DNA from: Pelotomaculum isophthalicicum JI
GTDB taxonomy: Bacteria; Bacillota; Desulfotomaculia; Desulfotomaculales; Pelotomaculaceae
Assembly: GCF_029478095.1 (NCBI RefSeq)
Contig: NZ_JAKOAV010000011.1
Span: 1 to 64,000 of the forward strand
Direction of reading: 5' to 3'
Length of the DNA stretch: 64,000 nt
In this document: positions 1 through 64,000 of the stretch, in pieces
How positions within the stretch are numbered: the stretch's first letter is position 1
Layout: every line of letters begins with the position of its first letter
Position numbers and translations under genes: made by a program
The notes under the pieces: generated by a model
Database searches by the model: none
Told to the model about the DNA's origin: nothing
Seen by the model: the letters and a program-made list of their open reading frames with translations, nothing else

Positions 1-2
1 AG

Positions 3-511
3 CTGGATGAATTACTAATTATTGATTCTAACGCACTATACGTATTTGACCGGGGCTATGTCGATTACAAGAAATGGGATGACTATTGCGAAGCCGGAAT
101 ACGCTTTGTTACCAGGATCAAAGACAACTTTATCATTAACACCATTGATGATAAGCCGGTTGACGGTACCAATATGACCGAAAGCATTGTGATACTTGGT
201 GATCCTAATACAACAATGATGAGGAATAAGTTACGACTTATTCACACTGTGGATACCACGGGAAGTCCGGTTGTTATTCTAACAAATGACTTTAGCATTA
301 GAGCTCAGGAAGTATCTGAGATATACCGCCTCAGGTGGAAGGTGGAGCTGTTTTTTAATTAGAGATTCTACGAAAGCAGCCCACCAGGACTTCTTGTGGC
401 AGGCGAAAGATTGAAGATTACAACTGGCAATTTGAGCAATTGCTAACGGAAATTAAGCATGGAGATACCGAATTCCTTGACAGTTATGATGTAGAGCTGA
501 ATTATCTGTAA
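3..511 (+). pseudogene. IS4-type transposase, decayed C-terminal part
   Basis: The frame is open from base 3 and stops with TAG at 360-362. It encodes the end of a DDE transposase catalytic domain: FDRGYVDY near the start, and the IS4-family Y-x2-R-x3-E signature as IYRLRWKVELFF at the end. The family continues well past this motif, including a conserved Lys, but here the stop falls right after it. The following bases to 511 are open in a shifted frame ending DVELNYL, which may be unrelated or frameshifted. The 5' part lies outside the window. I read it as a dead insertion sequence; terminal inverted repeats could not be placed. Confidence 0.7.
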
Positions 512-815
512 TCCTAAATAAAGCATATCTGTATAAATGTGGATACTGGATTACCTTTTATGGTGCCGTTGCCTTTTTAGATTACGTAAGAAAAAACCCT
601 GTTCAGAAAATTCTGTCACCCCTTTTCTTAGCCTAAATTCTTATTATTTTTTAATGTTGACTTTTGAAATCAAGTTTTATGCAACACTACTGATGTCAGA
701 TGAAGAACCTCGACTGTATTCATAAAATGGTATAGAATATGCATATGGAAATCTTCTACCATTATTTTTAGACCAGTGAACAGACTTAAATATAATATAA
801 GATGAGGGGATTTAT
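512..815. other. intergenic stretch before the surface-protein gene
   Basis: I see no convincing gene here. A 62-codon frame at 537-725 has no family resemblance, no ribosome binding site and a composition like non-coding DNA. The last 30 bases carry the ribosome binding site (GATGAGGGGA, 801-810) of the surface-protein gene. Confidence 0.5.
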
Positions 816-3635
816 TTGAAATTCAGGAAAACTATTTTTAAATCAGCATGTATTAATATAATTACCCTGGCTGTTATTATAGCAATAGCCCTGTTACTCA
901 CATCCAGTGCCTTTGCTGCCGAGAAAATCTTTTTAGACCTGCCTGAAAGCGATCCTTTCTACCCGTATGTCAACTACTTAGTAAAAACAAACCTCATCCA
1001 AGGATACCCCGATGGTAGCTTCCGTCCGGCCGATTCCATCACCAGGGCCGAGGTAGCCGCACTCTTGGTAAGAGCCGGTAAATTAAATGAACTTGCTCCT
1101 GTTACACAGACCTATAGCGACATCAGCCCTTCCCACTGGGCGTATACCACAATTGAAAGAGCAACCTATGCTGGTCTCATTAAAGGGTACCCTGACCAAA
1201 CATTCAGGCCAGAAGCACCTATTAGCCGGGCAGAAGCCTGTGCTTTACTCCTGCGCCTGACCAATAAGCCCGTGCCCTATTCACCGTTAGACGAAACTAT
1301 CATTGACATTGAGCCTGCATACTGGGCTAGACAGCAGATAGCCGCAGCATTACAGGCCGGTATGTTTACCATGACCTCAAAAAACACTTTCGAACCAGAA
1401 GCCCAGGCTACCCGCGCGCAGTTGGCCAGAGGCTTGGCTATAGCGCTCAACATGGAAGACAGCTTGTCGCCTGTTGGTATCACCGCCGGAAACATTAGAT
1501 CAGGAAACCACATTGCTGGAGGAGCAGATCATACCTTGTTCCTGAATAGTGGTGGTACAATCTGGGCATGTGGGGGGAATATGTATGGCCAGCTTGGTGA
1601 TGGAACATTAATTGATAGGTATTCTGCACCTGTGCAAGTGCAAGGCCTTACGGGTATGGTGTTAGTAACTGTGGGTGACTTTTTTTCGCTTGCCCTTAAG
1701 AACGACGGCACGGTTTGGGCTTGGGGCAAAAATGAGAGTGGCCAGCTTGGTGACGGAACAACAACAGACAGGTACAATCCAGTACAAGTACCGGGTTTGT
1801 CCGACGTAGTGTCGGTTGTTGCCGGGGGAGTTCACAGCCTGGCGCTTAAAAAAGACGGTACGGTTTGGGCCTGGGGGTATAATTCCTCTGGCCAACTTGG
1901 CAGTGGTGCAACAATGGACAGCTACACCCCGCAGCAGGTGCAATTCCTGACTGACGTGGCAGCGATAGCCGCAGGCTCCGGGCATTCCCTGGCTGTTAAG
2001 AGTGACGGCACGGTCTGGGCTTGGGGAGAAAATGATTTTGGTCAACTCGGCGATGGGACAAAAGCACACAGGTACACTCCAGTGCAGGTAGAAGGACTGA
2101 CCGGTATTACATCGGTAGTTGCAAGGAGGGAATATTCCCTAGCTCGTAAGAGCGATGGCACAATATGGGCTTGGGGTCAAAATTATCTTGGCCAGTTAGG
2201 TGACGGGACAAAAACAGATAGGTGCGTGCCAGTGCAGGTGCTGGGTTTGTCCGGTGTGGTGTCAGTATCTGCCGGGGCGGCGCATGTCCTAGCTCTTAAA
2301 GGAGACGGCACAGTATGGGCCTGGGGGTTAAATAAAAATGGCCAAGTTGGGGTAGCATCTTCCAGTTACGGCCCTTTGCGGTTACAAGGCATGACTGACG
2401 TGGAGGAGGTAGCGGCCGGCGAGCGCTTTTCCCTGGCTCTCAAGAGCGATGGCACGGTCTGGGCCTGGGGGGAAAATTATGCCGACCCGCTGGCAGATGA
2501 AATTGCAATGGACAGTTTTAGCCCGGTTCAGGTACCCAAGATTATAAATAGCATTATAGCGGCAGACAGCGGGAACAATATAGGATTGGGAAATGGTGAC
2601 AGTATTACAATCACCTTCAGCGTAAACATAAACCAGCCCCCGGTTAATAGCAAGGCGGGTGTAGACGCATTAATCAATTTCGGCGGGAAGTCATTCGGTA
2701 CTAATTATAGCGGGACATGGACGGACGCCAATACCCTTGTGCTCACTGTTGGCAACGCTACCGGTGCTGACCTGGCTGTTGGCGACACGATCACAATAAA
2801 TGCCGGTGTTGACCTGAAGACTGCCGGTGGAATCTCCTATACCCGCACCTCCAGCGGTACCATCAGCGGTACTTTTGGCAAGGCAGGTGTTGTGCATTTC
2901 ACGGACACCACTCTGGAGGCCGCTGTCGGGGCAGCTTTAAACATACCGGTAGGTAATATAACTGAAACGGAAATGCTAGGTTTAACGAGCCTGAACGCAT
3001 CAGGTGAATTCGTTATGTATAGCGACAAAATCAAAAATCTAACCGGTCTTGAGTATGCAGCCAACCTGCAATCCCTTAATTTAACTAACAACAATGTCAG
3101 TGACATAGGGGTGCTGTCTAAATTAACCAACCTGCAAACCCTCAACCTTAGCAGTAACCAGATTAGCGATATAAGAGCGTTAACAGGCCTGACCAACCTT
3201 CAAACTATTAACCTCGGTAATAACCAAATCAGTGACATAGAGGCACTATCCGGCTTAACTAACCTGCAAACCCTTTACCTTGATAATAACCAGATCATCA
3301 ATATTGATGGCCTTTCCAGGTTGACCAACCTGCATCATCTTTCCCTTTATAGTAATAAGATCAGTGCTATAGGAATACTAACAGGTCTGACCGATCTGCG
3401 GATCCTTAACCTTGAGAAGAACCAGATTGGCGAAATAGAAGCGCTAACAGGCTTGACCAAGCTGCAGAACCTTTATCTTAGTGATAACTATATCAGTGAC
3501 ATTGGGGCACTATCAAGTCTACCCGACTTACAAAACGTTAGTATTGAAAATAACCCGATAAACCTTGACCCTGATTCGCAGGCAATAGGTATTATCAGAG
3601 CTCTATTATCCAGATGTGTGATAGTGGATTACTAG
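816..3635 (+). CDS. secreted SLH-RCC1-LRR surface protein
   Basis: 939 residues. A signal peptide (hydrophobic core about 14-30, likely cleavage after AFA near 34) is followed by three S-layer homology domains (about 37-88, 98-150, 160-213; motifs GYPDGSFRP and GYPDQTFRP). Seven RCC1-type repeats follow (about 228-575, each around DGTVWAWG), then an Ig-like segment (about 578-690), and eight 22-residue leucine-rich repeats of the internalin type (LTNLQTLNLSSNQISDI) to about 930. The SLH domains should bind the protein non-covalently to cell-wall polymers, and the RCC1 propeller and LRR are protein-binding scaffolds. The start is TTG at 816, with GAGGGGA six bases upstream. The ligand cannot be told from sequence. 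Confidence 0.85.
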   Translation: MKFRKTIFKSACINIITLAVIIAIALLLTSSAFAAEKIFLDLPESDPFYPYVNYLVKTNLIQGYPDGSFRPADSITRAEVAALLVRAGKLNELAPVTQTYSDISPSHWAYTTIERATYAGLIKGYPDQTFRPEAPISRAEACALLLRLTNKPVPYSPLDETIIDIEPAYWARQQIAAALQAGMFTMTSKNTFEPEAQATRAQLARGLAIALNMEDSLSPVGITAGNIRSGNHIAGGADHTLFLNSGGTIWACGGNMYGQLGDGTLIDRYSAPVQVQGLTGMVLVTVGDFFSLALKNDGTVWAWGKNESGQLGDGTTTDRYNPVQVPGLSDVVSVVAGGVHSLALKKDGTVWAWGYNSSGQLGSGATMDSYTPQQVQFLTDVAAIAAGSGHSLAVKSDGTVWAWGENDFGQLGDGTKAHRYTPVQVEGLTGITSVVARREYSLARKSDGTIWAWGQNYLGQLGDGTKTDRCVPVQVLGLSGVVSVSAGAAHVLALKGDGTVWAWGLNKNGQVGVASSSYGPLRLQGMTDVEEVAAGERFSLALKSDGTVWAWGENYADPLADEIAMDSFSPVQVPKIINSIIAADSGNNIGLGNGDSITITFSVNINQPPVNSKAGVDALINFGGKSFGTNYSGTWTDANTLVLTVGNATGADLAVGDTITINAGVDLKTAGGISYTRTSSGTISGTFGKAGVVHFTDTTLEAAVGAALNIPVGNITETEMLGLTSLNASGEFVMYSDKIKNLTGLEYAANLQSLNLTNNNVSDIGVLSKLTNLQTLNLSSNQISDIRALTGLTNLQTINLGNNQISDIEALSGLTNLQTLYLDNNQIINIDGLSRLTNLHHLSLYSNKISAIGILTGLTDLRILNLEKNQIGEIEALTGLTKLQNLYLSDNYISDIGALSSLPDLQNVSIENNPINLDPDSQAIGIIRALLSRCVIVDY

Positions 3636-3708
3636 CAACGACATGAGTGAAAGAACGGATGGAGTTATCCGTAAATTGACAATTACCTTCACGGGTAACA
3701 CGGCATGT

Positions 3709-3742
3709 TACCTGTTACCATGGCTATGCCATAAAACAGGTA
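3709..3742. terminator. hairpin between convergent genes
   Basis: Arms TACCTGTT (3709-3716) and AACAGGTA (3735-3742) pair perfectly, and an inner ATGGC/GCCAT extends the stem. It lies between the ends of the surface-protein gene and the holin gene, which converge. No T-run follows on either strand, so a bidirectional terminator role is only inferred. Confidence 0.4.
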
Positions 3743-3754
3743 CCACGGTAGCGA

Positions 3755-4108
3755 TCATCGGTGCAGATATTCCTTCCTCTTGTCCTCCAACCAGGCTGCC
3801 TCAATAGCCGCCTTTATTTCATTAACCGTCAACTTGATACCGGCTGCCACCGCTTTTTCTTCCAAGTATTTTTTAGCCTGCTCCAGTTTACTTACCCCAT
3901 TCAAGTCTTTATAAACCGTTTCAGCGAATGAAAAGGCCTCCTTCCCCAGGAGATTCAGTGTCTTTCTTTGCTCTGCCGTCGTTTTCAATTCCAGGTAAGC
4001 CTCGGCCTTCTGCTTCAAGTCCTTGAGCCAGGCTTTTGCCAGTACGACTAGAATGCCTATAACGGCGAGGAAGATTTCAGTAGCATACTGATTGATTTGT
4101 TCTTGCAT
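3755..4108 (-). CDS. phage holin, LL-H family
   Basis: 117 residues with one N-terminal membrane segment (about 10-27, IFLAVIGILVVLAKAW) followed by a long charged helical region. This is the layout of LLH-type holins (Pfam Phage_holin_6_1 pattern), which insert in the membrane and control lysin release. The ATG start at 4108 has AGGAGGGAA about eight bases upstream. No endolysin or other phage gene lies beside it, so it is either a leftover of a lost prophage or a host-recruited holin. Assignment is by overall layout and sequence feel. Confidence 0.65.
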   Translation of the reverse strand: MQEQINQYATEIFLAVIGILVVLAKAWLKDLKQKAEAYLELKTTAEQRKTLNLLGKEAFSFAETVYKDLNGVSKLEQAKKYLEEKAVAAGIKLTVNEIKAAIEAAWLEDKRKEYLHR

Positions 4109-4573
4109 AACATTTTCCCTCCTAATCCAACTGTTACCGTTTTAATCGCTTCGTCCCAAACCTCCTTCCCAAATGAAACTATAACAGGCCTTTTCGAAAA
4201 CTGCTCCTTTACTATATAAAGAGAAAATAAGGGGCTTTTTAACAACCCCCTAAATAAAGAAGTAGAAAATTTTTTAGCTTGATAATGATGTACATGCTGT
4301 ATTGATTTAAGGTGACTTTTTCATCATTAATTTTTTAACCTAAATACGGTGAGGGATTATGGTATGTGAATGTTTAGTTTGCCGGCATATGTATCTGATT
4401 CCCCTACTAGTTCGGAATTTAAATGTTTTCTTTAAGTGGGATTTCCATCCAAAAAATTTTGCGTCATCGCCAAGTTAAAAGTTATATAGAATATTCTAGC
4501 GCAGAACATACTTTTGGTGTCTTGTTACTTGTGGTATACTAGTAATGTAAAATAATATCTGGAAGGTATAATA
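4109..4573. other. intergenic region, putative divergent promoters
   Basis: Separates the minus-strand holin from plus-strand uvrB. No credible gene; a 62-codon minus frame at 4057-4245 overlaps the holin start and is rejected. A TATACT hexamer at 4535-4540 is a possible -10 box for uvrB, with only a weak -35 (TTTTGG, 4512-4517) at 17-bp spacing. I see no SOS (LexA) box of the GAAC-N4-GTTC type. Confidence 0.35.
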
Positions 4574-6574
4574 ATGCGGCCTTTTCAGCTAAAATCGGAA
4601 TATAAGCCCATGGGGGACCAGCCCAAGGCTATCTCCGCCCTGGTAGACGGCTTGCAGAAGGGTTATCGGGGGCAGGTTTTGCTGGGCGCCACCGGTACCG
4701 GTAAAACTTATACAATAGCCCAGGTGATCCAGGCTGTCCAACGGCCGGCCTTAATCCTGGCGCCGAACAAGACACTGGCTGCCCAGCTTTGCGGGGAGTT
4801 TAAAGAGTTCTTTCCCGACAACGCGGTGGAGTATTTTGTCAGCTATTATGACTACTACCAGCCGGAAGCATATATTCCGCATACCGATACTTACATTGAG
4901 AAGGACTCGTCCGTCAATGAAGAAATAGATAAACTGCGCCACTCGGCCACTTGCGCTCTCTTTGAGCGGCGGGACGTGATTATCGTGGCCAGTGTTTCCT
5001 GTATTTACGGCCTGGGTGATCCCGAGGAGTACAGCACGCTGGTTCTCTCCCTGCGCCAGGGGGAGAGCTATGACCGGGACGCTGTCTTGCGCAAACTGGT
5101 AAGCATCCAGTACGAGCGCAACGATATTAATTTTATCCGGGGGAAGTTCAGGGTGCGGGGCGACGTGTTGGAGATTTTCCCTGTGTCCGCCACGGAAAAG
5201 GCAATCAGGGTGGATTTTTTCGGTGACGAAGTGGAAAAGATGCTCGAGTTCGATGTGCTGACCGGGGAAATAATCGGGGAGCGTAAGCACGTGTCTATCT
5301 TTCCGGCAAGCCACTACGCCACCTCCAGGGAGAGGATGGACCGGGCTATCGTATCCATAGAAGCTGAGTTGGAAAAGCGGCTGACCGAGTTGCGCTCTAA
5401 AGAAAAACTGCTTGAAGCGCAACGTTTGGAGCAGCGCACCAACTACGATCTTGAAATGATGCGGCAAATGGGGTTCTGCAGCGGGATTGAAAACTATTCG
5501 CGGCATCTGACGGGAAGAGCGCCGGGACAGGCTCCCTATACCCTGCTGGACTACTTTCCCAAGGATTTTATCGTGTTTATTGACGAGTCCCACGTGGCGG
5601 TACCACAGGTGGGCGGCATGTACGAAGGGGACCGCTCCCGCAAGCAGTCCCTGGTGGAGCACGGCTTCCGGCTGCCTTCCGCTTTCGACAACCGTCCGCT
5701 GACCTTTCCGGAATTTGTGGAGAGGTTGAATCAAGTTGTTTACACTTCCGCCACGCCAGGACCTTACGAATTGAAAAACAGCGCTCGGGTGGTCGAGCAG
5801 ATCATTCGCCCCACCGGTTTAGTTGACCCGGAAGTATCCATTAGACCGACCAGGGGTCAAATTGACGACCTGTTGAAGGAGATACAGCGGCGGGTTCAAA
5901 AACAGGAAAGAGTGCTGGTTACTACACTGACCAAAAAAATGGCTGAAGACCTTACCGATTATTTCCGTGAGACGGGAGTCAAAGTGCGCTACCTGCACTC
6001 GGACATCAATACCATCGAGCGTATGGAAATACTGCGTGACCTGCGACTGGGGGTTTTTGACGTCTTGGTGGGCATCAACCTGTTAAGGGAAGGCTTGGAC
6101 CTTCCTGAAGTGAGCCTGGTAGCCATCCTCGACGCCGACAAAGAAGGCTACCTGCGCTCCGAACGTTCCTTGATCCAGACCATCGGCCGGGCGGCCCGAA
6201 ACGCCGAAGGAAAGGTAATAATGTACGCGGACAAGGTCACCGGTTCGATGAAAACAGCCGTTAACGAGACCGAACGCCGTCGGAAAATACAAATCGAGTA
6301 TAATAAAAAACATGGTATTACTCCGGAAACCGTCCACAAGGCGGTGCGGGACGTGATTGAAGCCACCCGGGCGGCGGAGCCTAAAGCAATTTACGAAGCC
6401 GGCCCGCGCGCAGGCAAGAAGATGAGCAAAACCGAGTTGAAAAAGTATATCGCCTCTCTCGAAAAAGAGATGCGGGAGTCGGCGCGCCGGCTTGCCTTCG
6501 AGCAGGCGGCGCAACTGAGGGATATTATTATAGAATTGCGGCTCCAACTGAGAGGCGAGAAATCAATAAGTTAA
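4574..6574 (+). CDS. uvrB: excinuclease ABC subunit B
   Basis: 666 residues, normal UvrB length. It is the damage-verifying helicase-like subunit of nucleotide excision repair, loaded by UvrA and then joined by UvrC. Visible are the Walker A loop GATGTGKT (about 39-46), the DNA-inserting beta-hairpin region with [12 protein letters not shown] (about 93-104), the DEAD-type box DESH (about 338-341), motif [11 protein letters not shown], and a C-terminal UVR domain (about 630-660, EQAAQLRD) for UvrC contact. The ATG start has GGAAGG upstream. It is followed 33 bp later by uvrA, in the uvrB-uvrA-uvrC order common in Clostridia. Confidence 0.97.
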
Positions 6575-6607
6575 TCACAGTATGATTAAATGAAACAGGA
6601 GTCTTTT

Positions 6608-9499
6608 ATGCTTGACAAGATCTTAATCAAGGGCGCCCGCGTCCACAACTTGAAAAATATTGATGTTGAGATACCCCGTGACAAGTTTGTGGTAATCACC
6701 GGCCTGTCGGGCTCAGGCAAGTCCTCGTTGGCTTTCGACACTATTTACGCCGAGGGTCAGCGCCGTTATGTGGAGTCTCTTTCAGCTTATGCCCGCCAGT
6801 TTCTGGGGCAAATGGACAAGCCGGACGTTGATTATATTGAAGGGCTTTCCCCTGCTATATCTATCGATCAGAAGACCACCAGCCACAACCCGCGCTCCAC
6901 GGTGGGTACGGTGACGGAAATTTATGATTACTTGAGGCTGCTCTACGCCAGAATAGGACGTCCCAACTGCCCCCGTTGCGGCAAGTTGATTACCCGGCAG
7001 GCGGTGGAGCAAATGGTGGACCAACTGGCGTCTCTTGCTGAAGGCACGCGGCTCCAGATCCTGTCGCCGGTGGTCCGCGGCAAAAAGGGAGAACATGTGA
7101 AAGTTATTGAGGATATCCGCCGCAACGGTTTCGTCAGGATCAGGGTGGACGGTGAAGTACTGGAAGCATCAAGGGAAGTAAAGCTGGATAAAAACAAGAA
7201 GCATACTATTGAAATAGTCGTGGACCGTATTATTGTCCGGCCCGGCTTCGAGAGACGGCTCGCCGACTCACTGGAAACAGCCCTCAAGCAAGGCGGCGGC
7301 CTGGCGGTGGCCGTAGTTGACGGTAAGGAGGAAATCACCTTCAGCGAGAACTTCGCCTGTGTTGATTGCGGCATCAGTATTATGGAAATCACACCGCGCT
7401 TGTTCTCTTTCAACAGCCCTTACGGGGCTTGTCCCGAGTGTACCGGTCTGGGTTTTAAGAAAGAAATTGACCCGGACCTGGTCATACCCGACCGGCGCAA
7501 ATCTATAGCCGGCGGGGCGATTGAGGGTTGGTCCAAGGGCGGCTATTCTTATCAATTTCTGGAGGGAGTCGCGCGGCATTACGGCTTTAATCTGGATACC
7601 CCGGTGCATGAACTGGCGCCGGAACACCTGAATATAATTCTATACGGCACGGGCAGTGACCGGATTCATTTTATCTTACAGAATGATTTTTACGGCCGCA
7701 GGCACGAAATGTACGTACCCTTTGAAGGGGTGATTAATAATCTGTCCCGCCGCTATAAGGAAACGGCCTCGGAGCACCAGCGGGAAGAAATTGAAAACTA
7801 TATGAGCAGCCGACCCTGCCCGGCTTGCGGCGGCGCCAGGCTCAAGCCGGAAGTGCTGGCTGTGAAAGTGGGGGACCGTTCTATCACCGAGGTCACCCGC
7901 TTTTCTGTGCTGGAAGCGCGAGATTTCTTTAATACACTGGATCTTACCGGACGGGAAAGAATAATTGCCCGGCAGGTTCTGAAAGAAATCAACGAACGCC
8001 TGGGTTTTCTGGTGAATGTGGGGCTTGATTATCTTACCCTGGACCGGGGGGCGGGGACTCTTTCAGGCGGCGAGGCGCAGCGGATCAGGCTGGCCACCCA
8101 GATCGGTTCCGGGCTGATGGGTGTGCTCTATATCCTGGACGAACCGAGTATCGGGCTGCACCAGCGGGACAACCAGCGCCTGCTCCGCACATTGGAGCGC
8201 CTGCGTGATTTGGGGAACACATTAATTGTTGTGGAACACGACGAAGATACTATGCTTACCGCCGACTATATCATCGATATCGGCCCCGGCGCCGGGGTGC
8301 ACGGCGGGCGGTTGGTGGCGTGCGGCACGTATCAGGATATTGTTGACAACCCGGATTCTATCACCGGGCAGTATCTAAGTGGAGAGAAATCTATACCGGT
8401 GCCCCTTTTCCGCCGTCAATCCAATGGCAAGGCGCTGGTAGTGGCGGGCGCGGCGGAAAATAACTTGAAAAATATTGACGTGTCTTTTCCGCTAGGCTTA
8501 TTCATTTGTGTGACCGGGGTTTCCGGATCAGGTAAAAGCACCCTGGTGAATGATATTCTTTACCGGAAACTGGCCCAGGAACTGCACCGGGCGAGGACTC
8601 AGCCCGGGCGCTGCCTGAGTGTCAGCGGCATTGAATATCTGGATAAAGTAATTGATATCAACCAGTCTCCCATCGGGCGCACGCCCCGGTCCAATCCGGC
8701 TACTTATACGGGAGTCTTCAACGACATACGCGATCTTTTCGCCATGACGCCGGAATCAAAGATGCGCGGGTACAAGGCCGGGCGTTTCAGCTTTAACGTT
8801 AAAGGGGGACGTTGCGAGTCCTGCCAGGGGGACGGGATTATCAAGATTGAGATGCATTTCCTGCCTGATGTATATGTACCCTGCGAGGTCTGTAAGGGCT
8901 TGCGTTACAACCGGGAGACCCTGGAGGTCCGCTACAAGGGCAGGAATATAGCCGACGTGCTGGAAATGACGGTGGAGCAAGCGGTTGAGTTCTTCGGGCA
9001 AATCCCGAAAATTCACCGCAAGCTGAAAACCTTGCAGGATGTCGGTCTTGGATACATCCGCCTCGGGCAGCCGGCAACCACTCTTTCGGGCGGCGAAGCC
9101 CAGCGGGTGAAGCTGGCTACGGAACTGTCCAGGCGGTCTAACGGCAAGACTGTCTACATTCTGGACGAGCCCACCACAGGCTTGCATACCGCCGACATCG
9201 ACCGTCTGCTGAAAGTGCTGCACCGGCTGGTGGATGCCGGGGATACGGTAGTAGTGATTGAACATAACCTTGATGTGATCAAAACTGCCGATTATATCAT
9301 CGACCTGGGTCCTGAGGGGGGCAATAAGGGTGGCGAAGTGGTAGCCACCGGTACTCCGGAAGAGGTGTCGGCAGTTTCCGGGTCGTATACCGGTCAATTT
9401 CTGAAAAAAGCTATCTTAAAAGGACCACGGCAAGAGGCTGGGTTCTGGGGGGAAGTGGATGAAGAACCACCGGTGTTGAGCAAGAGCGTCGGCGAGTGA
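6608..9499 (+). CDS. uvrA: excinuclease ABC subunit A
   Basis: About 963 residues. This is the ABC-type ATPase dimer that scans for bulky lesions and loads UvrB. There are two ATPase halves: Walker [10 protein letters not shown] near the N-terminus and [10 protein letters not shown] near 640; ABC signatures [12 protein letters not shown] and [12 protein letters not shown]; Walker [11 protein letters not shown] and [10 protein letters not shown]. Zinc-finger cysteines are present ([22 protein letters not shown] with CEVCKG). I chose ATG 6608 because AGGAG at 6597-6601 sits six bases before it. An in-frame ATG at 6590 would add six residues but has no such site. Confidence 0.97.
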
Positions 9500-9533
9500 A
9501 CTTATCAATTGGGGACATGAAAGCGGTGGTTAG

Positions 9534-11387
9534 GTGGAACTGGAAGAAAAAATTAAACTGCTGCCCGCCAAGCCGGGGGTTTACCTTTACCGGGACGCGG
9601 GCGGTGAAATAATTTATGTAGGCAAGGCGGTTTCGCTCAAAAATCGTGTTCGTTCCTACTTCCAGTCCGGCGCTCAACAACAGCCCAAGACGAAGCTGAT
9701 GCTGCAAAAAGTGGCCGACCTGGATTATATTGTCACCGACTCTGAAGTGGAGGCGCTGATCCTGGAGCAGAACCTGATTAAGGAACACCGCCCCCGCTAC
9801 AATGTTTTGCTAAAGGACGATAAGAGTTATCCATACCTTAAAATCACGTTGAATGAAAATTACCCGCGGGTGCAGATCACCCGCCGGCACGTAAAAGACG
9901 GGTCAAAATACTTCGGGCCTTACACCAGAGTGGGAGCGGTAAACGAAACCCTCCGACTTTTGAAAAAAATCTTTCCGTTCCGTTCGTGCAAGCAGCGGGA
10001 ACCGGCAATTAGAGAAAGGCCTTGCCTGAATCACCACATCAAGCGTTGCCTTGGCCCGTGCTGCGGGCTTACGGACAGGGAGACATACCGGGCGATGATT
10101 AATGAGGTATGCCTTTTCCTGGAAGGGCGGCAGGAGGACTTGGTCAAACACCTGACGGCCAGAATGCAAGAAGCCGCGGAAAATCTTGAGTTCGAGCGGG
10201 CCGCTGAATTGCGTGACCAACTGCATTCGGTACGGGAAGTAATTGAAAAACAAAAGATTATTTCAGGCGGCTTTGAAGACCAGGATGTCATGGCCATGGC
10301 CAGGGCTTTCGATGAGGCTTGTATAATGGTATTTTTTGTGCGGGGCGGCAAGTTGATCGGGCGTGATCATTTTATCCTGAAAGGCACGGAGGGTCTGAGC
10401 CGCTCAGAAGTGCTCGGCGCGTTCATCAAACAGTATTATACCGGCGTTGATTTTATTCCCCGGGAAGTTCTCTTATCCGAAGGCGTTATGGAAGAAAAGG
10501 CGGTAATTGAAGAATGGCTAACCCAAAGAAAAGGAGTTAAAGTTTTCCTGAAAACACCCAGCCGCGGGGAGAAAAAGAAATTGGTGGAGATGGTGGCCAA
10601 GAACGCTCTACTGACTTTGGAGCAAGTGCGAAGCGAAGGTACCGCCCAACGTGACGAAGCGGCGGCGGCTTTGGCTGAACTAGCCGGCGCGCTGAGGTTG
10701 GAGCGGCCTCCCTGCCGTCTGGAATGCTATGACATTTCAAATACCCAGGGTACCGGCAGTGTTGCCTCGATGGTTGTTTTCGAGGAGGGGAAACCTGCCA
10801 GGGACCAGTACCGGCGCTTTAGAATTCGTACAGTGGAAGGGCCGGACGACTATGCCTCCATGCAGGAAGTGCTCAGGCGGCGTTTTACCCGCGCCCTGGA
10901 AGAGAAGGAGCTTTTGCGCACAGGACAGATTTCCAGTAAGGAAGCAAAATTTTACCGTCTGCCGGATTTGGTTGTTGTGGACGGCGGCAAGGGGCAGCTT
11001 TCCGCTGCCCGCCGGGTCATGCGGGAACTGGGTTTAGAAAGAATACCGGCTTATGGCTTGGCCAAGGAGGAAGAACTTCTCTTTGGCGAGGGCCTGCCGG
11101 ACCCGGTTGCCTTGCCCCCGGATTCCCGGGCGCTCCACTTGTTGCAGCGCTTGCGGGACGAAGCGCACCGCTTCGCGGTGACCTATCACCGGAACTTACG
11201 GGGAAAAGCCGGGTTAAGGTCCTTACTGGATGAAGTGGAGGGTATCGGTGAGGTGCGCCGTCGCGCCTTGCTTAAAGCTTTCGGCAGTATCTCAGGAATT
11301 GAAAAGGCTTCGTTGGAAGATTTGACTGCCGTTAAAGGAATGAATAAAAAAGCTGCGCTTGCCATATATGAATTTTTTCGCAAGTGA
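9534..11387 (+). CDS. uvrC: excinuclease ABC subunit C
   Basis: 617 residues. This is the double nuclease that cuts 3' and 5' of the lesion in the UvrB-DNA complex. The GIY-YIG domain (PGVYLYRD...IIYVGKA, about 12-90) makes the 3' cut, followed by a cysteine cluster (FRSCKQREP, CLNHHIKRCLGPCC), a UVR domain (about 203-238, FERAAELRDQL), the RNase H-like domain with CYDISNTQGTGSVASMVVF and VVDGGKGQ (5' cut), and C-terminal helix-hairpin-helix motifs. GTG start, 34 bp after uvrA, likely the same operon. Confidence 0.96.
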   Translation: MELEEKIKLLPAKPGVYLYRDAGGEIIYVGKAVSLKNRVRSYFQSGAQQQPKTKLMLQKVADLDYIVTDSEVEALILEQNLIKEHRPRYNVLLKDDKSYPYLKITLNENYPRVQITRRHVKDGSKYFGPYTRVGAVNETLRLLKKIFPFRSCKQREPAIRERPCLNHHIKRCLGPCCGLTDRETYRAMINEVCLFLEGRQEDLVKHLTARMQEAAENLEFERAAELRDQLHSVREVIEKQKIISGGFEDQDVMAMARAFDEACIMVFFVRGGKLIGRDHFILKGTEGLSRSEVLGAFIKQYYTGVDFIPREVLLSEGVMEEKAVIEEWLTQRKGVKVFLKTPSRGEKKKLVEMVAKNALLTLEQVRSEGTAQRDEAAAALAELAGALRLERPPCRLECYDISNTQGTGSVASMVVFEEGKPARDQYRRFRIRTVEGPDDYASMQEVLRRRFTRALEEKELLRTGQISSKEAKFYRLPDLVVVDGGKGQLSAARRVMRELGLERIPAYGLAKEEELLFGEGLPDPVALPPDSRALHLLQRLRDEAHRFAVTYHRNLRGKAGLRSLLDEVEGIGEVRRRALLKAFGSISGIEKASLEDLTAVKGMNKKAALAIYEFFRK

Positions 11388-11450
11388 GAAGCTTGTTAAT
11401 TATTTTGCCTTTTTTTAATCTAATGTATAATATTGGTGCGGGGAGGATTT

Positions 11451-12254
11451 ATGCAGGCATTTAAATTAATCGCCGCGGATTTGGATGACACTTTGCTGGA
11501 CGATAACCTGCGATTGACCGAGCAGGTTAAAGATACCATAGTCGCTGTGCGGGACGCCGGTGTTCAATTTACCGTTTCCACCGGGCGGATGTTCCGTTCC
11601 GCCGTGCCATACGCGCGGGAACTAGGGCTGGATCTGCCACTGATCACTTACCAGGGGGCGTTGGTGAAAAATGCCCTGTCCGGGGAAGTTTTACTATACC
11701 GCCCGCTGCCGCTGAACTATGCTAAGGAGATAGTCGTCCGTATTCACGAACTGGGCTACCATTTAAACGCATATCTTGACGACGTGCTTTACATGGAGAA
11801 TGATACTCCCGAAGGCCGCCGGTACAGTCATATTTCCGGGGTGAAACCTGAACTTGTCGGGGACCTTCTGAAGATCCTGGACCGTGATCCCACGAAAATA
11901 GTGGCTATCGCCGGGGAACCGCAGCTTGACCGGCTAAACGCCGAGTTGACACCGCGATATGCCGGGAAAGTGCATATCGCTAAATCAAAGCCGTTTTTTT
12001 TGGAATTTTCCCACCCGCAAGCGACCAAAGGACATGCTCTTAAAGCCCTGGCCGGACATTTTGGGGTAAAAAGGGAAGAGATTATGGCCGTCGGTGACAG
12101 TTATAACGACCTGGAGATGCTGGAGTATGCCGGTTTGGGTGTCGTGGTCGCCAACGCCAGGGATGACATCAAGAAGAGGGCCGGGTATGTAACCGCCGCG
12201 CCGAACGGCGCCGGAGTGGTGGAAGCGTTGGAAAAGTTTGTGTTGGGGAGGTGA
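11451..12254 (+). CDS. Cof-type HAD-superfamily hydrolase
   Basis: 267 residues from ATG 11451, which has GGGGAGGA just upstream; a longer TTG start at 11433 lacks a site. HAD motif I is ADLDDTLLDD, motif II is the serine/threonine of TVSTGRMF, motif III a lysine around ATKGHALKAL, and motif IV VGDSYNDLEML. The large C2B cap matches the Cof/YwpJ group, which dephosphorylates sugar phosphates, FMN or similar small molecules; the substrate cannot be read from sequence. The stop overlaps the GTG start of the next gene, so the two are translationally coupled. Confidence 0.88.
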   Translation: MQAFKLIAADLDDTLLDDNLRLTEQVKDTIVAVRDAGVQFTVSTGRMFRSAVPYARELGLDLPLITYQGALVKNALSGEVLLYRPLPLNYAKEIVVRIHELGYHLNAYLDDVLYMENDTPEGRRYSHISGVKPELVGDLLKILDRDPTKIVAIAGEPQLDRLNAELTPRYAGKVHIAKSKPFFLEFSHPQATKGHALKALAGHFGVKREEIMAVGDSYNDLEMLEYAGLGVVVANARDDIKKRAGYVTAAPNGAGVVEALEKFVLGR

Positions 12255-13222
12255 GCCTCCTGCCGGATCGTTATGTAATCGGGGTTGACCTCGGCGGCAC
12301 TAAGATACACACCGCGCTGGCCGACGGGGACGGCAATATTCTGGCAGAAACGAGAGTACCTACTGAGACAATAAAAGGACCGTCACACGTTATCGGGCGA
12401 ATTATTGCCACTATCGAACAAGTACGGGAGCAGGCTGGATTACCCGCTGGTTTTGTTGAAACTGTCTCAGTGGGATCACCCGGCCCCCTGGACATTGCCA
12501 GTGGCATTATTCATTTTTCGCCGAACCTTGGCTGGCACGAAGTCCCCCTAAAAAAACTACTGCAGGAGGGCCTGCGGACAAAGGTAATGATCGACAATGA
12601 CGCTAACCTGGCCGCTCTTGGCGAGCATGTTTTCGGGGCCGGGCGGGGCGTGAACAATATGGTTTACATTACTGTCAGCACAGGAGTCGGCGGGGGTTTA
12701 ATCCTGGGCGGGCGATTATATCACGGCGCCACGGACGGGGCCGGAGAGATCGGGCATATCACCGTGTTGCCGGATGGACCGCCTTGTGGCTGCGGCGCAC
12801 GGGGCTGTTTGGAGTCTGTTTCTTCCGGCACTGCTATCGCGCGGGAAGCCCGGCGGCTGGTGGAATGCGGCAAGGGACAGAATATCCTGACCCGGGCCGG
12901 GGGCGATCCGGACAGGATCAGTGCCGTTACAGTGGCTGAGGCCGCATCAGGGGGAGATCAGGAGGCAGTTTCCATCATTTCGAATGCGGCGCGCTTTTTG
13001 GGAATTGGAGTGGCCAATGTGATTAATCTGCTCAACCCGGACATGATTGTGCTGGGCGGCGGCGTGATGGAAATAGGAGAACCCATCTGGCAGGGTGTCA
13101 GGCAGGAAGTGGAGGCCCGTACTTTGGGCGCGGCCCGTACCCATGTCCAGGTGGTGCCGGCCGGACTGGGCCGGCGCGCCGGTGTGCTCGGCGCTGTGGC
13201 ATTGGCGCTGCAGATGGACTAA
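12251..13222 (+). CDS. ROK-family sugar kinase (glucokinase-like)
   Basis: 323 residues. ATP site GVDLGGTKIHTALAD at the N-terminus, catalytic DNDANLAALGE, and the ROK zinc motif CGCGARGCLE. The strong glycine-rich second phosphate site (VSTGVGGGLILGG) is kept, so it should be an active kinase rather than a ROK repressor, and no HTH precedes it. Most such Firmicute proteins are glucokinases (glucose to glucose-6-phosphate). The GTG start overlaps the previous stop, and the next gene is a glycogen debranching enzyme, which supports a role in using glucose released from glycogen. Confidence 0.88.
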   Translation: MSLLPDRYVIGVDLGGTKIHTALADGDGNILAETRVPTETIKGPSHVIGRIIATIEQVREQAGLPAGFVETVSVGSPGPLDIASGIIHFSPNLGWHEVPLKKLLQEGLRTKVMIDNDANLAALGEHVFGAGRGVNNMVYITVSTGVGGGLILGGRLYHGATDGAGEIGHITVLPDGPPCGCGARGCLESVSSGTAIAREARRLVECGKGQNILTRAGGDPDRISAVTVAEAASGGDQEAVSIISNAARFLGIGVANVINLLNPDMIVLGGGVMEIGEPIWQGVRQEVEARTLGAARTHVQVVPAGLGRRAGVLGAVALALQMD

Positions 13223-13297
13223 CATTGTACATTCAATGAAACTATTCAGAATAAAAGCCAGTCCCACTGATTATGCTATTGGTGGGAGGGGGAAAAG

Positions 13298-15304
13298 ATG
13301 TATTTTTTTGGCAAACACGATTGGCGTACTTTCGAGCGGGGTACTGAAAAAGAGTGGCTTGTCACTAATGGTATTGGCGGTTACGCTTCCAGTACGATCA
13401 TCTGCGCCAACACCCGTAAATACCACGGATTGCTGGTTGCCGCTCACAATCCCCCCGGCAACCGGATGGTGCAGTTGGTTAAGTTGGACGAGCGATTTGC
13501 ATCCGGCGGGCATACTTATAATCTTGCCACGAACAGCACCGGTTCCGGGGTAAGCGAATCGGGCTATATCCACTTGCGACAAGTTGAAGTCGATCCTTTT
13601 CCTGCCTTTACCTACAGTTTTACTGATGTAACCCTAAAAAAAACAATTTTCATGGTGCACGGACAGAATACCACTGTGATTTTATATAAAATCACGAACG
13701 GGGCCAGCCCCGGCGTTTTACGTTTAATTCCCATGGTCAACTGCCGGGGCTACCATTTTATTACTTACGCGGACCAGATTAACTTTACTCAGAAGAGAAT
13801 CAAGGGCGGTGTTTCGGTAAAAGGCCGGGAGGAAGTGCCCCCGTTGCTGCTCACTATCAGCGACGGCGCTTACATTCCTGGCGGCAACTGGTTCAGGGGT
13901 ATGGCTTACCTTGAGGAGAAAGAGCGCGGGGAAAATTGCTTCGAGGATCATTACATGCCTGGCTCTTTTGAGGTGCCCATTGCCGCGGGTGAAAACAAAA
14001 CTGTGGCGGTGATCGCCTCGACAATCGAACTTGACAACCCGGCCGGCGAGAAGTTGCTTGAAAGAGCAAGGGGCCGGCAGCGGGATCTGGAAAATCTGGC
14101 TGGTTATGACGAAATCCTGACCCGTGAACTAGTGCGGGCGGCGGACGCTTTTATCGTCCGGCGCGAATCAACCGGAGCCAAAACTGTGATTGCCGGTTAT
14201 CCCTGGTTTACCGATTGGGGCAGGGACACAATGATCGCCCTGCCGGGGCTGACCCTGGTAACAAAAAGGTTTAATGACGCGCGGGATATTTTGTTGACCT
14301 ATGCGCGGCAATGTAAGAAGGGACTTTTGCCGAACTGTTTTCCGGATGGGGATGAAGCTCCGTTTTATAATACCGTGGATGCTTCCCTCTGGTATTTTCA
14401 AGCGGTCTACAAATACTTGGTTTACACCGGCGACCTGGAGTTTATCCACGAACAGATTTATCCTGTGTTAAAGGACATAATCCGCTGGTACATAGACGGG
14501 ACCGACTACAATATCTTTATGGACGAAGACGGCCTGTTGAATGCCGGGAATCCAGATGTTCAGTTGACCTGGATGGACGCCAAGGTTGACGGATGGGTAG
14601 TAACACCGCGGAACGGCAAACCTGTAGAGGTCAACGCCTTATGGTATAACGCCGTCTGCGTGCTGGAAATTCTGGCCGCCATATATGGGGAGCAACCGGC
14701 TCACCATGATTTGATAGGCAGGATTAAAGAAAGCTTTACCGGCAGTTTCTGGAGTGAAAAAGAGGGATATCTTTGCGATGTGATATCACCTGAGGGAAAA
14801 GACTGGAAAGTCCGGCCGAACCAGTTGCTGGCGGTCAGCCTGCCATACAGCATGCTGACCGGAGAACAGGCGCGCCGGGTCGTGCGCAAAGTCTGGCGGG
14901 AGCTTTATATCGCTTATGGCATCCGCAGCCTTTCCCCGGAATCTGGTGAGTACAAAGGGGTTTATACCGGGGACCGGTTTCAGCGGGACAGCTCGTATCA
15001 CCAGGGGACTGCCTGGAGTTGGCTGATGGGGCCTTTTGTCACCGCCTACCGCAAGGCCAACAACTATAATACAGCCAGTCGCGAGCAGGCATATCGTTTC
15101 CTTGAGCCTTTCCGCAATCATTTGCGCGACCGTGGTGTTGGCCAGGTTTCTGAGATATTTGACGGCAATGAGCCTGTAGTTCCAAAGGGCTGTTTCGCCC
15201 AAGCCTGGGGGGTTGCCGAGGTGCTGCGGGCTTATGTCGAAGACGTGCTGGAAATCCGGCCGCCGGCGCTGGAAAAAATAGAAGCGTTAATTGCAAACCG
15301 CTGA
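13298..15304 (+). CDS. glycogen debranching enzyme (archaeal type)
   Basis: 668 residues: an N-terminal beta-rich domain (about 1-260, opening with WLVTNGIGGYASSTI) and a C-terminal (alpha/alpha)6 glucosidase domain with GYPWFTDWGRDTMIALPGL, LPNCFPDGDEAPFYNTVDA and NPDVQLTWMDAK. Both halves are typical of amylo-alpha-1,6-glucosidases that remove branch stubs from glycogen. ATG start with GGGAGGGGG just upstream. Lying directly after the sugar kinase, it suggests a small glycogen-use cluster. No signal peptide, so it is cytoplasmic. Confidence 0.88.
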   Translation: MYFFGKHDWRTFERGTEKEWLVTNGIGGYASSTIICANTRKYHGLLVAAHNPPGNRMVQLVKLDERFASGGHTYNLATNSTGSGVSESGYIHLRQVEVDPFPAFTYSFTDVTLKKTIFMVHGQNTTVILYKITNGASPGVLRLIPMVNCRGYHFITYADQINFTQKRIKGGVSVKGREEVPPLLLTISDGAYIPGGNWFRGMAYLEEKERGENCFEDHYMPGSFEVPIAAGENKTVAVIASTIELDNPAGEKLLERARGRQRDLENLAGYDEILTRELVRAADAFIVRRESTGAKTVIAGYPWFTDWGRDTMIALPGLTLVTKRFNDARDILLTYARQCKKGLLPNCFPDGDEAPFYNTVDASLWYFQAVYKYLVYTGDLEFIHEQIYPVLKDIIRWYIDGTDYNIFMDEDGLLNAGNPDVQLTWMDAKVDGWVVTPRNGKPVEVNALWYNAVCVLEILAAIYGEQPAHHDLIGRIKESFTGSFWSEKEGYLCDVISPEGKDWKVRPNQLLAVSLPYSMLTGEQARRVVRKVWRELYIAYGIRSLSPESGEYKGVYTGDRFQRDSSYHQGTAWSWLMGPFVTAYRKANNYNTASREQAYRFLEPFRNHLRDRGVGQVSEIFDGNEPVVPKGCFAQAWGVAEVLRAYVEDVLEIRPPALEKIEALIANR

Positions 15305-15352
15305 AACCATAACTGTAGTTCCTTTGAGCAACGTCAAAAATTTTTCGAATTA

Positions 15353-15381
15353 TTGCAGTTTTCCTTATTCGACATTATAAT
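15353..15381 (+). promoter_or_regulatory. sigma-A promoter of the rapZ operon
   Basis: TTGCAG (15353-15358), a 17-bp spacer and a perfect TATAAT (15376-15381), about 60 bp before the rapZ start. Confidence 0.75.
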
Positions 15382-15442
15382 AAGAGTATTTTAGGAATAA
15401 AAACCGTGTTTTTCTAAATTTGTCCCAATTTTGAGAGGGGGT

Positions 15443-16312
15443 ATGGTTACGCAAAGACTTGTTATTGTTACCGGTTTGTCCGGAGCCGGCAAAACTCAGG
15501 CTTTACACAGCCTGGAGGATCTGGGGTTTTTCTGCGTTGATAACCTGCCCCCGGCGCTAATTCCGAAATTTGCCGAGCTCTGTGCACAAGCGGCCAATAA
15601 AATTAATAAAATAGCATTAGTTGTAGACATCAGGGGCGGAGAGTTCTTCGATACCTTCTTTGAAGTATTGTCTGACCTCGATGCCAGGGGGATCAGGTGT
15701 GAAATACTTTTCCTCGAGGCTTCAAACGAAACACTGGTGCGGCGGTTTAAGGAGTCCAGGCGGCGTCACCCCTTAAGCACGTATGGGGAGGTGCTGGAAG
15801 GAATACAGGAAGAAAGAAGCCGGCTTCAAGATTTGCGGGGCAGGGCGAACAAAATAATTGACACCTCAAATATGGCGGTTCAGCAGTTAAAAGAGGTGAT
15901 AAACGGCATTTTTGCCGACGGCGCCAGTGCCTCCGGGCTGCATATCACGGTTATTTCGTTTGGTTTTAAATACGGAATACCCCTTGATTCGGACCTTGTG
16001 TTCGATGTCCGCTTTCTGCCTAATCCGTACTACCAGAATAACTTGAGGCCTTTTACCGGCAACGACGCGGTAGTCCGTGAATATGTTTTCAGTTCTCCGT
16101 TGACGAGTGAATTTATGGGGAAATTTTCAGATTTGGTCCAGTTTCTTATCCCGCAGTATTCCAAGGAAGGTAAAACCACTTTAATGATTGCTGTTGGGTG
16201 CACCGGGGGCATGCACCGTTCAGTAGCCCTGGCCAACCGGCTGGGGGAAATATTGTCCGAAAAGAATTTCCGGGTGACTGTGCGTCACCGGGATATCAAC
16301 CGCTCAAAGTAA
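15443..16312 (+). CDS. rapZ: RNase adapter RapZ / nucleotide-binding YvcJ
   Basis: 289 residues from ATG 15443, which follows GAGAGGGGG; an upstream TTG at 15431 overlaps that site and is not preferred. Walker [10 protein letters not shown] is at the N-terminus. The C-terminal domain carries [10 protein letters not shown] and the [16 protein letters not shown] signature of the family. In Gram-negatives RapZ controls glucosamine-6-phosphate synthase mRNA; in Bacillus the homologue YvcJ binds GTP and UDP-GlcNAc-related ligands and affects competence. It is followed directly by yvcK and whiA, the conserved Firmicute order. Confidence 0.93.
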
Positions 16313-16332
16313 TATGGGAGTATCACAAGAAG

Positions 16333-17685
16333 ATGATCATAATCAAGTGGCTCTATCCGGGCATGCGGGTAAAACGCTGGTTATTCATGGCTCTGGCGGG
16401 ATTGGTGCTTGCCGCGCTAGGGATTGACTTGTTTACCGGCGGCAAGGTTTTTAGTGACATAGCCTATTCTGTTCATCAGCTGGAAAAGAGTTTCATTTTT
16501 AAGAGCTACAATATAGTTACCGGTGTCTTAGTTGTCTCCATGGGTTTAGTTGTAATGATCATCGGCCTGTTAAAAGCATTTCAGTCTGTAGCCTCTGTGC
16601 TCTTGCCCGGACAGGAAGGCAGAGTGGCTGAGTTTATTTACGAGAAACGCAACCTTAGGCGCGGACCCAAAATCGTGGTGATCGGCGGAGGCACCGGGTT
16701 GTCTGTGCTGTTAAGGGGATTGAAAAAATATACCAGCAATCTGACAGCCATTGTCACTGTGGCTGACGACGGAGGAAGTTCCGGCCGCCTGCGGGGTGAT
16801 TTAGGTATTTTGCCGCCCGGAGATATACGCAACTGCCTGGTAGCTCTTGCTGATAAAGAACCATTAATGGAAGAGTTGCTGCAGTATCGTTTTACAACTG
16901 GTGAACTGGCTGGCCATTGCATGGGCAATCTGCTTTTAGCCGCGCTGACCGGAGTGACCGGGAGCTTCGACCAGGCGGTGCGCGGGCTTAGCAAGGTTCT
17001 GGCCGTACGCGGGCGGGTGCTGCCGGCAACTTTGTCGAATATCACATTGTGTGCTGAGCTGTTAGATGGGACAGTGGTACAGGGAGAGTCCAGCATCACC
17101 CGGTGCCATGGTAAAATAAAAAGGGTATTTACCAAGCCGCAGCGCTGCCTGCCGTTAGTCGAGGCGCTAGCCGCCATCCAGGCGGCCGACGCTGTTGTCC
17201 TGGGGCCAGGCAGTCTTTACACCAGCATCATTCCGAACTTGCTGGTAAAGGGGATTCCCGAAGCTCTGGCCAGGTCTTCGGCTATTAAAATATATGTCTG
17301 CAACGTTATGACCCAGCCGGGCGAGACGGATGACTATACCGGTTCGGAACATCTACGTGCGATTATAGCCCATGCCGGAAAATTTCTTGACTACGTTTTG
17401 CTTAACACCGGTCAGATTCCGGCCAGGTTACGCGTCCGCTACCGTCACGATGGAGCCAGTCCTGTGTTAGCGGACCTGGAGAAGATTGAAGAAATGGGTG
17501 TAACCGCGGTAGGCGAAAACTTAATTCACGAGATAGATGTTGTGCGCCACCACCCGGATGAACTCGCCCAGGTGATTCTGCGTTTGATCTTACCTGCCAA
17601 CGGGCCGCAAGAGCGTGTCCACTTTTTACATGAGCACCGGAAGAATGTTCACGACCAGAAGCTTTCCGGCGTGAAAACACATTAA
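16333..17685 (+). CDS. yvcK: gluconeogenesis factor YvcK, with N-terminal membrane helices
   Basis: About 450 residues if started at ATG 16333, 20 bp after rapZ. Open frame extends upstream to 16198 but overlaps rapZ and looks non-native. Two hydrophobic segments (about 16-31, LFMALAGLVLAALGI; and about 59-80, VTGVLVVSMGLVVMIIGLL) precede the CofD-like domain, whose ligand loop reads VVIGGGTGLSVLL and then VADDGGSSGRLRGDLG. YvcK proteins bind UDP-GlcNAc and are needed for normal cell shape and growth on gluconeogenic carbon. The membrane helices are an extension absent from the Bacillus protein but seen in some Clostridia. Confidence 0.9.
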   Translation: MIIIKWLYPGMRVKRWLFMALAGLVLAALGIDLFTGGKVFSDIAYSVHQLEKSFIFKSYNIVTGVLVVSMGLVVMIIGLLKAFQSVASVLLPGQEGRVAEFIYEKRNLRRGPKIVVIGGGTGLSVLLRGLKKYTSNLTAIVTVADDGGSSGRLRGDLGILPPGDIRNCLVALADKEPLMEELLQYRFTTGELAGHCMGNLLLAALTGVTGSFDQAVRGLSKVLAVRGRVLPATLSNITLCAELLDGTVVQGESSITRCHGKIKRVFTKPQRCLPLVEALAAIQAADAVVLGPGSLYTSIIPNLLVKGIPEALARSSAIKIYVCNVMTQPGETDDYTGSEHLRAIIAHAGKFLDYVLLNTGQIPARLRVRYRHDGASPVLADLEKIEEMGVTAVGENLIHEIDVVRHHPDELAQVILRLILPANGPQERVHFLHEHRKNVHDQKLSGVKTH

Positions 17686-17714
17686 TTTAAAAAATGAACC
17701 GGAATTATAATCAC

Positions 17715-17740
17715 GAGGCGGGAAACCCCGTCTCTTTCTT
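17715..17740 (+). terminator. intrinsic terminator after yvcK
   Basis: GAGGCGGG / CCCGTCTC stem (one G-U pair), AAAC loop, then a T-rich tail (TTTCTTTC). A TATAAT at 17753-17758 right after it may be the -10 box of a separate whiA promoter. Confidence 0.6.
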
Positions 17741-17785
17741 CATTATATATGTTATAATACATTTAAAAGAAAGAAGGTAAGTTGT

Positions 17786-18730
17786 TTGTCTTTTTCGGTG
17801 GCAACAAAAAATGAGCTGGCCCGCGTTACCGGCCGGCAGTCATGCTGCCGCCTGGCCGAATTGGCTGCCTTGATCAGGATGGACGGCAGTATTCAGATCA
17901 GCGGAGGGCGGCTTGTGTCACTGAATATTTCCACTGAAAACGCCGCAGTCGCAAGAAAAATACTATCCATGATCAAGGGTTTGTTTGACATTCATACTGA
18001 AGTACTGGTGCAAAGAAAAACCCGCCTGCGCAAAAACAATGTGTATTTGGTGCATATTCCTCCCCAGCCGGGAGTAAACATGCTCTTGAACAGGTTGGGA
18101 ATGATTGACCGGGACGGCCGTTTGGTTAACGACATACGGGAAGACCTGCTGAAGAAGGAGTGTTGCCGCCGCGCCTATCTGAGGGGGGTTTTCCTCGGCG
18201 GCGGTTCAGTGAATAGCCCCGAGGGCAATTATCACCTTGAACTAATTACAGATAACGAGAAACATGCCGGTTACATTGGCAGGTTAATGCAAAAATTGAG
18301 ACTGCCGGCTAAATTAAGTGAAAGAAAAAACTGGCATGTTGTGTACTTGAAAGGCAGTGAACAGATAGTCCGTTTTTTAAATATTATCGGCGCCCATTCC
18401 GCGCTGCTCAACTTTGAGAATGCCAGAATATACAAGGATATGCGCAACCAAGTCAACCGTCTGGTAAATTGCGAAACGGCCAACTTAAACAAAACTGTTA
18501 ACGCATCGGTCCGGCAGTTGGAAAATATCAAACTCGTGAGAGATACAATGGGTTTTGAGCACATTCCTGTTTCCTTGCGTGAAGTAGCTGAGTTGCGGGT
18601 TAAATACCCTGATGCGAGTCTTAAAGAATTAGGGGGGTTTTTGCAACCTCGCTTAAGCAAGTCCGGTATTAACCACCGGCTGCGGAAAATTGAAGAAATA
18701 GCTGATAATATCAGAAGAAAAAAGTTCTAA
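17786..18730 (+). CDS. whiA: DNA-binding protein WhiA
   Basis: 314 residues. An N-terminal pair of LAGLIDADG-like folds ([20 protein letters not shown] near 128-147) without nuclease activity, then a C-terminal HTH (about 220-305; [25 protein letters not shown]). WhiA is a transcription factor for sporulation septation in Streptomyces and influences division and chromosome segregation in Bacillus. TTG start with AGAAGG upstream. It completes the rapZ-yvcK-whiA block, although a terminator separates it from yvcK. Confidence 0.95.
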
Positions 18731-18875
18731 TGATAAGTTATTTTGAGATATGGTTGGTGCTCATGAAATAATTACCTGCCGAATATCATGAAATGTCAGA
18801 TTGTTTGGCAGGAAAAAGCCTTTACTTTAGTGAATCTATTATTTAAGAAAAAGATCTCCAGGGGCGTGGACTTTA

Positions 18876-20297
18876 ATGCAGATGGGTTATAATCTTAACT
18901 TGGAACAGACCCAAAAATTACTCATGACACCCAAGTTGTGCCAGGCTATTACTGTGCTGCAGCTTTCTTCCCTGGAACTCTCCGCGTATATTGAACGGCA
19001 ACTTGAAGAAAACCCTCTTCTAGAGTTGCGGGAGGACGGGGAGGACGGTGTGTCTGATGACGTGGAAAAGCACAACGAGCCGGAAACGGAAAAGCAGGAT
19101 TACGGATTTAATTGGGAAGATTATTTTGTGGATCAGTACTATGACGGCAGGGACGGCGGGAATATCCAAAAAGAGAGACAGCGGAAACAGATGGGATATA
19201 GTTACGAGAAATTCCTGTCTCAGACACCTACCTTGTCTGAACACCTCCTGTCGCAGTTGAATTTAACCTCGTGCTATGGTATGGATAAGTTAATCGGGGA
19301 ATATTTGATCGGCAACATTGACGACAATGGTTATCTGAGAGTTTCCCTCGCAGAAGTGAAGGAGCGGTTAAATGTTGCCCCGAACAGAATTGCTAAAATG
19401 TTGAATTTAATACAGAGTTTTGAGCCGGTGGGAGTTGGCGCCCGGAACTTGCAGGAATGCCTGTTGATTCAGATTGAGCGTTTAGGTATTAAAGATGAGG
19501 TTACTAATGAATTAATCAACCACCATTTAACAGACTTGGCTAAAGGGAGGCTTGCCAAAATAGCCCATGATCTGGGGGTGTCGATACTTGAGGTGCAAGA
19601 ATCCTCAGACCTGATAAAAACGCTTGACCCGAAACCAGGCCGCAATTTCACCAGCATGAACGACGCGTGTTATATTATACCCGATGTTGTCCTGGAAAAA
19701 GTGGGGGGAGAGTATATCATCCTGGTGAACGATGTAACCGTTCCACGGGTAACAGTTAACTCGGCTTACCGGTCTGTTTTGAGCAAGGAAAAAAATTTTG
19801 ATTCCGACACCCGCCGTTTTGTTGAAAATAAGCTTAATGCGGCTGTTTGGTTGATCCGGAGTATTGAACAGCGGCGTTTGACTTTGTACAAAGTTGCCAG
19901 TTGTCTGGTTGAACTGCAGAGAGATTTTCTGGAGAGCGGTATTAAGTACCTAAAGCCCCTGAACCTGAAAAAGGTCGCTGAGATGGTTGGACTGCACGAG
20001 TCAACGGTAAGCAGGGCCACATCTAATAAATATATCCAGACACCCCGTGGTGTTTTTGAAATGAAATGTTTCTTTTCGACCGGGTTAAACAACGATGCCG
20101 GGACAAAAATATCAGCCGGGAGCATAAAAAAATTGCTTCAGGAGATTATCGCCGGGGAAGATAACAGGTATCCTTTAAACGACCAAAAGATCGCCGAAAT
20201 TTTTAGCCGGAGAGGAATACAAATTTCCAGACGCACTGTGGCTAAGTACCGGGACGAACTGAGTATACCGGCGGTGCAGAAAAGAAAAAGATACTAA
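18876..20297 (+). CDS. rpoN: RNA polymerase sigma-54 factor
   Basis: 473 residues. Region I at the N-terminus is Gln/Leu-rich (LEQTQKLLMTPKLCQAITVL, about 9-28), followed by an acidic linker (about 45-80), the core-binding domain (about 100-290) and an HTH (HESTVSRATSNKYIQTPRG). The RpoN box reads SRRTVAKYRDEL near the C-terminus and recognises the -24 element. Sigma-54 needs AAA+ activators; none is encoded in this window. It stands directly upstream of gap, a common Firmicute arrangement, and a weak -24/-12-like sequence lies between them (20411-20425). Confidence 0.95.
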   Translation: MQMGYNLNLEQTQKLLMTPKLCQAITVLQLSSLELSAYIERQLEENPLLELREDGEDGVSDDVEKHNEPETEKQDYGFNWEDYFVDQYYDGRDGGNIQKERQRKQMGYSYEKFLSQTPTLSEHLLSQLNLTSCYGMDKLIGEYLIGNIDDNGYLRVSLAEVKERLNVAPNRIAKMLNLIQSFEPVGVGARNLQECLLIQIERLGIKDEVTNELINHHLTDLAKGRLAKIAHDLGVSILEVQESSDLIKTLDPKPGRNFTSMNDACYIIPDVVLEKVGGEYIILVNDVTVPRVTVNSAYRSVLSKEKNFDSDTRRFVENKLNAAVWLIRSIEQRRLTLYKVASCLVELQRDFLESGIKYLKPLNLKKVAEMVGLHESTVSRATSNKYIQTPRGVFEMKCFFSTGLNNDAGTKISAGSIKKLLQEIIAGEDNRYPLNDQKIAEIFSRRGIQISRRTVAKYRDELSIPAVQKRKRY

Positions 20298-20298
20298 A

Positions 20299-20393
20299 AT
20301 AGTAGTCAGGAGTCAGTAGTCAGAATTCAGAATATTTAAAAACGATAGATCTTTTTCTCATTCTGACTCCTGACTCCTGAATTCTGAATACTA
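20299..20393. repeat. imperfect inverted repeat of GAGTCAGGAGTCAG type
   Basis: The left arm (about 20299-20334) is built from AGTCAGGAGTCAG and AGAATTCAGAAT; the right arm (20360-20393) carries ATTCTGACTCCTGACTCCTG and AATTCTGAATACTA. The two arms are near reverse complements and each is internally repetitive. It lies between rpoN and gap and could fold as a long hairpin in the transcript. It resembles a low-complexity dispersed intergenic repeat rather than an IS. Confidence 0.65.
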
Positions 20394-20410
20394 GAGCAAC
20401 TTCCGGGGTA

Positions 20411-20425
20411 TGGCAAAAGTCGTGC
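20411..20425 (+). promoter_or_regulatory. weak sigma-54-like -24/-12 element before gap
   Basis: TGGCAAAAGTCGTGC has the GG and GC dinucleotides separated by exactly 10 bp, as in sigma-54 promoters, but it deviates from the TGGCACG-N4-TTGC consensus at three positions. It lies 127 bp before gap. No enhancer or activator gene is apparent nearby. Confidence 0.2.
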
Positions 20426-20551
20426 CCCAATTTTTTATGGGAAATTATATTAAAGAGAAGGAATTTGAAAAGCAAATGAAGAATAAAGTATGTAATAATT
20501 AAATAAAATAGGTTCAATATGGCACACTAATGAAGGGAGTGGGTAACACTA

Positions 20552-21586
20552 ATGGGTGTGAAAATTGGGATTAATGGTCAAGGACGGATTGGTCGCGATC
20601 TATTAAGGGGCGCCCTGAAGCGCCCGGATATTGATGTCGTAGCGGTTAACCACAAAACCCGCCGGCTTCCAGTTTCAGAGACTTATGCGGAATCAGTCGC
20701 GCACATGATTAAATATGATTCAGTGCATGGCGTTTATGACGCAGATATTGCAGTTAAAAATGGAAACTTTGTTATTAACGGGAAGGAAATCAAACTGTTT
20801 GCGGAAGGTGATCCCGCAAAACTACCATGGAAAGAATTGGGTGTTGACATAGTTCTTGAGTCCACCGGCAAATTTAACAACCCGGCAGAGGCGGCAAAAC
20901 ACCTGCAGGCAGGGGCTAAAAAAGTCCTCCTGAGCGCCCCGGCCAAAGGCGGAGAATGCTTAACGGTAGTTATGGGCGTTAATGAGGGCACGTATGACCC
21001 GGCGCAGCATCACGTGGTTTCCAATGCTTCCTGCACAACCAACTGTCTGGCGCCGGTGGCTAAAGTCCTCAATGATAAGTTTGGCATTGTCAAGGGTGTT
21101 ATGACTACTGTACACGCTTATACCAATGATCAGCAAATCCTGGATATGCCTCACCGGGATACACGGCGTGCCAGAGCGGCGAACCTTTCTATTATACCCA
21201 CCAGCACCGGCGCCGCTAAAGCGGTGGGACTGGTGCTCCCGGAATTGAAGGGTAAATTAAATGGTTTCGCAATGCGGGTGCCAACTCCGAATGTGTCTGT
21301 CGTGGATCTAGTGGTGGAATTGTCCAAGAAAACTAGTGCGGAAGAAATCAACGCGGCTTTTAAAGAAGCTTCGGAAGGATCCCTGAAAGGAATTATGGAG
21401 TACTGCGAACTGCCGCTGGTTTCAATAGACTTCAACGGCAACCCGCACTCGACTATTGTTGACGCGCTTTCAACCATGGTCATCGAAGGGAATTTGGCCA
21501 AAGTAATAGCCTGGTACGACAATGAGTGGGGCTATGCCCAGCGGTTGCTGGATCTGACTTCCTATGTTGCTTCTAAAGGCTTATAG
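20552..21586 (+). CDS. gap: glyceraldehyde-3-phosphate dehydrogenase, type I
   Basis: 344 residues. The NAD-binding start is GINGQGRIGRDLL, where the usual residue after GING is Phe. The catalytic cysteine is in SNASCTTNCLAPV, with AYTNDQQILDMPHRD and WYDNEWGYAQRLLDLT downstream. It oxidises glyceraldehyde-3-phosphate to 1,3-bisphosphoglycerate. A slightly longer loop (KTRRLPVSETYAES) replaces the usual NDLTD segment near residue 35. It opens the gap-pgk-tpiA-gpmI-eno run. No cggR repressor gene precedes it, unlike in Bacillus. Confidence 0.96.
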   Translation: MGVKIGINGQGRIGRDLLRGALKRPDIDVVAVNHKTRRLPVSETYAESVAHMIKYDSVHGVYDADIAVKNGNFVINGKEIKLFAEGDPAKLPWKELGVDIVLESTGKFNNPAEAAKHLQAGAKKVLLSAPAKGGECLTVVMGVNEGTYDPAQHHVVSNASCTTNCLAPVAKVLNDKFGIVKGVMTTVHAYTNDQQILDMPHRDTRRARAANLSIIPTSTGAAKAVGLVLPELKGKLNGFAMRVPTPNVSVVDLVVELSKKTSAEEINAAFKEASEGSLKGIMEYCELPLVSIDFNGNPHSTIVDALSTMVIEGNLAKVIAWYDNEWGYAQRLLDLTSYVASKGL

Positions 21587-21670
21587 GGCGTAAATGAGGT
21601 CGCGGTGTTGCCCGCCGGCAAACCGCGACTATTTATATAAGGAGGTGTATGTAAAATAGCCAAGAAAACT

Positions 21671-22840
21671 GTGCGTGACCTGGATGTAGCCGGCAAACGG
21701 GTGCTGGTCCGGGTGGATTTTAATGTTCCGGTGGATAAAAACGGCCAGGTGTCCGACGATACCCGGATCAGGGCGGCCCTTCCCACTATTAATTATCTTC
21801 TCGAAAAAAAGGCTAAAGTCATTCTGGCTTCACATCTCGGGCGCCCCAAGGGAAAAATAGACGACAAGTACAGGATGGACCCAGTAGCCAAGCGGCTTTC
21901 GGAATTGCTCGGGTTCCCGGTCCAAAAAGTGGACGATTGTATTGGTGAATTGCCGCAGGCCGCTATTGGCAATATGCATGGCGGAGATGTGGTTCTTCTC
22001 GAAAACGTCCGGTTCCATCCCGAAGAAGAGAAAAATAACCAAGAATTTGCCCGGAAACTGTCCGAGTTGGCCGATATTTATGTTAACGACGCGTTTGGCA
22101 CAGCCCACCGCGCCCACGCTTCCACCGAAGGTGTGGCTAAATTTTTGCCTGCAGTGGCCGGCTTCCTTATGGAGAGCGAACTGTCGGCGCTCGGCAAACT
22201 CCTGGCAGAGCCGGAAAGACCGTTTGTGGCTATTATGGGCGGGGCAAAAGTCTCCGATAAAATAGAAGTTATCGCAAATTTATTAAACAAGGTCGACAGC
22301 CTGATCATCGGCGGCGGAATGGCCAATACATTTTTAAGCGCTATTGGCTGTGCTACCGGCAAATCGCTTCTTGAGGCGGACAAGGTCGAGTTGGCGAGAA
22401 ACTTGATTGAAACAGCCAAGAGCAGGGATATAGATTTCCTGCTGCCGGTGGACGTGGTAATCGCGCCGGAAGCTTCGCCGGACGCGGAGCGCAAAACCGT
22501 ACCGGTCAGCCGTATTCCGGACGACTGGATGGCGCTGGACATCGGGCCGGAGTCCGCGGAACTTTTTGTTGAAGCCATTAAATCAGCTAAAACCTTGGTG
22601 TGGAATGGTCCCATGGGTGTCTTTGAAATAGAGCCTTTTGCCAAAGGTACGGAAGCTGTGGCCAACGCGCTGGCCGCGATAGACGCGACAACCGTAATCG
22701 GGGGCGGAGATTCGGTGGCGGCAGTGAAAAAAGCCGGAGTTGCCGACAAGATGACCCATATTTCCACCGGCGGGGGCGCTTCCCTGGAGTTTCTCGAAGG
22801 CAAGCAGCTTCCCGGGGTAGTGGCTTTACTAGATAAATAG
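21671..22840 (+). CDS. pgk: phosphoglycerate kinase
   Basis: 389 residues from GTG 21671, probably 394 in reality. Family motifs are [50 protein letters not shown] and [13 protein letters not shown]. The first canonical start lies 23 bases after the only ribosome binding site (GGAGGTG, 21641-21647). In-frame codons upstream read AUA-Ala-Lys-Lys-Thr-Val, matching the usual MAKKTV/I start of this family, and the AUA sits eight bases after the site. The real start may therefore be AUA at 21656. It transfers phosphate from 1,3-bisphosphoglycerate to ADP. Confidence 0.95.
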
Positions 22841-22872
22841 CAAATTCCAGTTAATGATCGGGGGCCTGACAG

Positions 22873-23643
22873 ATGACAATGAAACGAAAGCCCATTATTG
22901 CCGGGAACTGGAAAATGTATAAAACGGTTTCCGAAGCTTTGGCGTTTGCCCAAGAATTAAAGCGGGCAGTGGACGGAATCAAAGAAGTTGAGGTCGTCGT
23001 GTGTCCGCCTTTTACTGCCTTGTATCAAGTGTCCGAGGCGCTGCGCGGCACCGGAATCGGGGTTGGCGCGCAGGACGTGTACTGGGTGGACGAAGGCGCT
23101 TTTACCGGTGAAGTATCACCTAAGATGTTGAAAGACGCCGGCTGTTCATATGTAATCATCGGTCACTCCGAGCGCAGGCAGTTCTTCGGAGAAATTGACG
23201 ATAACGTTAACCGCAAGGTTAAAGCCGTATTAGAAAGCGGCTTAACCCCGATAATGTGTGTGGGTGAACGGATCGAAGAGCGAGAGTCAGGTATTACTGA
23301 AAAAGTTATTAGAACTCAAACCGAGGCGGGGCTGGCCGGCTTGGCGGCTGACCAGGTGGCCGGTATGGTAATCGCTTATGAGCCGGTTTGGGCCATTGGG
23401 ACGGGAAAAACCGCTTCGGACGCGGACGCTCAGCAAGTGATCGGGTTTATCCGCGGTCTGGTGAGTGATTTATTCGGCGCTGACGTGGCGGCAAAGGTGC
23501 GTATCCAGTACGGCGGCAGCGTAAAGCCGCAAAACGCCGCGGGCCTGATGGCGCAGCAGGATATCGACGGCGCCCTGGTTGGCGGCGCCAGTCTGGATGT
23601 GCCAAATTTTTCAGGTATAGTAAAAGCAGCCGCCGGAGTTTAG
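22873..23643 (+). CDS. tpiA: triosephosphate isomerase
   Basis: 256 residues, a single TIM barrel interconverting dihydroxyacetone phosphate and glyceraldehyde-3-phosphate. It starts RKPIIAGNWKMYK (catalytic Lys), has GHSERRQFFGE (catalytic His), AYEPVWAIGTG (catalytic Glu and flexible loop 6) and YGGSVKPQNA (phosphate loop). ATG 22873 or 22879 are both possible, and the ribosome binding site is weak. It lies 32 bp after pgk, in the same operon. Confidence 0.96.
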   Translation: MTMKRKPIIAGNWKMYKTVSEALAFAQELKRAVDGIKEVEVVVCPPFTALYQVSEALRGTGIGVGAQDVYWVDEGAFTGEVSPKMLKDAGCSYVIIGHSERRQFFGEIDDNVNRKVKAVLESGLTPIMCVGERIEERESGITEKVIRTQTEAGLAGLAADQVAGMVIAYEPVWAIGTGKTASDADAQQVIGFIRGLVSDLFGADVAAKVRIQYGGSVKPQNAAGLMAQQDIDGALVGGASLDVPNFSGIVKAAAGV

Positions 23644-23645
23644 CT

Positions 23646-23690
23646 CTTGTTCCGACGTCCGACTTCCGACGACTGACGACCGAAACCGGA
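23646..23690. repeat. short CCGACGTCCGAC-type repeat between tpiA and gpmI
   Basis: The gap is made of overlapping near-copies of a TCCGAC word: TCCGACGTCCGACTTCCGAC, then GACTGACGACCG. It ends just before the GGAGG site of gpmI. It is similar in style (short words repeated in both orientations) to the element at 20299-20393, though the sequence is different. Confidence 0.5.
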
Positions 23691-23700
23691 GGTTCTTGAT

Positions 23701-25248
23701 TTGAAGAAAGATAGAAAACCCCTGGTCCTGGTAATAATGGACGGCTGGGGTCTCGGTTCCAGGGTTGAAGGCAACGCCATTGCCGTTGCCAATACGCCAA
23801 ATATGGATAGTTACCTGGCCGGCTGTCCCCACTGTACCCTCGTTTGCTCAGGTGAGGAAGTCGGCTTGCCTGAAGGACAAATGGGCAACTCCGAAGTGGG
23901 GCACTTGAATATCGGCGCCGGCCGGGTGGTCTACCAGGAATTTACCCGGATAAACCGGGCAGTCAGGGATAAAAGTTTTTTTGAGAATGAAGTTTTGCTA
24001 GAATCCGTAAAACACGCCAAAGAACATGGTACAGCGCTTCACTTGATGGGACTGCTGTCGGATGGCGGGGTGCACAGCCATATCAATCATCTGTTTGCCC
24101 TGTTGGATCTGGCGGCGCGTGAGAACCTCGACAAGGTGTTTGTCCATGCCTTTCTTGACGGGCGGGATGTGCCGCCTGCCAACGCCAAAGAATATTTTAC
24201 CCTTCTCAAAGCCAAGTTGGATGAACTTGGCTTTGGAGCGGTGGCGACGGTAATGGGCCGTTATTACGCCATGGACAGGGACCGCCGCTGGGAGCGTGTT
24301 GAACAAGCGTATAACGCCATGGTTTTCGGTGAAGGGTTTCAGACAGAAACTCCGTTTGAAGCGGTAGACCTGGGGTACGGCAGGGGAGAAACAGATGAAT
24401 TCATCCGGCCGACGGTAATCACGCGGGAGGACGGTAGGCCGGTGGCTAAGGTTTCCGATAATGACGCCATAGTATTTTATAATTTTCGCCCCGACAGGGC
24501 GCGCGAGCTGACCCGCGCTTTCATAGACGAGGATTTTGACGGCTTTATCCGCCGCGACGGATACCCGAAGGTGCATTTCACCTGTATGACGCTTTACGAT
24601 AAGACCATTATAGCGCCGGTCGCTTTTAAACCCCAGACGCTGGATAATACGTTAGGACAGGTGCTAAGCGACAACGGAATTGTTCAGCTAAGGCTGGCGG
24701 AGACGGAAAAATACGCGCATGTGACGTTTTTCTTCAACGGTGGCGTTGAAACGCCCAACCCGGGCGAAGAGAGAATTCTTATTCCTTCTCCCAAAGTGGC
24801 GACTTACGACCTGAAGCCGGAAATGAGCGCGTTTGAAGTTACCGATAAATTTTTAGAACAACTAAATACGGACAAGTTCGGTGTAATCATCATGAACTAC
24901 GCGAACGCCGACATGGTCGGGCATACCGGTGTTATGGCCGCGGCTGTCAGCGCGGTGGAGACCGTGGACCATTGCCTCGGCAGAGTGGTCCGGGCTGTGC
25001 TGGAAAAGGACGGCACCGCCCTGATCACGGCGGACCACGGCAACGCTGATGAAATGGTCGATGAAAATGGCGAGGTTTTTACCGCCCACACCACAAATCC
25101 GGTGCCCTTTTTGATGATCCGCCGCGATGTGGCAGGGGTTTTTCTGCGTGACGGAAGCCTGGAGGACATTGCCCCAACCATGCTTGAACTGCTGGATATT
25201 TCCAAACCACCGGAAATGACCGGTAAATCACTAATTTCAATACACTAG
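23701..25248 (+). CDS. gpmI: 2,3-bisphosphoglycerate-independent phosphoglycerate mutase
   Basis: 515 residues, alkaline-phosphatase fold with two Mn2+ ions. Motifs: VIMDGWGLG (metal), GNSEVGHLNIGAGR (the phosphoserine nucleophile), the transferase insert with HAFLDGRDVPP, YAMDRDRRWER and NFRPDRARELT, then NYANADMVGHTG and TADHGNADEM (metal ligands). It converts 3- to 2-phosphoglycerate. TTG start with GGAGG eight bases upstream. It lies between tpiA and eno in the glycolytic run. Confidence 0.96.
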   Translation: MKKDRKPLVLVIMDGWGLGSRVEGNAIAVANTPNMDSYLAGCPHCTLVCSGEEVGLPEGQMGNSEVGHLNIGAGRVVYQEFTRINRAVRDKSFFENEVLLESVKHAKEHGTALHLMGLLSDGGVHSHINHLFALLDLAARENLDKVFVHAFLDGRDVPPANAKEYFTLLKAKLDELGFGAVATVMGRYYAMDRDRRWERVEQAYNAMVFGEGFQTETPFEAVDLGYGRGETDEFIRPTVITREDGRPVAKVSDNDAIVFYNFRPDRARELTRAFIDEDFDGFIRRDGYPKVHFTCMTLYDKTIIAPVAFKPQTLDNTLGQVLSDNGIVQLRLAETEKYAHVTFFFNGGVETPNPGEERILIPSPKVATYDLKPEMSAFEVTDKFLEQLNTDKFGVIIMNYANADMVGHTGVMAAAVSAVETVDHCLGRVVRAVLEKDGTALITADHGNADEMVDENGEVFTAHTTNPVPFLMIRRDVAGVFLRDGSLEDIAPTMLELLDISKPPEMTGKSLISIH

Positions 25249-25261
25249 TACAATTAGATAA

Positions 25262-26560
<1,299 letters not shown>

Positions 26561-26600
26561 AATTAATGTGTCATGATCACTATGAATAATTATGCATAGT

Positions 26601-26639
26601 CCGGGGGCAGGTGTTAATGTCCCCGGCAGCTTATTTTTC
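26601..26639 (+). terminator. intrinsic terminator after eno
   Basis: CCGGGG (26601-26606) pairs with CCCCGG (26621-26626) across a 14-base loop, followed by a T-rich run (TTATTTTTCC). Confidence 0.55.
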
Positions 26640-26697
26640 CCTATAATCCGGTAAGCCGGGGATAACTGGCGTGGACTAAATAATTGTCTTATTGCGA

Positions 26698-26726
26698 TTG
26701 TCAGTTATTTCACGGTGTGATATAAT
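26698..26726 (+). promoter_or_regulatory. sigma-A promoter of secG
   Basis: TTGTCA (26698-26703), a 17-bp spacer and TATAAT (26721-26726), about 100 bp before secG. Confidence 0.75.
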
Positions 26727-26823
26727 AACTTCGGTTTATTGACCGCTGAACCCGGTATTGCTATGTATTTATTATCATTATTTTAAAGGGGATTCAAGAC
26801 CTGATAAGGAGGTGAACTATGTA

Positions 26824-27048
26824 GTGAAGATCGCAGTGACTGCCCTGCATGTCATTCTTTCTGTCGCACTGATCGCGGTCGTAGTTCTGCAATCCGGCAG
26901 GAGCGCCGGTCTGTCCGGATCAATCGCCGGTGGTGCGGAAACACTATTCGGTAAAAAGAAGGGGCTGGACGAGCTGCTGGGGAAAGTCACTATCGTGGTA
27001 GCAGTATTATTTGCGGCTACCGCTCTAGGTTTGGTTGCCTGGAAGTAG
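26824..27048 (+). CDS. secG: preprotein translocase subunit SecG
   Basis: 74 residues from GTG 26824: two membrane helices (about 3-22, TALHVILSVALIAVVVL; and 53-71) joined by the Gly/Ser-rich SGRSAGLSGSIAGGAETLFG loop typical of SecG. It is the accessory subunit of the SecYEG channel. AAGGAGGTG at 26806-26814 is nine bases from this GTG. An ATG at 26819 is followed at once by TAG and cannot be the start. A longer upstream frame (from 26758) looks non-native. Confidence 0.92.
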   Translation: MKIAVTALHVILSVALIAVVVLQSGRSAGLSGSIAGGAETLFGKKKGLDELLGKVTIVVAVLFAATALGLVAWK

Positions 27049-27096
27049 ATTTTGGGGCAGACAAAAGAATTTTGGGAGAAGAGGAGGGTTAATAAA

Positions 27097-29181
27097 GTGC
27101 AGAGTGATATTACATTAGCTTATTATGCCGCTGGCGCCGGAATCATTGCTCTACTGTTCGCGTTTGCTACTCTGGCGAGCATTTTGAAAGAGTCCATGGG
27201 CACCCCTAAAATGAAGGAAATCTCTGAAGCTGTTCAGGAAGGGGCCATGGCTTATCTGAACCGTCAGTATAAAACCTTGATTCCTTTCACTATCATAGTC
27301 GCAGTTCTTCTGGTGGTAGTATTGCCTATGATTAGTCCGGAAGTTGAAGGTGTTCCACTATGTGTATCATTTCTCGTAGGTGCCGTTTGTTCGGCAATCG
27401 CCGGTTACATCGGCATGAACAGCACCACCAAGTCTAACGCCCGTACTGCCGAGGCCGCCCGAAGCAGCGGATTGGGGAAAGCCCTTAACGTTTCTTTCCG
27501 CGCTGGAGCTGTCATGGGCTTATCCGTTGCCGGTTTAGGCTTGCTGGGCGTATCTGCGTTATTTATCATTTTTAAGGATCCTGTGGTAATTAACAGCTTT
27601 GCTTTCGGGGCGTCAGCCATCGCGTTCTTCGCCCGTGTCGGCGGCGGGATCTATACCAAGGCTGCTGACGTCGGCGCTGACCTGGTCGGTAAAGTTGAAG
27701 CCGGTATCCCTGAAGACGACCCGCGCAACCCGGCCACGATTGCTGACAACGTTGGCGACAACGTGGGTGACACCGCCGGTATGGGCGCCGACTTGTTTGA
27801 GTCGTACGCCGCGACTACGATTGCTGCAAGTATTATTGGAAACAGCTTATATGGAATGAAAGGTGCTTTGTTCCCGATGGTTGTTGGGGCGATCGGTATT
27901 ATCGCTTCTATCATCGGTACCTTCTTTGTCCGCACCGGTGAAGGCGGCAATCCGCAGGCAGCCCTTAACGTGGGCCTGTGGGCGACCAATATTATGACTG
28001 CTGTAGGTGTTTATTTCTTATCCGTCCAAACCTTTGGTAGTACTGAAGGCTTTGGCATCTTTCTCGCTGTAGCTGCAGGTCTTATCGTTAATGTTGCCAT
28101 TGGCGCCTTGACTGAGTACTACACCGCCAATAACAAGCCACCCTGCCGGCGAATTGCCGAAGCCTCCAAGACCGGCCCGGCTACTAACGTTATTCATGGC
28201 TTGGCTGTTGGTATGGAATCAGTATTTCTTCCCATGTTATTTTTCGCGTGCGCTATTTATTTCGCCTTCTGGGCTGTCGGTCATATTGCTTCACAACACG
28301 CCATTTTCGGAATCGCGATGGCTGCCATGGGCATGCTTTCCACCGCGGGGATTGTTGTGGCCATGGACTCCTTCGGTCCTGTTGCCGATAACGCCGGCGG
28401 CATCGCCGAAATGGCCGAGCTTCCGCCGGAAGTGCGTCAAAAAACCGACAAACTGGATGCTGTTGGTAACACCACCGCTGCTATTGCCAAGGGATTTGCC
28501 ATTGGTTCGGCGGCCTTGACAGCGCTGGCCCTCTTCCAGGCATTTGCCGACGAGGTAGCAAAGAACGCTACTTTAATGAGTAAGATGGGTATGCAAGGCG
28601 GTCACTTTGTAATTAACTTAATGAATCCGCAAGTATTGATCGGTCTTTTGATTGGCGCGTCGATTCCTTTCGTTGTCGGGTCTTCCACCATGCGTGCTGT
28701 TGGCGACGCCGCTTTTGGTATGGTTAACGAAGTGCGCCGCCAGTTCCGTGAGATTCCCGGCATTATGGAAGGTACGGGCAAGCCGGACTACGCGCGTTGC
28801 GTGAGCATCGCCACCGGCGCCGCTATCAGCAAGATGATCTTCCCCGGCCTGGTAGCGGTTATTATGCCTATTATCGTGGGCTTTGGATTAGGTGCTCTTT
28901 CACTGGCTGGTTACTTGACTGGTTTGACAGCTACCGGTGTTTTGATGGCTCTGTTCCTGGCTAATGCCGGCGGTGCCTGGGATAATGCCAAGAAGTGGAT
29001 TGAGGAAGGCAACCTGGGCGGCAAGAAGATTGACGGCCAGCCCAACCCGGTTCACCAGGCTGCGGTTATCGGCGACACAGTCGGTGACCCCTGCAAGGAC
29101 ACCTCCGGTCCTGCCATGAACCCGCTGATCAAGGTTGCCGGTACTGTTTCTCTGATTATCGGCTCTGTGCTTTTCCACTAA
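27097..29181 (+). CDS. hppA: membrane-bound K+-dependent-type pyrophosphatase
   Basis: About 694 residues with around 16 hydrophobic helices. It couples pyrophosphate hydrolysis to H+ (or Na+) pumping across the membrane. The catalytic region reads [20 protein letters not shown], then [22 protein letters not shown], with a second acidic set at [15 protein letters not shown]. The motif GNTTAA has Ala where K+-independent enzymes have Lys (GNTTKA), so it belongs to the K+-dependent class, which includes both H+ and Na+ pumps. GTG 27097 follows GAGGAGGG by eight bases; the longer frame from 27052 is not supported. Confidence 0.95.
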
Positions 29182-29190
29182 GAACTAAAA

Positions 29191-29220
29191 AATGCCGGGT
29201 TTAAACCCGGCATTTTTTTT
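29191..29220 (+). terminator. intrinsic terminator after hppA
   Basis: AATGCCGGG-TTTAAA-CCCGGCATT stem-loop followed by an uninterrupted T8 run. Confidence 0.95.
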
Positions 29221-29224
29221 GCCG

Positions 29225-29252
29225 TTGAAAATTGATAAAAATGGTTTATACT
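29225..29252 (+). promoter_or_regulatory. sigma-A promoter of the thioesterase gene
   Basis: TTGAAA (29225-29230), 16-bp spacer, TATACT (29247-29252). Confidence 0.6.
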
Positions 29253-29294
29253 AGTAGAATAGAAGATTTGCCGAACCAAAGAGAAGGTGAGACG

Positions 29295-29771
29295 ATGGCT
29301 AAATTCCTGCGTGAAGACAACATGTGCTTCGCTTGCAGCGCACGCAATCCCATCGGACTAAAGTTGAAATTTGAACAGGACGGCGACATCTGTCGGACAT
29401 ATTTTCTCGCCGGGCCCGAACATCAGGGCTGGAACGGAGTATTGCACGGCGGACTGGTTGCCACCTTGCTTGATGAAGTGATGGCCCAGTGGTTATGGGT
29501 GCGTGATATTATAACGATGACCGCTGAAATTACCACCCGTTACAGTAAAGCAGTTCCGGTGGGCGTGAAGCTTACCCTCGAAGCGAACATGTTGTCCGAC
29601 CGGGGGAGGTTGGTTGAGATGGCGGGTAGGTTGATCCTGCCGGACGGTACTGTGGCGGCGCGGGCGAAAGCGAAGTTTTTAAAGATGGACCCGGAAAAGA
29701 TGTCGAAGGGAGAATTGAAACTTGAACAGAACAGAGGCCGTGGCACTGCTGAAGAAAAACCTGACAAATAA
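29295..29771 (+). CDS. PaaI-like hotdog thioesterase
   Basis: 158 residues from ATG 29295 (GAAGGTGA upstream). The hotdog fold is visible in GWNGVLHGGLVATLLDEVMAQW, the helix carrying the catalytic carboxylate, followed by beta strands TAEITTRYSKAVPVG. Members hydrolyse acyl-CoA or aryl-CoA thioesters; the substrate is unknown. An N-terminal CFACSARNP motif is a feature shared by many Clostridial members. The frame overlaps the next gene by 50 bp. Confidence 0.8.
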   Translation: MAKFLREDNMCFACSARNPIGLKLKFEQDGDICRTYFLAGPEHQGWNGVLHGGLVATLLDEVMAQWLWVRDIITMTAEITTRYSKAVPVGVKLTLEANMLSDRGRLVEMAGRLILPDGTVAARAKAKFLKMDPEKMSKGELKLEQNRGRGTAEEKPDK

Positions 29772-30273
29772 AAACTTGTTTAACCATTCTCTCGCGGTGG
29801 AGGCGGTGATGCGCCGTCTGGCCCGGCATTTCGGCCAGGACGAGGAGAAATGGGGGCTGGCCGGGCTGCTGCACGATATCGATTACGACCGTACTAAAGA
29901 CGACCCTGACCGCCACAGCATAGAAGGCGCCGCGTTATTGGAGGAATCCGGCCTGCCGGAAGATGTTGTTTACGCGGTCAAAGTACACAACGATCGGCAT
30001 GGATTACCCCGTCAATCACTTATGGATAAAGCTCTTTTTGCCACCGACCCGGTTACCGGGCTTATTGTGGCGGGAGCCTTGATCAGGCCCGAAAAGAAGC
30101 TGGCAGTAGTAGATGTTCCCTTTCTGATAAAGCGTTTTAATGAAAAATCATTTGCCCGTGGGGCGAACCGGGAAACGATCAAAGCCTGTTCCGAATTATC
30201 GCTTTCCCTGGAAGAATTTCTTGGGCTAAGCCTTGAAGCGATGCAGGGCATTGCCGCGGAACTAAAACTATAA
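29722..30273 (+). CDS. HD-domain (HDIG type) phosphohydrolase
   Basis: 183 residues. Metal-binding HD motif: HSLAVEAVMRRLARHF (first His), LLHDIDYDRTKDD (HD pair), H in SIEGAALL context and KVHNDRHG. The protein is a single domain of the type found in small HDIG hydrolases that act on nucleotides or phosphodiesters. TTG start inside the end of the thioesterase gene in another frame, with GGGAG upstream, so translation is probably coupled. Substrate unknown. Confidence 0.78.
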   Translation: MNRTEAVALLKKNLTNKNLFNHSLAVEAVMRRLARHFGQDEEKWGLAGLLHDIDYDRTKDDPDRHSIEGAALLEESGLPEDVVYAVKVHNDRHGLPRQSLMDKALFATDPVTGLIVAGALIRPEKKLAVVDVPFLIKRFNEKSFARGANRETIKACSELSLSLEEFLGLSLEAMQGIAAELKL

Positions 30274-30296
30274 GCCAGTTAACAACTTTTTATACC

Positions 30297-30324
30297 TTGA
30301 CAAACCAGGCCCGCCTGCTATAAT
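30297..30324 (+). promoter_or_regulatory. sigma-A promoter of smpB
   Basis: Perfect TTGACA (30297-30302), 16-bp spacer, perfect TATAAT (30319-30324). Confidence 0.85.
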
Positions 30325-30385
30325 GAAAGCATTTCCCGGCACGATTTAATTAAAATGGTGCCAGTAAAAGTTCTGGTGAATAAGC

Positions 30386-30847
30386 ATGGGTTTTAAAACC
30401 GTAACTGAAAACAGAAAAGCCCGGCATGAATATCATATTATTGAGACCTATGAAGCAGGCCTGGCATTGACCGGGACCGAGGTGAAATCCTTGCGCGCCG
30501 GGCGGGCCAATCTGCAGGATAGCTTTGCCCGCGTTGAAAACGCCGAACTTTTATTATATAATATGCATATAAGCCCTTATGATCAAGGAAACCAGTTCAA
30601 CCATGAACCCAAGCGCACCCGTAAACTACTAATGCACAAGGTGGAGATCTTGCGGTTACTGGGTAAAGCCAGGGAGAAAGGTTTGGCTTTGGTTCCGCTA
30701 AAAGTATATTTTAAAGACGGTATTGCCAAGGTGGAACTGGCGTTGGCAAAAGGCAAGAAGATTTACGACCGGAGAGATGATATCGCCGCGCGTGACGCCC
30801 GGCGGGAAATTGACCGGGCTGTGAAGGAAAGATCTAAGATGTATTAA
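30386..30847 (+). CDS. smpB: tmRNA-binding protein SmpB
   Basis: 153 residues. An OB-fold core ([33 protein letters not shown] region, including the tmRNA-binding stretch) and a basic C-terminal tail ([20 protein letters not shown]) that folds in the ribosomal mRNA channel. It carries tmRNA to stalled ribosomes for trans-translation. Its RNA partner, ssrA, starts 60 bp downstream, so both parts of the rescue system are side by side. Confidence 0.97.
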
Positions 30848-30906
30848 TTGCATAAATTAAAAAATGTATATTTGACGACTGTCACTTTAAACGAGAAATT
30901 TTTTAT

Positions 30907-31257
30907 GGGGGCGTAAAGGTTTCGACGGGGGAAGCGGTGGCAGGAGGAGCGAGCCGGGGTTCCATCAGCCCGCAATACGGTGGAAAACTTATAATTGCCA
31001 ACGAAGAATACGCTTTAGCTGCTTAGTTGCAGTTAACCTTCTACCCGCGCTGGGCCCGTGGCCCGGGCTAGGGGGTCATCTAAACGGGCTGGCTTGAGTC
31101 CAATTCTCGGAGGATTCAAGCAAGACTCATCGAGATAGTTCCAACGGAGCTTGGCTGTAAGCGCCCGCGGAGCAAAACCTAAACTACAGCCTGCGCTCGG
31201 AGATACTCCTGTGGTCGGTCTTCCGGACGGTGGGTTCGATTCCCCCCGCCTCCACCA
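30907..31257 (+). ncRNA. ssrA: transfer-messenger RNA (tmRNA)
   Basis: 351 nt. The 5' acceptor strand GGGGGCG pairs with CGCCTCC before ACCA (one G-U pair). The T-arm region GGTGGGTTCGATTCC and the 3' CCA are encoded at the end. The tag reading frame at 30997-31026 gives A-N-E-E-Y-A-L-A-A then TAG, which ends in the usual ALAA degradation signal; with the tRNA-borne alanine the tag is AANEEYALAA. It is intact even though an integrated element begins at its 3' end. Confidence 0.97.
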
Positions 31258-32771
31258 TTCAAATCAACAGTAATTTTGAACACAACTTCAATTTTTTCTT
31301 TCGTGACAATAACCTTTTCTATGAATTCCTGGAGCAACCTTTTGCAGGTATCCAGGTTTTTATTTTGTAGTAAGCGCATGTTTATTTGAAGATATTCTAT
31401 TACAGAATCTATGCTGATAGTGTTGGCTTCAGCTTTAAACTGCCATTCTTGTAACTGGATTTCCAAAGTGGACTTCTTATGTTCCAACCCGTTGAGTTTT
31501 TCAATAATAGAGTGTACAGCATTGCTACCTATAGCTAGGGCGTTGACTAGATTATCAATTTCTTTTTTTGTTCCGGCCAGTTCCTTTTCAATTTGTTGAA
31601 GTTCACCAGCGTAATCAGTCTGTAATCGACGATGATACTCCACAATCTTTTCTGCCAAAGCTGGTAATGTTTCATTGTTAAAAATTTGCTTTTCTAGTTC
31701 AGCAAGAACATATGATTCAACGAGGTTCGTAGCAATTTTCTCATTTGAGCACTGTTTTGTCCGGTTGCCATAGTTGCATGTATAGTAGTGAGTCTTTTTA
31801 TATTCTTTACTTTTTTTTGTTTGATAGCTAGATGAGGCTCCTGTCATCCTGTGGTCGCACTCCCCACACCAAATCAACCCCGAAAGCAGGTAATTGATCT
31901 TTGCTTTGGAGCGGGCTGGCCCTGTGCGGTTTTTGTCCATACGCAGCTTGACCCTATTATACGTTTCCTTATCAATTATGTGTGGCAATATATCAGGAAT
32001 TTCGATAATCTCATCCTGGGGCTTGCTTTTGTGGTTATTCCTGCAGCCGTCATTCTTTGCAGCGCTACGGTTAAATATATATGTGCCGATGTATTTTTTA
32101 TTGCAAAGGATGTCATGCAGGCTATTTTTGCCGAACTCGCGGCCGGCTTTGGTTTTGTAACCATATGAGTTTAACGTATTGATTATATTGCCGTAGCTTT
32201 TACCCTGGCTGTACATTTCAAAAATTATCTTTACCGCCCTGGCTTCTGTTTCATTTATGATATACTTTCCTTCACTGTCAACATCAAAACCTAATGGCGG
32301 CTTTCCCCCGTTATGTTTCCCCTGTAACGCTGTTTCTTTCATCCCTTTCATCCCTTTCATCACCTCGCGTGCAAGGTTGCGTGAATAATACTCAGCCATG
32401 CCTTCGATAACGGATTCCATCAAAATTGATTCCGGGCTGTCGTCAAGGTGTTCAAGCGCCGATTCCACGCGAACACCAGACTGGCGCAGCTCCCGCTTAT
32501 AAAAGGCGCTGTCGTACCGGTTGCGGGCAAAGCGATCCAGCTTGTGGACAAGCAGAAAATCAACTTTCATCCTGCCGCTCTTGATATCCTTAATCATTTT
32601 GAGGAATCCAGGTCTGTCATCAGTTGTAGCGGAGCGGGCCTCATCGGTATAAACCTTTACAACAGAAAAACCCCGCCGCCCGGCGTACTCGTTGCATGCC
32701 CGCACCTGGGCGGTGATGCTTTCCTCCCGCTGGTTGTCGCTGGAGAACCGGGCATATATAACCGCCTTCAC
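31179..32771 (-). CDS. large serine recombinase (integrase)
   Basis: 530 residues. An N-terminal resolvase domain (YARFSSDNQREESI with the catalytic serine; LVHKLDRFARNRYD), the recombinase domain (GKPPLGFDVDSEGKYIINE), a zinc ribbon (WCGECDHRMTG, later YYTCNYGNRTKQC) and a coiled coil near 390-450. It carries out site-specific integration and excision of the element. The last 26 codons lie antisense to the ssrA 3' end, so part of the C-terminus is written by the attachment site. The GTG start at 32771 overlaps the stop of the upstream protease gene. Confidence 0.93.
   Translation of the reverse strand: MKAVIYARFSSDNQREESITAQVRACNEYAGRRGFSVVKVYTDEARSATTDDRPGFLKMIKDIKSGRMKVDFLLVHKLDRFARNRYDSAFYKRELRQSGVRVESALEHLDDSPESILMESVIEGMAEYYSRNLAREVMKGMKGMKETALQGKHNGGKPPLGFDVDSEGKYIINETEARAVKIIFEMYSQGKSYGNIINTLNSYGYKTKAGREFGKNSLHDILCNKKYIGTYIFNRSAAKNDGCRNNHKSKPQDEIIEIPDILPHIIDKETYNRVKLRMDKNRTGPARSKAKINYLLSGLIWCGECDHRMTGASSSYQTKKSKEYKKTHYYTCNYGNRTKQCSNEKIATNLVESYVLAELEKQIFNNETLPALAEKIVEYHRRLQTDYAGELQQIEKELAGTKKEIDNLVNALAIGSNAVHSIIEKLNGLEHKKSTLEIQLQEWQFKAEANTISIDSVIEYLQINMRLLQNKNLDTCKRLLQEFIEKVIVTKEKIEVVFKITVDLNGGGGGNRTHRPEDRPQEYLRAQAVV
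31205..31257. other. probable left attachment site (attL) in the ssrA 3' end
   Basis: The recombinase gene of the element ends inside this stretch on the opposite strand, and chromosomal synteny stops at the CCA. Integration into the 3' end of ssrA that rebuilds the RNA gene is a common strategy of phages and islands. The exact core cannot be set without the right end; no second copy of the sequence is seen in the window. Confidence 0.45.
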
Positions 32772-33182
32772 AGAGAATCATCCCTCCTAGTCAGTTGTCC
32801 TATAACATCCACTAGCCTGTCCAGCCGGCCATGCGCAGCCGCCTCCTGGATCTCAGACTGGTATTGCTCAGCCTTTTCACCGAGCATGAGCACACAGGCA
32901 AAGCGGTTGGCCTGGTACTCGTGCTTTGAATAAAAGCCGGTCTTTTCCAGGATAAAAAGAAAATTAGTATTCGGGTGCAATAAAAAATGGCCCAGTTCAT
33001 GGCCACACACAAGCTGCTGTTCAATTTCCGTCAGGCCGGAGTCAATAAAAATGAATCTCTCAGAACCCAGGGATAAAGTAATACCTTTAAGTACCTTTAA
33101 CGGTATATATAAAACCTTAATGCCAAGAGAGGCGGCGATCTCTAACGGCTTACCGCTCCCTCGCTTTTTTATATAATGACAT
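32768..33182 (-). CDS. ImmA/IrrE-type metalloprotease, apparently frameshifted
   Basis: The conserved core lies in one frame: PLEIAASLGIKVLYIPLK, FIFIDSGLTEIEQQLVCGHELGHFLLH (zinc motif HELGH) and later YQANRFACVLML. This frame has no ATG, GTG or TTG until GTG 33010, directly at the HExxH motif, which would delete half of the domain (80 residues). An ATG at 33182 opens another frame (MSLYKKARER, then TAA) that would join the core after a one-base shift in or after the A6 run (T6 on the plus strand, 33165-33170). ImmA proteases cleave the phage/ICE repressor; its neighbour is such a repressor. It may be inactive. Confidence 0.65.
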
Positions 33183-33194
33183 TTACAGAAATCA

Positions 33195-33851
33195 CTATCC
33201 TTTGGGCTGTATCTTTGCAGCCCGCTCTTTTTTTACTACCTCCCAGGCCGTTTTCAAAGCCAGCATCACGTCGTCTTTCACCTCTTCAGTGAGCGGGTCG
33301 CCGAAAACGCGAATATTCGGATGCTCACGGATAAACCTTTCCAGTTCGATATCGTCCGGCGGGCTTTCCTTGTCCAGCCATGATTCATCCCTGCCCAACA
33401 AATAGTCAGCCGATACACCGTAAAGGTCTGCCAGTCTTTCCAGGGTTTTAGTCTCCGGCGTCCTGTATTCGCGCTCATAACCGGAAAAAGTGCCGACCTC
33501 CACGCCGAGCATTTCAGCGATCTGCTTTTGGGTCCACCCCTTTTTCAGCCGTTCTTCTTTGATGCGCCTCGCCAGAGCTTTATTTCTATATGGCGTTAAA
33601 TTGTCTTTTGTTTGCCCGGACTGACTTAAGCTACCTCCATTTTTACCGGTTAGCAGGTAATTTGGGCTAGTTTCAAGCTTTTCAGAGATTAACAACAATG
33701 TCTTATAACTTGGTTCTCTTTTACCGCTCTCATACAATGAAATTGTCGGCTCGCTAAGATTACAGAGCCTGGCTAAATCAGCCTGGGTCAGGTTTTCCCC
33801 CTCCCGCAATTCACGCAGTCTTTGCCCGAATTCTATGCCCATGTTCTCCAC
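33195..33851 (-). CDS. double-HTH XRE-family repressor
   Basis: 218 residues with two complete HTH_XRE domains in one chain: residues about 8-65 (LREGENLTQADLARLCNLSE) and about 92-150 (RLKKGWTQKQIAEMLGVEVG), then an acidic/helical tail. It faces a cro-like gene across a shared operator region and stands next to an ImmA-type protease, so it is likely the CI-like repressor of the element. The start is GTG 33851 or ATG 33842. Its promoter is TTGCAT-17 bp-TATAAT on the minus strand, with an operator in the spacer. Confidence 0.85.
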   Translation of the reverse strand: MENMGIEFGQRLRELREGENLTQADLARLCNLSEPTISLYESGKREPSYKTLLLISEKLETSPNYLLTGKNGGSLSQSGQTKDNLTPYRNKALARRIKEERLKKGWTQKQIAEMLGVEVGTFSGYEREYRTPETKTLERLADLYGVSADYLLGRDESWLDKESPPDDIELERFIREHPNIRVFGDPLTEEVKDDVMLALKTAWEVVKKERAAKIQPKG

Positions 33852-33879
33852 CCTTTGCGTATTGCTAACTATTAAACTT

Positions 33880-33908
33880 ATTATAGTTTGCTATTAGTAA
33901 ATATGCAA
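33880..33908 (-). promoter_or_regulatory. promoter of the repressor gene
   Basis: On the minus strand: TTGCAT (33908-33903), 17-bp spacer, perfect TATAAT (33885-33880). The operator-like sequence at 33887-33901 fills the spacer, suggesting autoregulation. Confidence 0.75.
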
Positions 33909-33998
33909 GGATATTATCTAATAAACAAGTTTACATTTTGTAAATTTTATTATTGCAAAATGTAATGTAGTCATGATATATTATTTACAGTTAGTAAA
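33887..33998. promoter_or_regulatory. three-operator switch region
   Basis: Three 15-bp sites share the form TTTRC-N5-GTAAA: TTTGCTATTAGTAAA (33887-33901), TTTACATTTTGTAAA (33930-33944) and TTTACAGTTAGTAAA (33984-33998). A half-diverged fourth copy occurs on the other strand at about 33951-33965 (CAAAATGTAA). They sit in the repressor promoter spacer, upstream of the cro -35 box and just after the cro -10 box. Confidence 0.75.
33953..33982 (+). promoter_or_regulatory. promoter of the cro-like gene
   Basis: TTGCAA (33953-33958), 18-bp spacer, TATATT (33977-33982), flanked by two operator sites. Confidence 0.6.
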
Positions 33999-34020
33999 GT
34001 CTTTAGCTCGGAGGTGATGC

Positions 34021-34224
34021 ATTATCCTTGTTAAATTAAAAGCCTTTCGACTAGAAAAAGAAGTCACGCAGAAGCAAATCAGTGAAGCAATCGGTATTTC
34101 CGAGAGCTATTACTGTCAAATGGAAAACGGTTCAAGGCGCATGTCTTTACTCTTAGCCAAAGAAATAGCCCAGTTCCTAAATGCGACTCTGGATGAATTA
34201 TTTATGGACACTGACTTAGCGTAA
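34021..34224 (+). CDS. Cro-like XRE regulator with non-canonical start
   Basis: About 67 residues of HTH_XRE: VKLKAFRLEKEVTQKQISEA, then SESYYCQMENGSRRMS and a dimer tail TLDELFMDTD. The frame is open only after a TGA at 34015-34017, and there is no ATG, GTG or TTG before the middle of the HTH. CGGAGGTG (34010-34016) precedes ATT 34021 and ATC 34024, which are the likeliest initiators. It faces the double-HTH repressor across the operators, the position of cro. Either it uses AUU/AUC initiation or the start has been mutated. Confidence 0.65.
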   Translation: MILVKLKAFRLEKEVTQKQISEAIGISESYYCQMENGSRRMSLLLAKEIAQFLNATLDELFMDTDLA

Positions 34225-34259
34225 AGCTTATACGCTAAAAGTTTCAATGGAGGGTATGC

Positions 34260-34451
34260 ATGCAGACCGTGTTGGTGAAGGTAACAGCCCGCAGGACAAA
34301 AAGCGGCTTGGAAACGGTAAGGCGGGAAGTGGTCGGCCACAGTTCGGAAGACGCCGGACAGCACCTGGACCGCCTGGCCGGCATCCTTACGGACCTGTTC
34401 ATGACACAGATCGATAAAAGTAAAAAGGAGGTTGCGGCAAGTGGACAATAG
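34260..34451 (+). CDS. small protein of unknown function
   Basis: 63 residues with no recognised domain. ATG start with GGAGGG seven bases upstream, which supports translation. The sequence is basic at the N-terminus (VKVTARRTKSGLETVRREVV) and amphipathic-helical at the end. It overlaps the next gene by 11 bp. As the first genes behind the cro promoter in phage-like elements are often small regulators of early functions, that is a possible role, but nothing in the sequence proves it. Confidence 0.6.
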   Translation: MQTVLVKVTARRTKSGLETVRREVVGHSSEDAGQHLDRLAGILTDLFMTQIDKSKKEVAASGQ

Positions 34452-34779
34452 TGGCATTACCAATATTCTTTCAGTTAGTGAAGCGCTTGAGTTGTTGGAA
34501 ATTGCTTTAAAAAAGCACGGCCTGGACAGCGCGAATATTACTATCAGCAGTCACGGCCTCACCCCGGAGCAAAGCGGCAGTATTGCCAGGGACATAGTTG
34601 CCGGCGGTTTTGGTGAAGATGTCAGGCTGGCGGGAAAACTCGTAAAGTATGAGGACCGGGAAGGCTGGTTTTCCTGGAATACTGTGGGGCGGGACGGTGA
34701 TTACATTAATCTGTTTTTCAGTGTTGGTGAAGATGACCAACCAGTTAACTATTTTCCTTCGGAAAAGGAGGTAAGCTAA
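34441..34779 (+). CDS. hypothetical protein of the early region
   Basis: 112 residues from GTG 34441; AGGAGG at 34426-34431 lies nine bases before it, whereas TTG 34432 is too close to the site. No domain recognised. The sequence is acidic (DDQPVNYFPSEKEVS at the end) with a helical N-terminal third (SVSEALELLEIALKKHGLD). It lies between the small ORF at 34260 and the Rad52-like gene with no gap, so it is in the early operon. Confidence 0.6.
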   Translation: MDNSGITNILSVSEALELLEIALKKHGLDSANITISSHGLTPEQSGSIARDIVAGGFGEDVRLAGKLVKYEDREGWFSWNTVGRDGDYINLFFSVGEDDQPVNYFPSEKEVS

Positions 34780-35772
34780 ATGGCTATCCAAGCAAGCGAA
34801 CGAGATTTCATCGGCGCCGCCGGCGACAGGCAGCCAAATGTCCCGCTGCCGGGGGCGCTCACACTATTGGACCTGCCTGCTATCTACAGGGACTTTTGTA
34901 GTGAACTACCTGTCGACGCCATTCAACGCACGAAAGGGCGTGAAACCCGGAAAGGTTATGATACCGACGGGTACGGCTACCAGTATTGCATAGACATGCT
35001 CAACAACGTGGCCGGGCTCGGTCACTGGCGCATCATTTCGGAGGAAGTGTTTTGCGACGAGGGCGAGTATAACAACGGCCGGAAGGCCTACGAGGTAGGT
35101 TATGACGTGGTCGTTCAAATCGGGAACTGGACTCCGGCCGGCTTTGAAGTTCTGGCTGAAACCCCGCGCACACCGGGCGGCCATGTGTCCGCGCTGAAAA
35201 ACGACGCGAGAAAGGGCGCTCTGACCAACGCAATCAAGAAAGCTCTGGCCTTCTTTGGTATCGGCGCGGCGGCATACCGCGGGGAGCTTGACGACGATAA
35301 CCTCCTGCCTGGAGGCCGCGAGGACCTCCAGGAGAAGACAGGCCAGAACCCGCCGCCCAGGCCGCAGAACCAGCCTCAGCAAAACCGGACGCAGAGCCAG
35401 CCGCCGGCGCAGGGCGCCGGTAAGGCCACTGACAGGCAATTAGGCATGGTCAAGGGCACGATTGAGCGTGCCGCCCAGGCCGCCGGCTTCAACATGACCC
35501 TTAAAGATCAGGCGTTTCTCGGCGCTGTCCTGTCCGCCGCTGGCCTGAGCGCGGCAAGTTTGGATGATTTGACCAGGCAGGAGGCCAGTTACCTGATTGA
35601 AAACGCGGCCGGACTGGTGAATCAGGCAATCTTTTTCCTTGAAACAAATCGGTCCGGTACACACCAAACCCCGCCGCCCGGGCAAAAACAGGCCCCACCG
35701 GCCAGCCGGGGTAATGGCCAGGGAAACAGCCCGCGGAACAGTGAGGGGAATGGAAGGAGGCGGCTATTCTGA
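34780..35772 (+). CDS. Rad52/DdrA-like single-strand annealing protein
   Basis: 330 residues. Residues about 40-165 carry the Rad52/22 fold pattern: GYGYQYCIDMLNNVAGLGHW, YEVGYDVVVQIGNW, then the family signature DARKGALTNAIKKALAFFGIG. Such proteins anneal complementary single strands in phage recombination. The C-terminal half (about 180-330) is a Pro/Gln/Gly-rich linker and tail, ending in a short basic GNGRRRLF that could contact an SSB or the partner ATPase. ATG start with AAAGGAGGT upstream. It is followed with a one-base overlap by an SbcC-like ATPase, a common pairing. Confidence 0.82.
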   Translation: MAIQASERDFIGAAGDRQPNVPLPGALTLLDLPAIYRDFCSELPVDAIQRTKGRETRKGYDTDGYGYQYCIDMLNNVAGLGHWRIISEEVFCDEGEYNNGRKAYEVGYDVVVQIGNWTPAGFEVLAETPRTPGGHVSALKNDARKGALTNAIKKALAFFGIGAAAYRGELDDDNLLPGGREDLQEKTGQNPPPRPQNQPQQNRTQSQPPAQGAGKATDRQLGMVKGTIERAAQAAGFNMTLKDQAFLGAVLSAAGLSAASLDDLTRQEASYLIENAAGLVNQAIFFLETNRSGTHQTPPPGQKQAPPASRGNGQGNSPRNSEGNGRRRLF

Positions 35773-37705
35773 TGAAAATCAACCGTCTTTATCTCCAGAA
35801 CTTTCGTAGTCACAGGGAAAGCGACATAAGCCTTGACCGGGTGAATTTTTTCCTCGGCAAAAACAACGCAGGTAAAACCTCCCTGCTGGCCGCTCTGGAA
35901 TGGGGCTTAACCGGGCGCTGCTACTGGACCGACAAGGCTGGCCGGGGAGCAGGCGACCTGATCAAGACAGGCGCAAAAAGCGCCACCGTGCTGGCGGACC
36001 TGGCCGGTGCCGGCCTGGCCGTCCGCACCATGAATCCGAACGGGTTTACTTTTGATGGTGAAACGGCCGCGCAGGCCGCCCAGGCTAAACTATACGCCGC
36101 CCTGCAGACAAACGAGGGCGACCTGCAGGCCGCGCTTAACGTGAGCGCTTTCCTCGCCATGAGCCCGTCCGAACAGAAGACCTACCTTTTCAATGTCCTT
36201 GACCTGCGCTGGGATATCGACATTGTCCTGGCCGCATTACGCGAATGGGCGAATAGGAGCGGGCACGGTGAAAAAATAGAACGGCTGGAACATCTGGTCC
36301 GGCCGCTCTACCCACCGAAGGTTCAGGCCGGGCCGGAAGTGTTGGACGCGATTGAGAAGAAACTGCGCGACCTGCGGCGCGACACCAAGCGTGACCTCCA
36401 GCGAATCCGGGCCGCCCAGGAAGAAAACCCCGTTTCAAACCCTGCTCCGGACGTAACGCTGGAAGAAGTGCTGGCCCAACTTGCGGAATTAAGGGCAGAA
36501 CGCGACAATATCCTGACTATGCTGGCAGACCGCAAGCGGAGCGAGGACCGGCGGAAAACCCTGCAGGCTAATTATGAAGCGGTAAGAGGCAGGTTATCAC
36601 AAATCACGGACGCACTGGCCGGACTTGCCGGGCAAGCCCCAGTAAAACCTTTCGCGGTACCGGACCGGGCAGTACTGGATGGAGCCGCGGCGCTGGTAGC
36701 AAAGCGCCAGGCCGGCGTAGTAAGCCTGGAAGCTGAGTGGCGGACCCTGAAAGCAGCCCTGGATGCGCTTTCAAAAGCGGGCAGCCGCTGTCCGCTGGCG
36801 CCGGACCATATCACCTGCGCCATGACCACGGCTAAAAGGATCAAGCTGCTGGAAGACCTGGCCGCACAGGCAGACGCGAAGGCTGCGGCAGTGGAACAGG
36901 CGCGGTTGGAACTGGACCAGGCCAGGCGTGAAAACGAGCGGCAAAAGACCTTTGCGGAGCAGGCGAGGCAGGCCGAGCGGGCCGCCCAGGAAGCGAACGC
37001 GAAAAAGCCCGGCTGCAGGCCCAGGCTGGCGAACTGTCCAGGCAGGCTGACGACCTGGCCGCGGAGCTGCAAAAATACGAAGCCCTGCAGGCCCCGGATC
37101 TATCACCTTTAAAGGCGCTGGATGAGCGCATAGCTAAAGGGGAAGCCTTTGCCGATAAGATGAAAGCCTACCAGCAGGCCAAAGCCCAGGAGGATACTTT
37201 TGACCGTGATACCGTCGCGCTGACTGAAGATCTGGCCGAATATGAACTGCTTGTAAAAGCGTTCGGCCCGGACGGCATCCGCCGCTGTGTCCTGGCGAAC
37301 AGCCTCGACCCGTTTACCGCGCGCGTGAACGCGAATCTGGCCGGCCTCACGGACGGGGAATACTCCGTCGAATTTGCGCCGGACATGAGCCCCATCGTCA
37401 AGCACGCCAGCGCGGTTGTCCCGGCCCGCCTGCTGTCTACCAGCGAACAGCTGCGGGTAGGGATAGCGGTACAGGAAGCCATAGCCGCATATCTCGGCCT
37501 GCGCATCCTGGCGATTGACGGTGCGGATCTGCTGGATCAGGACAACCGCGACCGGCTGACCGGGTTTGTCCTGGAGCGAGCGGAAGCAGGTGAATTTGAC
37601 CAAGTCCTGGTGTTTTCCACCGTGGGCGATGTGCAGCCCGCGAACCCGGGCCTGCCCCGCTTTAAAATGTTCCGGGTTGAGGCGGGCACGGTGAGGGAAA
37701 TTTAG
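35772..37705 (+). CDS. SbcC/RecF-like ATPase, split by a -1 frameshift
   Basis: Two frames encode one protein of about 644 residues. The first (35772-37112) has the ABC-type N-terminus MKINRLYLQNFRSHRESDI and Walker A GKNNAGKTSLL, followed by coiled coil with a CPLAPDHITC zinc-hook-like pair. The second (open upstream of its ATG 37160, to 37705) continues the coiled coil and holds the C-terminal ATPase half: LSTSEQLRVGIAVQEAI (signature) and ILAIDGADLLDQDNRDRL (Walker B). Reading joins smoothly at GCG-AAA-AAG/GCC-CGG (37000-37009) by a -1 step. It likely processes DNA ends for the annealing protein upstream. Confidence 0.8.
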
Positions 37706-37718
37706 TGACAACTGAATA

Positions 37719-37753
37719 GCCCCGCTCCATACCGGTCCATCCAGGGGCGGGGC
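37719..37753 (+). terminator. GC-rich hairpin after the ATPase gene
   Basis: GCCCCGC (37719-37725) pairs with GCGGGGC (37747-37753) over a 21-base loop that itself contains ACCGGT. There is no T-run after it, so termination is only a possibility. Confidence 0.3.
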
Positions 37754-37793
37754 ATTCTGTGAATAATACGCACTGTTGACATAACTTTAAGAA

Positions 37794-38486
37794 TTATTGC
37801 CGGTCAATAATTGACTTTAGTTTATCAAGTTGCTGCTTAAAGGTAGGACTGTTTACTGTAGGACCACCATTGGATGGGTGCCTGAAGTATACTAGTTTGT
37901 TCTTGATTGATGATATCTTGCTTAGGTCGTCTCTGGCTTTGCTGTGCATCGCAATAATTGCCTTTGGGTTAAAATAATTGATTTCTTGTAACAAGTGTTT
38001 CTGACAATGAATTCTATTATTTAAAGGTATATTAGGACCAGTTTCAGATTCAGTACTGCATTTAAATAAATCAGTTAGCCAGACATAGTCAAGCCAGTTG
38101 TTGAACGCTTCCTTACGGTCAACTAAGCCACAATAAACAAGAGCTTCTACCATGTAATTTTTCATTTTACTGTGGAATACGGTATCCCTGCCATTGCCTC
38201 TAATTTGGGGATTAGTAAACGTATCTGTTGCAAAATTGTATAAATAATCTATTTCGTATTGACCTAGCTTATCGTTCATACTTACCTTGCTGAATTGTTT
38301 TATTTCACTTTCCATCGGATGGCCGGGATTCAGGGTTACTACAACAAGCTTTACTTTGTTTCTATCCGTGCCGCCCGCCCATCCTCTTGGAGGAACAAAA
38401 GGTTCTTTTAGTATAAAATCCGAGTTCCAGCAATAACGGCAGTTAATTGTTTGCGACATTATTTCATATAGTTGCTGAGTAATCAT
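37794..38486 (-). CDS. uracil-DNA glycosylase superfamily-like protein
   Basis: About 230 residues from ATG 38486, which follows GAGGGGG; an ATG at 38528 lacks a site. The pattern resembles the UDG fold: an N-terminal CRYCWNSDF pair, VKLVVVTLNPGHP (motif-1-like loop), VWLTDLFKCSTE (second motif) and YFNPKAIIAMHSKA (strand before the last motif). The canonical catalytic GQDPY or GEAPG motif is not seen, so activity on uracil is unproven. It is the only minus-strand gene within the plus-strand replication block and is AT-richer than its neighbours, which suggests a separately acquired cargo gene. Confidence 0.55.
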   Translation of the reverse strand: MITQQLYEIMSQTINCRYCWNSDFILKEPFVPPRGWAGGTDRNKVKLVVVTLNPGHPMESEIKQFSKVSMNDKLGQYEIDYLYNFATDTFTNPQIRGNGRDTVFHSKMKNYMVEALVYCGLVDRKEAFNNWLDYVWLTDLFKCSTESETGPNIPLNNRIHCQKHLLQEINYFNPKAIIAMHSKARDDLSKISSIKNKLVYFRHPSNGGPTVNSPTFKQQLDKLKSIIDRQ

Positions 38487-38684
38487 AGGTTTCCCCCTCA
38501 ATAAAAAACTTTTTGTAAAGTACGACATTACTAACGTAAATCCCTTTCTATGTTACATTTTTCAACATTAATGTTGCAGTAATGTGGAGGTGACATATGG
38601 GAAACCCAATTCATAAATTATGCTGTTATCGCTCTGAAGATTTTAGACTATATATTCCAGGGAAATCGTGAGGGAGGGATTGAT

Positions 38685-39032
38685 GTGACTAAGCAATATT
38701 TAAGCCCTCAGGAGCAGGCCGTCTTAGACTGTATTCCTGCCGGCCACAAAAAGGCCATTAGTCGCCGGTGCCTGGTAGAAAGAAGCAGGCTAAACGAGCG
38801 GAAGGTCCGCAAGATAATTCTTTCCCTGATTGTTCACCGCGGTATTCCTATCGGGAGCTGCACCGGCAAGGAAGGCGGCGGCTATTTTATCATTCAGAGT
38901 TACGATGATCTGGCCGTGGCCATGATGCACTTGAAGCCGAGGGCGAAGAAAATATTCCTCCGGGTGCGGGCGCTGGAGAATATCGCCCGGGAGAAATTCA
39001 GCCGGCAGCTGAAGCTGGTGATACCCGAATGA
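38685..39032 (+). CDS. winged-helix-like protein of the replication module
   Basis: 115 residues. The N-terminal 70 residues look like a winged helix (LSPQEQAVLDCIPAG, then RCLVERSRLNERKVRKIILS and a wing GKEGGGYFII). This form is common in phage early regions. GTG start with AGGGAGG seven bases upstream; a closer ATG at 38683 is followed by TGA. It overlaps the next gene by ATGA. Function unknown; a DNA-binding role is inferred. Confidence 0.6.
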   Translation: MTKQYLSPQEQAVLDCIPAGHKKAISRRCLVERSRLNERKVRKIILSLIVHRGIPIGSCTGKEGGGYFIIQSYDDLAVAMMHLKPRAKKIFLRVRALENIAREKFSRQLKLVIPE

Positions 39033-39244
39033 AGCAAAAGCCGGTTTTGTGTATTCGTGGCTGTGCCGGGCCTTCCCTGATTAAACAACTTGCCCGCTAC
39101 CTGGACAGGCAGATCACCGCCTGCCAGGAGTGGCTTGAGGGGCCGGACAAACCGTCTGACCAACTGATGACGAAAGCTGTATTGATTACAAGCGCCGTAT
39201 ATATAGCGGCTCATTTGATATTAAGGATATGCCGTGGAGGCTAA
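39029..39244 (+). CDS. small protein with C-terminal hydrophobic helix
   Basis: 71 residues, ATG start overlapping the upstream stop (ATGA), so it is translationally coupled. The N-terminal part is helical (SLIKQLARYLDRQITACQEW). A hydrophobic stretch AVLITSAVYIAAHLILRI near the end could be a membrane or packing helix. No family recognised. It overlaps the start of the DnaD-type gene by 16 bp. Confidence 0.5.
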   Translation: MKQKPVLCIRGCAGPSLIKQLARYLDRQITACQEWLEGPDKPSDQLMTKAVLITSAVYIAAHLILRICRGG

Positions 39245-40161
39245 TAGTGGAGGGCTGGATCAAGCTGTGGCGAAAACTGAAAAACAACGGGCACTTAAAA
39301 ATGCCGGGGACAGCATTCAAGTTATGGATCTACTGCCTCCTGGAAGCTGCCCCCTACCCCGACCGGGCGCGGGCATTGGAGGCCGGGGAACTGTGGCTCA
39401 ATTACGAGCACGTCCGGCAGGTTATCGGCGAGGCCGACCGGCAGATGAGCAAAAGCACCGTTTCAAGCGCCCTGAAATACCTGGCAACGAAAGGCTATGT
39501 AGAGCTTGAGGTAAAGCAGTTTTACGGGGTTAAAGCCCGTGTGATCAACTGGCAGGATTACCAGTCGAGTACAGAAACTGTACCCGTACCTGTACCCGTG
39601 GAAGACATGTCGAGTACAGAAACTGTACCCGGCAAAAACTCAGAAATGACACCGGTTTGCATGCTGCCGGGCACACAAACTGTACCCGTGGATGGTTCAC
39701 CGGGTACAGTAACGAGTACAGTCACGAGTACGGAAACCGTACCCGGTCCTGTACTCGCGAGGGCATCTGAGCCTTACGGCGGCGCGGCCTCCGGAACGCC
39801 TAAGAACAACAAGAATAAAGATCTTAATAATACAGTAGTTGTTGTTAATCTGATTACCAGTTTTGAAAAAGAGTTCGGTAGGCCGCTTTCACCTTTAGAA
39901 GTTGACCAGTTAGCCAAATGGCGCAGTGAGCTTCCGGAAGACTTAATCCTGGAAGCCCTGACCCAGGCTGTCATCCGGAACAAGCGTACCCTGGCCTACA
40001 CCGGCGGCATCCTGCTGAACTGGCAGCGGGCCGGTATTCGTACCGCAGACGAAGCCCGGCAGGATAAACTCAGGCGAAGCCGGCGGACGGGCAGGCAAGC
40101 CGGCAGGCAAGATCCGGCCGGCAGCAAGAAGAAAGAATTTATCAAAACCCTTTATGTATGA
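39229..40161 (+). CDS. DnaD-type phage replication initiator
   Basis: 310 residues. An N-terminal winged-helix region (about 10-110; KLWIYCLLEAAPY, KSTVSSALKYLATKGYVELE), a low-complexity linker (about 112-185) rich in repeated STETVP and TVPV, and a C-terminal DnaD domain (about 210-285; FGRPLSPLEVDQLAKWRSEL, YTGGILLNWQRAGI). DnaD-type phage proteins open the origin and help load the helicase. The linker is short on complexity because its DNA carries iteron-like palindromes (39566-39745). The start may be ATG 39229 or the later GTG 39247 (GTGGAGGGC). Confidence 0.8.
   Translation: MPWRLIVEGWIKLWRKLKNNGHLKMPGTAFKLWIYCLLEAAPYPDRARALEAGELWLNYEHVRQVIGEADRQMSKSTVSSALKYLATKGYVELEVKQFYGVKARVINWQDYQSSTETVPVPVPVEDMSSTETVPGKNSEMTPVCMLPGTQTVPVDGSPGTVTSTVTSTETVPGPVLARASEPYGGAASGTPKNNKNKDLNNTVVVVNLITSFEKEFGRPLSPLEVDQLAKWRSELPEDLILEALTQAVIRNKRTLAYTGGILLNWQRAGIRTADEARQDKLRRSRRTGRQAGRQDPAGSKKKEFIKTLYV
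39566..39745. repeat. four palindromic iterons, candidate replication origin
   Basis: Four 21-bp copies at 39566-39586, 39611-39631, 39668-39688 and 39725-39745. The consensus is arm CGAGTACAG, centre AAA, arm CTGTACCCG; the arms are near reverse complements. The fourth copy has CGAGTACGG and CCGTACCCG, a paired change that keeps the palindrome. Partial copies lie at 39581-39599, 39701-39721 and 39746-39760. Start-to-start spacing is 45, 57 and 57 bp. They lie inside the initiator gene, as in the lambda O gene. Confidence 0.75.
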
Positions 40162-40171
40162 GGAGGTTGCC

Positions 40172-40573
40172 ATGAGCGAAATAAAGATAACCATACCAGG
40201 CCGGCCTGTGCCGAAGGGCCGCCCCAGGATAGGATACAGCGGGCGCAAAGTTTATTTGTACACCCCGCCGGAAACAGAGAAATATGAGAGGGACGTATCA
40301 AGGATAGGTAAGTTAATATGCAATAGCCCTGCGTCGGGGCCGGTTGAAATGGAAATAGCCTTGTTTTTCAACCCGCAGGCAAAAGTTTATACCACGGGCG
40401 GAAAACTCCGGCACGGTACTCTGCCGGACTTGGATAACTGCGTCAAATCCATCGTGGACGGCCTGAACAAGGTCGCTTACGTGGATGACCGGCAGGTTGT
40501 GCGCATACTGGCAGAGCGTAGATGTGACCAGGTGGAGCGGGCGGAAGTGATTGTGAGGGAGGCTGATGTATAA
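40172..40573 (+). CDS. rusA: RusA-family Holliday junction resolvase
   Basis: About 133 residues from ATG 40172, with GAGGAGG eight bases upstream; the longer ATG 40154 is unlikely. The start is IPGRPVPKGRPRIG, the active-site region LPDLDNCVKSIVDGLNKVAYVDDRQV with the aspartates that bind metal, and the ending VERAEVIVREA. It cuts four-way junctions as a dimer. It is the last recognisable enzyme of the replication/recombination module. Confidence 0.9.
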   Translation: MSEIKITIPGRPVPKGRPRIGYSGRKVYLYTPPETEKYERDVSRIGKLICNSPASGPVEMEIALFFNPQAKVYTTGGKLRHGTLPDLDNCVKSIVDGLNKVAYVDDRQVVRILAERRCDQVERAEVIVREADV

Positions 40574-40619
40574 CCATGATCGAAAAGAATGATTTTATGG
40601 TTGCCTTGATTTACAGGCA

Positions 40620-40832
40620 ATGCAAGTAAAATTGGAAATAGATACTATTACAGATATAATAACCTGTCGCTGTAGATTCCGCGAATTAGACGCAGGCGGC
40701 GAGTGCTGGGCCAAGTGTGACAAGCGAGTGAATAGCTGCGAAGAATGCGGGTTTGGCGGCAGGAAATTTAATCCTGTAAATAAGATAAAGAAGGTCCGGA
40801 AAAATGGTAAAATAACAGGGAGGAAGCTATGA
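40620..40832 (+). CDS. cysteine-rich small protein, unknown
   Basis: 70 residues with six cysteines (CRCRF, ECWAKC, SCEEC), which may bind a metal, and a basic tail. No ribosome binding site is evident before ATG 40620, so the start is uncertain. The stop overlaps the next start (ATGA). I do not recognise the family. Confidence 0.5.
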   Translation: MQVKLEIDTITDIITCRCRFRELDAGGECWAKCDKRVNSCEECGFGGRKFNPVNKIKKVRKNGKITGRKL

Positions 40833-41179
40833 GAAAAGCAGACTTTAAGGCGCGAATCAAGAAAATTGAGATTGTCAACCGGGTGCTGACAGACGGTTGG
40901 CAGCAGTCCATCCGGGTGATCCTGGAGGACATCGAGCTTTCTGACGAGAACCTTTTAGAATTAAAGCAGTTCAGACCGAATGAGCAGGTTTTAGTAGAAT
41001 TAACCCCGGTCCAGGTTAACCTGTTTGACTTCGATGCAAAGAAGCAGGCTGCGGGAGCAAAGGGGCAGAACAGCCAGGAGTTGATTGGTACTGCCGGGAA
41101 TGAGGAGTTTATCAGCTTTGTTGAGGGAAACGAACCCTTGCGTGAAAACGAGAAAATTGAAAAGAGGTGGGAGTTTTAG
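40829..41179 (+). CDS. hypothetical protein
   Basis: 116 residues. ATG start overlaps the stop of the cysteine-rich gene and has GGGAGG upstream. The N-terminal half looks like a small beta domain (FKARIKKIEIVNRVLTDGWQ, RVILEDIELSD, VLVELTPVQVNLF) and the C-terminal part is charged and flexible. No family recognised, but synteny in the early operon supports a real gene. The stop shares one base with the next GTG. Confidence 0.55.
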   Translation: MRKADFKARIKKIEIVNRVLTDGWQQSIRVILEDIELSDENLLELKQFRPNEQVLVELTPVQVNLFDFDAKKQAAGAKGQNSQELIGTAGNEEFISFVEGNEPLRENEKIEKRWEF

Positions 41180-41469
41180 TGCTCTTAACAAAGGATGAGT
41201 TATTTAATCTAAGAAAAGCTTTGGCTATGAGTTTGAGATTTATTGAAGACTGTGACAGGCAAGATGAGGAAACATTAAAAGAAATAAAAGAAATAGAACA
41301 GCTCAGGGATTTATTTCACTTTGTCAAAAACGCTGAAGTTGAACTGTATCCGGGAGATGGGGACGACGGCAGTAATGTAAAAAGAATTAACGAGATTTTA
41401 GATAAAAGAAGACAAAAGAAGGAAGAAAAAGAAGCTGAAAACGTGATCGTATTCCCCGGCCGCATTTAG
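41179..41469 (+). CDS. hypothetical acidic protein
   Basis: 96 residues from GTG 41179 (GAGGTGGGAG upstream). Highly charged and helical: LTKDELFNLRKALAMSLRF, ETLKEIKEIEQLRDLF, then KRRQKKEEKEAENVIVFPGRI. AT-richer than the genes around the iterons. No domain recognised. It is the last gene before the GC-rich block. Confidence 0.55.
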   Translation: MLLTKDELFNLRKALAMSLRFIEDCDRQDEETLKEIKEIEQLRDLFHFVKNAEVELYPGDGDDGSNVKRINEILDKRRQKKEEKEAENVIVFPGRI

Positions 41470-41965
41470 GTTAAGAAGGGGCAAGTTATCTGCTGATCAA
41501 ATTAACAGGTGAGGATAAACGCAAATTAGTTTTTATTACAATTTTTCACGTCATCATCCCCATGTGACAGCTGAGAGCGTCGGGAAGCGGCGCGCCCGAT
41601 GGGCGAAGCTGGCCCGGCCGGCGCGCTCTTTGCCGGCCGGCAGACCCGGGAGAGCGTCCCGGGCTTGCCTAACCTGCCGCCGGCCGAAAGGGCTGGGCAG
41701 TTGCCCGGCCCGGCCTGCCTTGTATAAGATGATCGACCTGTGGATGTGGCGGGGCCGGAGCCGGGCGCGCTGCGTGCGACCGGTGGAGGTCCCGGACCCC
41801 AAAGATTCACCCAACGTGGCCGGCGAGCCGGCGACGTGGCAGCAGGACCCGTGAGGATAACACGAATGGCCGGAGCCGGCGCATGGATTCGCCCGGACCC
41901 GCGAAGCCAAGCCCCAGGGCTCGGGTGTAGCCAGGCGCGGGCGGGAGGCCCAGTACCCCAAAGAC

Positions 41966-42000
41966 GGGCAGTCTGCCGGGCTGGCTGACTTCAAAGCCAG
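41966..42000 (+). repeat. long-distance direct repeat, copy A
   Basis: Begins GGGCAGTCTGCCGGGCTGG and continues to AAGCCAG. About 30 of 34 aligned bases match copy B at 42987-43022. Both contain a GGCAG/CTGCC palindrome followed by CTGGCT...AGCCA, which can form a second stem. Confidence 0.65.
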
Positions 42001-42340
42001 ACCCGGATGGCCTGACTGGCAGTCTGCCGGCATACACGTCATGGTTTATGAGGGCACAGGCGGGCGGTAGCCGGCTTGTGTCTACCTTCGACCCCAGGGC
42101 CAGACCCGGATGGGACCGCTTTTCCCGAGCTTTATCTAACCGGCAAGCGCAGTTCCGATCACTTTCAGGAATAAGTTGCCCACGCACAGCGTGCGCTGCC
42201 GGCCGCTGCCGGTCGCCTGGCAGCCAGGTTTTGCGCTCAAGGTTTCCAGGTCGCAGCTGCGGCCCTCCCAGGTGAGGATGCGCCGCAGCCGGCGCGCAGC
42301 CGCGCGCCAATCCCCGCCCCTCAGGGGTTGGGTTGCCGAC

Positions 42341-42381
42341 AAAAAAGGGGACCTGCCCCTACATATCCAGGAGCAGGCCCC
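42341..42381 (-). terminator. intrinsic terminator of the SWIM gene
   Basis: On the minus strand GGGGCCTGC pairs with GCAGGTCCCC (one bulge), followed by T6 (42346-42341). The SWIM stop codon lies in the loop. Confidence 0.7.
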
Positions 42382-42691
42382 GATGTTGCCGGTGCTCGCT
42401 GCGTGTGTGCGCTGCTTCGCCCAGCTCGTGTAGGGCCAGAGCCGCGATGTGCTTGCAATACACGCCGCGCTTCCTGCGATCGTCACAGCTGCAAAACACC
42501 GCGTGCCCCCTGCCCGCAACATGAAACTCTACACTGTAAACCTTAACCCCGCGTTTCCCAATGCTGCGAACCGCAGCACGAGTCTCACCGCCATCACGCG
42601 CGACATCCTCAACAACCAACTCTCTGCGCACCAGCCCGGCAACCGCCCTGCCCAGCCTGCCATCGTCAACCTTAGCAAGAATCTTTCTCAC
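42359..42691 (-). CDS. small SWIM zinc-finger protein
   Basis: 110 residues. The SWIM motif reads VFCSCDD...GVYCKHIAALALHELGE: C-x-C, then C-x-H, a zinc finger that binds DNA or protein. It is preceded by strand-like KVYSVEFHVAG. GTG start at 42691 with AAAAGGAGG about nine bases upstream, and an intrinsic terminator at its end, so it is a complete single-gene unit inside the GC-rich block. Usually SWIM domains are parts of larger proteins (SWI2/SNF2 helicases, transposases), so this is a stand-alone or trimmed version. Confidence 0.65.
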   Translation of the reverse strand: MRKILAKVDDGRLGRAVAGLVRRELVVEDVARDGGETRAAVRSIGKRGVKVYSVEFHVAGRGHAVFCSCDDRRKRGVYCKHIAALALHELGEAAHTRSEHRQHRGLLLDM

Positions 42692-42918
42692 CTAAACCAG
42701 CCTCCTTTTCTCTATGCAAACCAGCTGCGGCGGGCAGTGTCAAGGGCCGGAGGGCGGAAAAAAATATTTTTGACTAAAAAGCAAGGCGCACGCAGGCTAA
42801 AAATATTTTTGGAGCGCACCCTTGATACTGCCCGGTAAGCAGCGGGTACAATGGGAGAAAAGGGAGGCGACTGTCCGCATCGGCACAGCGAAGCGCCGGG
42901 AGACCCCGGCTTCCAAGG

Positions 42919-42946
42919 TTGGGGGCGGGGGTTGGGGGCTGGGGGT
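42919..42946 (+). other. G-quadruplex motif
   Basis: Four runs of five G (GGGGG-C-GGGGG-TT-GGGGG-CT-GGGGG) with loops of one to two bases, on the plus strand inside the GC-rich block. Confidence 0.8.
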
Positions 42947-42986
42947 TGAAGGACCCCGGAGAAAGGCTCGGACGGACCCTAGTGCT

Positions 42987-43022
42987 GGGCAGTTTGGCCG
43001 GGCTGGCTGACATACGAAGCCA
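42987..43022 (+). repeat. long-distance direct repeat, copy B
   Basis: Begins GGGCAGTTTGGCCGGGCTGG and continues to GAAGCCAAG, matching copy A roughly 1.0 kb upstream. Confidence 0.65.
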
Positions 43023-43330
43023 AGCATTTGAGGCCAGATCAGGCAGTCTGCCCGACACCGACAGCCGGTAAGCCGGCGTGCTTAAATCGACCACCAGAGC
43101 CAGGCACAGGAGTGGCCCGGGCGGGCGTAAGCCGGCCTGGGCCTTCCTGCTAACCCCAGAGCAGAGCCACCGGCCCTAGACTGGCTGACCCTTAAGCATA
43201 AATAATGTGCTGGGCCGGGGCGGGCGGCTGACCCCAGCCGCTCTTGAAATAATCAAGGCAGTTGACGGGTGCCAGCCAGTCAACTGCTTCCTTCTGACCC
43301 CCGGTTGCAGCTGCGGGGGGCAGCAAACGA

Positions 43331-43594
43331 AAGAAATCCTAGATGGTCCGATCTTTTCGTGCACTGCGTAATGTTACGGAAGTTAGTGTGCGGCGATGGA
43401 AATGCAGAATCATGTGGAAGTATGTATAAATAACAATTTTCTGCAGGATATTTAATCTAAACGGTAGAAGTATACAACTTAGTTGATTATTCATTACCAT
43501 GTATCGAACATAGTTGGCGCATTAAAATAATCCAAAACACCTTGGATAGTCTAATAGCCAAACAAATTAACTAACCCGGCTAAAGGAGTTACCA
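43331..43594. other. AT-rich gap
   Basis: No gene seen. It ends with AAAGGAG at 43582-43588, the ribosome binding site of the membrane-protein gene. Confidence 0.4.
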
Positions 43595-44059
43595 GTGGAG
43601 TTTTTACTATCAATTGCTCATACGATACTTTTATTTTTTGGACTCGTTATTATTATAAATGTTATGATTATTGCTTTTGCTTTTCTGCTTGGTTTTGAAC
43701 TCTTAAAGATAATTCATTTTACCCCAGAGCAATCAATAATCACTTTTGTTATGTTCATGATCTTTATTTCCGTTATTTATTTTTTATTAACATTGGGAAT
43801 CTATTTGATATTTAAAGTAAGACGTAAAGAAAAGATATTTGTTCGTTTTTTTGAAGCAAGTTATTTATTTAATTTTTATGTATGGGGACTTATCACTTTA
43901 ATAGGGATTCTAAAGCCATATTTAATCAACGAGAACGTATTTAAGGCTTCTGATTTTTTATCGCAGGAACTCACATCTAGCGTAGGTATGATATTTTTTA
44001 TAGCTTTAATGAACTATACGTTCTTTAAGAATCTGGTGATAGAAAGAAAAGTCTTTTAA
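43595..44059 (+). CDS. small integral membrane protein, unknown
   Basis: 154 residues, four hydrophobic helices (about 5-32, 42-70, 84-105, 125-145) and few charged residues outside the basic loop KVRRKEKIFVRF. GTG start with AAAGGAG seven bases upstream. Very AT-rich, unlike the replication module, so probably of separate origin. No family recognised. Position next to the GC-rich block and before the helicase gives no clue to function. Confidence 0.6.
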   Translation: MEFLLSIAHTILLFFGLVIIINVMIIAFAFLLGFELLKIIHFTPEQSIITFVMFMIFISVIYFLLTLGIYLIFKVRRKEKIFVRFFEASYLFNFYVWGLITLIGILKPYLINENVFKASDFLSQELTSSVGMIFFIALMNYTFFKNLVIERKVF

Positions 44060-44603
44060 ATCAAATCAGTTCTTGAGCTAGCGCACCTTTTAAAAGGGAG
44101 ATATTTCAAAAGATGATTATTACTAGTTTATTGGTAAATAGCTAAGTAACGATTTTGATAGTTTAAAATTGGGACGATCCATCGATGGTCGAAAAATAAC
44201 GTATAATCTCGTCGGTGGGTACTCCGGAAAACAACGAGTTGCAATCTTCGCAAGGATAACGAAGCCGATTGGTTTCCTGTTTCGGTGCTCCACTAAAACC
44301 CGTTGACCTCGTGTAAGAGGTTTATAACCTGATTTTAAACAATTTTGTGATATATATTCAGCTTTGATGGTTATCGTGTCACTATCATGGACAGTGACTT
44401 TTGCTTCTTTAATAAAGAAGGGGTTCCGCAGCCTGGCTATTGTAGCTTAGACTGCGGATTTGGTTTAAAAAGTTATTAATCTCCGGTTCTGTTCCTATCC
44501 TTGCTTGGATAGGTGAAATCACTCACAACAGGCAAAGTCAACTTTTAACCCAAATGAATAACTAAGTGGTTGCCAGTAACACTATAAATATCACTATCTC
44601 TTA
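44060..44603. other. structured or decayed intergenic region
   Basis: Between convergent genes. At least six hairpins stand in a row: CTTCG/CGAAG (about 44250), CCTC/GAGG (about 44308), GTCACT/AGTGAC (44379-44400), CTTCTTT/AAAGAAG (44402-44419), TCCGCAG/CTGCGGA (44429-44458) and CCTATCC/GGATAGG (44493-44512). A frame at 44169-44306 reads protein-like (SIDGRKITYNLVGGYSGKQR) but begins with TTG without a clear site, and a later one (MDSDFCFFNKEGVPQ, to about 44480) is in another register. It could be a structured RNA or a frameshifted gene remnant. Confidence 0.4.
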
Positions 44604-46835
44604 CTAACCAGCTAAGAAACTTTTTCTTTTCCCTTCGTACCATTTTTTTAGTTTTGTGAGATCATCAAAGAAAACACCAGGTGGAAGAGCTTTATTAACC
44701 AATTGATGATAGTTAGCTATCCTGACGTCAAGAACCGAAATAATACCCCAATCGTCTTCATTCCGCAATAACCTCCCAGCCCCCTGTTTTAACCGAAGAA
44801 GCATTTCTGGAAATATGACTGTATCTAGGGGTTTTCGTCCAGCTTCTTTTTCCCTGCGAACAAGTGTCTTTATTAGGGGATCAGGAGATGGGAATGGAAG
44901 CTTATCCATTATAACCATCGAGAGAGAGGGGCCAACAATATCAACCCCCTCCCAAAAACTACCCGTCGCGAGCAATATACTAGTCTCTTCATCACGAAAT
45001 TGATTTAAGAGGTTCTTTACACTGTCCTGACCCTGTTTAAGTATAGTCCAAGGTAAATCGTTCCTGCGGTATAAATGGCAAAACACTTTTTCCATGCGGT
45101 CATGGGAGGTAAATAACACCAAGGCTCTCCCATTAGTAATCTTAAGTAATTCGGCAATTCGTGCTGCTGCCGCCTCGGTAAAATCGTCTTGATCCTTTTT
45201 CGGTTTAGGTAAATCCCATGGGAAATAATAGCCAACTTTTTCTTCCCCTGTTAAAGATGTCTGACCAGCATATTCGGTTACTCTCCAGTTGTTAGACAAA
45301 CCAAGTTCATTCTTAATAAAACTAAAATCACCTTCTACGGATATTGTACCTGACGTGAGTATCAACGGTATTTTTTGTATCCATAGGTGTTTTGATAAAA
45401 AAGGACTAACACTGACGGGTGCTATTGTTATAATAATATCTTTATTTTGAAACTGGCCAGCGAGGAAATAATCATTAGGATTTTGCGTCCATTGAAACAA
45501 TTTTTCCCTTAATAACTCGATCGGTCGTGTTAGCCGCTCGATTTCACGGTCCATCTTTTCATCTTCATGAACCAAACCCGAAGCCAAATCCATCTGTGAA
45601 GCAACTCTAGCTATACCTTCGGCGAGATGTGTGCCTTTTTCAATTATTTCATTCGAATTAGCTATTAAAAAACGAGGGTTCTCATTTATATGCTTGGCGT
45701 ATTTCTGAACGCAAGTAAAAAAATCAGATAATATCATCTGAATCTTTCCAAAGTTGCTGTCGACAACAGAAGCAATCAGTTTGTTTTTTGACGCTTTTTT
45801 TAATAATTTTTCTATAGCATGTATACTAATTTCTTGGGATAACTCCTGTCGGCATGAATCGGCTAAACCGTGGGCTTCATCAATAATTATCGCGCCGGGC
45901 ATTTTCCAAAGACCGTTTTCTCCTCTTGCACGCAGCATAAGATCAACCACCAGTAGGTCATGGTTGCAGATAATGATATTATTCCAGTTTCTCCGGCTTT
46001 CCTTATAGCGGATAAATCCGCATGAATCAAAATAATTACATTCTTTTCTGCTGCAGTCCTCAACGTTTATACTTTCCCATAATTCATCATTCATAGAGGG
46101 AGCGTCAGAGCGATCACCATAAGTATTTTTTTGAACCCAATTATCTAACATTTTAATAATTTCTTTATTAACGGACTTAGGGAATGTCGCCTTTCTATAA
46201 CGATCTTTACATAAAAAATGGTATTGCCCTTTAGCGAGGAAGGGTAATATGTGGGGTGATAGCTTTATAAAAAATCGGGTGTCTTTTCTGTATAACTGAT
46301 CCTGTAAGATTATCGTTTTTGTACTTATCACTATTGGCCCTCTTACTAGGCCCATTGTAATAGGCACAAGGTAAGAAAAAGATTTACCAGTGCCCACACC
46401 CGCTTCTGCCAATAGAATGGAGTCTTTTTTTAAAGCTTCGGCAATTCTGCTTGATAATTCAATCTGTCCAGGTCTTTCAATATAATTACGTAAATTTGGT
46501 TTTACCTTGCTATTAAAAACGTTTTTAATTTGTTTAATTAAAGATGCCCTACTAAAACTTACAGGTTCAAATACGTCAAGCGACTGAATTTCATGGTTGT
46601 ATTCCGGTATAGATATTAATGCAGGAGTTTTTTTGGGCTCTGGGGTTAATAAATCTAGTTCAGCTCGTTTAAGGCGCTCCACTTGAGACATATATCTATT
46701 GATTTCTACCAAAGAGAGTTCTGTTGAAAGATATCGCCTTTTATATCCACATTCACAGATTAAATCGAAATTACTCCCGATAGTTTTTACGCATTTTAAA
46801 GGTAATTTATTACAATCAGGACAATTTCTTATCAA
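44604..46835 (-). CDS. DinG/XPD-type iron-sulfur DNA helicase
   Basis: 743 residues. An N-terminal zinc ribbon (CPDCNKLPLKC, later CECGYKRRY, residues 5-36) is unusual for DinG. The helicase core follows: Walker A AEAGVGTGKSFSYL (about 140), four cysteines that would hold an Fe-S cluster (FLCKDR, VEDCSRKECNYFDSC), DEAH box IIIDEAHGLAD, and C-terminal motifs ATGSFWEGVDIVG and LKQGAGRLLRNEDDWG (motif VI). It unwinds DNA 5'-3', in repair of R-loops or in defence. It stands alone, with a start at ATG 46835. AT-rich like its neighbours. Confidence 0.88.
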   Translation of the reverse strand: MIRNCPDCNKLPLKCVKTIGSNFDLICECGYKRRYLSTELSLVEINRYMSQVERLKRAELDLLTPEPKKTPALISIPEYNHEIQSLDVFEPVSFSRASLIKQIKNVFNSKVKPNLRNYIERPGQIELSSRIAEALKKDSILLAEAGVGTGKSFSYLVPITMGLVRGPIVISTKTIILQDQLYRKDTRFFIKLSPHILPFLAKGQYHFLCKDRYRKATFPKSVNKEIIKMLDNWVQKNTYGDRSDAPSMNDELWESINVEDCSRKECNYFDSCGFIRYKESRRNWNNIIICNHDLLVVDLMLRARGENGLWKMPGAIIIDEAHGLADSCRQELSQEISIHAIEKLLKKASKNKLIASVVDSNFGKIQMILSDFFTCVQKYAKHINENPRFLIANSNEIIEKGTHLAEGIARVASQMDLASGLVHEDEKMDREIERLTRPIELLREKLFQWTQNPNDYFLAGQFQNKDIIITIAPVSVSPFLSKHLWIQKIPLILTSGTISVEGDFSFIKNELGLSNNWRVTEYAGQTSLTGEEKVGYYFPWDLPKPKKDQDDFTEAAAARIAELLKITNGRALVLFTSHDRMEKVFCHLYRRNDLPWTILKQGQDSVKNLLNQFRDEETSILLATGSFWEGVDIVGPSLSMVIMDKLPFPSPDPLIKTLVRREKEAGRKPLDTVIFPEMLLRLKQGAGRLLRNEDDWGIISVLDVRIANYHQLVNKALPPGVFFDDLTKLKKWYEGKRKSFLAG

Positions 46836-47056
46836 TTTTTTCTCCTTTCATTGTTATAAAAAACTGATTAAAAATGCATCATAGGAACCGGTAACTGGTA
46901 CATTTTGCGGGTGTGCTTTTCCAAAACCATTTTCATGATTTCATCGTCACCGTACCTCAACACGCATATGAGCAAAAACCTCCTTGTACTAATATTTGAT
47001 TAATATTGGGAATACAAAATATATCCAAAAACGATAGTAACACATTAGAACATTTA

Positions 47057-47093
47057 TTGCAACATGTATTATATTATGGTAATATAATATTAC
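47057..47093 (+). promoter_or_regulatory. promoter/operator of the XRE-ImmA-PIN operon
   Basis: TTGCAA (47057-47062), 17-bp spacer, TAATAT (47080-47085). A perfect palindrome, arms TATTATATTA (47067-47076) and TAATATAATA (47080-47089), covers the spacer and -10 box. A second one, GTAATATAATATTAC (47079-47093), overlaps it. These are the likely binding sites of the XRE protein encoded just downstream. Confidence 0.7.
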
Positions 47094-47113
47094 ATAGGAG
47101 GGGAGGATTTTCA

Positions 47114-47479
47114 ATGAAAAGGAGAGTACCGACGTTCTCTGAAATCGGCGCCAGGATCAGGGAATTGCGCGAAAAACATGGCATGTCCCAAGATCAATTA
47201 GCCACTGAACTAGGGCTTTCGCGACCTGTTGTGACCAAAATCGAAGGCGGCAAAAAAGCCATCAACAGCTTGGAACTTCGGCAAATTGCAGATATTTTGG
47301 GCGTCTCAACTGATCTATTGATGGATATAGGAGAAGAAGATGAGGAAACCCTTGTTGGACGTTTCCGCGCCAGGCAAAAAAGCGATGATAAGATGTTGGT
47401 GGAATCTGTGGAGCAAATAGAGCACATTTTCAAAGAAATATTGGGCCAGATAAAATTGTGGAGGCAGTCAAATGGCTAA
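47114..47479 (+). CDS. XRE-family regulator
   Basis: 121 residues from ATG 47114, preceded by AGGAGGGGAGG; the earlier frame from 47006 is upstream DNA. One HTH_XRE domain (about 8-65: IRELREKHGMSQDQLATELG, RPVVTKIEGGKK), then an acidic linker (GEEDEETLVG) and a C-terminal helix. It overlaps the ImmA-like gene by eight bases. As the first gene of an operon with a palindromic operator, it probably represses itself, like the antitoxin/regulator of ImmA-linked modules. Confidence 0.85.
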   Translation: MKRRVPTFSEIGARIRELREKHGMSQDQLATELGLSRPVVTKIEGGKKAINSLELRQIADILGVSTDLLMDIGEEDEETLVGRFRARQKSDDKMLVESVEQIEHIFKEILGQIKLWRQSNG

Positions 47480-48263
47480 GATAGGCAGCAAAAAGAGAAA
47501 AGAACTGGAATTAATCGCACAGGATCGCGCCAGCGAACTACGCCGCTCGTGGGGCCTTGGCATTGAGCCAGTATCGGATATCTTTGAATTGATCGAACGC
47601 AGGATAAAGAACGTCATCGTACTGCGTTACCCCGCTCCAAGCTCTGATTTATCCGCATTTGTTTCGCTGAGCGGGGATGACTGTTTAGTTTATATCAACA
47701 CGACTATGCCTTACGGTCATCAGATTTTTTCTGCTGCCCATGAACTCAGTCATATTCTCTATGACAAAGAACATCTGAAATTATTGGTTTGCCGGCCCGG
47801 CGAGGACTCGGAAGATGAAAGAGAAGTGTTGGCAGACCTGTTTGCCGGTGCCCTTTTATTGCCTGCCGAGGGTGTGCGCCACTTTTACTATTCGATATTT
47901 AGCTCCAAGCACCGTGTAACATACGGCACGGTCATGGCCCTACAGGGTACCTTCAAAGTCAGCTATGCAGCTATGCTATATGCATTATTGAAAAATGGAA
48001 TCATTACACCAAAAATATACGGCCATTTAAAAAAAATGGGGGCTAAAGATAATATATCACAGATGCAGCAACTCGCCCGAAGGTACGGGGTGATGGACCT
48101 GATTACCCCGTCTTGTAACAAAGTCATTCCCAAGAGCCTGATTCTTGCCTTAAACTCAAACTATAAGGAGGGTCTAATCAGCTTTAAAAAATTAAGTAGT
48201 GTACTAGCACTCTGGGACCAAGAACCAGAAGAAATGGGATTTGCCTATGAAGATCCTGTCTAG
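47472..48263 (+). CDS. ImmA/IrrE-family metallopeptidase
   Basis: 263 residues. Zinc-peptidase motif HELSHILYDKEH (about 92-103) with a downstream glutamate in EREVLADLFAGALLLP. N-terminal RASELRRSWGLGIEPVSDIFEL is typical of the family, and the C-terminal part adds helices (MLYALLKNGIITPKIYGHLKK). These proteases usually cleave the XRE partner in response to a signal. It overlaps both neighbours, forming a tight operon with the XRE gene and the PIN gene. Confidence 0.87.
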   Translation: MAKIGSKKRKELELIAQDRASELRRSWGLGIEPVSDIFELIERRIKNVIVLRYPAPSSDLSAFVSLSGDDCLVYINTTMPYGHQIFSAAHELSHILYDKEHLKLLVCRPGEDSEDEREVLADLFAGALLLPAEGVRHFYYSIFSSKHRVTYGTVMALQGTFKVSYAAMLYALLKNGIITPKIYGHLKKMGAKDNISQMQQLARRYGVMDLITPSCNKVIPKSLILALNSNYKEGLISFKKLSSVLALWDQEPEEMGFAYEDPV

Positions 48264-48819
48264 CCGAGTTGCCGTAAGCGACGCAGATGTAATGATAAAA
48301 CTATATAAGGCCGGGAGTTTAAGCCTCTTGGGAGACATTTTTTCGGAAGTAATCGTTCCAGGTAAAGTTTACGAAGAAGTAACTAGAAAAATTAACAAGC
48401 AAGTTGACGATATTAATTCTCTGCTTGAAAATAAATGGCTTAAAAAAATCACAATCACCGATAGGGAATTCTTAAATGAAGATCAAATCGAACTCATCGG
48501 CATCACAATGCATTCATTTCAGCACGCCTTGGATGACGGGGAGCGTGAAGCTTTTGCATTAGCTAACGAGCTAAATATTTCTATCCTTCTGATTGACGAT
48601 GCATCTGCCAAGCGAATCATCGAACATAATTCCAATGTAAAAGGCCTCTCCCATGTAGAAGTACTTTATTTGGCTATCCTAAAAAAAATCATGACCCCAC
48701 AAGAAGCGGAAAAGGTCTTTGAAAGAATTAACACTGTCGTTACATACCCGATAAAAACCCCGTTCAGCGACTTAATTAGACGGGCTCAAAAGCGGTTTCG
48801 CGAGTTGGGATTGTTATAG
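48247..48819 (+). CDS. PIN-like nuclease
   Basis: 190 residues from ATG 48247 (TTG 48241 is also in frame). Acidic residues fit a PIN-like ribonuclease site: VSDADVMIKLYKAG near the N-terminus, VPGKVYEEV, DDGEREAFALANELNISILL and LIDDASAKRIIEH. It overlaps the ImmA-like gene by 17 bp. XRE, ImmA-type protease and a PIN protein in one operon recall a toxin controlled by a regulator/protease pair, so I infer it is an inducible RNase toxin; target unknown. Confidence 0.75.
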   Translation: MKILSSRVAVSDADVMIKLYKAGSLSLLGDIFSEVIVPGKVYEEVTRKINKQVDDINSLLENKWLKKITITDREFLNEDQIELIGITMHSFQHALDDGEREAFALANELNISILLIDDASAKRIIEHNSNVKGLSHVEVLYLAILKKIMTPQEAEKVFERINTVVTYPIKTPFSDLIRRAQKRFRELGLL

Positions 48820-48881
48820 CTGAACTTAATAATGCTATTTATTCAAATTGATTAAATAGTCACTGAAAGGAGGTGCATCGT

Positions 48882-49049
48882 ATGGCTAAAAACACGGGGC
48901 AGGGCTTCCGCAAGGGCGCCGTTGACGGACGCTCCCAGTTTCAGGCACCCAATGGCAATTGGGTGAAGCGGGACGCTGAAACCGGCCGTTTCATGGACCA
49001 AAAGACCTCTGGTGATTCTCCTTTTAAAGGTGTGCGCAAAGAAAAATAA
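48882..49049 (+). CDS. small conserved protein with GNWVKRD motif
   Basis: 55 residues: ATG start with a perfect AAAGGAGGTG six bases upstream. The sequence (FRKGAVDGRSQFQAPNGNWV, then KRDAETGRFMDQKTSG and PFKGVRKEK) is hydrophilic, with the pattern of a widespread family of small uncharacterised proteins. Its GC content is higher than the preceding operon. It is followed by a strong nested inverted repeat. Confidence 0.7.
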   Translation: MAKNTGQGFRKGAVDGRSQFQAPNGNWVKRDAETGRFMDQKTSGDSPFKGVRKEK

Positions 49050-49053
49050 AAAC

Positions 49054-49142
49054 TAACCTGACCAATCCGGATTTTGACAAGCGTTCCGCAGCCGGCTGTT
49101 GCAGCTCAGGCTGCGGAACAGATAACACTACCTGTCAGGTTA
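49054..49142. repeat. nested inverted repeats after the small gene
   Basis: An outer pair TAACCTGAC (49054-49062) and GTCAGGTTA (49134-49142) encloses an inner perfect 10-bp pair TTCCGCAGCC (49084-49093) and GGCTGCGGAA (49109-49118) with loop GGCTGTTGCAGCTCA. The inner part closely matches the dyad at 44427-44459. There is no T-run, so it is not a classical terminator. Confidence 0.65.
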
Positions 49143-49189
49143 ATATTAAAATGTTACGTTCCTTCTTTTCTTCAGAGGGCCGTAGGTTT

Positions 49190-49570
49190 TTACCCTTCCC
49201 ACCTGGCCTGATATCCCCTTACATCAACATGCACAAAACCCTGACCCGGGTAAATACCGATGCCGTCAAAACCCACATTTTCCGCTATTTCAGCAAGTTC
49301 ATAAACATTCTTTTCATCCGAATAAATATCGGCGGCCATTCCAAAAGTATGGTAGGAGTTTTCAACTCCCCCGCATGCCTTATTATGATCGGCGCAGCGG
49401 TAGCCGGAAGTGATGTAAACAGGAGCGCCCACAACATTGCGCAAGGCTTCAAGCTTGCGCAAAAGTTCAGGGTGAACCAATACCATCTCGCAACAACCGC
49501 AGGCAAACTACTTCGCCTGAAAATGCTCACTTAATTTTTGCCCTTCCTCTGCTGTTTTAACGCAAAGCAT
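49190..49570 (-). pseudogene. M15-type peptidase gene interrupted by an amber codon
   Basis: The frame starts at ATG 49570 (AGGTGA upstream) as MLCVKTAEEGQKLSEHFQAK, meets TAG at 49510-49508 and continues without shift as FACGCCEMVLVHPELL. The catalytic part, ITSGYRCADHNKACGG, TFGMAADIY and FVHVDVRGY, has the H-x6-D and H-x-D zinc ligands of Peptidase_M15_3 (D,D-carboxypeptidase or endolysin type). After the stop a GTG/ATG restart (ATG 49486) would give 98 residues that keep all zinc ligands. GAG to TAG is the simplest explanation; the fragment may still be made. Confidence 0.7.
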
Positions 49571-49582
49571 CAAATCACCTAC

Positions 49583-49765
49583 TTATCCATTGATAATTTT
49601 GCTGATTTCTTCTACCTCGATCCCGCTTTGCTTAGCTACTACGATAGTCAGCGAGTTAATACTCTTTTGCAAATCTTTGATAATCGGCTCCAGCCTTACA
49701 AGCAAATATCCGGCTACTACCATCGGAAAACCGTAATTGGCTGTGAGCTTTAAGATATCTTCCAC
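49583..49765 (-). CDS. YvrJ-family protein
   Basis: 60 residues. One membrane helix near the N-terminus (LTANYGFPMVVAGYLLVRLE) followed by an amphipathic helix (SINSLTIVVAKQSG), the pattern of the YvrJ family. The family is small and uncharacterised, often beside DUF2922, DUF1659 and cell-wall hydrolases in Firmicutes, as here. A holin-like role is a guess based on topology and neighbours. Confidence 0.8.
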   Translation of the reverse strand: MEDILKLTANYGFPMVVAGYLLVRLEPIIKDLQKSINSLTIVVAKQSGIEVEEISKIING

Positions 49766-49879
49766 AGATTCATCCCCCTTTCAACTAACGTAATACTGGA
49801 TATAAGGCTATCCTTGCGGAAAAAGGGAGGAATAATCCCCCCTTTCGTCTATTTAACAAGATTCAATTCTACAGTGCTT

Positions 49880-50107
49880 TTAAGCAGGTGTATAAAGGTC
49901 CGTAGTGGTTGTTTCAATAATCTTCGCATCTAATTTACTTACCAAATCTCCACCGGAAGAGGTAAAAATGTTTCTCGCGATGATCAGATCCATAGCGGTT
50001 GTGATCGTTGCTTCAGTAAGATCATCCTTTGGATTATCAAGGCTGATAGTAACGGTTTTACCTTCCATATTCTTAAAGCCCATTCGAAGGGTTTTAGTTG
50101 TCGCCAA
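49880..50107 (-). CDS. DUF2922 protein
   Basis: 75 residues: KTLRMGFKNMEGKTVTISLD, LTEATITTAMDLIIARNIF and LVSKLDAKIIETTTTDLY match the DUF2922 pattern. No membrane segment or catalytic motif. It lies between DUF1659 and YvrJ on the minus strand, the usual trio order, so it is probably cotranscribed. ATG start at 50107. Function unknown. Confidence 0.85.
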   Translation of the reverse strand: MATTKTLRMGFKNMEGKTVTISLDNPKDDLTEATITTAMDLIIARNIFTSSGGDLVSKLDAKIIETTTTDLYTPA

Positions 50108-50157
50108 TGGTTTTCCACCTCTATTCTTTTAAAAATTTCCTTACCGGTATAGCTTAA

Positions 50158-50382
50158 TTAAACATTGACCAATTGGGCGTTATCCACTCTGCTTATGCTG
50201 TTTAGCGGGTAGTTCTGCAGATTGGCAAGGGAAGTGGCCACATCATAAATATCTTGATCCGAAGCGGTCGATTTTACGCTGTTCAGACTTTTATCCCGTA
50301 ATATCGGATTACCGCTGCCACTCGTCCCAGTTCTTAATTCGAGCCTAATGATGGAATTATTGGGGACTTTATTTACCGCCAT
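50158..50382 (-). CDS. DUF1659 protein
   Basis: 74 residues: SIIRLELRTGTSGSGNPILR, DKSLNSVKSTASDQDIYDVA and LANLQNYPLNSISRVDNAQL fit DUF1659. First gene of the minus-strand operon with DUF2922, YvrJ and the M15 peptidase. The ATG start at 50382 has GAAAGGGGGAA upstream. Its leader carries two hairpins. Function unknown; no signal peptide. Confidence 0.85.
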   Translation of the reverse strand: MAVNKVPNNSIIRLELRTGTSGSGNPILRDKSLNSVKSTASDQDIYDVATSLANLQNYPLNSISRVDNAQLVNV

Positions 50383-50407
50383 ATTCTTTTTCCCCCTTTC
50401 TTTTTTG

Positions 50408-50511
50408 AGCGGGCTCCGACCGGTAAGCAGGAGCCCGCCCGTAGAAAAATAAAAAGACCGGCAAGATTTACCGGTCAGTAATATTTTAAATTACGTACAT
50501 ATGTTTGTCAA
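50408..50511 (-). promoter_or_regulatory. promoter and structured leader of the DUF1659 operon
   Basis: Minus strand: TTGACA (50511-50506), 17-bp spacer, TAAAAT (50488-50483). Transcription should start near 50476, immediately at a terminator-like hairpin (GACCGG/CCGGTC, 50476-50456) followed by T5-A-T5 (50455-50445). A second hairpin (GGGCTCC...GGAGCCC, about 50437-50410) follows, then the ribosome binding site. This looks like an attenuator. Confidence 0.6.
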
Positions 50512-50832
50512 TAGTGACTTTTATGGTAGTATTTATTTTTACTTGTTTATATTGAATGGCAAAAGCAACACCGTCACTTTTTAAAAATTATTAAGAAATA
50601 TTTTTTGCATTATGACAACCAGATATCAATAGGAAAGATATAAAATAAGTGGTAAGCTTATAGTTTTAATGAAAAACCTGTGCTGTTATCCTGTCATCGT
50701 CAGACATAATACTGTTTTGGTAATAAAAAAGCAGGAAATTGTTATAGGTTTATACAATATTAACAATAGATTTTTAATCCTAACAAACTGGTAGACTATT
50801 AAATACAAAAAAATGTAAGCAGGTGCATAGTA
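50512..50832. other. intergenic region before the BREX operon
   Basis: AT-rich, no gene seen on either strand. It must hold the BREX promoter. AGGTG at 50821-50825 is the only ribosome binding site, about eight bases before TTG 50833. Confidence 0.4.
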
Positions 50833-51429
50833 TTGCAACAATATTCGGCTGCTTTTACGTCTGAGTGGTTGCTGCAAAACGAAATGAGAATTTTCCTGAG
50901 GCTCGAACGAGAAGGAAAGAGCCCGGTTGAAATACGAGCACAAGTGATAGAGGAAAACCTTTTTCGGATGAAGCGTCAAAACACTATCATCGCCGCGTTA
51001 AAAGTAATAAACCGCAGGCTGCGTTTCCTGGACCCGGTATTACGTCGGATGTTTTTAGAAAACCAGCGCCATGACCGGTTAGCCGTTTTGCTTTACTCCT
51101 TCCTAAAGAGTTACCGTTTGCCGCGTGAGTTTGTCCTGGAGATATTGCGCCATCACTGGCTGAACCATAAAAATCGTCTGCCCGCGGGCGAAGTAGTCAG
51201 TTTCTTTGAATATAAAGGAGAGCAAAGCCAAATAGTCGCCGACTGGTCGCCAGAAACCAAAAAGAAATTGCGGCAGGTCATGCTGCGTTTCCTGACCGAG
51301 TGCGGCCTGCTGCAGTCGCAAAACGATTACTGGCTTATTACCCCTGTACTGCTTGGCGCTGAATTACGGGCTTTTGTTGATACTGAGCCAAAATACAATG
51401 ATTTTACAGCCCTTATGTTAAATGCTTAG
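50833..51429 (+). CDS. brxA: BREX protein BrxA (DUF1819)
   Basis: 198 residues, the usual BrxA length. DUF1819 pattern: YSAAFTSEWLLQNEMRIFLR at the start, NTIIAALKVINRRLRFLDP, FVLEILRHHWLNH and KLRQVMLRFLTECGLL. BrxA is a small, partly DNA-binding BREX component, structurally related to NusB. TTG start. First gene of a plus-strand island in which all genes follow with short gaps. Confidence 0.9.
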   Translation: MQQYSAAFTSEWLLQNEMRIFLRLEREGKSPVEIRAQVIEENLFRMKRQNTIIAALKVINRRLRFLDPVLRRMFLENQRHDRLAVLLYSFLKSYRLPREFVLEILRHHWLNHKNRLPAGEVVSFFEYKGEQSQIVADWSPETKKKLRQVMLRFLTECGLLQSQNDYWLITPVLLGAELRAFVDTEPKYNDFTALMLNA

Positions 51430-51449
51430 GAAGAGAGGGGAGCTTCAAA

Positions 51450-52007
51450 GTGGATGAGCTGCAAAAACGGATGGATCATTTTACCGACTATATCCAGCAG
51501 CCGCATTTTCTCGAAAAGAAGGGACTGGGCAATGAAATTCCTTACTTTATATTCGATTACGCCCCCGAGAAAGAATTGGCCGTCCGTTCCTTTATCCAGT
51601 ATGTCAAAAGCAGAGTGAAATTGAAAATCATTGAAATAAACCTATATCAGTTGCTTCTGGAGCTGTATGAGCAGGACGTGGGTATCGAAACACTGCTGGA
51701 AATGGAAGCCGGGGAAGGGACAGCCGAGCTTTTTGACGCGCTTCAGCCGACGCTGGAAGGCGAAAAATTTGCTCAGGCAATTGCCCAAAAGGCTCAGGGC
51801 GCGGATGTCCTGTTTCTCACCGGTGTAGGCAGCATTTACCCGATGATGCGCTCCCATAACATTTTAAATCGCCTGCACCAGTATATGACGGACATACCGG
51901 TGGTCATGTTCTACCCGGGGAATTATAACGGCTCGGAACTTAGCCTGTTTAACATTTATAAGGACGATAACTACTACCGCGCTTTTCGCATCGAGCCTGC
52001 CAAATAG
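51450..52007 (+). CDS. brxB: BREX protein BrxB (DUF1788)
   Basis: 185 residues. DUF1788 pattern: NEIPYFIFDYAPEKELAVRS, LKIIEINLYQLLLELYEQ, VLFLTGVGSIYPMMRSHNIL and PVVMFYPGNYNGSELSLFNI. The role in BREX is not settled. GTG start with GAGGGGAG upstream, 20 bp after brxA. It is followed by a 65-bp gap of A/G-rich repeats (AATAGAGATAGAGATAGAAAT). Confidence 0.92.
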   Translation: MDELQKRMDHFTDYIQQPHFLEKKGLGNEIPYFIFDYAPEKELAVRSFIQYVKSRVKLKIIEINLYQLLLELYEQDVGIETLLEMEAGEGTAELFDALQPTLEGEKFAQAIAQKAQGADVLFLTGVGSIYPMMRSHNILNRLHQYMTDIPVVMFYPGNYNGSELSLFNIYKDDNYYRAFRIEPAK

Positions 52008-52072
52008 AAATAAATAGAGATAGAGATAGAAATAAAAATAAGGATTTGCAATAGTAATAGGGGTGATTATTT

Positions 52073-55000
52073 TTGAAAATTAAAGACTTATTCCAGAAAA
52101 GTATCCGGCGGAATATCAATGGAGTGATCCAGGCCGGACAGCTCGACGAAGAATCCATTTACACGGAATTGGACGAGTATGTCGTTACCGATGAACTGGC
52201 AGGTAATTTAGAAACTTTTTATAGCCATTATGCGGCCGCGCTGAGCGAGCCGACAAGCAAAATGGGCGTGTGGATTTCCGGGTTCTTTGGTTCCGGTAAA
52301 TCTCATTTGCTAAAAATATTATCTTATCTATTAAGCAACTGTACTGTAAAAGGCAAAAGGGCGGTAGATTTTTTTCGGGACAAAGACATCCGCCCGGAAT
52401 TGCTTAATCTTATCTTTACCGCTGCCTCTGTGGAAAGCGACGCGCTGCTGTTTAACATCGACTCTAAAAGCGCCACCGGCTCGAAGAATGAAAAGCAGAA
52501 AATCGTTGATGTTTTCCTGAAAGTTTTTAACGAGCACCTGGGTTACTCCAGCATGGCCTGGATCGCCGGGATCGAGCGCCATCTGGAACGGGAAGGCCGG
52601 TACGGGGAGTTTAAAGCCGCCTTTGCCCAAAATAGCGGCAAGTCATGGGAAGAGTCCCGCGACTATATCTTGCTTAAACAAAAAGATTTCTTCCGGGCCA
52701 TGCAGGCTATCGGCTATGATGAGGAGGCGTCTAAAACTTTCCTGAAAGGGATGAAAGACACCTTTGAAATAACTTCCGAAGACCTGGCCAAACTCATCGC
52801 CGGTTACTGCCGGAAGCGGGGAAAAGACTACCGCCTGGTTTTCCTGGTGGATGAAATCGGCCAGTACATCGGCGATAACCGGGAACTCATGCTCAACCTG
52901 CAGACCGTTGTGGAAGACCTGGGTAACTATGCGCAAGGCCGGGTCTGGGTGATAGTCACTTCCCAGGAGAAAATCGACGCCGTGACCAAAGTGCGCGGGG
53001 AGGATTTCTCCAAGATCCAGGGACGGTTCTCCACCCGCTTGAACCTTTCCAGCGCCAACACGGACGAGGTCATCAAACGGCGCCTGCTGGCCAAAACAGA
53101 GGTGGCCGGACAAACCCTGCAGCTTGATTACGAGGTTAGGGAGCAATCCCTGCGCAATATGCTGTCCTTCGACGGCAATACCGGCGCCTTGCGCTCGGGC
53201 TACAAGTCTGCCGCAGACTTTGTTGCCGGCTACCCCTTTGTGCCCTATCAGTTCGACCTCCTGCAAAAAGTATTTGATAAAATCCGCATCCAGGGCGAGG
53301 CCGGCAAACACCTGTCCCGTGGTGAGCGCTCACTTTTAAACGCCTTTCAGGAAGTAGCGCTTTTGCTGGGAGAAGAGGATACCGGCCGCCTGGCCACCTT
53401 CGCCCAGTTTTATGGAACGCTGGAAAGCTTTCTGGATACCTCGGTCAAGAGCACGATCCGCAAGGCTAAAGACAAGGACGGAATAGCGCCCTTTGATCTC
53501 GATGTGCTGCGGACTCTCTATATGATTAAAGGCATCGAGGGCTTTCCGGCCAGTCTGGAGAACATCACCACGCTGCTTCTTAATAGTGTGGACGCGATTA
53601 AAAACGAAATAGAACGGCAGGTTTCACGGGCGCTGGATAAGTTGATCCGTCATGTGCTTATTCAGCAGAATGCCGATCAGACATACACCTTCCTGAGTGA
53701 TGAAGAGCAGGAGATCAACCAGGAGATCAAAAACACTACCCTTGACCAGGCCAAAGTTTTGCAAGACATGACCAAAGTATTTTTTAACGAGATCTACCCG
53801 CAGACACGCTACCGCCACGCGAGCGGCCGCGATTTTGACTTTAACCGGCGGTTTGACAGCTATACCCTGGGAGTGGCCCAGCATCCCCTGACCCTGCAGT
53901 TGTACTCGGAACCCATCCCGGAGATGGAAGCCATGCTTAAGGCCACCAACGGAGTCCTGGTCGTGCGCCTGCCGGAAGACGGGCCCAATTTTAGCGAGCC
54001 CTTTGAATACGCCGTTAAAATCGCCGGCTATCTAAACCGCAAAAGTTCGGTAAACCTGACCAAAACTCAGGAAAGAGTTATTGAGCAGAAGCGCGGTGAG
54101 ATCAGTGAATTTGAGGGAATAGGCCGGGAAGCGCTAAAAGAAGCGAGCCGCCGGGCCACGTTTTACATTGAGGGGCAATCATACACCTTTAACGGTGAAC
54201 CGGCGGCGCAGATTGACCGGGCCTTTGAGATCCTGGTACGTAATACCTTTACCAAGCATCATTATATCGATCATAAAATTGAATTGAAAAACGCCGCCCA
54301 GCAGATTAAAGAATGGGCGACAAAAGGCATTCAACAGCGTCTTGACGGAACGCTGCCCAATCAGTTGGCCCTGGATGAAGTCATGCGCTACCTGGAAGAA
54401 CAGCAAGGAAAATATGCGCGTCCGACCATGAAGGCCATTGTGGAGCGTTTTACGGGCGTCCCTTACGGCTGGACGGACTGGGACCTGGCCGGCATCGTTA
54501 CAATATTGCTATATGAAGGAAAGGTTAAGCTGTCCTATCTGGGTGAGCGGTTTAATACTACTCATCCCGAATTCGTTTCCCGCCTGACCAAGACCACCGA
54601 GCGGGAAAAGGTCGTTGTGGAACTTGAGGTGGCGATTCCCACCGATGTTCGCAAAAAATTAAGCGGCATCATGCGTGAATACTTTGGCCGGCAAACTTTG
54701 GGGGACACCTATGAAGAAGTGGCTGGTGTGATTCGCGCCAGGGTGGAGGAGCAGATGCAGGCGCCCCTCCGGGAAATCCAGCAGCGGCGGCGGCAGGAGT
54801 CTTTAGAGTTCCCTTACCCCGGGTCTAGTGATATTTTGCATTTGGAGAGAACGGTGGAAGCCCTGCTGTCCAGAAAAGATGACGAGCAATTAATTAAAGA
54901 GTTGTTTGACCTGGAGGACCAGTTGGATGAATGGTTTGACCAGCTGGAAGACCTGAAGTCGTTTTACCTCGGCAAGGCCATTGAGCACTTTGACGGAGCT

Positions 55001-55618
55001 GTGAAGGCGCTCCGGCAAAGAAAGACAGATTTGCAAAGCGCCGTTGGAAATATTGAACTACAAACGATCAAGCACGAAATTGAGACTATCTTGCGTCATA
55101 AAGAACCCTACAAGCAGATCAGCCAATTGCCCATTTTACTACAGCGGCTGAATGACGGCCTGCGGCAGGTACTGGATGAACAGCGGCGGACATACATGCC
55201 TGAATTGGAGAGCATCCAGTCAGTGGTGGCGGATATGACGGAGCAGTACAGCGCCGACCCCGAAATCGAATCTATTATCAAGCAAGGGCAAAATAACATT
55301 GACCAGCAAATTCGCCAGTACCGGGAGACCGACAGCATTACCCAGCTTATCGCCGTGCCCACCCTGGCCAAGAACGCGCTGGAGCAGATAAAATCGCAGA
55401 TCCAGTATACTTTGCAAAAACGAAAGCCGAAGCCCTCTGCCGGCGATACTCCCGTTAAAAGTAAAAAGGTGTTGTCCGGCCTAGACCTGCTGACTCTTGC
55501 TCTAACCGCGCCGGTAGTAGAAATAGAAAATGAAGAGGAACTAAACAAGGTGATTGAAGGTCTGCGTAATCAATTGCGTCAACTGATGAAAGACAATATC
55601 CTTGTCCTGCGCAGATAG
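52073..55618 (+). CDS. brxC: BREX ATPase BrxC
   Basis: 1181 residues. P-loop ATPase, Walker A GFFGSGKSHLLK (about 69-80), Walker B-like YRLVFLVDEIGQYIG (about 253), ATPase sensor GRVWVIVTSQEK. Long coiled coils in the C-terminal third (about 930-1130). BrxC is an essential AAA+ protein of BREX, needed for both host methylation and phage restriction. TTG start at 52073 with AGGGGTGA upstream. No second brxC/pglY copy is seen, which argues against classical type 5. Confidence 0.92.
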   Translation: MKIKDLFQKSIRRNINGVIQAGQLDEESIYTELDEYVVTDELAGNLETFYSHYAAALSEPTSKMGVWISGFFGSGKSHLLKILSYLLSNCTVKGKRAVDFFRDKDIRPELLNLIFTAASVESDALLFNIDSKSATGSKNEKQKIVDVFLKVFNEHLGYSSMAWIAGIERHLEREGRYGEFKAAFAQNSGKSWEESRDYILLKQKDFFRAMQAIGYDEEASKTFLKGMKDTFEITSEDLAKLIAGYCRKRGKDYRLVFLVDEIGQYIGDNRELMLNLQTVVEDLGNYAQGRVWVIVTSQEKIDAVTKVRGEDFSKIQGRFSTRLNLSSANTDEVIKRRLLAKTEVAGQTLQLDYEVREQSLRNMLSFDGNTGALRSGYKSAADFVAGYPFVPYQFDLLQKVFDKIRIQGEAGKHLSRGERSLLNAFQEVALLLGEEDTGRLATFAQFYGTLESFLDTSVKSTIRKAKDKDGIAPFDLDVLRTLYMIKGIEGFPASLENITTLLLNSVDAIKNEIERQVSRALDKLIRHVLIQQNADQTYTFLSDEEQEINQEIKNTTLDQAKVLQDMTKVFFNEIYPQTRYRHASGRDFDFNRRFDSYTLGVAQHPLTLQLYSEPIPEMEAMLKATNGVLVVRLPEDGPNFSEPFEYAVKIAGYLNRKSSVNLTKTQERVIEQKRGEISEFEGIGREALKEASRRATFYIEGQSYTFNGEPAAQIDRAFEILVRNTFTKHHYIDHKIELKNAAQQIKEWATKGIQQRLDGTLPNQLALDEVMRYLEEQQGKYARPTMKAIVERFTGVPYGWTDWDLAGIVTILLYEGKVKLSYLGERFNTTHPEFVSRLTKTTEREKVVVELEVAIPTDVRKKLSGIMREYFGRQTLGDTYEEVAGVIRARVEEQMQAPLREIQQRRRQESLEFPYPGSSDILHLERTVEALLSRKDDEQLIKELFDLEDQLDEWFDQLEDLKSFYLGKAIEHFDGAVKALRQRKTDLQSAVGNIELQTIKHEIETILRHKEPYKQISQLPILLQRLNDGLRQVLDEQRRTYMPELESIQSVVADMTEQYSADPEIESIIKQGQNNIDQQIRQYRETDSITQLIAVPTLAKNALEQIKSQIQYTLQKRKPKPSAGDTPVKSKKVLSGLDLLTLALTAPVVEIENEEELNKVIEGLRNQLRQLMKDNILVLRR

Positions 55619-55645
55619 AAATAAATGGCCGGGAGGAACTGATAA

Positions 55646-58600
55646 GTGAATAAGACCGCAATTAAAAACGTGGCCACATATGCCCGGAAAGAGCTGATCA
55701 GCCAGGTGGCTTTGCGGGCGCAGAGCTTCGGCATCACCCCGAAAGGCCCGGGGGAAATAGAAGTTGGAAGCGATTATGTAATCATTAACAGTCAACGCTA
55801 TCCCAAGAGCTTTGAAAGACCCTATAAAACATTACAAAAGGAAATTGAAAAAAAGGGTTTTCAACAGGTAGTGGAGGAAGTGGCCTACACCTGGTTCAAC
55901 CGCTTTGTCGCCCTACGCTTTATGGAAGTGAACGACTACCTACCTTCCAAAATCCGCGTTCTTTCCAGTCAAACGCCGGGCAAGGTGGACCCTGATGTCC
56001 TGACCATGTACCGGGAGTTGGACTTTCCTTTTGAAGAATCTTTCGTACAGGAAAAAATGCAAAAGGGGGATAACGAGGCTGCCTTTCGCCATTTGCTGAT
56101 CGCCCAGTGTAACCAACTAAGCCGGATCATGCCTTTTTTATTTGAAAAGATTAACGACTATACCGAGTTACTAATACCCGCGCCGCTATTACATACTGAT
56201 TCAGTGATTAGCCGTTTGGTTAGTGAAATTGATGAAGATGATTTTAGGGAAGTAGAGATTATCGGGTGGATGTACCAGTATTACATTTCAGAAAAGCAGA
56301 AACAGATAGTAGGCATGAACAAAGGCACTGTGGCGAAGGAAGACCTGCCTGCGGCTACACAGTTGTTTACACCTAAGTGGATTGTCCAGTACATGGTGCA
56401 AAACTCCCTGGGTAAGCTATGGCACGATCATAATCCGGAATGCAGCTTGATCGAAAAATGGGAATATTATCTACACGCCAAAAGTAAAAGCATTAGTGCT
56501 TCCGAGTATCTTGAGCTCGAAAGCATAAAAATCCTTGATCCGGCCTGCGGCTCCGGTCACATCCTGGTATATGCCTTTGATCTGCTCTATGACATGTATG
56601 AGTCTCAAGGCTATCCTGCCAGGGAAATACCGGCTTTAATACTCACCCAAAATCTCTATGGGCTGGATATTGATAAGCGTGCTGCGCAACTGGCGGGTTT
56701 TGCCCTGCTGATGAAAGCAAGGTCAAAAGACCGTCGGTTGTTCCGGCGGGAAATCAAACTTAATATTTATGATTTTAAAGATGCTGAAACAATATCTGAT
56801 GAAGCCCTTGAGTGTTTTTGCAAGAATGAGAATGAGATAAAGGAAATCAAAGAGCTGGTTAAGCAGTTTTCTAACGCTAAAAGTTTCGGGTCACTTATTG
56901 TGCCTCCAGACCTTGATTATGAGGACTATCTACGTCGGCTGGAAGGTTTGGATGAAGGAGTGGAAGATTTATTTGAACGTAGAAAAGTGGAAGAACTAAA
57001 AGAAAAGCTAATTCCACTATTCACCCAGGCAAGTATTCTCTCGAAAAAATATCACGTTGTTGTGACCAACCCGCCGTACCACAACAAGTACAACCCGGAG
57101 ATGAAAAAGTTTATCCAGGAGCACTATGCAGACTATAAGGCTGATCTTTACTCGGCATTTATTTACCGTTGTACCAGAATGACGCTTCCTTATGGTTATT
57201 GTGGTATGATGTCACCTTATACATGGATGTTTATTACCACTCATGAAAAACTACGTCTATATATTATTAATAACCAGAGTATTTCTAGTTTGATACAACT
57301 TGAATATTCAGCTTTTGAAGAAGCTACCGTACCTATTTGCACCTTTGTGATCCAGAACCATAGTGGGCATATAATTGGGGAATTTATTCGTCTTACTGAA
57401 TTCCGGGGAGCGGAGCTACAGCCGGTAAAAGTGCAGGAAGCTGTACTAGATTTGGGTGTTCCTTATCGGTATGTCTTCGACAGTAGGAGCTTTCCAGATA
57501 TCCCCGGTTCTCCCATTGCCTATTGGTCATCGGAACGAGTACGGCGAATTTTTAGGGAGAATCCAAAGTTGGGAGCTGTTGCAGAACCAAGAGTTGGATT
57601 ACAAACAGGTGATAACGATCGTTTCCTTCGACTTTGGTATGAAGTATTATTTACTTGTATTGGATTTGCATTAAAGAATAGAGAAAGTGCAAAAGAAATC
57701 AAATTAAGGTGGTTTCCTTACAACAAGGGAGGTTCATTTAGGAAATGGTATGGGAATCAAGAATACATAATAAATTGGGAAAACGATGGAAAAGAAATTA
57801 GGGATTTCAAACCATCAGTAATTCGTAATCAAGATTATTATTTTCGTAAAGGGATTACCTGGTCTGATGTTAGTTCGAGCTATTTTGGTGTAAGATTTTT
57901 ACCACAAGGGTTTTTATTTGATGTTTCTGGTTCTATGGCTTTCCCTCTAAATGGAGATATTGAATTCTTCTTAGGCTTACTTTGTTCAAAAATTTCGGTG
58001 GCTAAACTTAAAATATTAAATGCTACTCTACATTTTCAAGTTGGTGATATAAAAAGAATACCTGTTATTTATCAAAATAGCTCTTCCATTAGCAAATTAG
58101 TTCTAGAGAATGTGTATCTTTCGAAGAATGACTGGAACTCCTTCGAAACATCTTGGGACTTCGAACTCCATCCATTCTTAACCTATCAAAAGGACACATG
58201 TCTTATTAACCAGGCTTTCCAAAACTGGGCAGACCACGCTGAAACCCAGTTCCGCCAACTACAGGCCAACGAAGAAGAACTAAACCGCATCTTCATCAAA
58301 ATATACGGCCTGGAGGACGAACTTACTCCGGAAGTTCCCGATGAAGAAATCACCGTGCGCCGGGCCGACCGGGAGCGGGACGCGAAGTCGTTTCTTTCCT
58401 ACGCCATCGGCTGCATGATGGGGCGCTACTCCCTGGATGTACCCGGCTTGGCCTATGCCGGGGGCGAATTTGATTCGTCCAAATACCGGCGCTTCCAGCC
58501 CGACCATGACGGTATCCTGCCTATTACCGATAAGAGTTACTTTGACGACGACATCATGGATCGCCTGGCTGAATTCCTGGAAGTCACTTTCGGTAAAGAG

Positions 58601-59092
58601 ACTCTACAGGAGAATCTCTACTGGCTGGCCGAGTCCTTGACCATGAAGAACAACGAGACGCCGTTGGAACGGCTGCGTCGCTACTTCATGGAGGAGTTCT
58701 ACAAGGATCACTTGAAAATATACCAAAAACGGCCCATCTACTGGCTTTTTGATTCCGGCCGGAAGAAAGGCTTCCGCGCCCTTGTCTACCTCCACCGCTA
58801 CAACCCGCAGACCCTGGCTAAAATGCGCCTGGATTACCTGCAGGAAATGCAAGTCAAGTACGCCAACGAAGAGCAGTTGCTCTTGCAGTGCTTGGAGCAG
58901 CCGGACTTGAGCCGGGCTGAGAAAACGGCGACCAACAAACGCCTGGAAGAAGTGCGGGCCCGGCAGCGGGAACTCATTGATTACGATAAGTTATTGGCGG
59001 ACTACGCCAATCAGCGCATTGCCCTGGATTTAGACGACGGTGTCGTTGCCAATTACGCCAAGCTGCAGCCTCTGCTTTCATCCATAAAGTAA
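55646..59092 (+). CDS. pglX: BREX adenine-specific methyltransferase PglX (BrxX)
   Basis: 1148 residues. SAM-binding motif I DPACGSGHILVYAFDLL (about 296) and catalytic motif IV VVTNPPYHNKY (about 472), of the gamma-type N6-adenine methyltransferases. It marks host DNA at an asymmetric site; the target recognition domain should be residues 600-850. The DNA of that part (about 57600-58150) is clearly AT-richer than the rest of the gene, consistent with a swapped specificity domain. GTG start, 28 bp after brxC. Full length, no interruption. Confidence 0.93.
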   Translation: MNKTAIKNVATYARKELISQVALRAQSFGITPKGPGEIEVGSDYVIINSQRYPKSFERPYKTLQKEIEKKGFQQVVEEVAYTWFNRFVALRFMEVNDYLPSKIRVLSSQTPGKVDPDVLTMYRELDFPFEESFVQEKMQKGDNEAAFRHLLIAQCNQLSRIMPFLFEKINDYTELLIPAPLLHTDSVISRLVSEIDEDDFREVEIIGWMYQYYISEKQKQIVGMNKGTVAKEDLPAATQLFTPKWIVQYMVQNSLGKLWHDHNPECSLIEKWEYYLHAKSKSISASEYLELESIKILDPACGSGHILVYAFDLLYDMYESQGYPAREIPALILTQNLYGLDIDKRAAQLAGFALLMKARSKDRRLFRREIKLNIYDFKDAETISDEALECFCKNENEIKEIKELVKQFSNAKSFGSLIVPPDLDYEDYLRRLEGLDEGVEDLFERRKVEELKEKLIPLFTQASILSKKYHVVVTNPPYHNKYNPEMKKFIQEHYADYKADLYSAFIYRCTRMTLPYGYCGMMSPYTWMFITTHEKLRLYIINNQSISSLIQLEYSAFEEATVPICTFVIQNHSGHIIGEFIRLTEFRGAELQPVKVQEAVLDLGVPYRYVFDSRSFPDIPGSPIAYWSSERVRRIFRENPKLGAVAEPRVGLQTGDNDRFLRLWYEVLFTCIGFALKNRESAKEIKLRWFPYNKGGSFRKWYGNQEYIINWENDGKEIRDFKPSVIRNQDYYFRKGITWSDVSSSYFGVRFLPQGFLFDVSGSMAFPLNGDIEFFLGLLCSKISVAKLKILNATLHFQVGDIKRIPVIYQNSSSISKLVLENVYLSKNDWNSFETSWDFELHPFLTYQKDTCLINQAFQNWADHAETQFRQLQANEEELNRIFIKIYGLEDELTPEVPDEEITVRRADRERDAKSFLSYAIGCMMGRYSLDVPGLAYAGGEFDSSKYRRFQPDHDGILPITDKSYFDDDIMDRLAEFLEVTFGKETLQENLYWLAESLTMKNNETPLERLRRYFMEEFYKDHLKIYQKRPIYWLFDSGRKKGFRALVYLHRYNPQTLAKMRLDYLQEMQVKYANEEQLLLQCLEQPDLSRAEKTATNKRLEEVRARQRELIDYDKLLADYANQRIALDLDDGVVANYAKLQPLLSSIK

Positions 59093-59197
59093 AAAGACCT
59101 TATGTTTTGGGGAAACTATGGCGTAGTCGGTTTATACCGTATGACATTTATCATTCTTGAGAGATGAACAATTCTGGGAGAAGGATATGATTGATAT

Positions 59198-60343
59198 ATG
59201 ATTACCGAAATTCATGTTAAGAACTACCGGAGCCTGGGTGATGTCACCCTTAATTTGGGTAATCTTACTGTATTGGTTGGTCCAAACGGGTCCGGCAAAA
59301 GTAATCTTATCGATGCAATAAGGTTTGTGTCGGAAGCTTTACAACTCGGCCTTGATTCGGCAATCAAGAAGCGGCACGGTATTGCCATGCTTCGTAGGTG
59401 GTCTCCGAAAAAAAATCCTCATGATGTATTAATGGAGTTCAATCTTAAAGGAAATAAAACAGATAATCCTTTTAGTGCGAAATACGGTTTTACACTGAAA
59501 AGTGAAAGAGACGGTCGGATTAGTGTAAAAAAAGAGTACTGCACTGTTAACTGGAGGAAAAAAAATGCTGAATACCTGTATGAGAAAGGTGTTCCAGTCA
59601 AACCGGTGAGTACAGGTTTAACCCCGCCCGTGAATGAAGATTCTTTTGTCCTTAGTGCCATCGGTGGGACAGAGCCGTTTTCTTATGTGCGTTCCGCTCT
59701 TGTGAATACCGGATTCTGTTCAATTTTTCCCGATACCATCCGTTACCCTCAGAATCCGGGTGGAATCGAAATATCACTGGAAGAGCGTGGTTCCAACCTG
59801 GCTGCTATATTAAAAAACATGAAAAAACAGGGCAGCAAGTGGCTGCCGGATATCAAATCGGCTTTAAGTAAGGTTGTTCCCGATATTAAGGATTTCCAGG
59901 TTCAACAAATTGGGGGATATTTGGTCATCAAATTCCTGCATACCGGTCTTAATGAAGATCACTGGTTTGACGTTTCGCAGGAATCGGACGGCACCCTCAG
60001 AGTACTTGGTTTGTTAACGGCTATCTACCACGATCCTTCCATGTCTTTACTTGCTGTGGAGGAACCGGAGCTGACCATTCACCCCGGCGCTCTGGCAGTG
60101 CTTTCGGATATATTATTGGAAGCCGGCACGCGCACCCAATTGTTATTAACCACTCACAGCCCGGACTTGATCAGCCGGCTGCCTGTCGATTCGTTGAGAG
60201 CCGTTGAAAAATTAGACGGTGTTACTTTAATTAATGAGATAGACGAAACGCAGCGCCGGGTTATCGAGCAGCGGCTCTTTTCCGCGGGTGATTTGCTGAG
60301 GCTGGAGGGGTTGAACAGGCGGGCGGACGAGGGGGTGCGGTAG
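59198..60343 (+). CDS. AAA ATPase (RecF/OLD-type) inside the BREX locus
   Basis: 381 residues. Walker A VLVGPNGSGKSNLIDAI (about 30-46), Walker B LLAVEEPELTIHPGAL (about 285), D-loop/switch LLLTTHSPDLISRLP (about 321). It is an ABC-type AAA_21 ATPase, the kind that pairs with a TOPRIM partner in OLD, PARIS and related defence systems. The next gene, one base later, is a DUF4276 (TOPRIM-like) remnant. The pair sits between pglX and pglZ, which is not part of a canonical BREX cluster. ATG start with GAGAAGGA upstream. Confidence 0.85.
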   Translation: MITEIHVKNYRSLGDVTLNLGNLTVLVGPNGSGKSNLIDAIRFVSEALQLGLDSAIKKRHGIAMLRRWSPKKNPHDVLMEFNLKGNKTDNPFSAKYGFTLKSERDGRISVKKEYCTVNWRKKNAEYLYEKGVPVKPVSTGLTPPVNEDSFVLSAIGGTEPFSYVRSALVNTGFCSIFPDTIRYPQNPGGIEISLEERGSNLAAILKNMKKQGSKWLPDIKSALSKVVPDIKDFQVQQIGGYLVIKFLHTGLNEDHWFDVSQESDGTLRVLGLLTAIYHDPSMSLLAVEEPELTIHPGALAVLSDILLEAGTRTQLLLTTHSPDLISRLPVDSLRAVEKLDGVTLINEIDETQRRVIEQRLFSAGDLLRLEGLNRRADEGVR

Positions 60344-60344
60344 G

Positions 60345-60665
60345 ATGGGTGCTATTGTCCCCGTTGTCGAGGGCGACGGCGAGGTGGATGCTGTCCCCAA
60401 GATGCTGGGAGATCGGCCGGGTTTAACCCCTGGGCTTACTTTCGATGATGACCGGATTGAATCGTTAGTTGGAGTGAAGGGCTGGCTAAGCCGTAATTTC
60501 CAAAGTGGCAGGATTTACAAGGAGACTCTGGACCAACTGCCTATGACAAGGATGATTGACCTGGACATTGCTTTGCCAAGATCCAGATCGTTAAGAAGAT
60601 TGGAGCACGCGGTTGTGGAATTGATCGAACACAGAAATGCCGCCTCATTTATTTCACCCTTATGA
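60345..60665 (+). CDS. DUF4276 protein, internally shortened
   Basis: 106 residues, whereas DUF4276 proteins usually have about 200 or more. The start MGAIVPVVEGDGEVDAVPKML is the family N-terminus (TOPRIM-like glutamate). The end GVKGWLSRNFQ, YKETLDQLPMTRMIDLDIAL and RSLRRLEHAVVEL is the family C-terminus. The middle, which should hold the acidic metal residues, is missing, without loss of frame. Start overlaps the end of the ATPase gene region closely (ATG one base after its stop), so the pair was once coupled. Probably inactive. Confidence 0.7.
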   Translation: MGAIVPVVEGDGEVDAVPKMLGDRPGLTPGLTFDDDRIESLVGVKGWLSRNFQSGRIYKETLDQLPMTRMIDLDIALPRSRSLRRLEHAVVELIEHRNAASFISPL

Positions 60666-60705
60666 AATCGAATTGTAATAAAATTATAGTGTATTGATAA
60701 AGTAG

Positions 60706-63243
60706 GTGACTTGCTTGGATGTAATAGACAAGCTAGTTGATCGCTTCCGCACCGGTGATTCGGAGCGGAAGCTGGTCTTTTGGTATGACACCAACCCGGA
60801 GCGGGAGCTGGAACCGGTCCGTGAGGCCTTAAGCGCGCTTGGCGTGGACGTTTGGGAGTTAACCGAAGACAATCAGTTTACTACGAAGTACCAGCTGGAG
60901 GTAGTTGCCCCCAGCCAATCTTACCTGGTCTACGCGCGCTTTCCGGAGCCGGAGCGGAGAAAAAACTGGCTTTTGGATATCCTGCTCTATTCGGAGAAGT
61001 TTGAGGCCGACGACATTGCCGTGCTGATGAGCCGCTTCCATGTGGAGCACCTGGCGGTGCGGGATTTTTTCCAAAAACACCGCCGCTTTTTTAACAGCAA
61101 TGACCGTGCCAAGAGGCTGGAGAGCATTTTACCACCGGAGCCCACCCGGGAGCAATTGACTCTGGGCATGCTGGCAGTATTGGCGGGCACGCTCTCACCC
61201 CAACCCGGCCGGATCATGCGCCAGGTGTTGGTAAAGGGTTTAGACGATGAACATAATAAAGTTTACCAGGATATAGCCAAATTTTTTAATCTTGATGACT
61301 TCTGGAGATTTGTGGCCGATAATTTCGGTTATGAGGCCGAAGAGCCGTCGCTGAAAGAATTATTTAATACCCTTGTGTATAACCATTTTGCCCTGGCGGT
61401 GGACTTTGAACTGCCGCAAGCGCTGGCTGGTTACAAATCCCGGCTTGCCAACAGCTGCCGCATTTTTATCGACGACTGGCTGAGCAGTTCAGGCCAGGCG
61501 GCAGATGTGCTGGCATCCTACTTGAAAGAGCTGCAGACAGAGTGGGGCATTGCCGGTATCCTGGGTAATCAGCCTGTAGAAGCCTATCAGCGCTGTGACA
61601 CTTTCCCGGTGGCTGAAGAATTAATTATTCGCAAGCTGGCGGAAGAGCTCGAACATGAAACAGTCAATCAAGAATTATGGAATGAGATATTAAGCGAGAG
61701 GCGCTCGAAGCACTGGTACAACCGGTATGAGCCTTTGTACCGGCCTCTGGAGGCCGCCCTTCGCCTGGTTAAAACCAGGTTGAGGTTTGAAGGGATGCGG
61801 GCGCCGGCGGACGGCCGGGAATGGGTGGAGATGTACAGCAGTGAATTATACCAGGCCGACCAGCTGGCGCGGCACTTTTTCTGCGGCTACCAGGATGCCC
61901 ACGCGCCCGAAGTGTTGCAGGGACTGGCCATGCGCATCGAGTACTGGTATAATCATGTTTTTCTGGCGAAGATTGCCCTTTGGACAGACCGTCTGCTGGA
62001 TGAATTTTTGCTCAAAAAATGGCCGGTCGGGGGTGTGCCCAGACAGTGGCGTTTTTATCAGGAGCAGATTGAGCCACTGCTCAGGCGTCCATCAGAGCGT
62101 GTATTTGTGATCATCTCTGATGCCCTGCGCTACGAGGCCGGAGCAGAACTGGCTGCGCGGTTAAAAGAGAAACCGAATGTTGAAATTGAATTGAAGCCCA
62201 TGCAGGCGGCTTTACCCGGCTACACCGCCCTGGGCATGGCCGGCCTGCTGCCCGGCGAGAAGCTCTCCTTCCGGGAAAACGGCAACGTTGACTTGGACGG
62301 GCAGCCGACTGTAAGCTTAGCTAACCGGGAAGCGGTTTTGCAAAAGCGTCACCCGGCTTCCCGGGCCAAGAAATTGAAAGAGTTTATGGCTATGCAGACC
62401 AAGGACGCCGCCGCCTGGCTGAAAAACCGGCGGGTAGTCTATTTTTACCACGATATCATTGACTCCACCGGCGACAGTCAGAAATCCGAACTATACACTT
62501 TTCGTGCCGTGGCTGATACGTTGCGCGAGCTGGAGGGAAGTACCGGCAGGCTTTTCGGGACTTACGGGGCGGCCAGGATCATCATTACCAGCGACCACGG
62601 CTTTTTATTTCAATCGGCTCCGCTGGAGCCGACGGAAAAGGCAGAAAGGGTTGAAGGAAAAATATTTTCCGGCAACCGCCGTTTTGCCTTAGGTGTAGGC
62701 CTGTCCGTTCCCGCCGGAGCAAGGAAGCTGTCCTTAGCGTATCTCGGCGTGGAGGAAGAGGCCGTGCTCGCGGCCGGGTTGAACCGCTTCGCGGCCGCGG
62801 GCGGCGCCCGCTTTGTGCATGGCGGGGCTTTGCCCCAGGAAGCCATCCTCCCTTTGATTATTTGCCGGAAACGCGGGGTGAACCGGCGCACCGAACAGAA
62901 GCTGGTGGATGTCCGCCTGGTTAACCGGGAGCGCCTGGTTACTGACTACCGTTACAAGGCAACTTTCTTCCAGGAGCAAAAAGTAGACAACGAGTTCCGC
63001 CCCCGCCACCTGCGGATGGCCTTTTATCAGGGAGACGAGCGGATTTCCAACGAGGTCATACTGGTATTTGATTCCGTGGAAGATGCCGGCCGCCGCCAGG
63101 TGGAAGTATTTTTCTCGTTCCGGGAAAAGAATTATCTCTCCGGTGAGCGTTGTTTACTGCGCTTAGAGGATGTATCCAGCGGCGGGACCAGTCCATACCG
63201 GGAAGAAGAGCTGGAATTGCGTTTATATAACTCAATATTTTAA
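60706..63243 (+). CDS. pglZ: BREX phosphatase-fold protein PglZ
   Basis: 845 residues from GTG 60706; TTG 60715, five bases after AGGTGA, is an equally good start (842). The alkaline-phosphatase-like PglZ domain begins VFVIISDALRYEAGAELAARL (about 466, metal-binding Asp), continues ALPGYTALGMAGLLPGE (nucleophile region) and ARIIITSDHGFLFQ (metal-binding Asp-His) and SVPAGARKLS. PglZ is universal in BREX and needed for both methylation and defence. Full length. Confidence 0.92.
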   Translation: MTCLDVIDKLVDRFRTGDSERKLVFWYDTNPERELEPVREALSALGVDVWELTEDNQFTTKYQLEVVAPSQSYLVYARFPEPERRKNWLLDILLYSEKFEADDIAVLMSRFHVEHLAVRDFFQKHRRFFNSNDRAKRLESILPPEPTREQLTLGMLAVLAGTLSPQPGRIMRQVLVKGLDDEHNKVYQDIAKFFNLDDFWRFVADNFGYEAEEPSLKELFNTLVYNHFALAVDFELPQALAGYKSRLANSCRIFIDDWLSSSGQAADVLASYLKELQTEWGIAGILGNQPVEAYQRCDTFPVAEELIIRKLAEELEHETVNQELWNEILSERRSKHWYNRYEPLYRPLEAALRLVKTRLRFEGMRAPADGREWVEMYSSELYQADQLARHFFCGYQDAHAPEVLQGLAMRIEYWYNHVFLAKIALWTDRLLDEFLLKKWPVGGVPRQWRFYQEQIEPLLRRPSERVFVIISDALRYEAGAELAARLKEKPNVEIELKPMQAALPGYTALGMAGLLPGEKLSFRENGNVDLDGQPTVSLANREAVLQKRHPASRAKKLKEFMAMQTKDAAAWLKNRRVVYFYHDIIDSTGDSQKSELYTFRAVADTLRELEGSTGRLFGTYGAARIIITSDHGFLFQSAPLEPTEKAERVEGKIFSGNRRFALGVGLSVPAGARKLSLAYLGVEEEAVLAAGLNRFAAAGGARFVHGGALPQEAILPLIICRKRGVNRRTEQKLVDVRLVNRERLVTDYRYKATFFQEQKVDNEFRPRHLRMAFYQGDERISNEVILVFDSVEDAGRRQVEVFFSFREKNYLSGERCLLRLEDVSSGGTSPYREEELELRLYNSIF

Positions 63244-63269
63244 AGAAATAGTTATTTGAGGGTTGCCAT

Positions 63270-64000
63270 ATGTTGCGTGCAGGAGAAATTGTCCGTGGAC
63301 CCCAGTGGCCGGAGACGGTGGAAATAAAAAAGTGCGAACCGTCTGCTTTCTGCTTTTACCTGGTGGAAGCGCTGGGCCGGGACACCCGGGCTTACTATGA
63401 AACATTGCTGGAAGAGTTTCAGTTCGGTCTGGTGGAACGGCTGTCAGAAGGCAGGGAAAGGCCTGCCTTAAGTGCCGCTGCCTTTCAGCGATATTTGCAG
63501 TATCTCGCCCTGGAGGAAGAAAGCAAATTCTCTAAGACCAGGGCGCTGGGCAGTCACCAGGTGATCCCGCTGCCCCACCAGATTGAGGCGGTCTACGGCC
63601 GTATGCTGCAGTCGCCCCAGGTACGCTATCTGCTGGCGGATGACCCGGGCGCCGGCAAAACGATTATGGCCGGGATGTTGCTCCGGGAACTCCAGGCCCG
63701 GGGCATGGCGGACCGGATCTTAATCCTGGTCCCGCCTCTGGTGCTGGTGCAATGGCGGGATGAACTTTTAGAAAAATTTAGCCTGGACTTTCAGATCATT
63801 TCCCGGACTACTGTTTCAGAAGCCGGTGGGAAAAATCCTTTTGTGGAATATCCTTTTTGCCTGGCTTCCATCTACTGGGCCTCCAGGGATGATATCACGC
63901 TCCTGGTGCGGGACGCCAGTTTTGACCTGGTTATTGTGGATGAAGCGCACAAGATGGCGGCTTATACCCAGGGCAAGAAAGTGCGCAAAATAAAACGCAC
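63270..64000 (+). CDS. SNF2/DEAH helicase of the BREX locus (partial)
   Basis: The 244 residues visible before the window edge carry an N-terminal domain (residues 1-90), then helicase motif I LADDPGAGKTIMAGMLLREL (about 129-148; Asp replaces the more usual Glu), motif Ia ILVPPLVLVQWRDELL and the DEAH box LVIVDEAHKM. This is a superfamily-2 SNF2-like helicase of the BrxHII/DrmD-type. ATG start with GAGGG upstream, 26 bp after pglZ. The C-terminal half is missing from the window. Confidence 0.82.
   Translation, partial: MLRAGEIVRGPQWPETVEIKKCEPSAFCFYLVEALGRDTRAYYETLLEEFQFGLVERLSEGRERPALSAAAFQRYLQYLALEEESKFSKTRALGSHQVIPLPHQIEAVYGRMLQSPQVRYLLADDPGAGKTIMAGMLLRELQARGMADRILILVPPLVLVQWRDELLEKFSLDFQIISRTTVSEAGGKNPFVEYPFCLASIYWASRDDITLLVRDASFDLVIVDEAHKMAAYTQGKKVRKIKR

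Follow-up and report, generated by a model that had tools for sequence, protein, structure and literature searches.

Known origins within initiator genes

Replication origins that lie inside the gene for their own initiator, including DnaD-related initiators, are well known. For example, G38P of phage SPP1 binds oriL, which is embedded in gene 38, and the authors of the same work inferred from failed trans-complementation that phage 80alpha carries an origin within ORF20 (PMC5499656). In plasmid pSK41, the N-terminal domain of the initiator binds four Rep boxes located centrally in rep, the linker is dispensable, and the C-terminal domain is DnaD-like (PMC5703833). The iterons of RepA_N plasmids are inverted repeats that converge on an A tract, and they measure 9 bp in pTZ2162 and 8 bp in pSK41 (PMC7145576). 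Finally, gene 18 of phage L carries six imprecise 11-bp repeats, TGTCCAACGGA, which have been called its likely origin, while the iterons of lambda and P22 are about 20 bp long (PMC8022706).

The array described here, found in a stretch of 64,000 nucleotides from Pelotomaculum isophthalicicum JI (the window), is a palindromic variant of this arrangement. It very probably consists of binding sites for the protein of its own gene and makes up, with the AT-rich tract that follows, the origin from which an integrated element would undergo theta-type replication once excised. Like the window initiator, RepA_N initiators (pSK41, pTZ2162) combine an N-terminal wHTH, an origin-encoded central linker and a DnaD-like C-terminal domain (PMC5703833, PMC7145576), and their 8-9 bp inverted repeats on an A tract closely resemble the window’s CGAGTACAG-AAA-CTGTACCCG (PMC7145576). 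Unlike these plasmids, the host of the window array is an integrated phage-like element; also unlike the window, the RepA_N genes examined have repeats mostly about 23 bp apart, in line with known RepA_N embedded origins. Three such genes from other Bacillota (L152, L158 and L163) show within-gene repeats at a lag of 23 bp, or about two helical turns. Kinship with RepA_N was rejected: PF06970 was matched neither by the window initiator’s N-terminal domain nor anywhere in the genome in a Pfam search, and the hhalign match was either weak (probability of 1% with initiator alignment A4) or confined to the generic wHTH (73.5% over 48 wHTH columns with the broader alignment A5).

The DnaD-like phage initiators (SPP1 G38P, 80alpha ORF20, phrog_186) belong by profile to the same family as the window initiator, and the window array lies inside the initiator gene just as oriL lies inside gene 38 and as has been proposed for 80alpha (PMC5499656). 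The relatives analysed mostly carry direct 11-bp iterons, whereas the window clade carries inverted GTAC half-sites in 21-bp dyads. As in lambda O, P22 gene 18 and phage L gene 18, the iterons sit in the middle of the initiator gene beside an AT-rich tract; unlike in these three, the C-terminal domain of the window initiator is DnaD.

The initiator gene and its element

The gene and its parts are as follows.

39247..40161, + strand: initiator gene, encoding a wHTH, a disordered linker and a DnaD/DnaB_2 domain; GTG start at 39247
39250..39564, + strand: N-terminal wHTH codons, predicted DNA binder (model residues 2-105), conserved in relatives
39856..40062, + strand: DnaD/DnaB_2 domain codons (PF07261; ORF residues 210-278 counted from 39229)

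The GTG at 39247 was chosen as the start from the position of an upstream GGAG and from homologs, the longest ORF beginning at 39229. The protein matches phrog_186 in a PHROG profile search (E=2.8e-31, residues 8-304), and its C-terminal part matches PF07261 above the cut-off in a Pfam search (E=1.4e-20). By these two profiles it fits the DnaD-like phage initiator/helicase loader family, with helicase loading as its predicted activity. O-like PHROG matches were weak (phrog_678, E=6e-4; phrog_391, E=1e-3), and the lambda O family was absent among the initiator’s Pfam matches. An AlphaFold model of modest overall confidence (mean pLDDT 64.5) folds residues 2-105 into a domain, leaves 108-196 as a linker with pLDDT <50, and has helices from residue 191; its best structural matches are to DnaD. 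The array occupies the codons of this predicted-disordered linker, between the wHTH and the DnaD domain. A second genome of the species has an initiator with 100% identity to window 39250-40158, and a genome from a different genus has one with 99% identity (L006 and L008); such near-identity across genera is a sign of recent transfer.

The 3' end of the tmRNA gene (30907-31257) is overlapped, on the opposite strand, by the end of an ORF for a large serine recombinase (31179-32771). Fourteen bp of the tmRNA 3' end recur at contig position 81147, beside a recombinase-like ORF (81308-82105); together, this 14-bp copy and the second recombinase-like ORF suggest an island of about 50 kb. The initiator is flanked by Rad52-like, SbcC-like and RusA genes, with a BrxA gene further on (50833-51429; PF08849, E=1.7e-43) that is followed by large ORFs resembling a BREX defence system, in or beside the element. 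The SbcC-like ATPase (35772-37705) is apparently split into two ORFs in different frames (35772-37112 and 37160-37705), the second with the likely C-terminal ATPase motif, by a frameshift that is either real or a sequencing error. Similar small ORFs were noted at 42359-42691 (minus strand) and at about 74900-75500 of the contig, the first with a SWIM zinc finger-like Cys/His pattern. Unlike in many phage relatives, no recognised helicase or helicase-loader gene adjoins the initiator in the element, a point against the embedded origin. Since head, tail and terminase families were absent among the matches listed around four homologs, these elements may be phage-derived islands or satellites.

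The dyad array

Eleven exact half-sites, CGRGTACRG, fall within 192 bp (39566-39757), with two more outside this segment of the 64 kb. They start at 39566+, 39578-, 39590-, 39611+, 39623-, 39680-, 39701+, 39713+, 39725+, 39737- and 39749-, with a degenerate one at 39668+, and they make up three 21-bp dyads that are good and one that is degenerate, along with half-sites in tandem; all are listed here with the region behind them.

39566..39586, unstranded: dyad 1, CGAGTACAG AAA CTGTACCCG
39590..39598, - strand: half-site CGGGTACAG, in tandem with the right arm of dyad 1
39611..39631, unstranded: dyad 2, CGAGTACAG AAA CTGTACCCG
39668..39688, unstranded: dyad 3, left arm degenerate, CGGGCACAC AAA CTGTACCCG
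39701..39709, + strand: half-site CGGGTACAG, exact match
39713..39721, + strand: half-site CGAGTACAG, exact match
39725..39745, unstranded: dyad 4, CGAGTACGG AAA CCGTACCCG
39749..39757, - strand: half-site CGAGTACAG, in tandem with the right arm of dyad 4
39761..39800, unstranded: G+C-rich spacer (25% AT) from the array to the AT-rich tract, by base composition
39801..39860, unstranded: AT-rich tract (73% AT), candidate unwinding region, by composition and melting

An earlier, sequence-only reading of this DNA had described four 21-bp copies in the linker-coding part of the gene. Three of them are good, starting at 39566, 39611 and 39725, and their arms are complementary at 8/9 positions; the copy at 39668, CGGGCACACaaaCTGTACCCG, is degenerate, with 2/9 positions of its left arm off consensus. 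Likewise, the limits proposed for the array, 39566-39745, hold at the start and fall slightly short at the end, where half-sites reach 39757. The flanking half-sites that had been mentioned were recovered at 39590(-), 39701(+), 39713(+) and 39749(-), along with an overlapping 8/9 match at 39584(-).

The dyads begin about 320 bp downstream of the initiator start codon, and GTAC cores are mostly 11, 12 or 22 bp apart. A search of the 3.6-Mb genome, allowing up to three mismatches, returned the four window dyads and one stray with three mismatches; it found no other array, and no dyad upstream of the initiator gene or elsewhere in the element. DnaA boxes were not enriched, and none lies inside the initiator gene. 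This lack speaks against an origin, although origins embedded in initiator genes require no DnaA boxes.

The dyads at 39566 and 39611 are identical, and that at 39725 bears an ACGG/CCGT pair of changes, which had been read as compensatory and as an argument for selection on the DNA. The pair is indeed present, but the argument was rejected: these positions are simply purine/pyrimidine-degenerate in the window clade, and they are complementary in just 2/18 dyads from four relatives.

Conservation of DNA and protein

The window alone is ambiguous as to DNA-level or protein-level conservation, because all of its half-sites share one codon phase and thus also spell a peptide repeat, STETVP. When codons for the same protein were redrawn from local usage, the linker was expected to hold a mean of 3.1 GTAC and 0.17 GTACn7GTAC, relative to the 12 and 3 observed; when the linker’s own codons were permuted, GTACn7GTAC was mildly surprising (P=0.04).

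Homologs settle the question: GTACn7GTAC dyads are retained at the same place while the protein sequence has diverged. GTAC dyads are kept in L009, L010, L011 and L030 (64-70% identity) and in L064, L065 and L066 (46-56% identity in the wHTH), with spacings of mostly 11, 22 and 12 bp in all seven, and L011 possesses eight consecutive dyads. In one lineage (L065, L066, L070), the same dyad occurs in all three codon phases and encodes different peptides, and in L064 it occurs in two; the phases seen among relatives are (1,0), (0,2) and (2,1). L069 uses other dyad letters, CGACTCCTn5AGGAGTCG, with the same 21-bp geometry and position, and the dyads of L012 are degenerate, with zero GTACn7GTAC. 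A strict palindrome count (arms >=8/9) was significant in L007, L009, L064, L065 and L066 and marginal in L069. It was not significant in L010, L011, L030 and L012, and for this reason the GTAC-pair count was adopted, a measure picked after the window had been seen.

Relatives with the same protein repeats and without dyads had been named as the pattern that would speak against the sequence-only reading; what was found is the opposite, with dyads that persist as the protein changes. Comparison across these homologs shows the array sites to be real and under DNA-level selection, independent of the protein. The recognition helix reads SKSTVSS in most of the window clade, SRSTISR in L064, SKSTIAA in L065/L066 and SNSTVSA in L069, which suggests, from a few clades, that recognition helix and dyad letters co-evolve. 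In L065 (1501-2556) and L066 (778-1806), the GTAC-dyad wHTH module is fused to a clearly diverged C-terminal domain, and wHTH and iterons may therefore travel as one unit.

The AT-rich tract

An adjacent AT-rich unwinding region had been proposed as a check on the embedded origin, and a tract with this predicted property is present at 39801-39860; every homolog checked has one directly after its array. Within the initiator gene, the 50 bp with the weakest melting begin at 39800, 50 bp past the last GTAC, and about 1% of window positions are weaker still. In GTAC-bearing homologs this offset is 47-53 bp (in L064, from the last linker GTAC), although the peptide encoded there is conserved too. 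Among lysine codons, AAG is favoured over AAA in the tract (78:43) relative to the remainder of the same genes (326:559), and 30/36 genes agree in direction (paired Wilcoxon P=1e-4), which hints that the tract, too, is constrained at the DNA level. AAGAAT is repeated directly behind the iterons in many relatives, often in 9-bp steps and with AAG favoured over AAA, and this tract, in the window and in relatives, is possibly a second conserved origin module. The single-stranded DNA motif of DnaD is TnnT (PMC10201434); a link between motif and tract was left as speculation, given that runs of K/N/D/E codons trivially yield TnnT on the opposite strand.

Iterons of 11 bp in wider relatives

A first scan of viral contigs with the single initiator protein gave zero relatives, and a plasmid search with the initiator N-terminal region gave zero matches. 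The wHTH relatives considered here were drawn from viral contigs and annotated phages and comprise 38 genes with distinct linkers. Lambdoid phages are among the sources, as are annotated phages that infect Staphylococcus, Listeria, Lactobacillus, Pseudomonas and Vibrio. Many of the genes carry tandem 11-bp direct repeats directly after the wHTH codons, in the same place as the window array. Staphylococcus phage IME1361_01, for instance, repeats ACAACAAATCA, Listeria phage vB_LmoS_293 repeats GCTAACAAACA and viral contig L106 repeats AACCAGCAGCT, while Salmonella phage ST64T has the very repeat of phage L gene 18, TGTCCAACGGA.

When 8-mer matches, with one mismatch allowed, were compared with synonymous permutation across the 38 genes, lag 11 gave 525 matches vs 139 expected and lag 22 gave 329 vs 87, figures that ignore kinship and so overstate independence. 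Lags 10 and 21 were at or under expectation, smaller excesses at lags 8, 9, 12, 18 and 23 indicate that other spacings occur, and the wHTH codons of these genes gave 0 matches at lag 11. With kinship likewise ignored, the lag-11 excess persisted without the genes that had suggested the pattern (404 vs 117, beyond all 2000 shuffles) and in annotated phages only (277 vs 91). Gene by gene, lags 11 plus 22 reached P <0.05 in 27/38, while 27 chromosomal DnaD genes gave no lag signal (3 vs 1.8). Eleven is not divisible by 3, which puts successive copies in different frames, and no protein repeat can have an 11-bp period.

Proposed origin and alternative explanations

Going by its position, the dyad geometry and precedent, the wHTH would bind the half-sites, with one dimer per dyad. 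A group of bound copies, placed on roughly one helix face by the spacing of the GTAC cores, could then open the AT-rich tract, and the DnaD domain, tethered through the disordered, array-encoded linker, would help load the host replicative helicase; both steps are modelled on pSK41, SPP1 and lambda (PMC5703833, PMC5499656, PMC3349717). The T/V/P-rich linker sequence would be a by-product of the origin; in pSK41, the protein can do without its linker (PMC5703833).

Three other explanations were weighed. The single codon phase in the window, its STETVP repeat and the modest result of codon permutation would all suit a flexible T/V/P-rich linker that grew by duplication over DNA without function; this is refuted by relatives that spell the dyad in other frames with other peptides, disagrees with the codon redraw, and cannot yield the 11-bp period of remote relatives, leaving it very improbable. 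RNA structure fares no better. Inverted repeats could form mRNA hairpins, the fold of the + strand is much stronger than that of shuffled sequences (z=-5.5) and pairing is retained in copy four, but good folding is expected of any set of dyads, the supposedly compensating positions seldom pair in relatives, and the GTAC core is nearly invariant, without covariation. Some half-sites are arranged as direct repeats in tandem, and the direct repeats of remote relatives form no hairpin, so that there is hardly any likelihood left for this explanation.

An operator, at which the initiator or a repressor binds the dyads to control transcription of the gene or operon instead of replication, is also unlikely, although 21-bp dyads do look operator-like and iterons often double in autoregulation. 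The dyads lie far downstream of the start codon, with none upstream of the gene, and five to eight or more phased sites with a conserved AT-rich tract suit an origin better. An autoregulatory role could exist alongside the origin. The embedded origin, the lambda-O arrangement in a DnaD-type system that the sequence-only reading had put forward, is thus the explanation supported by dyads kept in multiple frames, by the AT-rich tract and by published precedents, from which we infer origin activity.

A probable general rule and its significance

It is likely that phage-type wHTH initiators from Firmicutes and Proteobacteria hosts, with varied C-terminal domains, carry their origin as a helix-repeat array (11 bp, all three frames) directly after the wHTH codons. 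Their low-complexity linker, often N/Q/T-rich and here T/V/P-rich, would then be spelled by the origin and not by protein function; iteron letters would turn over while the geometry stays, and the window clade would have made the array palindromic. No paper stating the 11-bp rule across families was found in the open-access literature searched, in which one case, phage L, is published, and from the genes compared here the rule looks general.

For most temperate phages and integrated elements, the origin is still unmapped. If the rule is true, such an origin could be read from the genome through 11-bp-phased repeats directly after the initiator’s wHTH codons, and matching recognition helices to iterons in many genomes would offer a way to study initiator specificity. 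The odd low-complexity linkers of these initiators would be explained, and they would provide a clean natural case in which a function of the DNA prevails over protein sequence in all three frames.

Follow-up and report, generated by a model that had tools for sequence, protein, structure and literature searches.

The locus analyzed here is very probably a phage-exclusion locus of the BREX type, built on a BREX-1 core, in which BrxHII replaces the terminal brxL and a HEC-01 passenger, whose nuclease half is devoid of its predicted core, is lodged between pglX and pglZ. The window, that is, the whole stretch of 64,000 nucleotides under analysis, comprises bases 1-64000 of the 95,472-base contig C11, in a genome of 3.6 Mb for which a MAG, Pelotomaculum sp. 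PtaB.Bin013, is the nearest match published separately.

All genes of the locus lie on the + strand, in the order brxA-brxB-brxC-pglX-[ATPase + DUF4276]-pglZ-helicase, and the order given in the preliminary description was confirmed, with strands and coordinates, for the seven window genes and the helicase. The first gene, brxA (50833..51429), encodes a 198-aa product that matches Pfam BrxA (PF08849) with 148.9 bits over a cut-off of 23 and is also BrxA for PADLOC. It is followed by brxB (51450..52007; 185 aa), with 142.1 bits for PF08747 BrxB and 220.7 bits for PADLOC BrxB. The brxC gene (52073..55618) encodes an ATPase of 1181 aa with the Walker A motif GFFGSGKS and reaches 1103.6 bits with the NCBIfam model NF033441 (BrxC; cut-off 400), while pglX (brxX; 55646..59092) encodes an adenine methyltransferase of 1148 aa with an NPPY motif, which scores 1430.4 bits with the BREX-1 PglX model NF033452 (cut-off 500). 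Two inserted genes come next: HEC-01A, at 59198..60343, for an ATPase of 381 aa, and a HEC-01B (DUF4276) remnant, at 60345..60665, for 106 aa. Downstream, pglZ (brxZ; 60706..63243; 845 aa) matches BREX-1 PglZ type A (TIGR02687) with 619.4 bits over a cut-off of 270, and the helicase gene starts at 63270, runs past the window end at 64000 and is complete at C11:66482 (1070 aa), as the last gene of the operon.

Reading on past position 64,000 detected no brxL, brxD or second brxC between the helicase end and C11:79000, and both brxL and a further brxC are likewise absent from the upstream stretch 46000-50833; the earlier statement that brxL does not follow pglZ and that only one brxC is present is therefore upheld. 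Downstream of the helicase, a WYL-domain gene in convergent orientation is followed by a gene for a YhaM-like OB/HD protein and by two DEAD helicases that bear zinc domains of the MrfA type. Upstream of brxA, at 47006-48819, an operon encodes an XRE regulator, an ImmA/IrrE-like peptidase and a protein of 192 aa, PIN-like by eye but with no Pfam match above the cut-off. The operon resembles a switch of the toxin-antitoxin or prophage type.

Assignment of the first five core genes to type 1 BREX, as previously proposed, rests on the Pfam matches of BrxA and BrxB and on the NCBIfam cut-offs passed by BrxC, PglX and PglZ. The BREX-5 models, in contrast, were missed by both PglX (320.2 bits, cut-off 900) and PglZ (68.3 bits, cut-off 250). 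As for the helicase, its closest relatives in a sample of 398 genomes of the phylum are 55-58% identical and belong to three loci reading brxF-brxC-pglXI-pglZ-brxA-helicase. Other matches in the same sample reach at most 44% identity over part of the length, or about 31-37% over most of it, except for a broken copy in G080, one of the genomes that carry the 55-58% identical helicases. Because the nearest helicases are found in type 3 BREX loci, we consider the window helicase to be BrxHII; the gene had been described as an SNF2-like helicase, which is right, and BrxHII-like is the more exact term. The combination of BREX-1 cut-offs reached, BREX-5 cut-offs missed and a type-3-like helicase leads us to view the locus as a BREX-1 core with BrxHII in the place of BrxL.

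A different reading, that the locus is a BREX-DISARM hybrid, has its origin in PADLOC, which labels the helicase DrmD (1218.7 bits) and PglX also DrmMI (1197.6 bits). We regard it as extremely unlikely, and rejected it on the grounds of the curated cut-offs and the context of the nearest helicases: the NCBIfam DrmD equivalog is missed (378 bits when 610 are needed), whereas the BREX-1 PglX model is passed by a protein scoring 1430 against a required 500, and the best helicase relatives reside in type 3 BREX loci. Furthermore, drmA, drmB and drmC are absent directly 3' of the helicase.

Two more BREX loci exist in the same genome, one of type 1 on contig C7 and one of type 3 on contig C16. The latter (L006:1-14103) is without BrxHII, and carries a 979-aa TOTE primase-helicase-PLD protein after brxA, which is the place of BrxHII in related loci. 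At E <= 1e-60, the genome has no BrxHII-like match other than the helicase of the window locus. Sequence identities would fit an origin of this BrxHII in the type 3 locus on C16, from which it would have moved, as the C16 core and the window helicase are 49-72% and 55-58% identical, respectively, to the same reference loci.

Type 5 BREX was originally defined by the presence of two brxC/pglY genes. The gene content of the window locus resembles that of the published 'type 5', as BrxHII lies 3' of pglZ and would replace BrxL on a type-1-like core; the resemblance is incomplete, since a single brxC is present in the locus and its flanks, and PglX and PglZ score below the BREX-5 cut-offs. With type 1 BREX (brxA-brxB-brxC-pglX-pglZ-brxL) the locus shares its first five core genes, in the same order and of the type 1 kind, but a BrxHII-like helicase occupies the site of the missing brxL and the HEC-01 pair separates pglX from pglZ. 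With type 3 BREX (brxF-brxC-pglXI-pglZ-brxA-brxHII) it shares only the helicase, as all remaining core genes are of the type 1 kind. BrxHII has been described as a core component of type 3 BREX and also of some of the loci named type 5, in which it takes the place of BrxL; more generally, helicases stand in for BrxL in BREX types 5 and 6, and 'type 5' has been classed as a part of type 1 (PMC12839542). The possibility that the gene order is already a named subtype is largely borne out: BrxHII in lieu of BrxL is 'type 5', and OLD-ABC/TOPRIM modules inside BREX loci have also been published (PMC12839542).

The inserted pair was identified by PADLOC as a HEC-01 candidate system. The HEC-01A ORF is intact, shows a Walker A motif (GPNGSGKS) and matches PDLC04178 with 327.1 bits along almost its whole length and AAA_21 with 109.9 bits; matches to Pfam and to PDB sequences define it as an OLD-like ABC/AAA_21 ATPase. 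A proposal that the genes at 59198 and 60345 might be fragments of another BREX core gene was discarded because they belong to distinct HEC-01 families. In the preliminary description, the pair was viewed as a possible embedded anti-phage module comparable to PARIS and BrxU. The kind was correctly recognized (an OLD-like ATPase with a DUF4276 partner, that is, HEC-01), but it is a known kind and this copy is probably disabled. With PARIS (AriA/AriB) and other BREX-embedded OLD-ABC/TOPRIM modules the pair shares a two-gene design of ATPase and TOPRIM-like protein and a site inside BREX; it differs in that the ATPase is a poor match to AriA (114.8 bits, far under the HEC-01A score), and the second gene is DUF4276-like, damaged, and not AriB, for which PADLOC found no match in the inserted pair. 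The likeness to the HEC-01 system of PADLOC (AAA ATPase + DUF4276) is closer, as the ATPase matches HEC-01A along its length; the difference lies in HEC-01B, which is a deletion remnant.

Evidence for such a deletion came from alignment to intact homologues. HEC-01B relatives that are intact have around 200-217 aa, and the 106-aa ORF of the window has undergone an in-frame internal deletion of 104 codons. No Pfam domain is detected in the ORF, and the PADLOC HEC-01B profile matches its C-terminal part only (residues 37-96, aligned to positions 136-194 of a 197-position profile). The deletion removes 18 of the 44 positions that are invariant among five intact homologues (two Desulfotomaculum copies and three more distant ones), including E115-x-E117 and D81-x-D83, the DxD pair of the presumed TOPRIM site. 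At its N-terminus the remnant still has the VEGxGE motif, and the C-terminal third is also preserved. The gene, earlier described as DUF4276, is a truncated remnant and not an intact gene. An assembly artefact is an unlikely source of the deletion because a second, separately assembled MAG of the same species carries the same remnant with zero differences, on a contig that is 99.88% identical (4 differences in 3347 bp).

On the basis of its acidic motif pattern, DUF4276 is presumed to be a TOPRIM-like nuclease with a DxD site. Structure prediction was of little help: a single-sequence fold of intact HEC-01B had a pLDDT of 45, and the model of the short form was likewise poor. Because the DUF4276 partner has lost the predicted catalytic core, the embedded module is probably non-functional, with loss of its nuclease activity. 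An altered or different function of the shortened protein is unlikely; the idea is kept in mind because the frame has stayed open and the C-terminal part is well conserved with respect to the best relative. Along the same line, one might propose that the pair is a working second-line module in which the short DUF4276 protein still acts as the effector of the ATPase. HEC-01A is indeed intact, with its Walker motifs, the two genes have kept a spacing of 1 bp together with an open frame, and elsewhere HEC-01 is intact and duplicated as a unit of about 2 kb. We nonetheless deem this proposal quite improbable, as the short protein is missing D81, D83, E115 and E117, present in five of five intact homologues.

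Intact HEC-01 pairs are exemplified by Desulfotomaculum sp. BL5_bin.2, which has two copies outside BREX. Their ATPases are 79-80% identical to that of the window, and each is followed by a 217-aa HEC-01B that reaches the DUF4276 cut-off. These cassettes (L059:7733-9873 and L060:6906-9124) are 98.4% identical over 2047 bp and have mostly unrelated flanks, which shows that the two genes of HEC-01 are moved or duplicated together. The best HEC-01A model has matches in 7 of the 398 genomes of the phylum sample, and no BREX genes were found beside the five non-window HEC-01A loci in the stretches examined. Searches for relatives of intact HEC-01B yielded none in viral contigs and three in plasmids, all from Streptomyces. 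A pair formed by a WYL regulator and a YhaM-like gene, 56-59% identical, is present both near HEC-01 (L059:2187-4662) and next to the window BREX locus (L004:6490-8541), with reversed gene order; it is possibly the marker of a shared defence hotspot.

Extra ORFs in the interval between pglX and pglZ are not exclusive to the window locus, as they are found in 8 of the 14 other BREX-1 loci with a readable interval. The cargo includes HEPN with a nucleotidyltransferase, HepT, Schlafen with an ABC-like ATPase, AAA with PD-(D/E)XK, parts of CRISPR type III-C and unknown proteins. The survey for recurrence of the ATPase-DUF4276 pair in this slot gave no further case: HEC-01 was present there in none of the 14 loci, and is therefore rare at this site in our sample. 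Nuclease modules beside or inside BREX-type loci have been reported in at least 4363 taxa, with at least 1242 for those linked to OLD-ABC (Rakesh and Krishnan, PMC12839542). Together with a slot that bears cargo, these published modules make the window arrangement one of a known kind.

The most notable occupant of the slot is found in G150, a genome of the same phylum, where a CRISPR type III-C set (cmr1, cmr6, cas10c, cmr4, cmr5-like and cmr3) occupies, on the same strand, the pglX-pglZ interval of a BREX-1 locus (L095:1681-8913). The phylum sample contains 22 genomes that have Cas10c and 30 that match PglZ, and the two occur together in G150 only. A BREX-1 locus from the window's genus (G398; L090:5686-9260) harbors between pglX and pglZ cmr1, a cmr5-like ORF and cmr3, without cas10 or cmr4, and a partial second pglX 3' end, an arrangement suggestive of a III-C insertion that has decayed. 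Cas10c is absent from the window genome. A contig of a same-species MAG (G495, contig C178; L061:1-5041) carries cas10c-cmr4-cmr5-like-cmr3 and, immediately after them at the contig end, the initial 24 codons of HEC-01A. The end of C178 and the start of contig C303 (hecA-short hecB-pglZ) differ by one mismatch in about 73 bp, and C178 may represent either a strain variant with III-C inside a BREX locus of the window type or a second hecA copy. In another genome of the same family (G410; L084:98-535), the first 122 residues of pglZ, 74% identical to the window's, lie on a contig without other BREX genes of the window, a fragment that we interpret as what is left of a BREX locus after its loss or breakage. 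Because the closest family relative of the window pglZ is such a bare fragment, a clean unoccupied site is not available for comparison.

The gaps around the inserted pair are short (105 bp between pglX and the ATPase, 1 bp between the ATPase and DUF4276, and 40 bp between DUF4276 and pglZ) and, together with the common strand, are compatible with cotranscription with pglX and pglZ. A promoter scan of the gap upstream of the ATPase gave no strong candidate, a result that speaks neither for nor against it. Such an arrangement could also suggest that BREX has recruited HEC-01A, as a sensor or regulator driven by ATP, with short HEC-01B as an adaptor. The position of an intact ATPase between core genes that share its strand and an in-frame deletion common to two MAGs of the species would be in keeping with this idea, but the arrangement is known from one species and recurs in none of the other BREX-1 loci surveyed. 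We give little credit to co-option, and find similarly doubtful a related version of a domesticated passenger, in which the OLD-like ATPase, minus its nuclease core, would now assist, as a sensor or regulator, a BREX machine whose own remodeller was swapped for BrxHII. Between the two MAGs the remnant shows no differences, and against the L059 copy synonymous sites are saturated, so that dN/dS carries no information on selection after the deletion.

Our favored reading is thus a BREX-1 locus with BrxHII and a decaying passenger. From knowledge of the families involved, PglX would place N6-methyladenine on non-palindromic sites of the host, and BrxA, BrxB, BrxC and PglZ would form a complex that recognizes unmarked phage DNA. 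Nuclease activity would come from PglZ (with BrxB), and BrxHII would provide the ATP-driven DNA remodelling that is elsewhere the part of BrxL. By analogy with PARIS, an intact HEC-01 may serve as a second line, in which the ATPase would hold the TOPRIM-like nuclease and release or activate it upon a phage trigger. Since its nuclease half is devoid of the predicted metal-binding core, the window passenger has most likely lost its ability to cut, and BREX alone would then be at work in the locus.

The locus illustrates BREX modularity clearly: its core is of type 1, its helicase resembles that of type 3, and its pglX-pglZ slot holds a defence passenger that is decaying. It also carries a caution: a profile match to a two-gene passenger is no proof that the passenger works. 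A more useful lead for surveys is the pglX-pglZ slot itself, where related loci harbor HEPN, Schlafen and CRISPR type III-C cargo.
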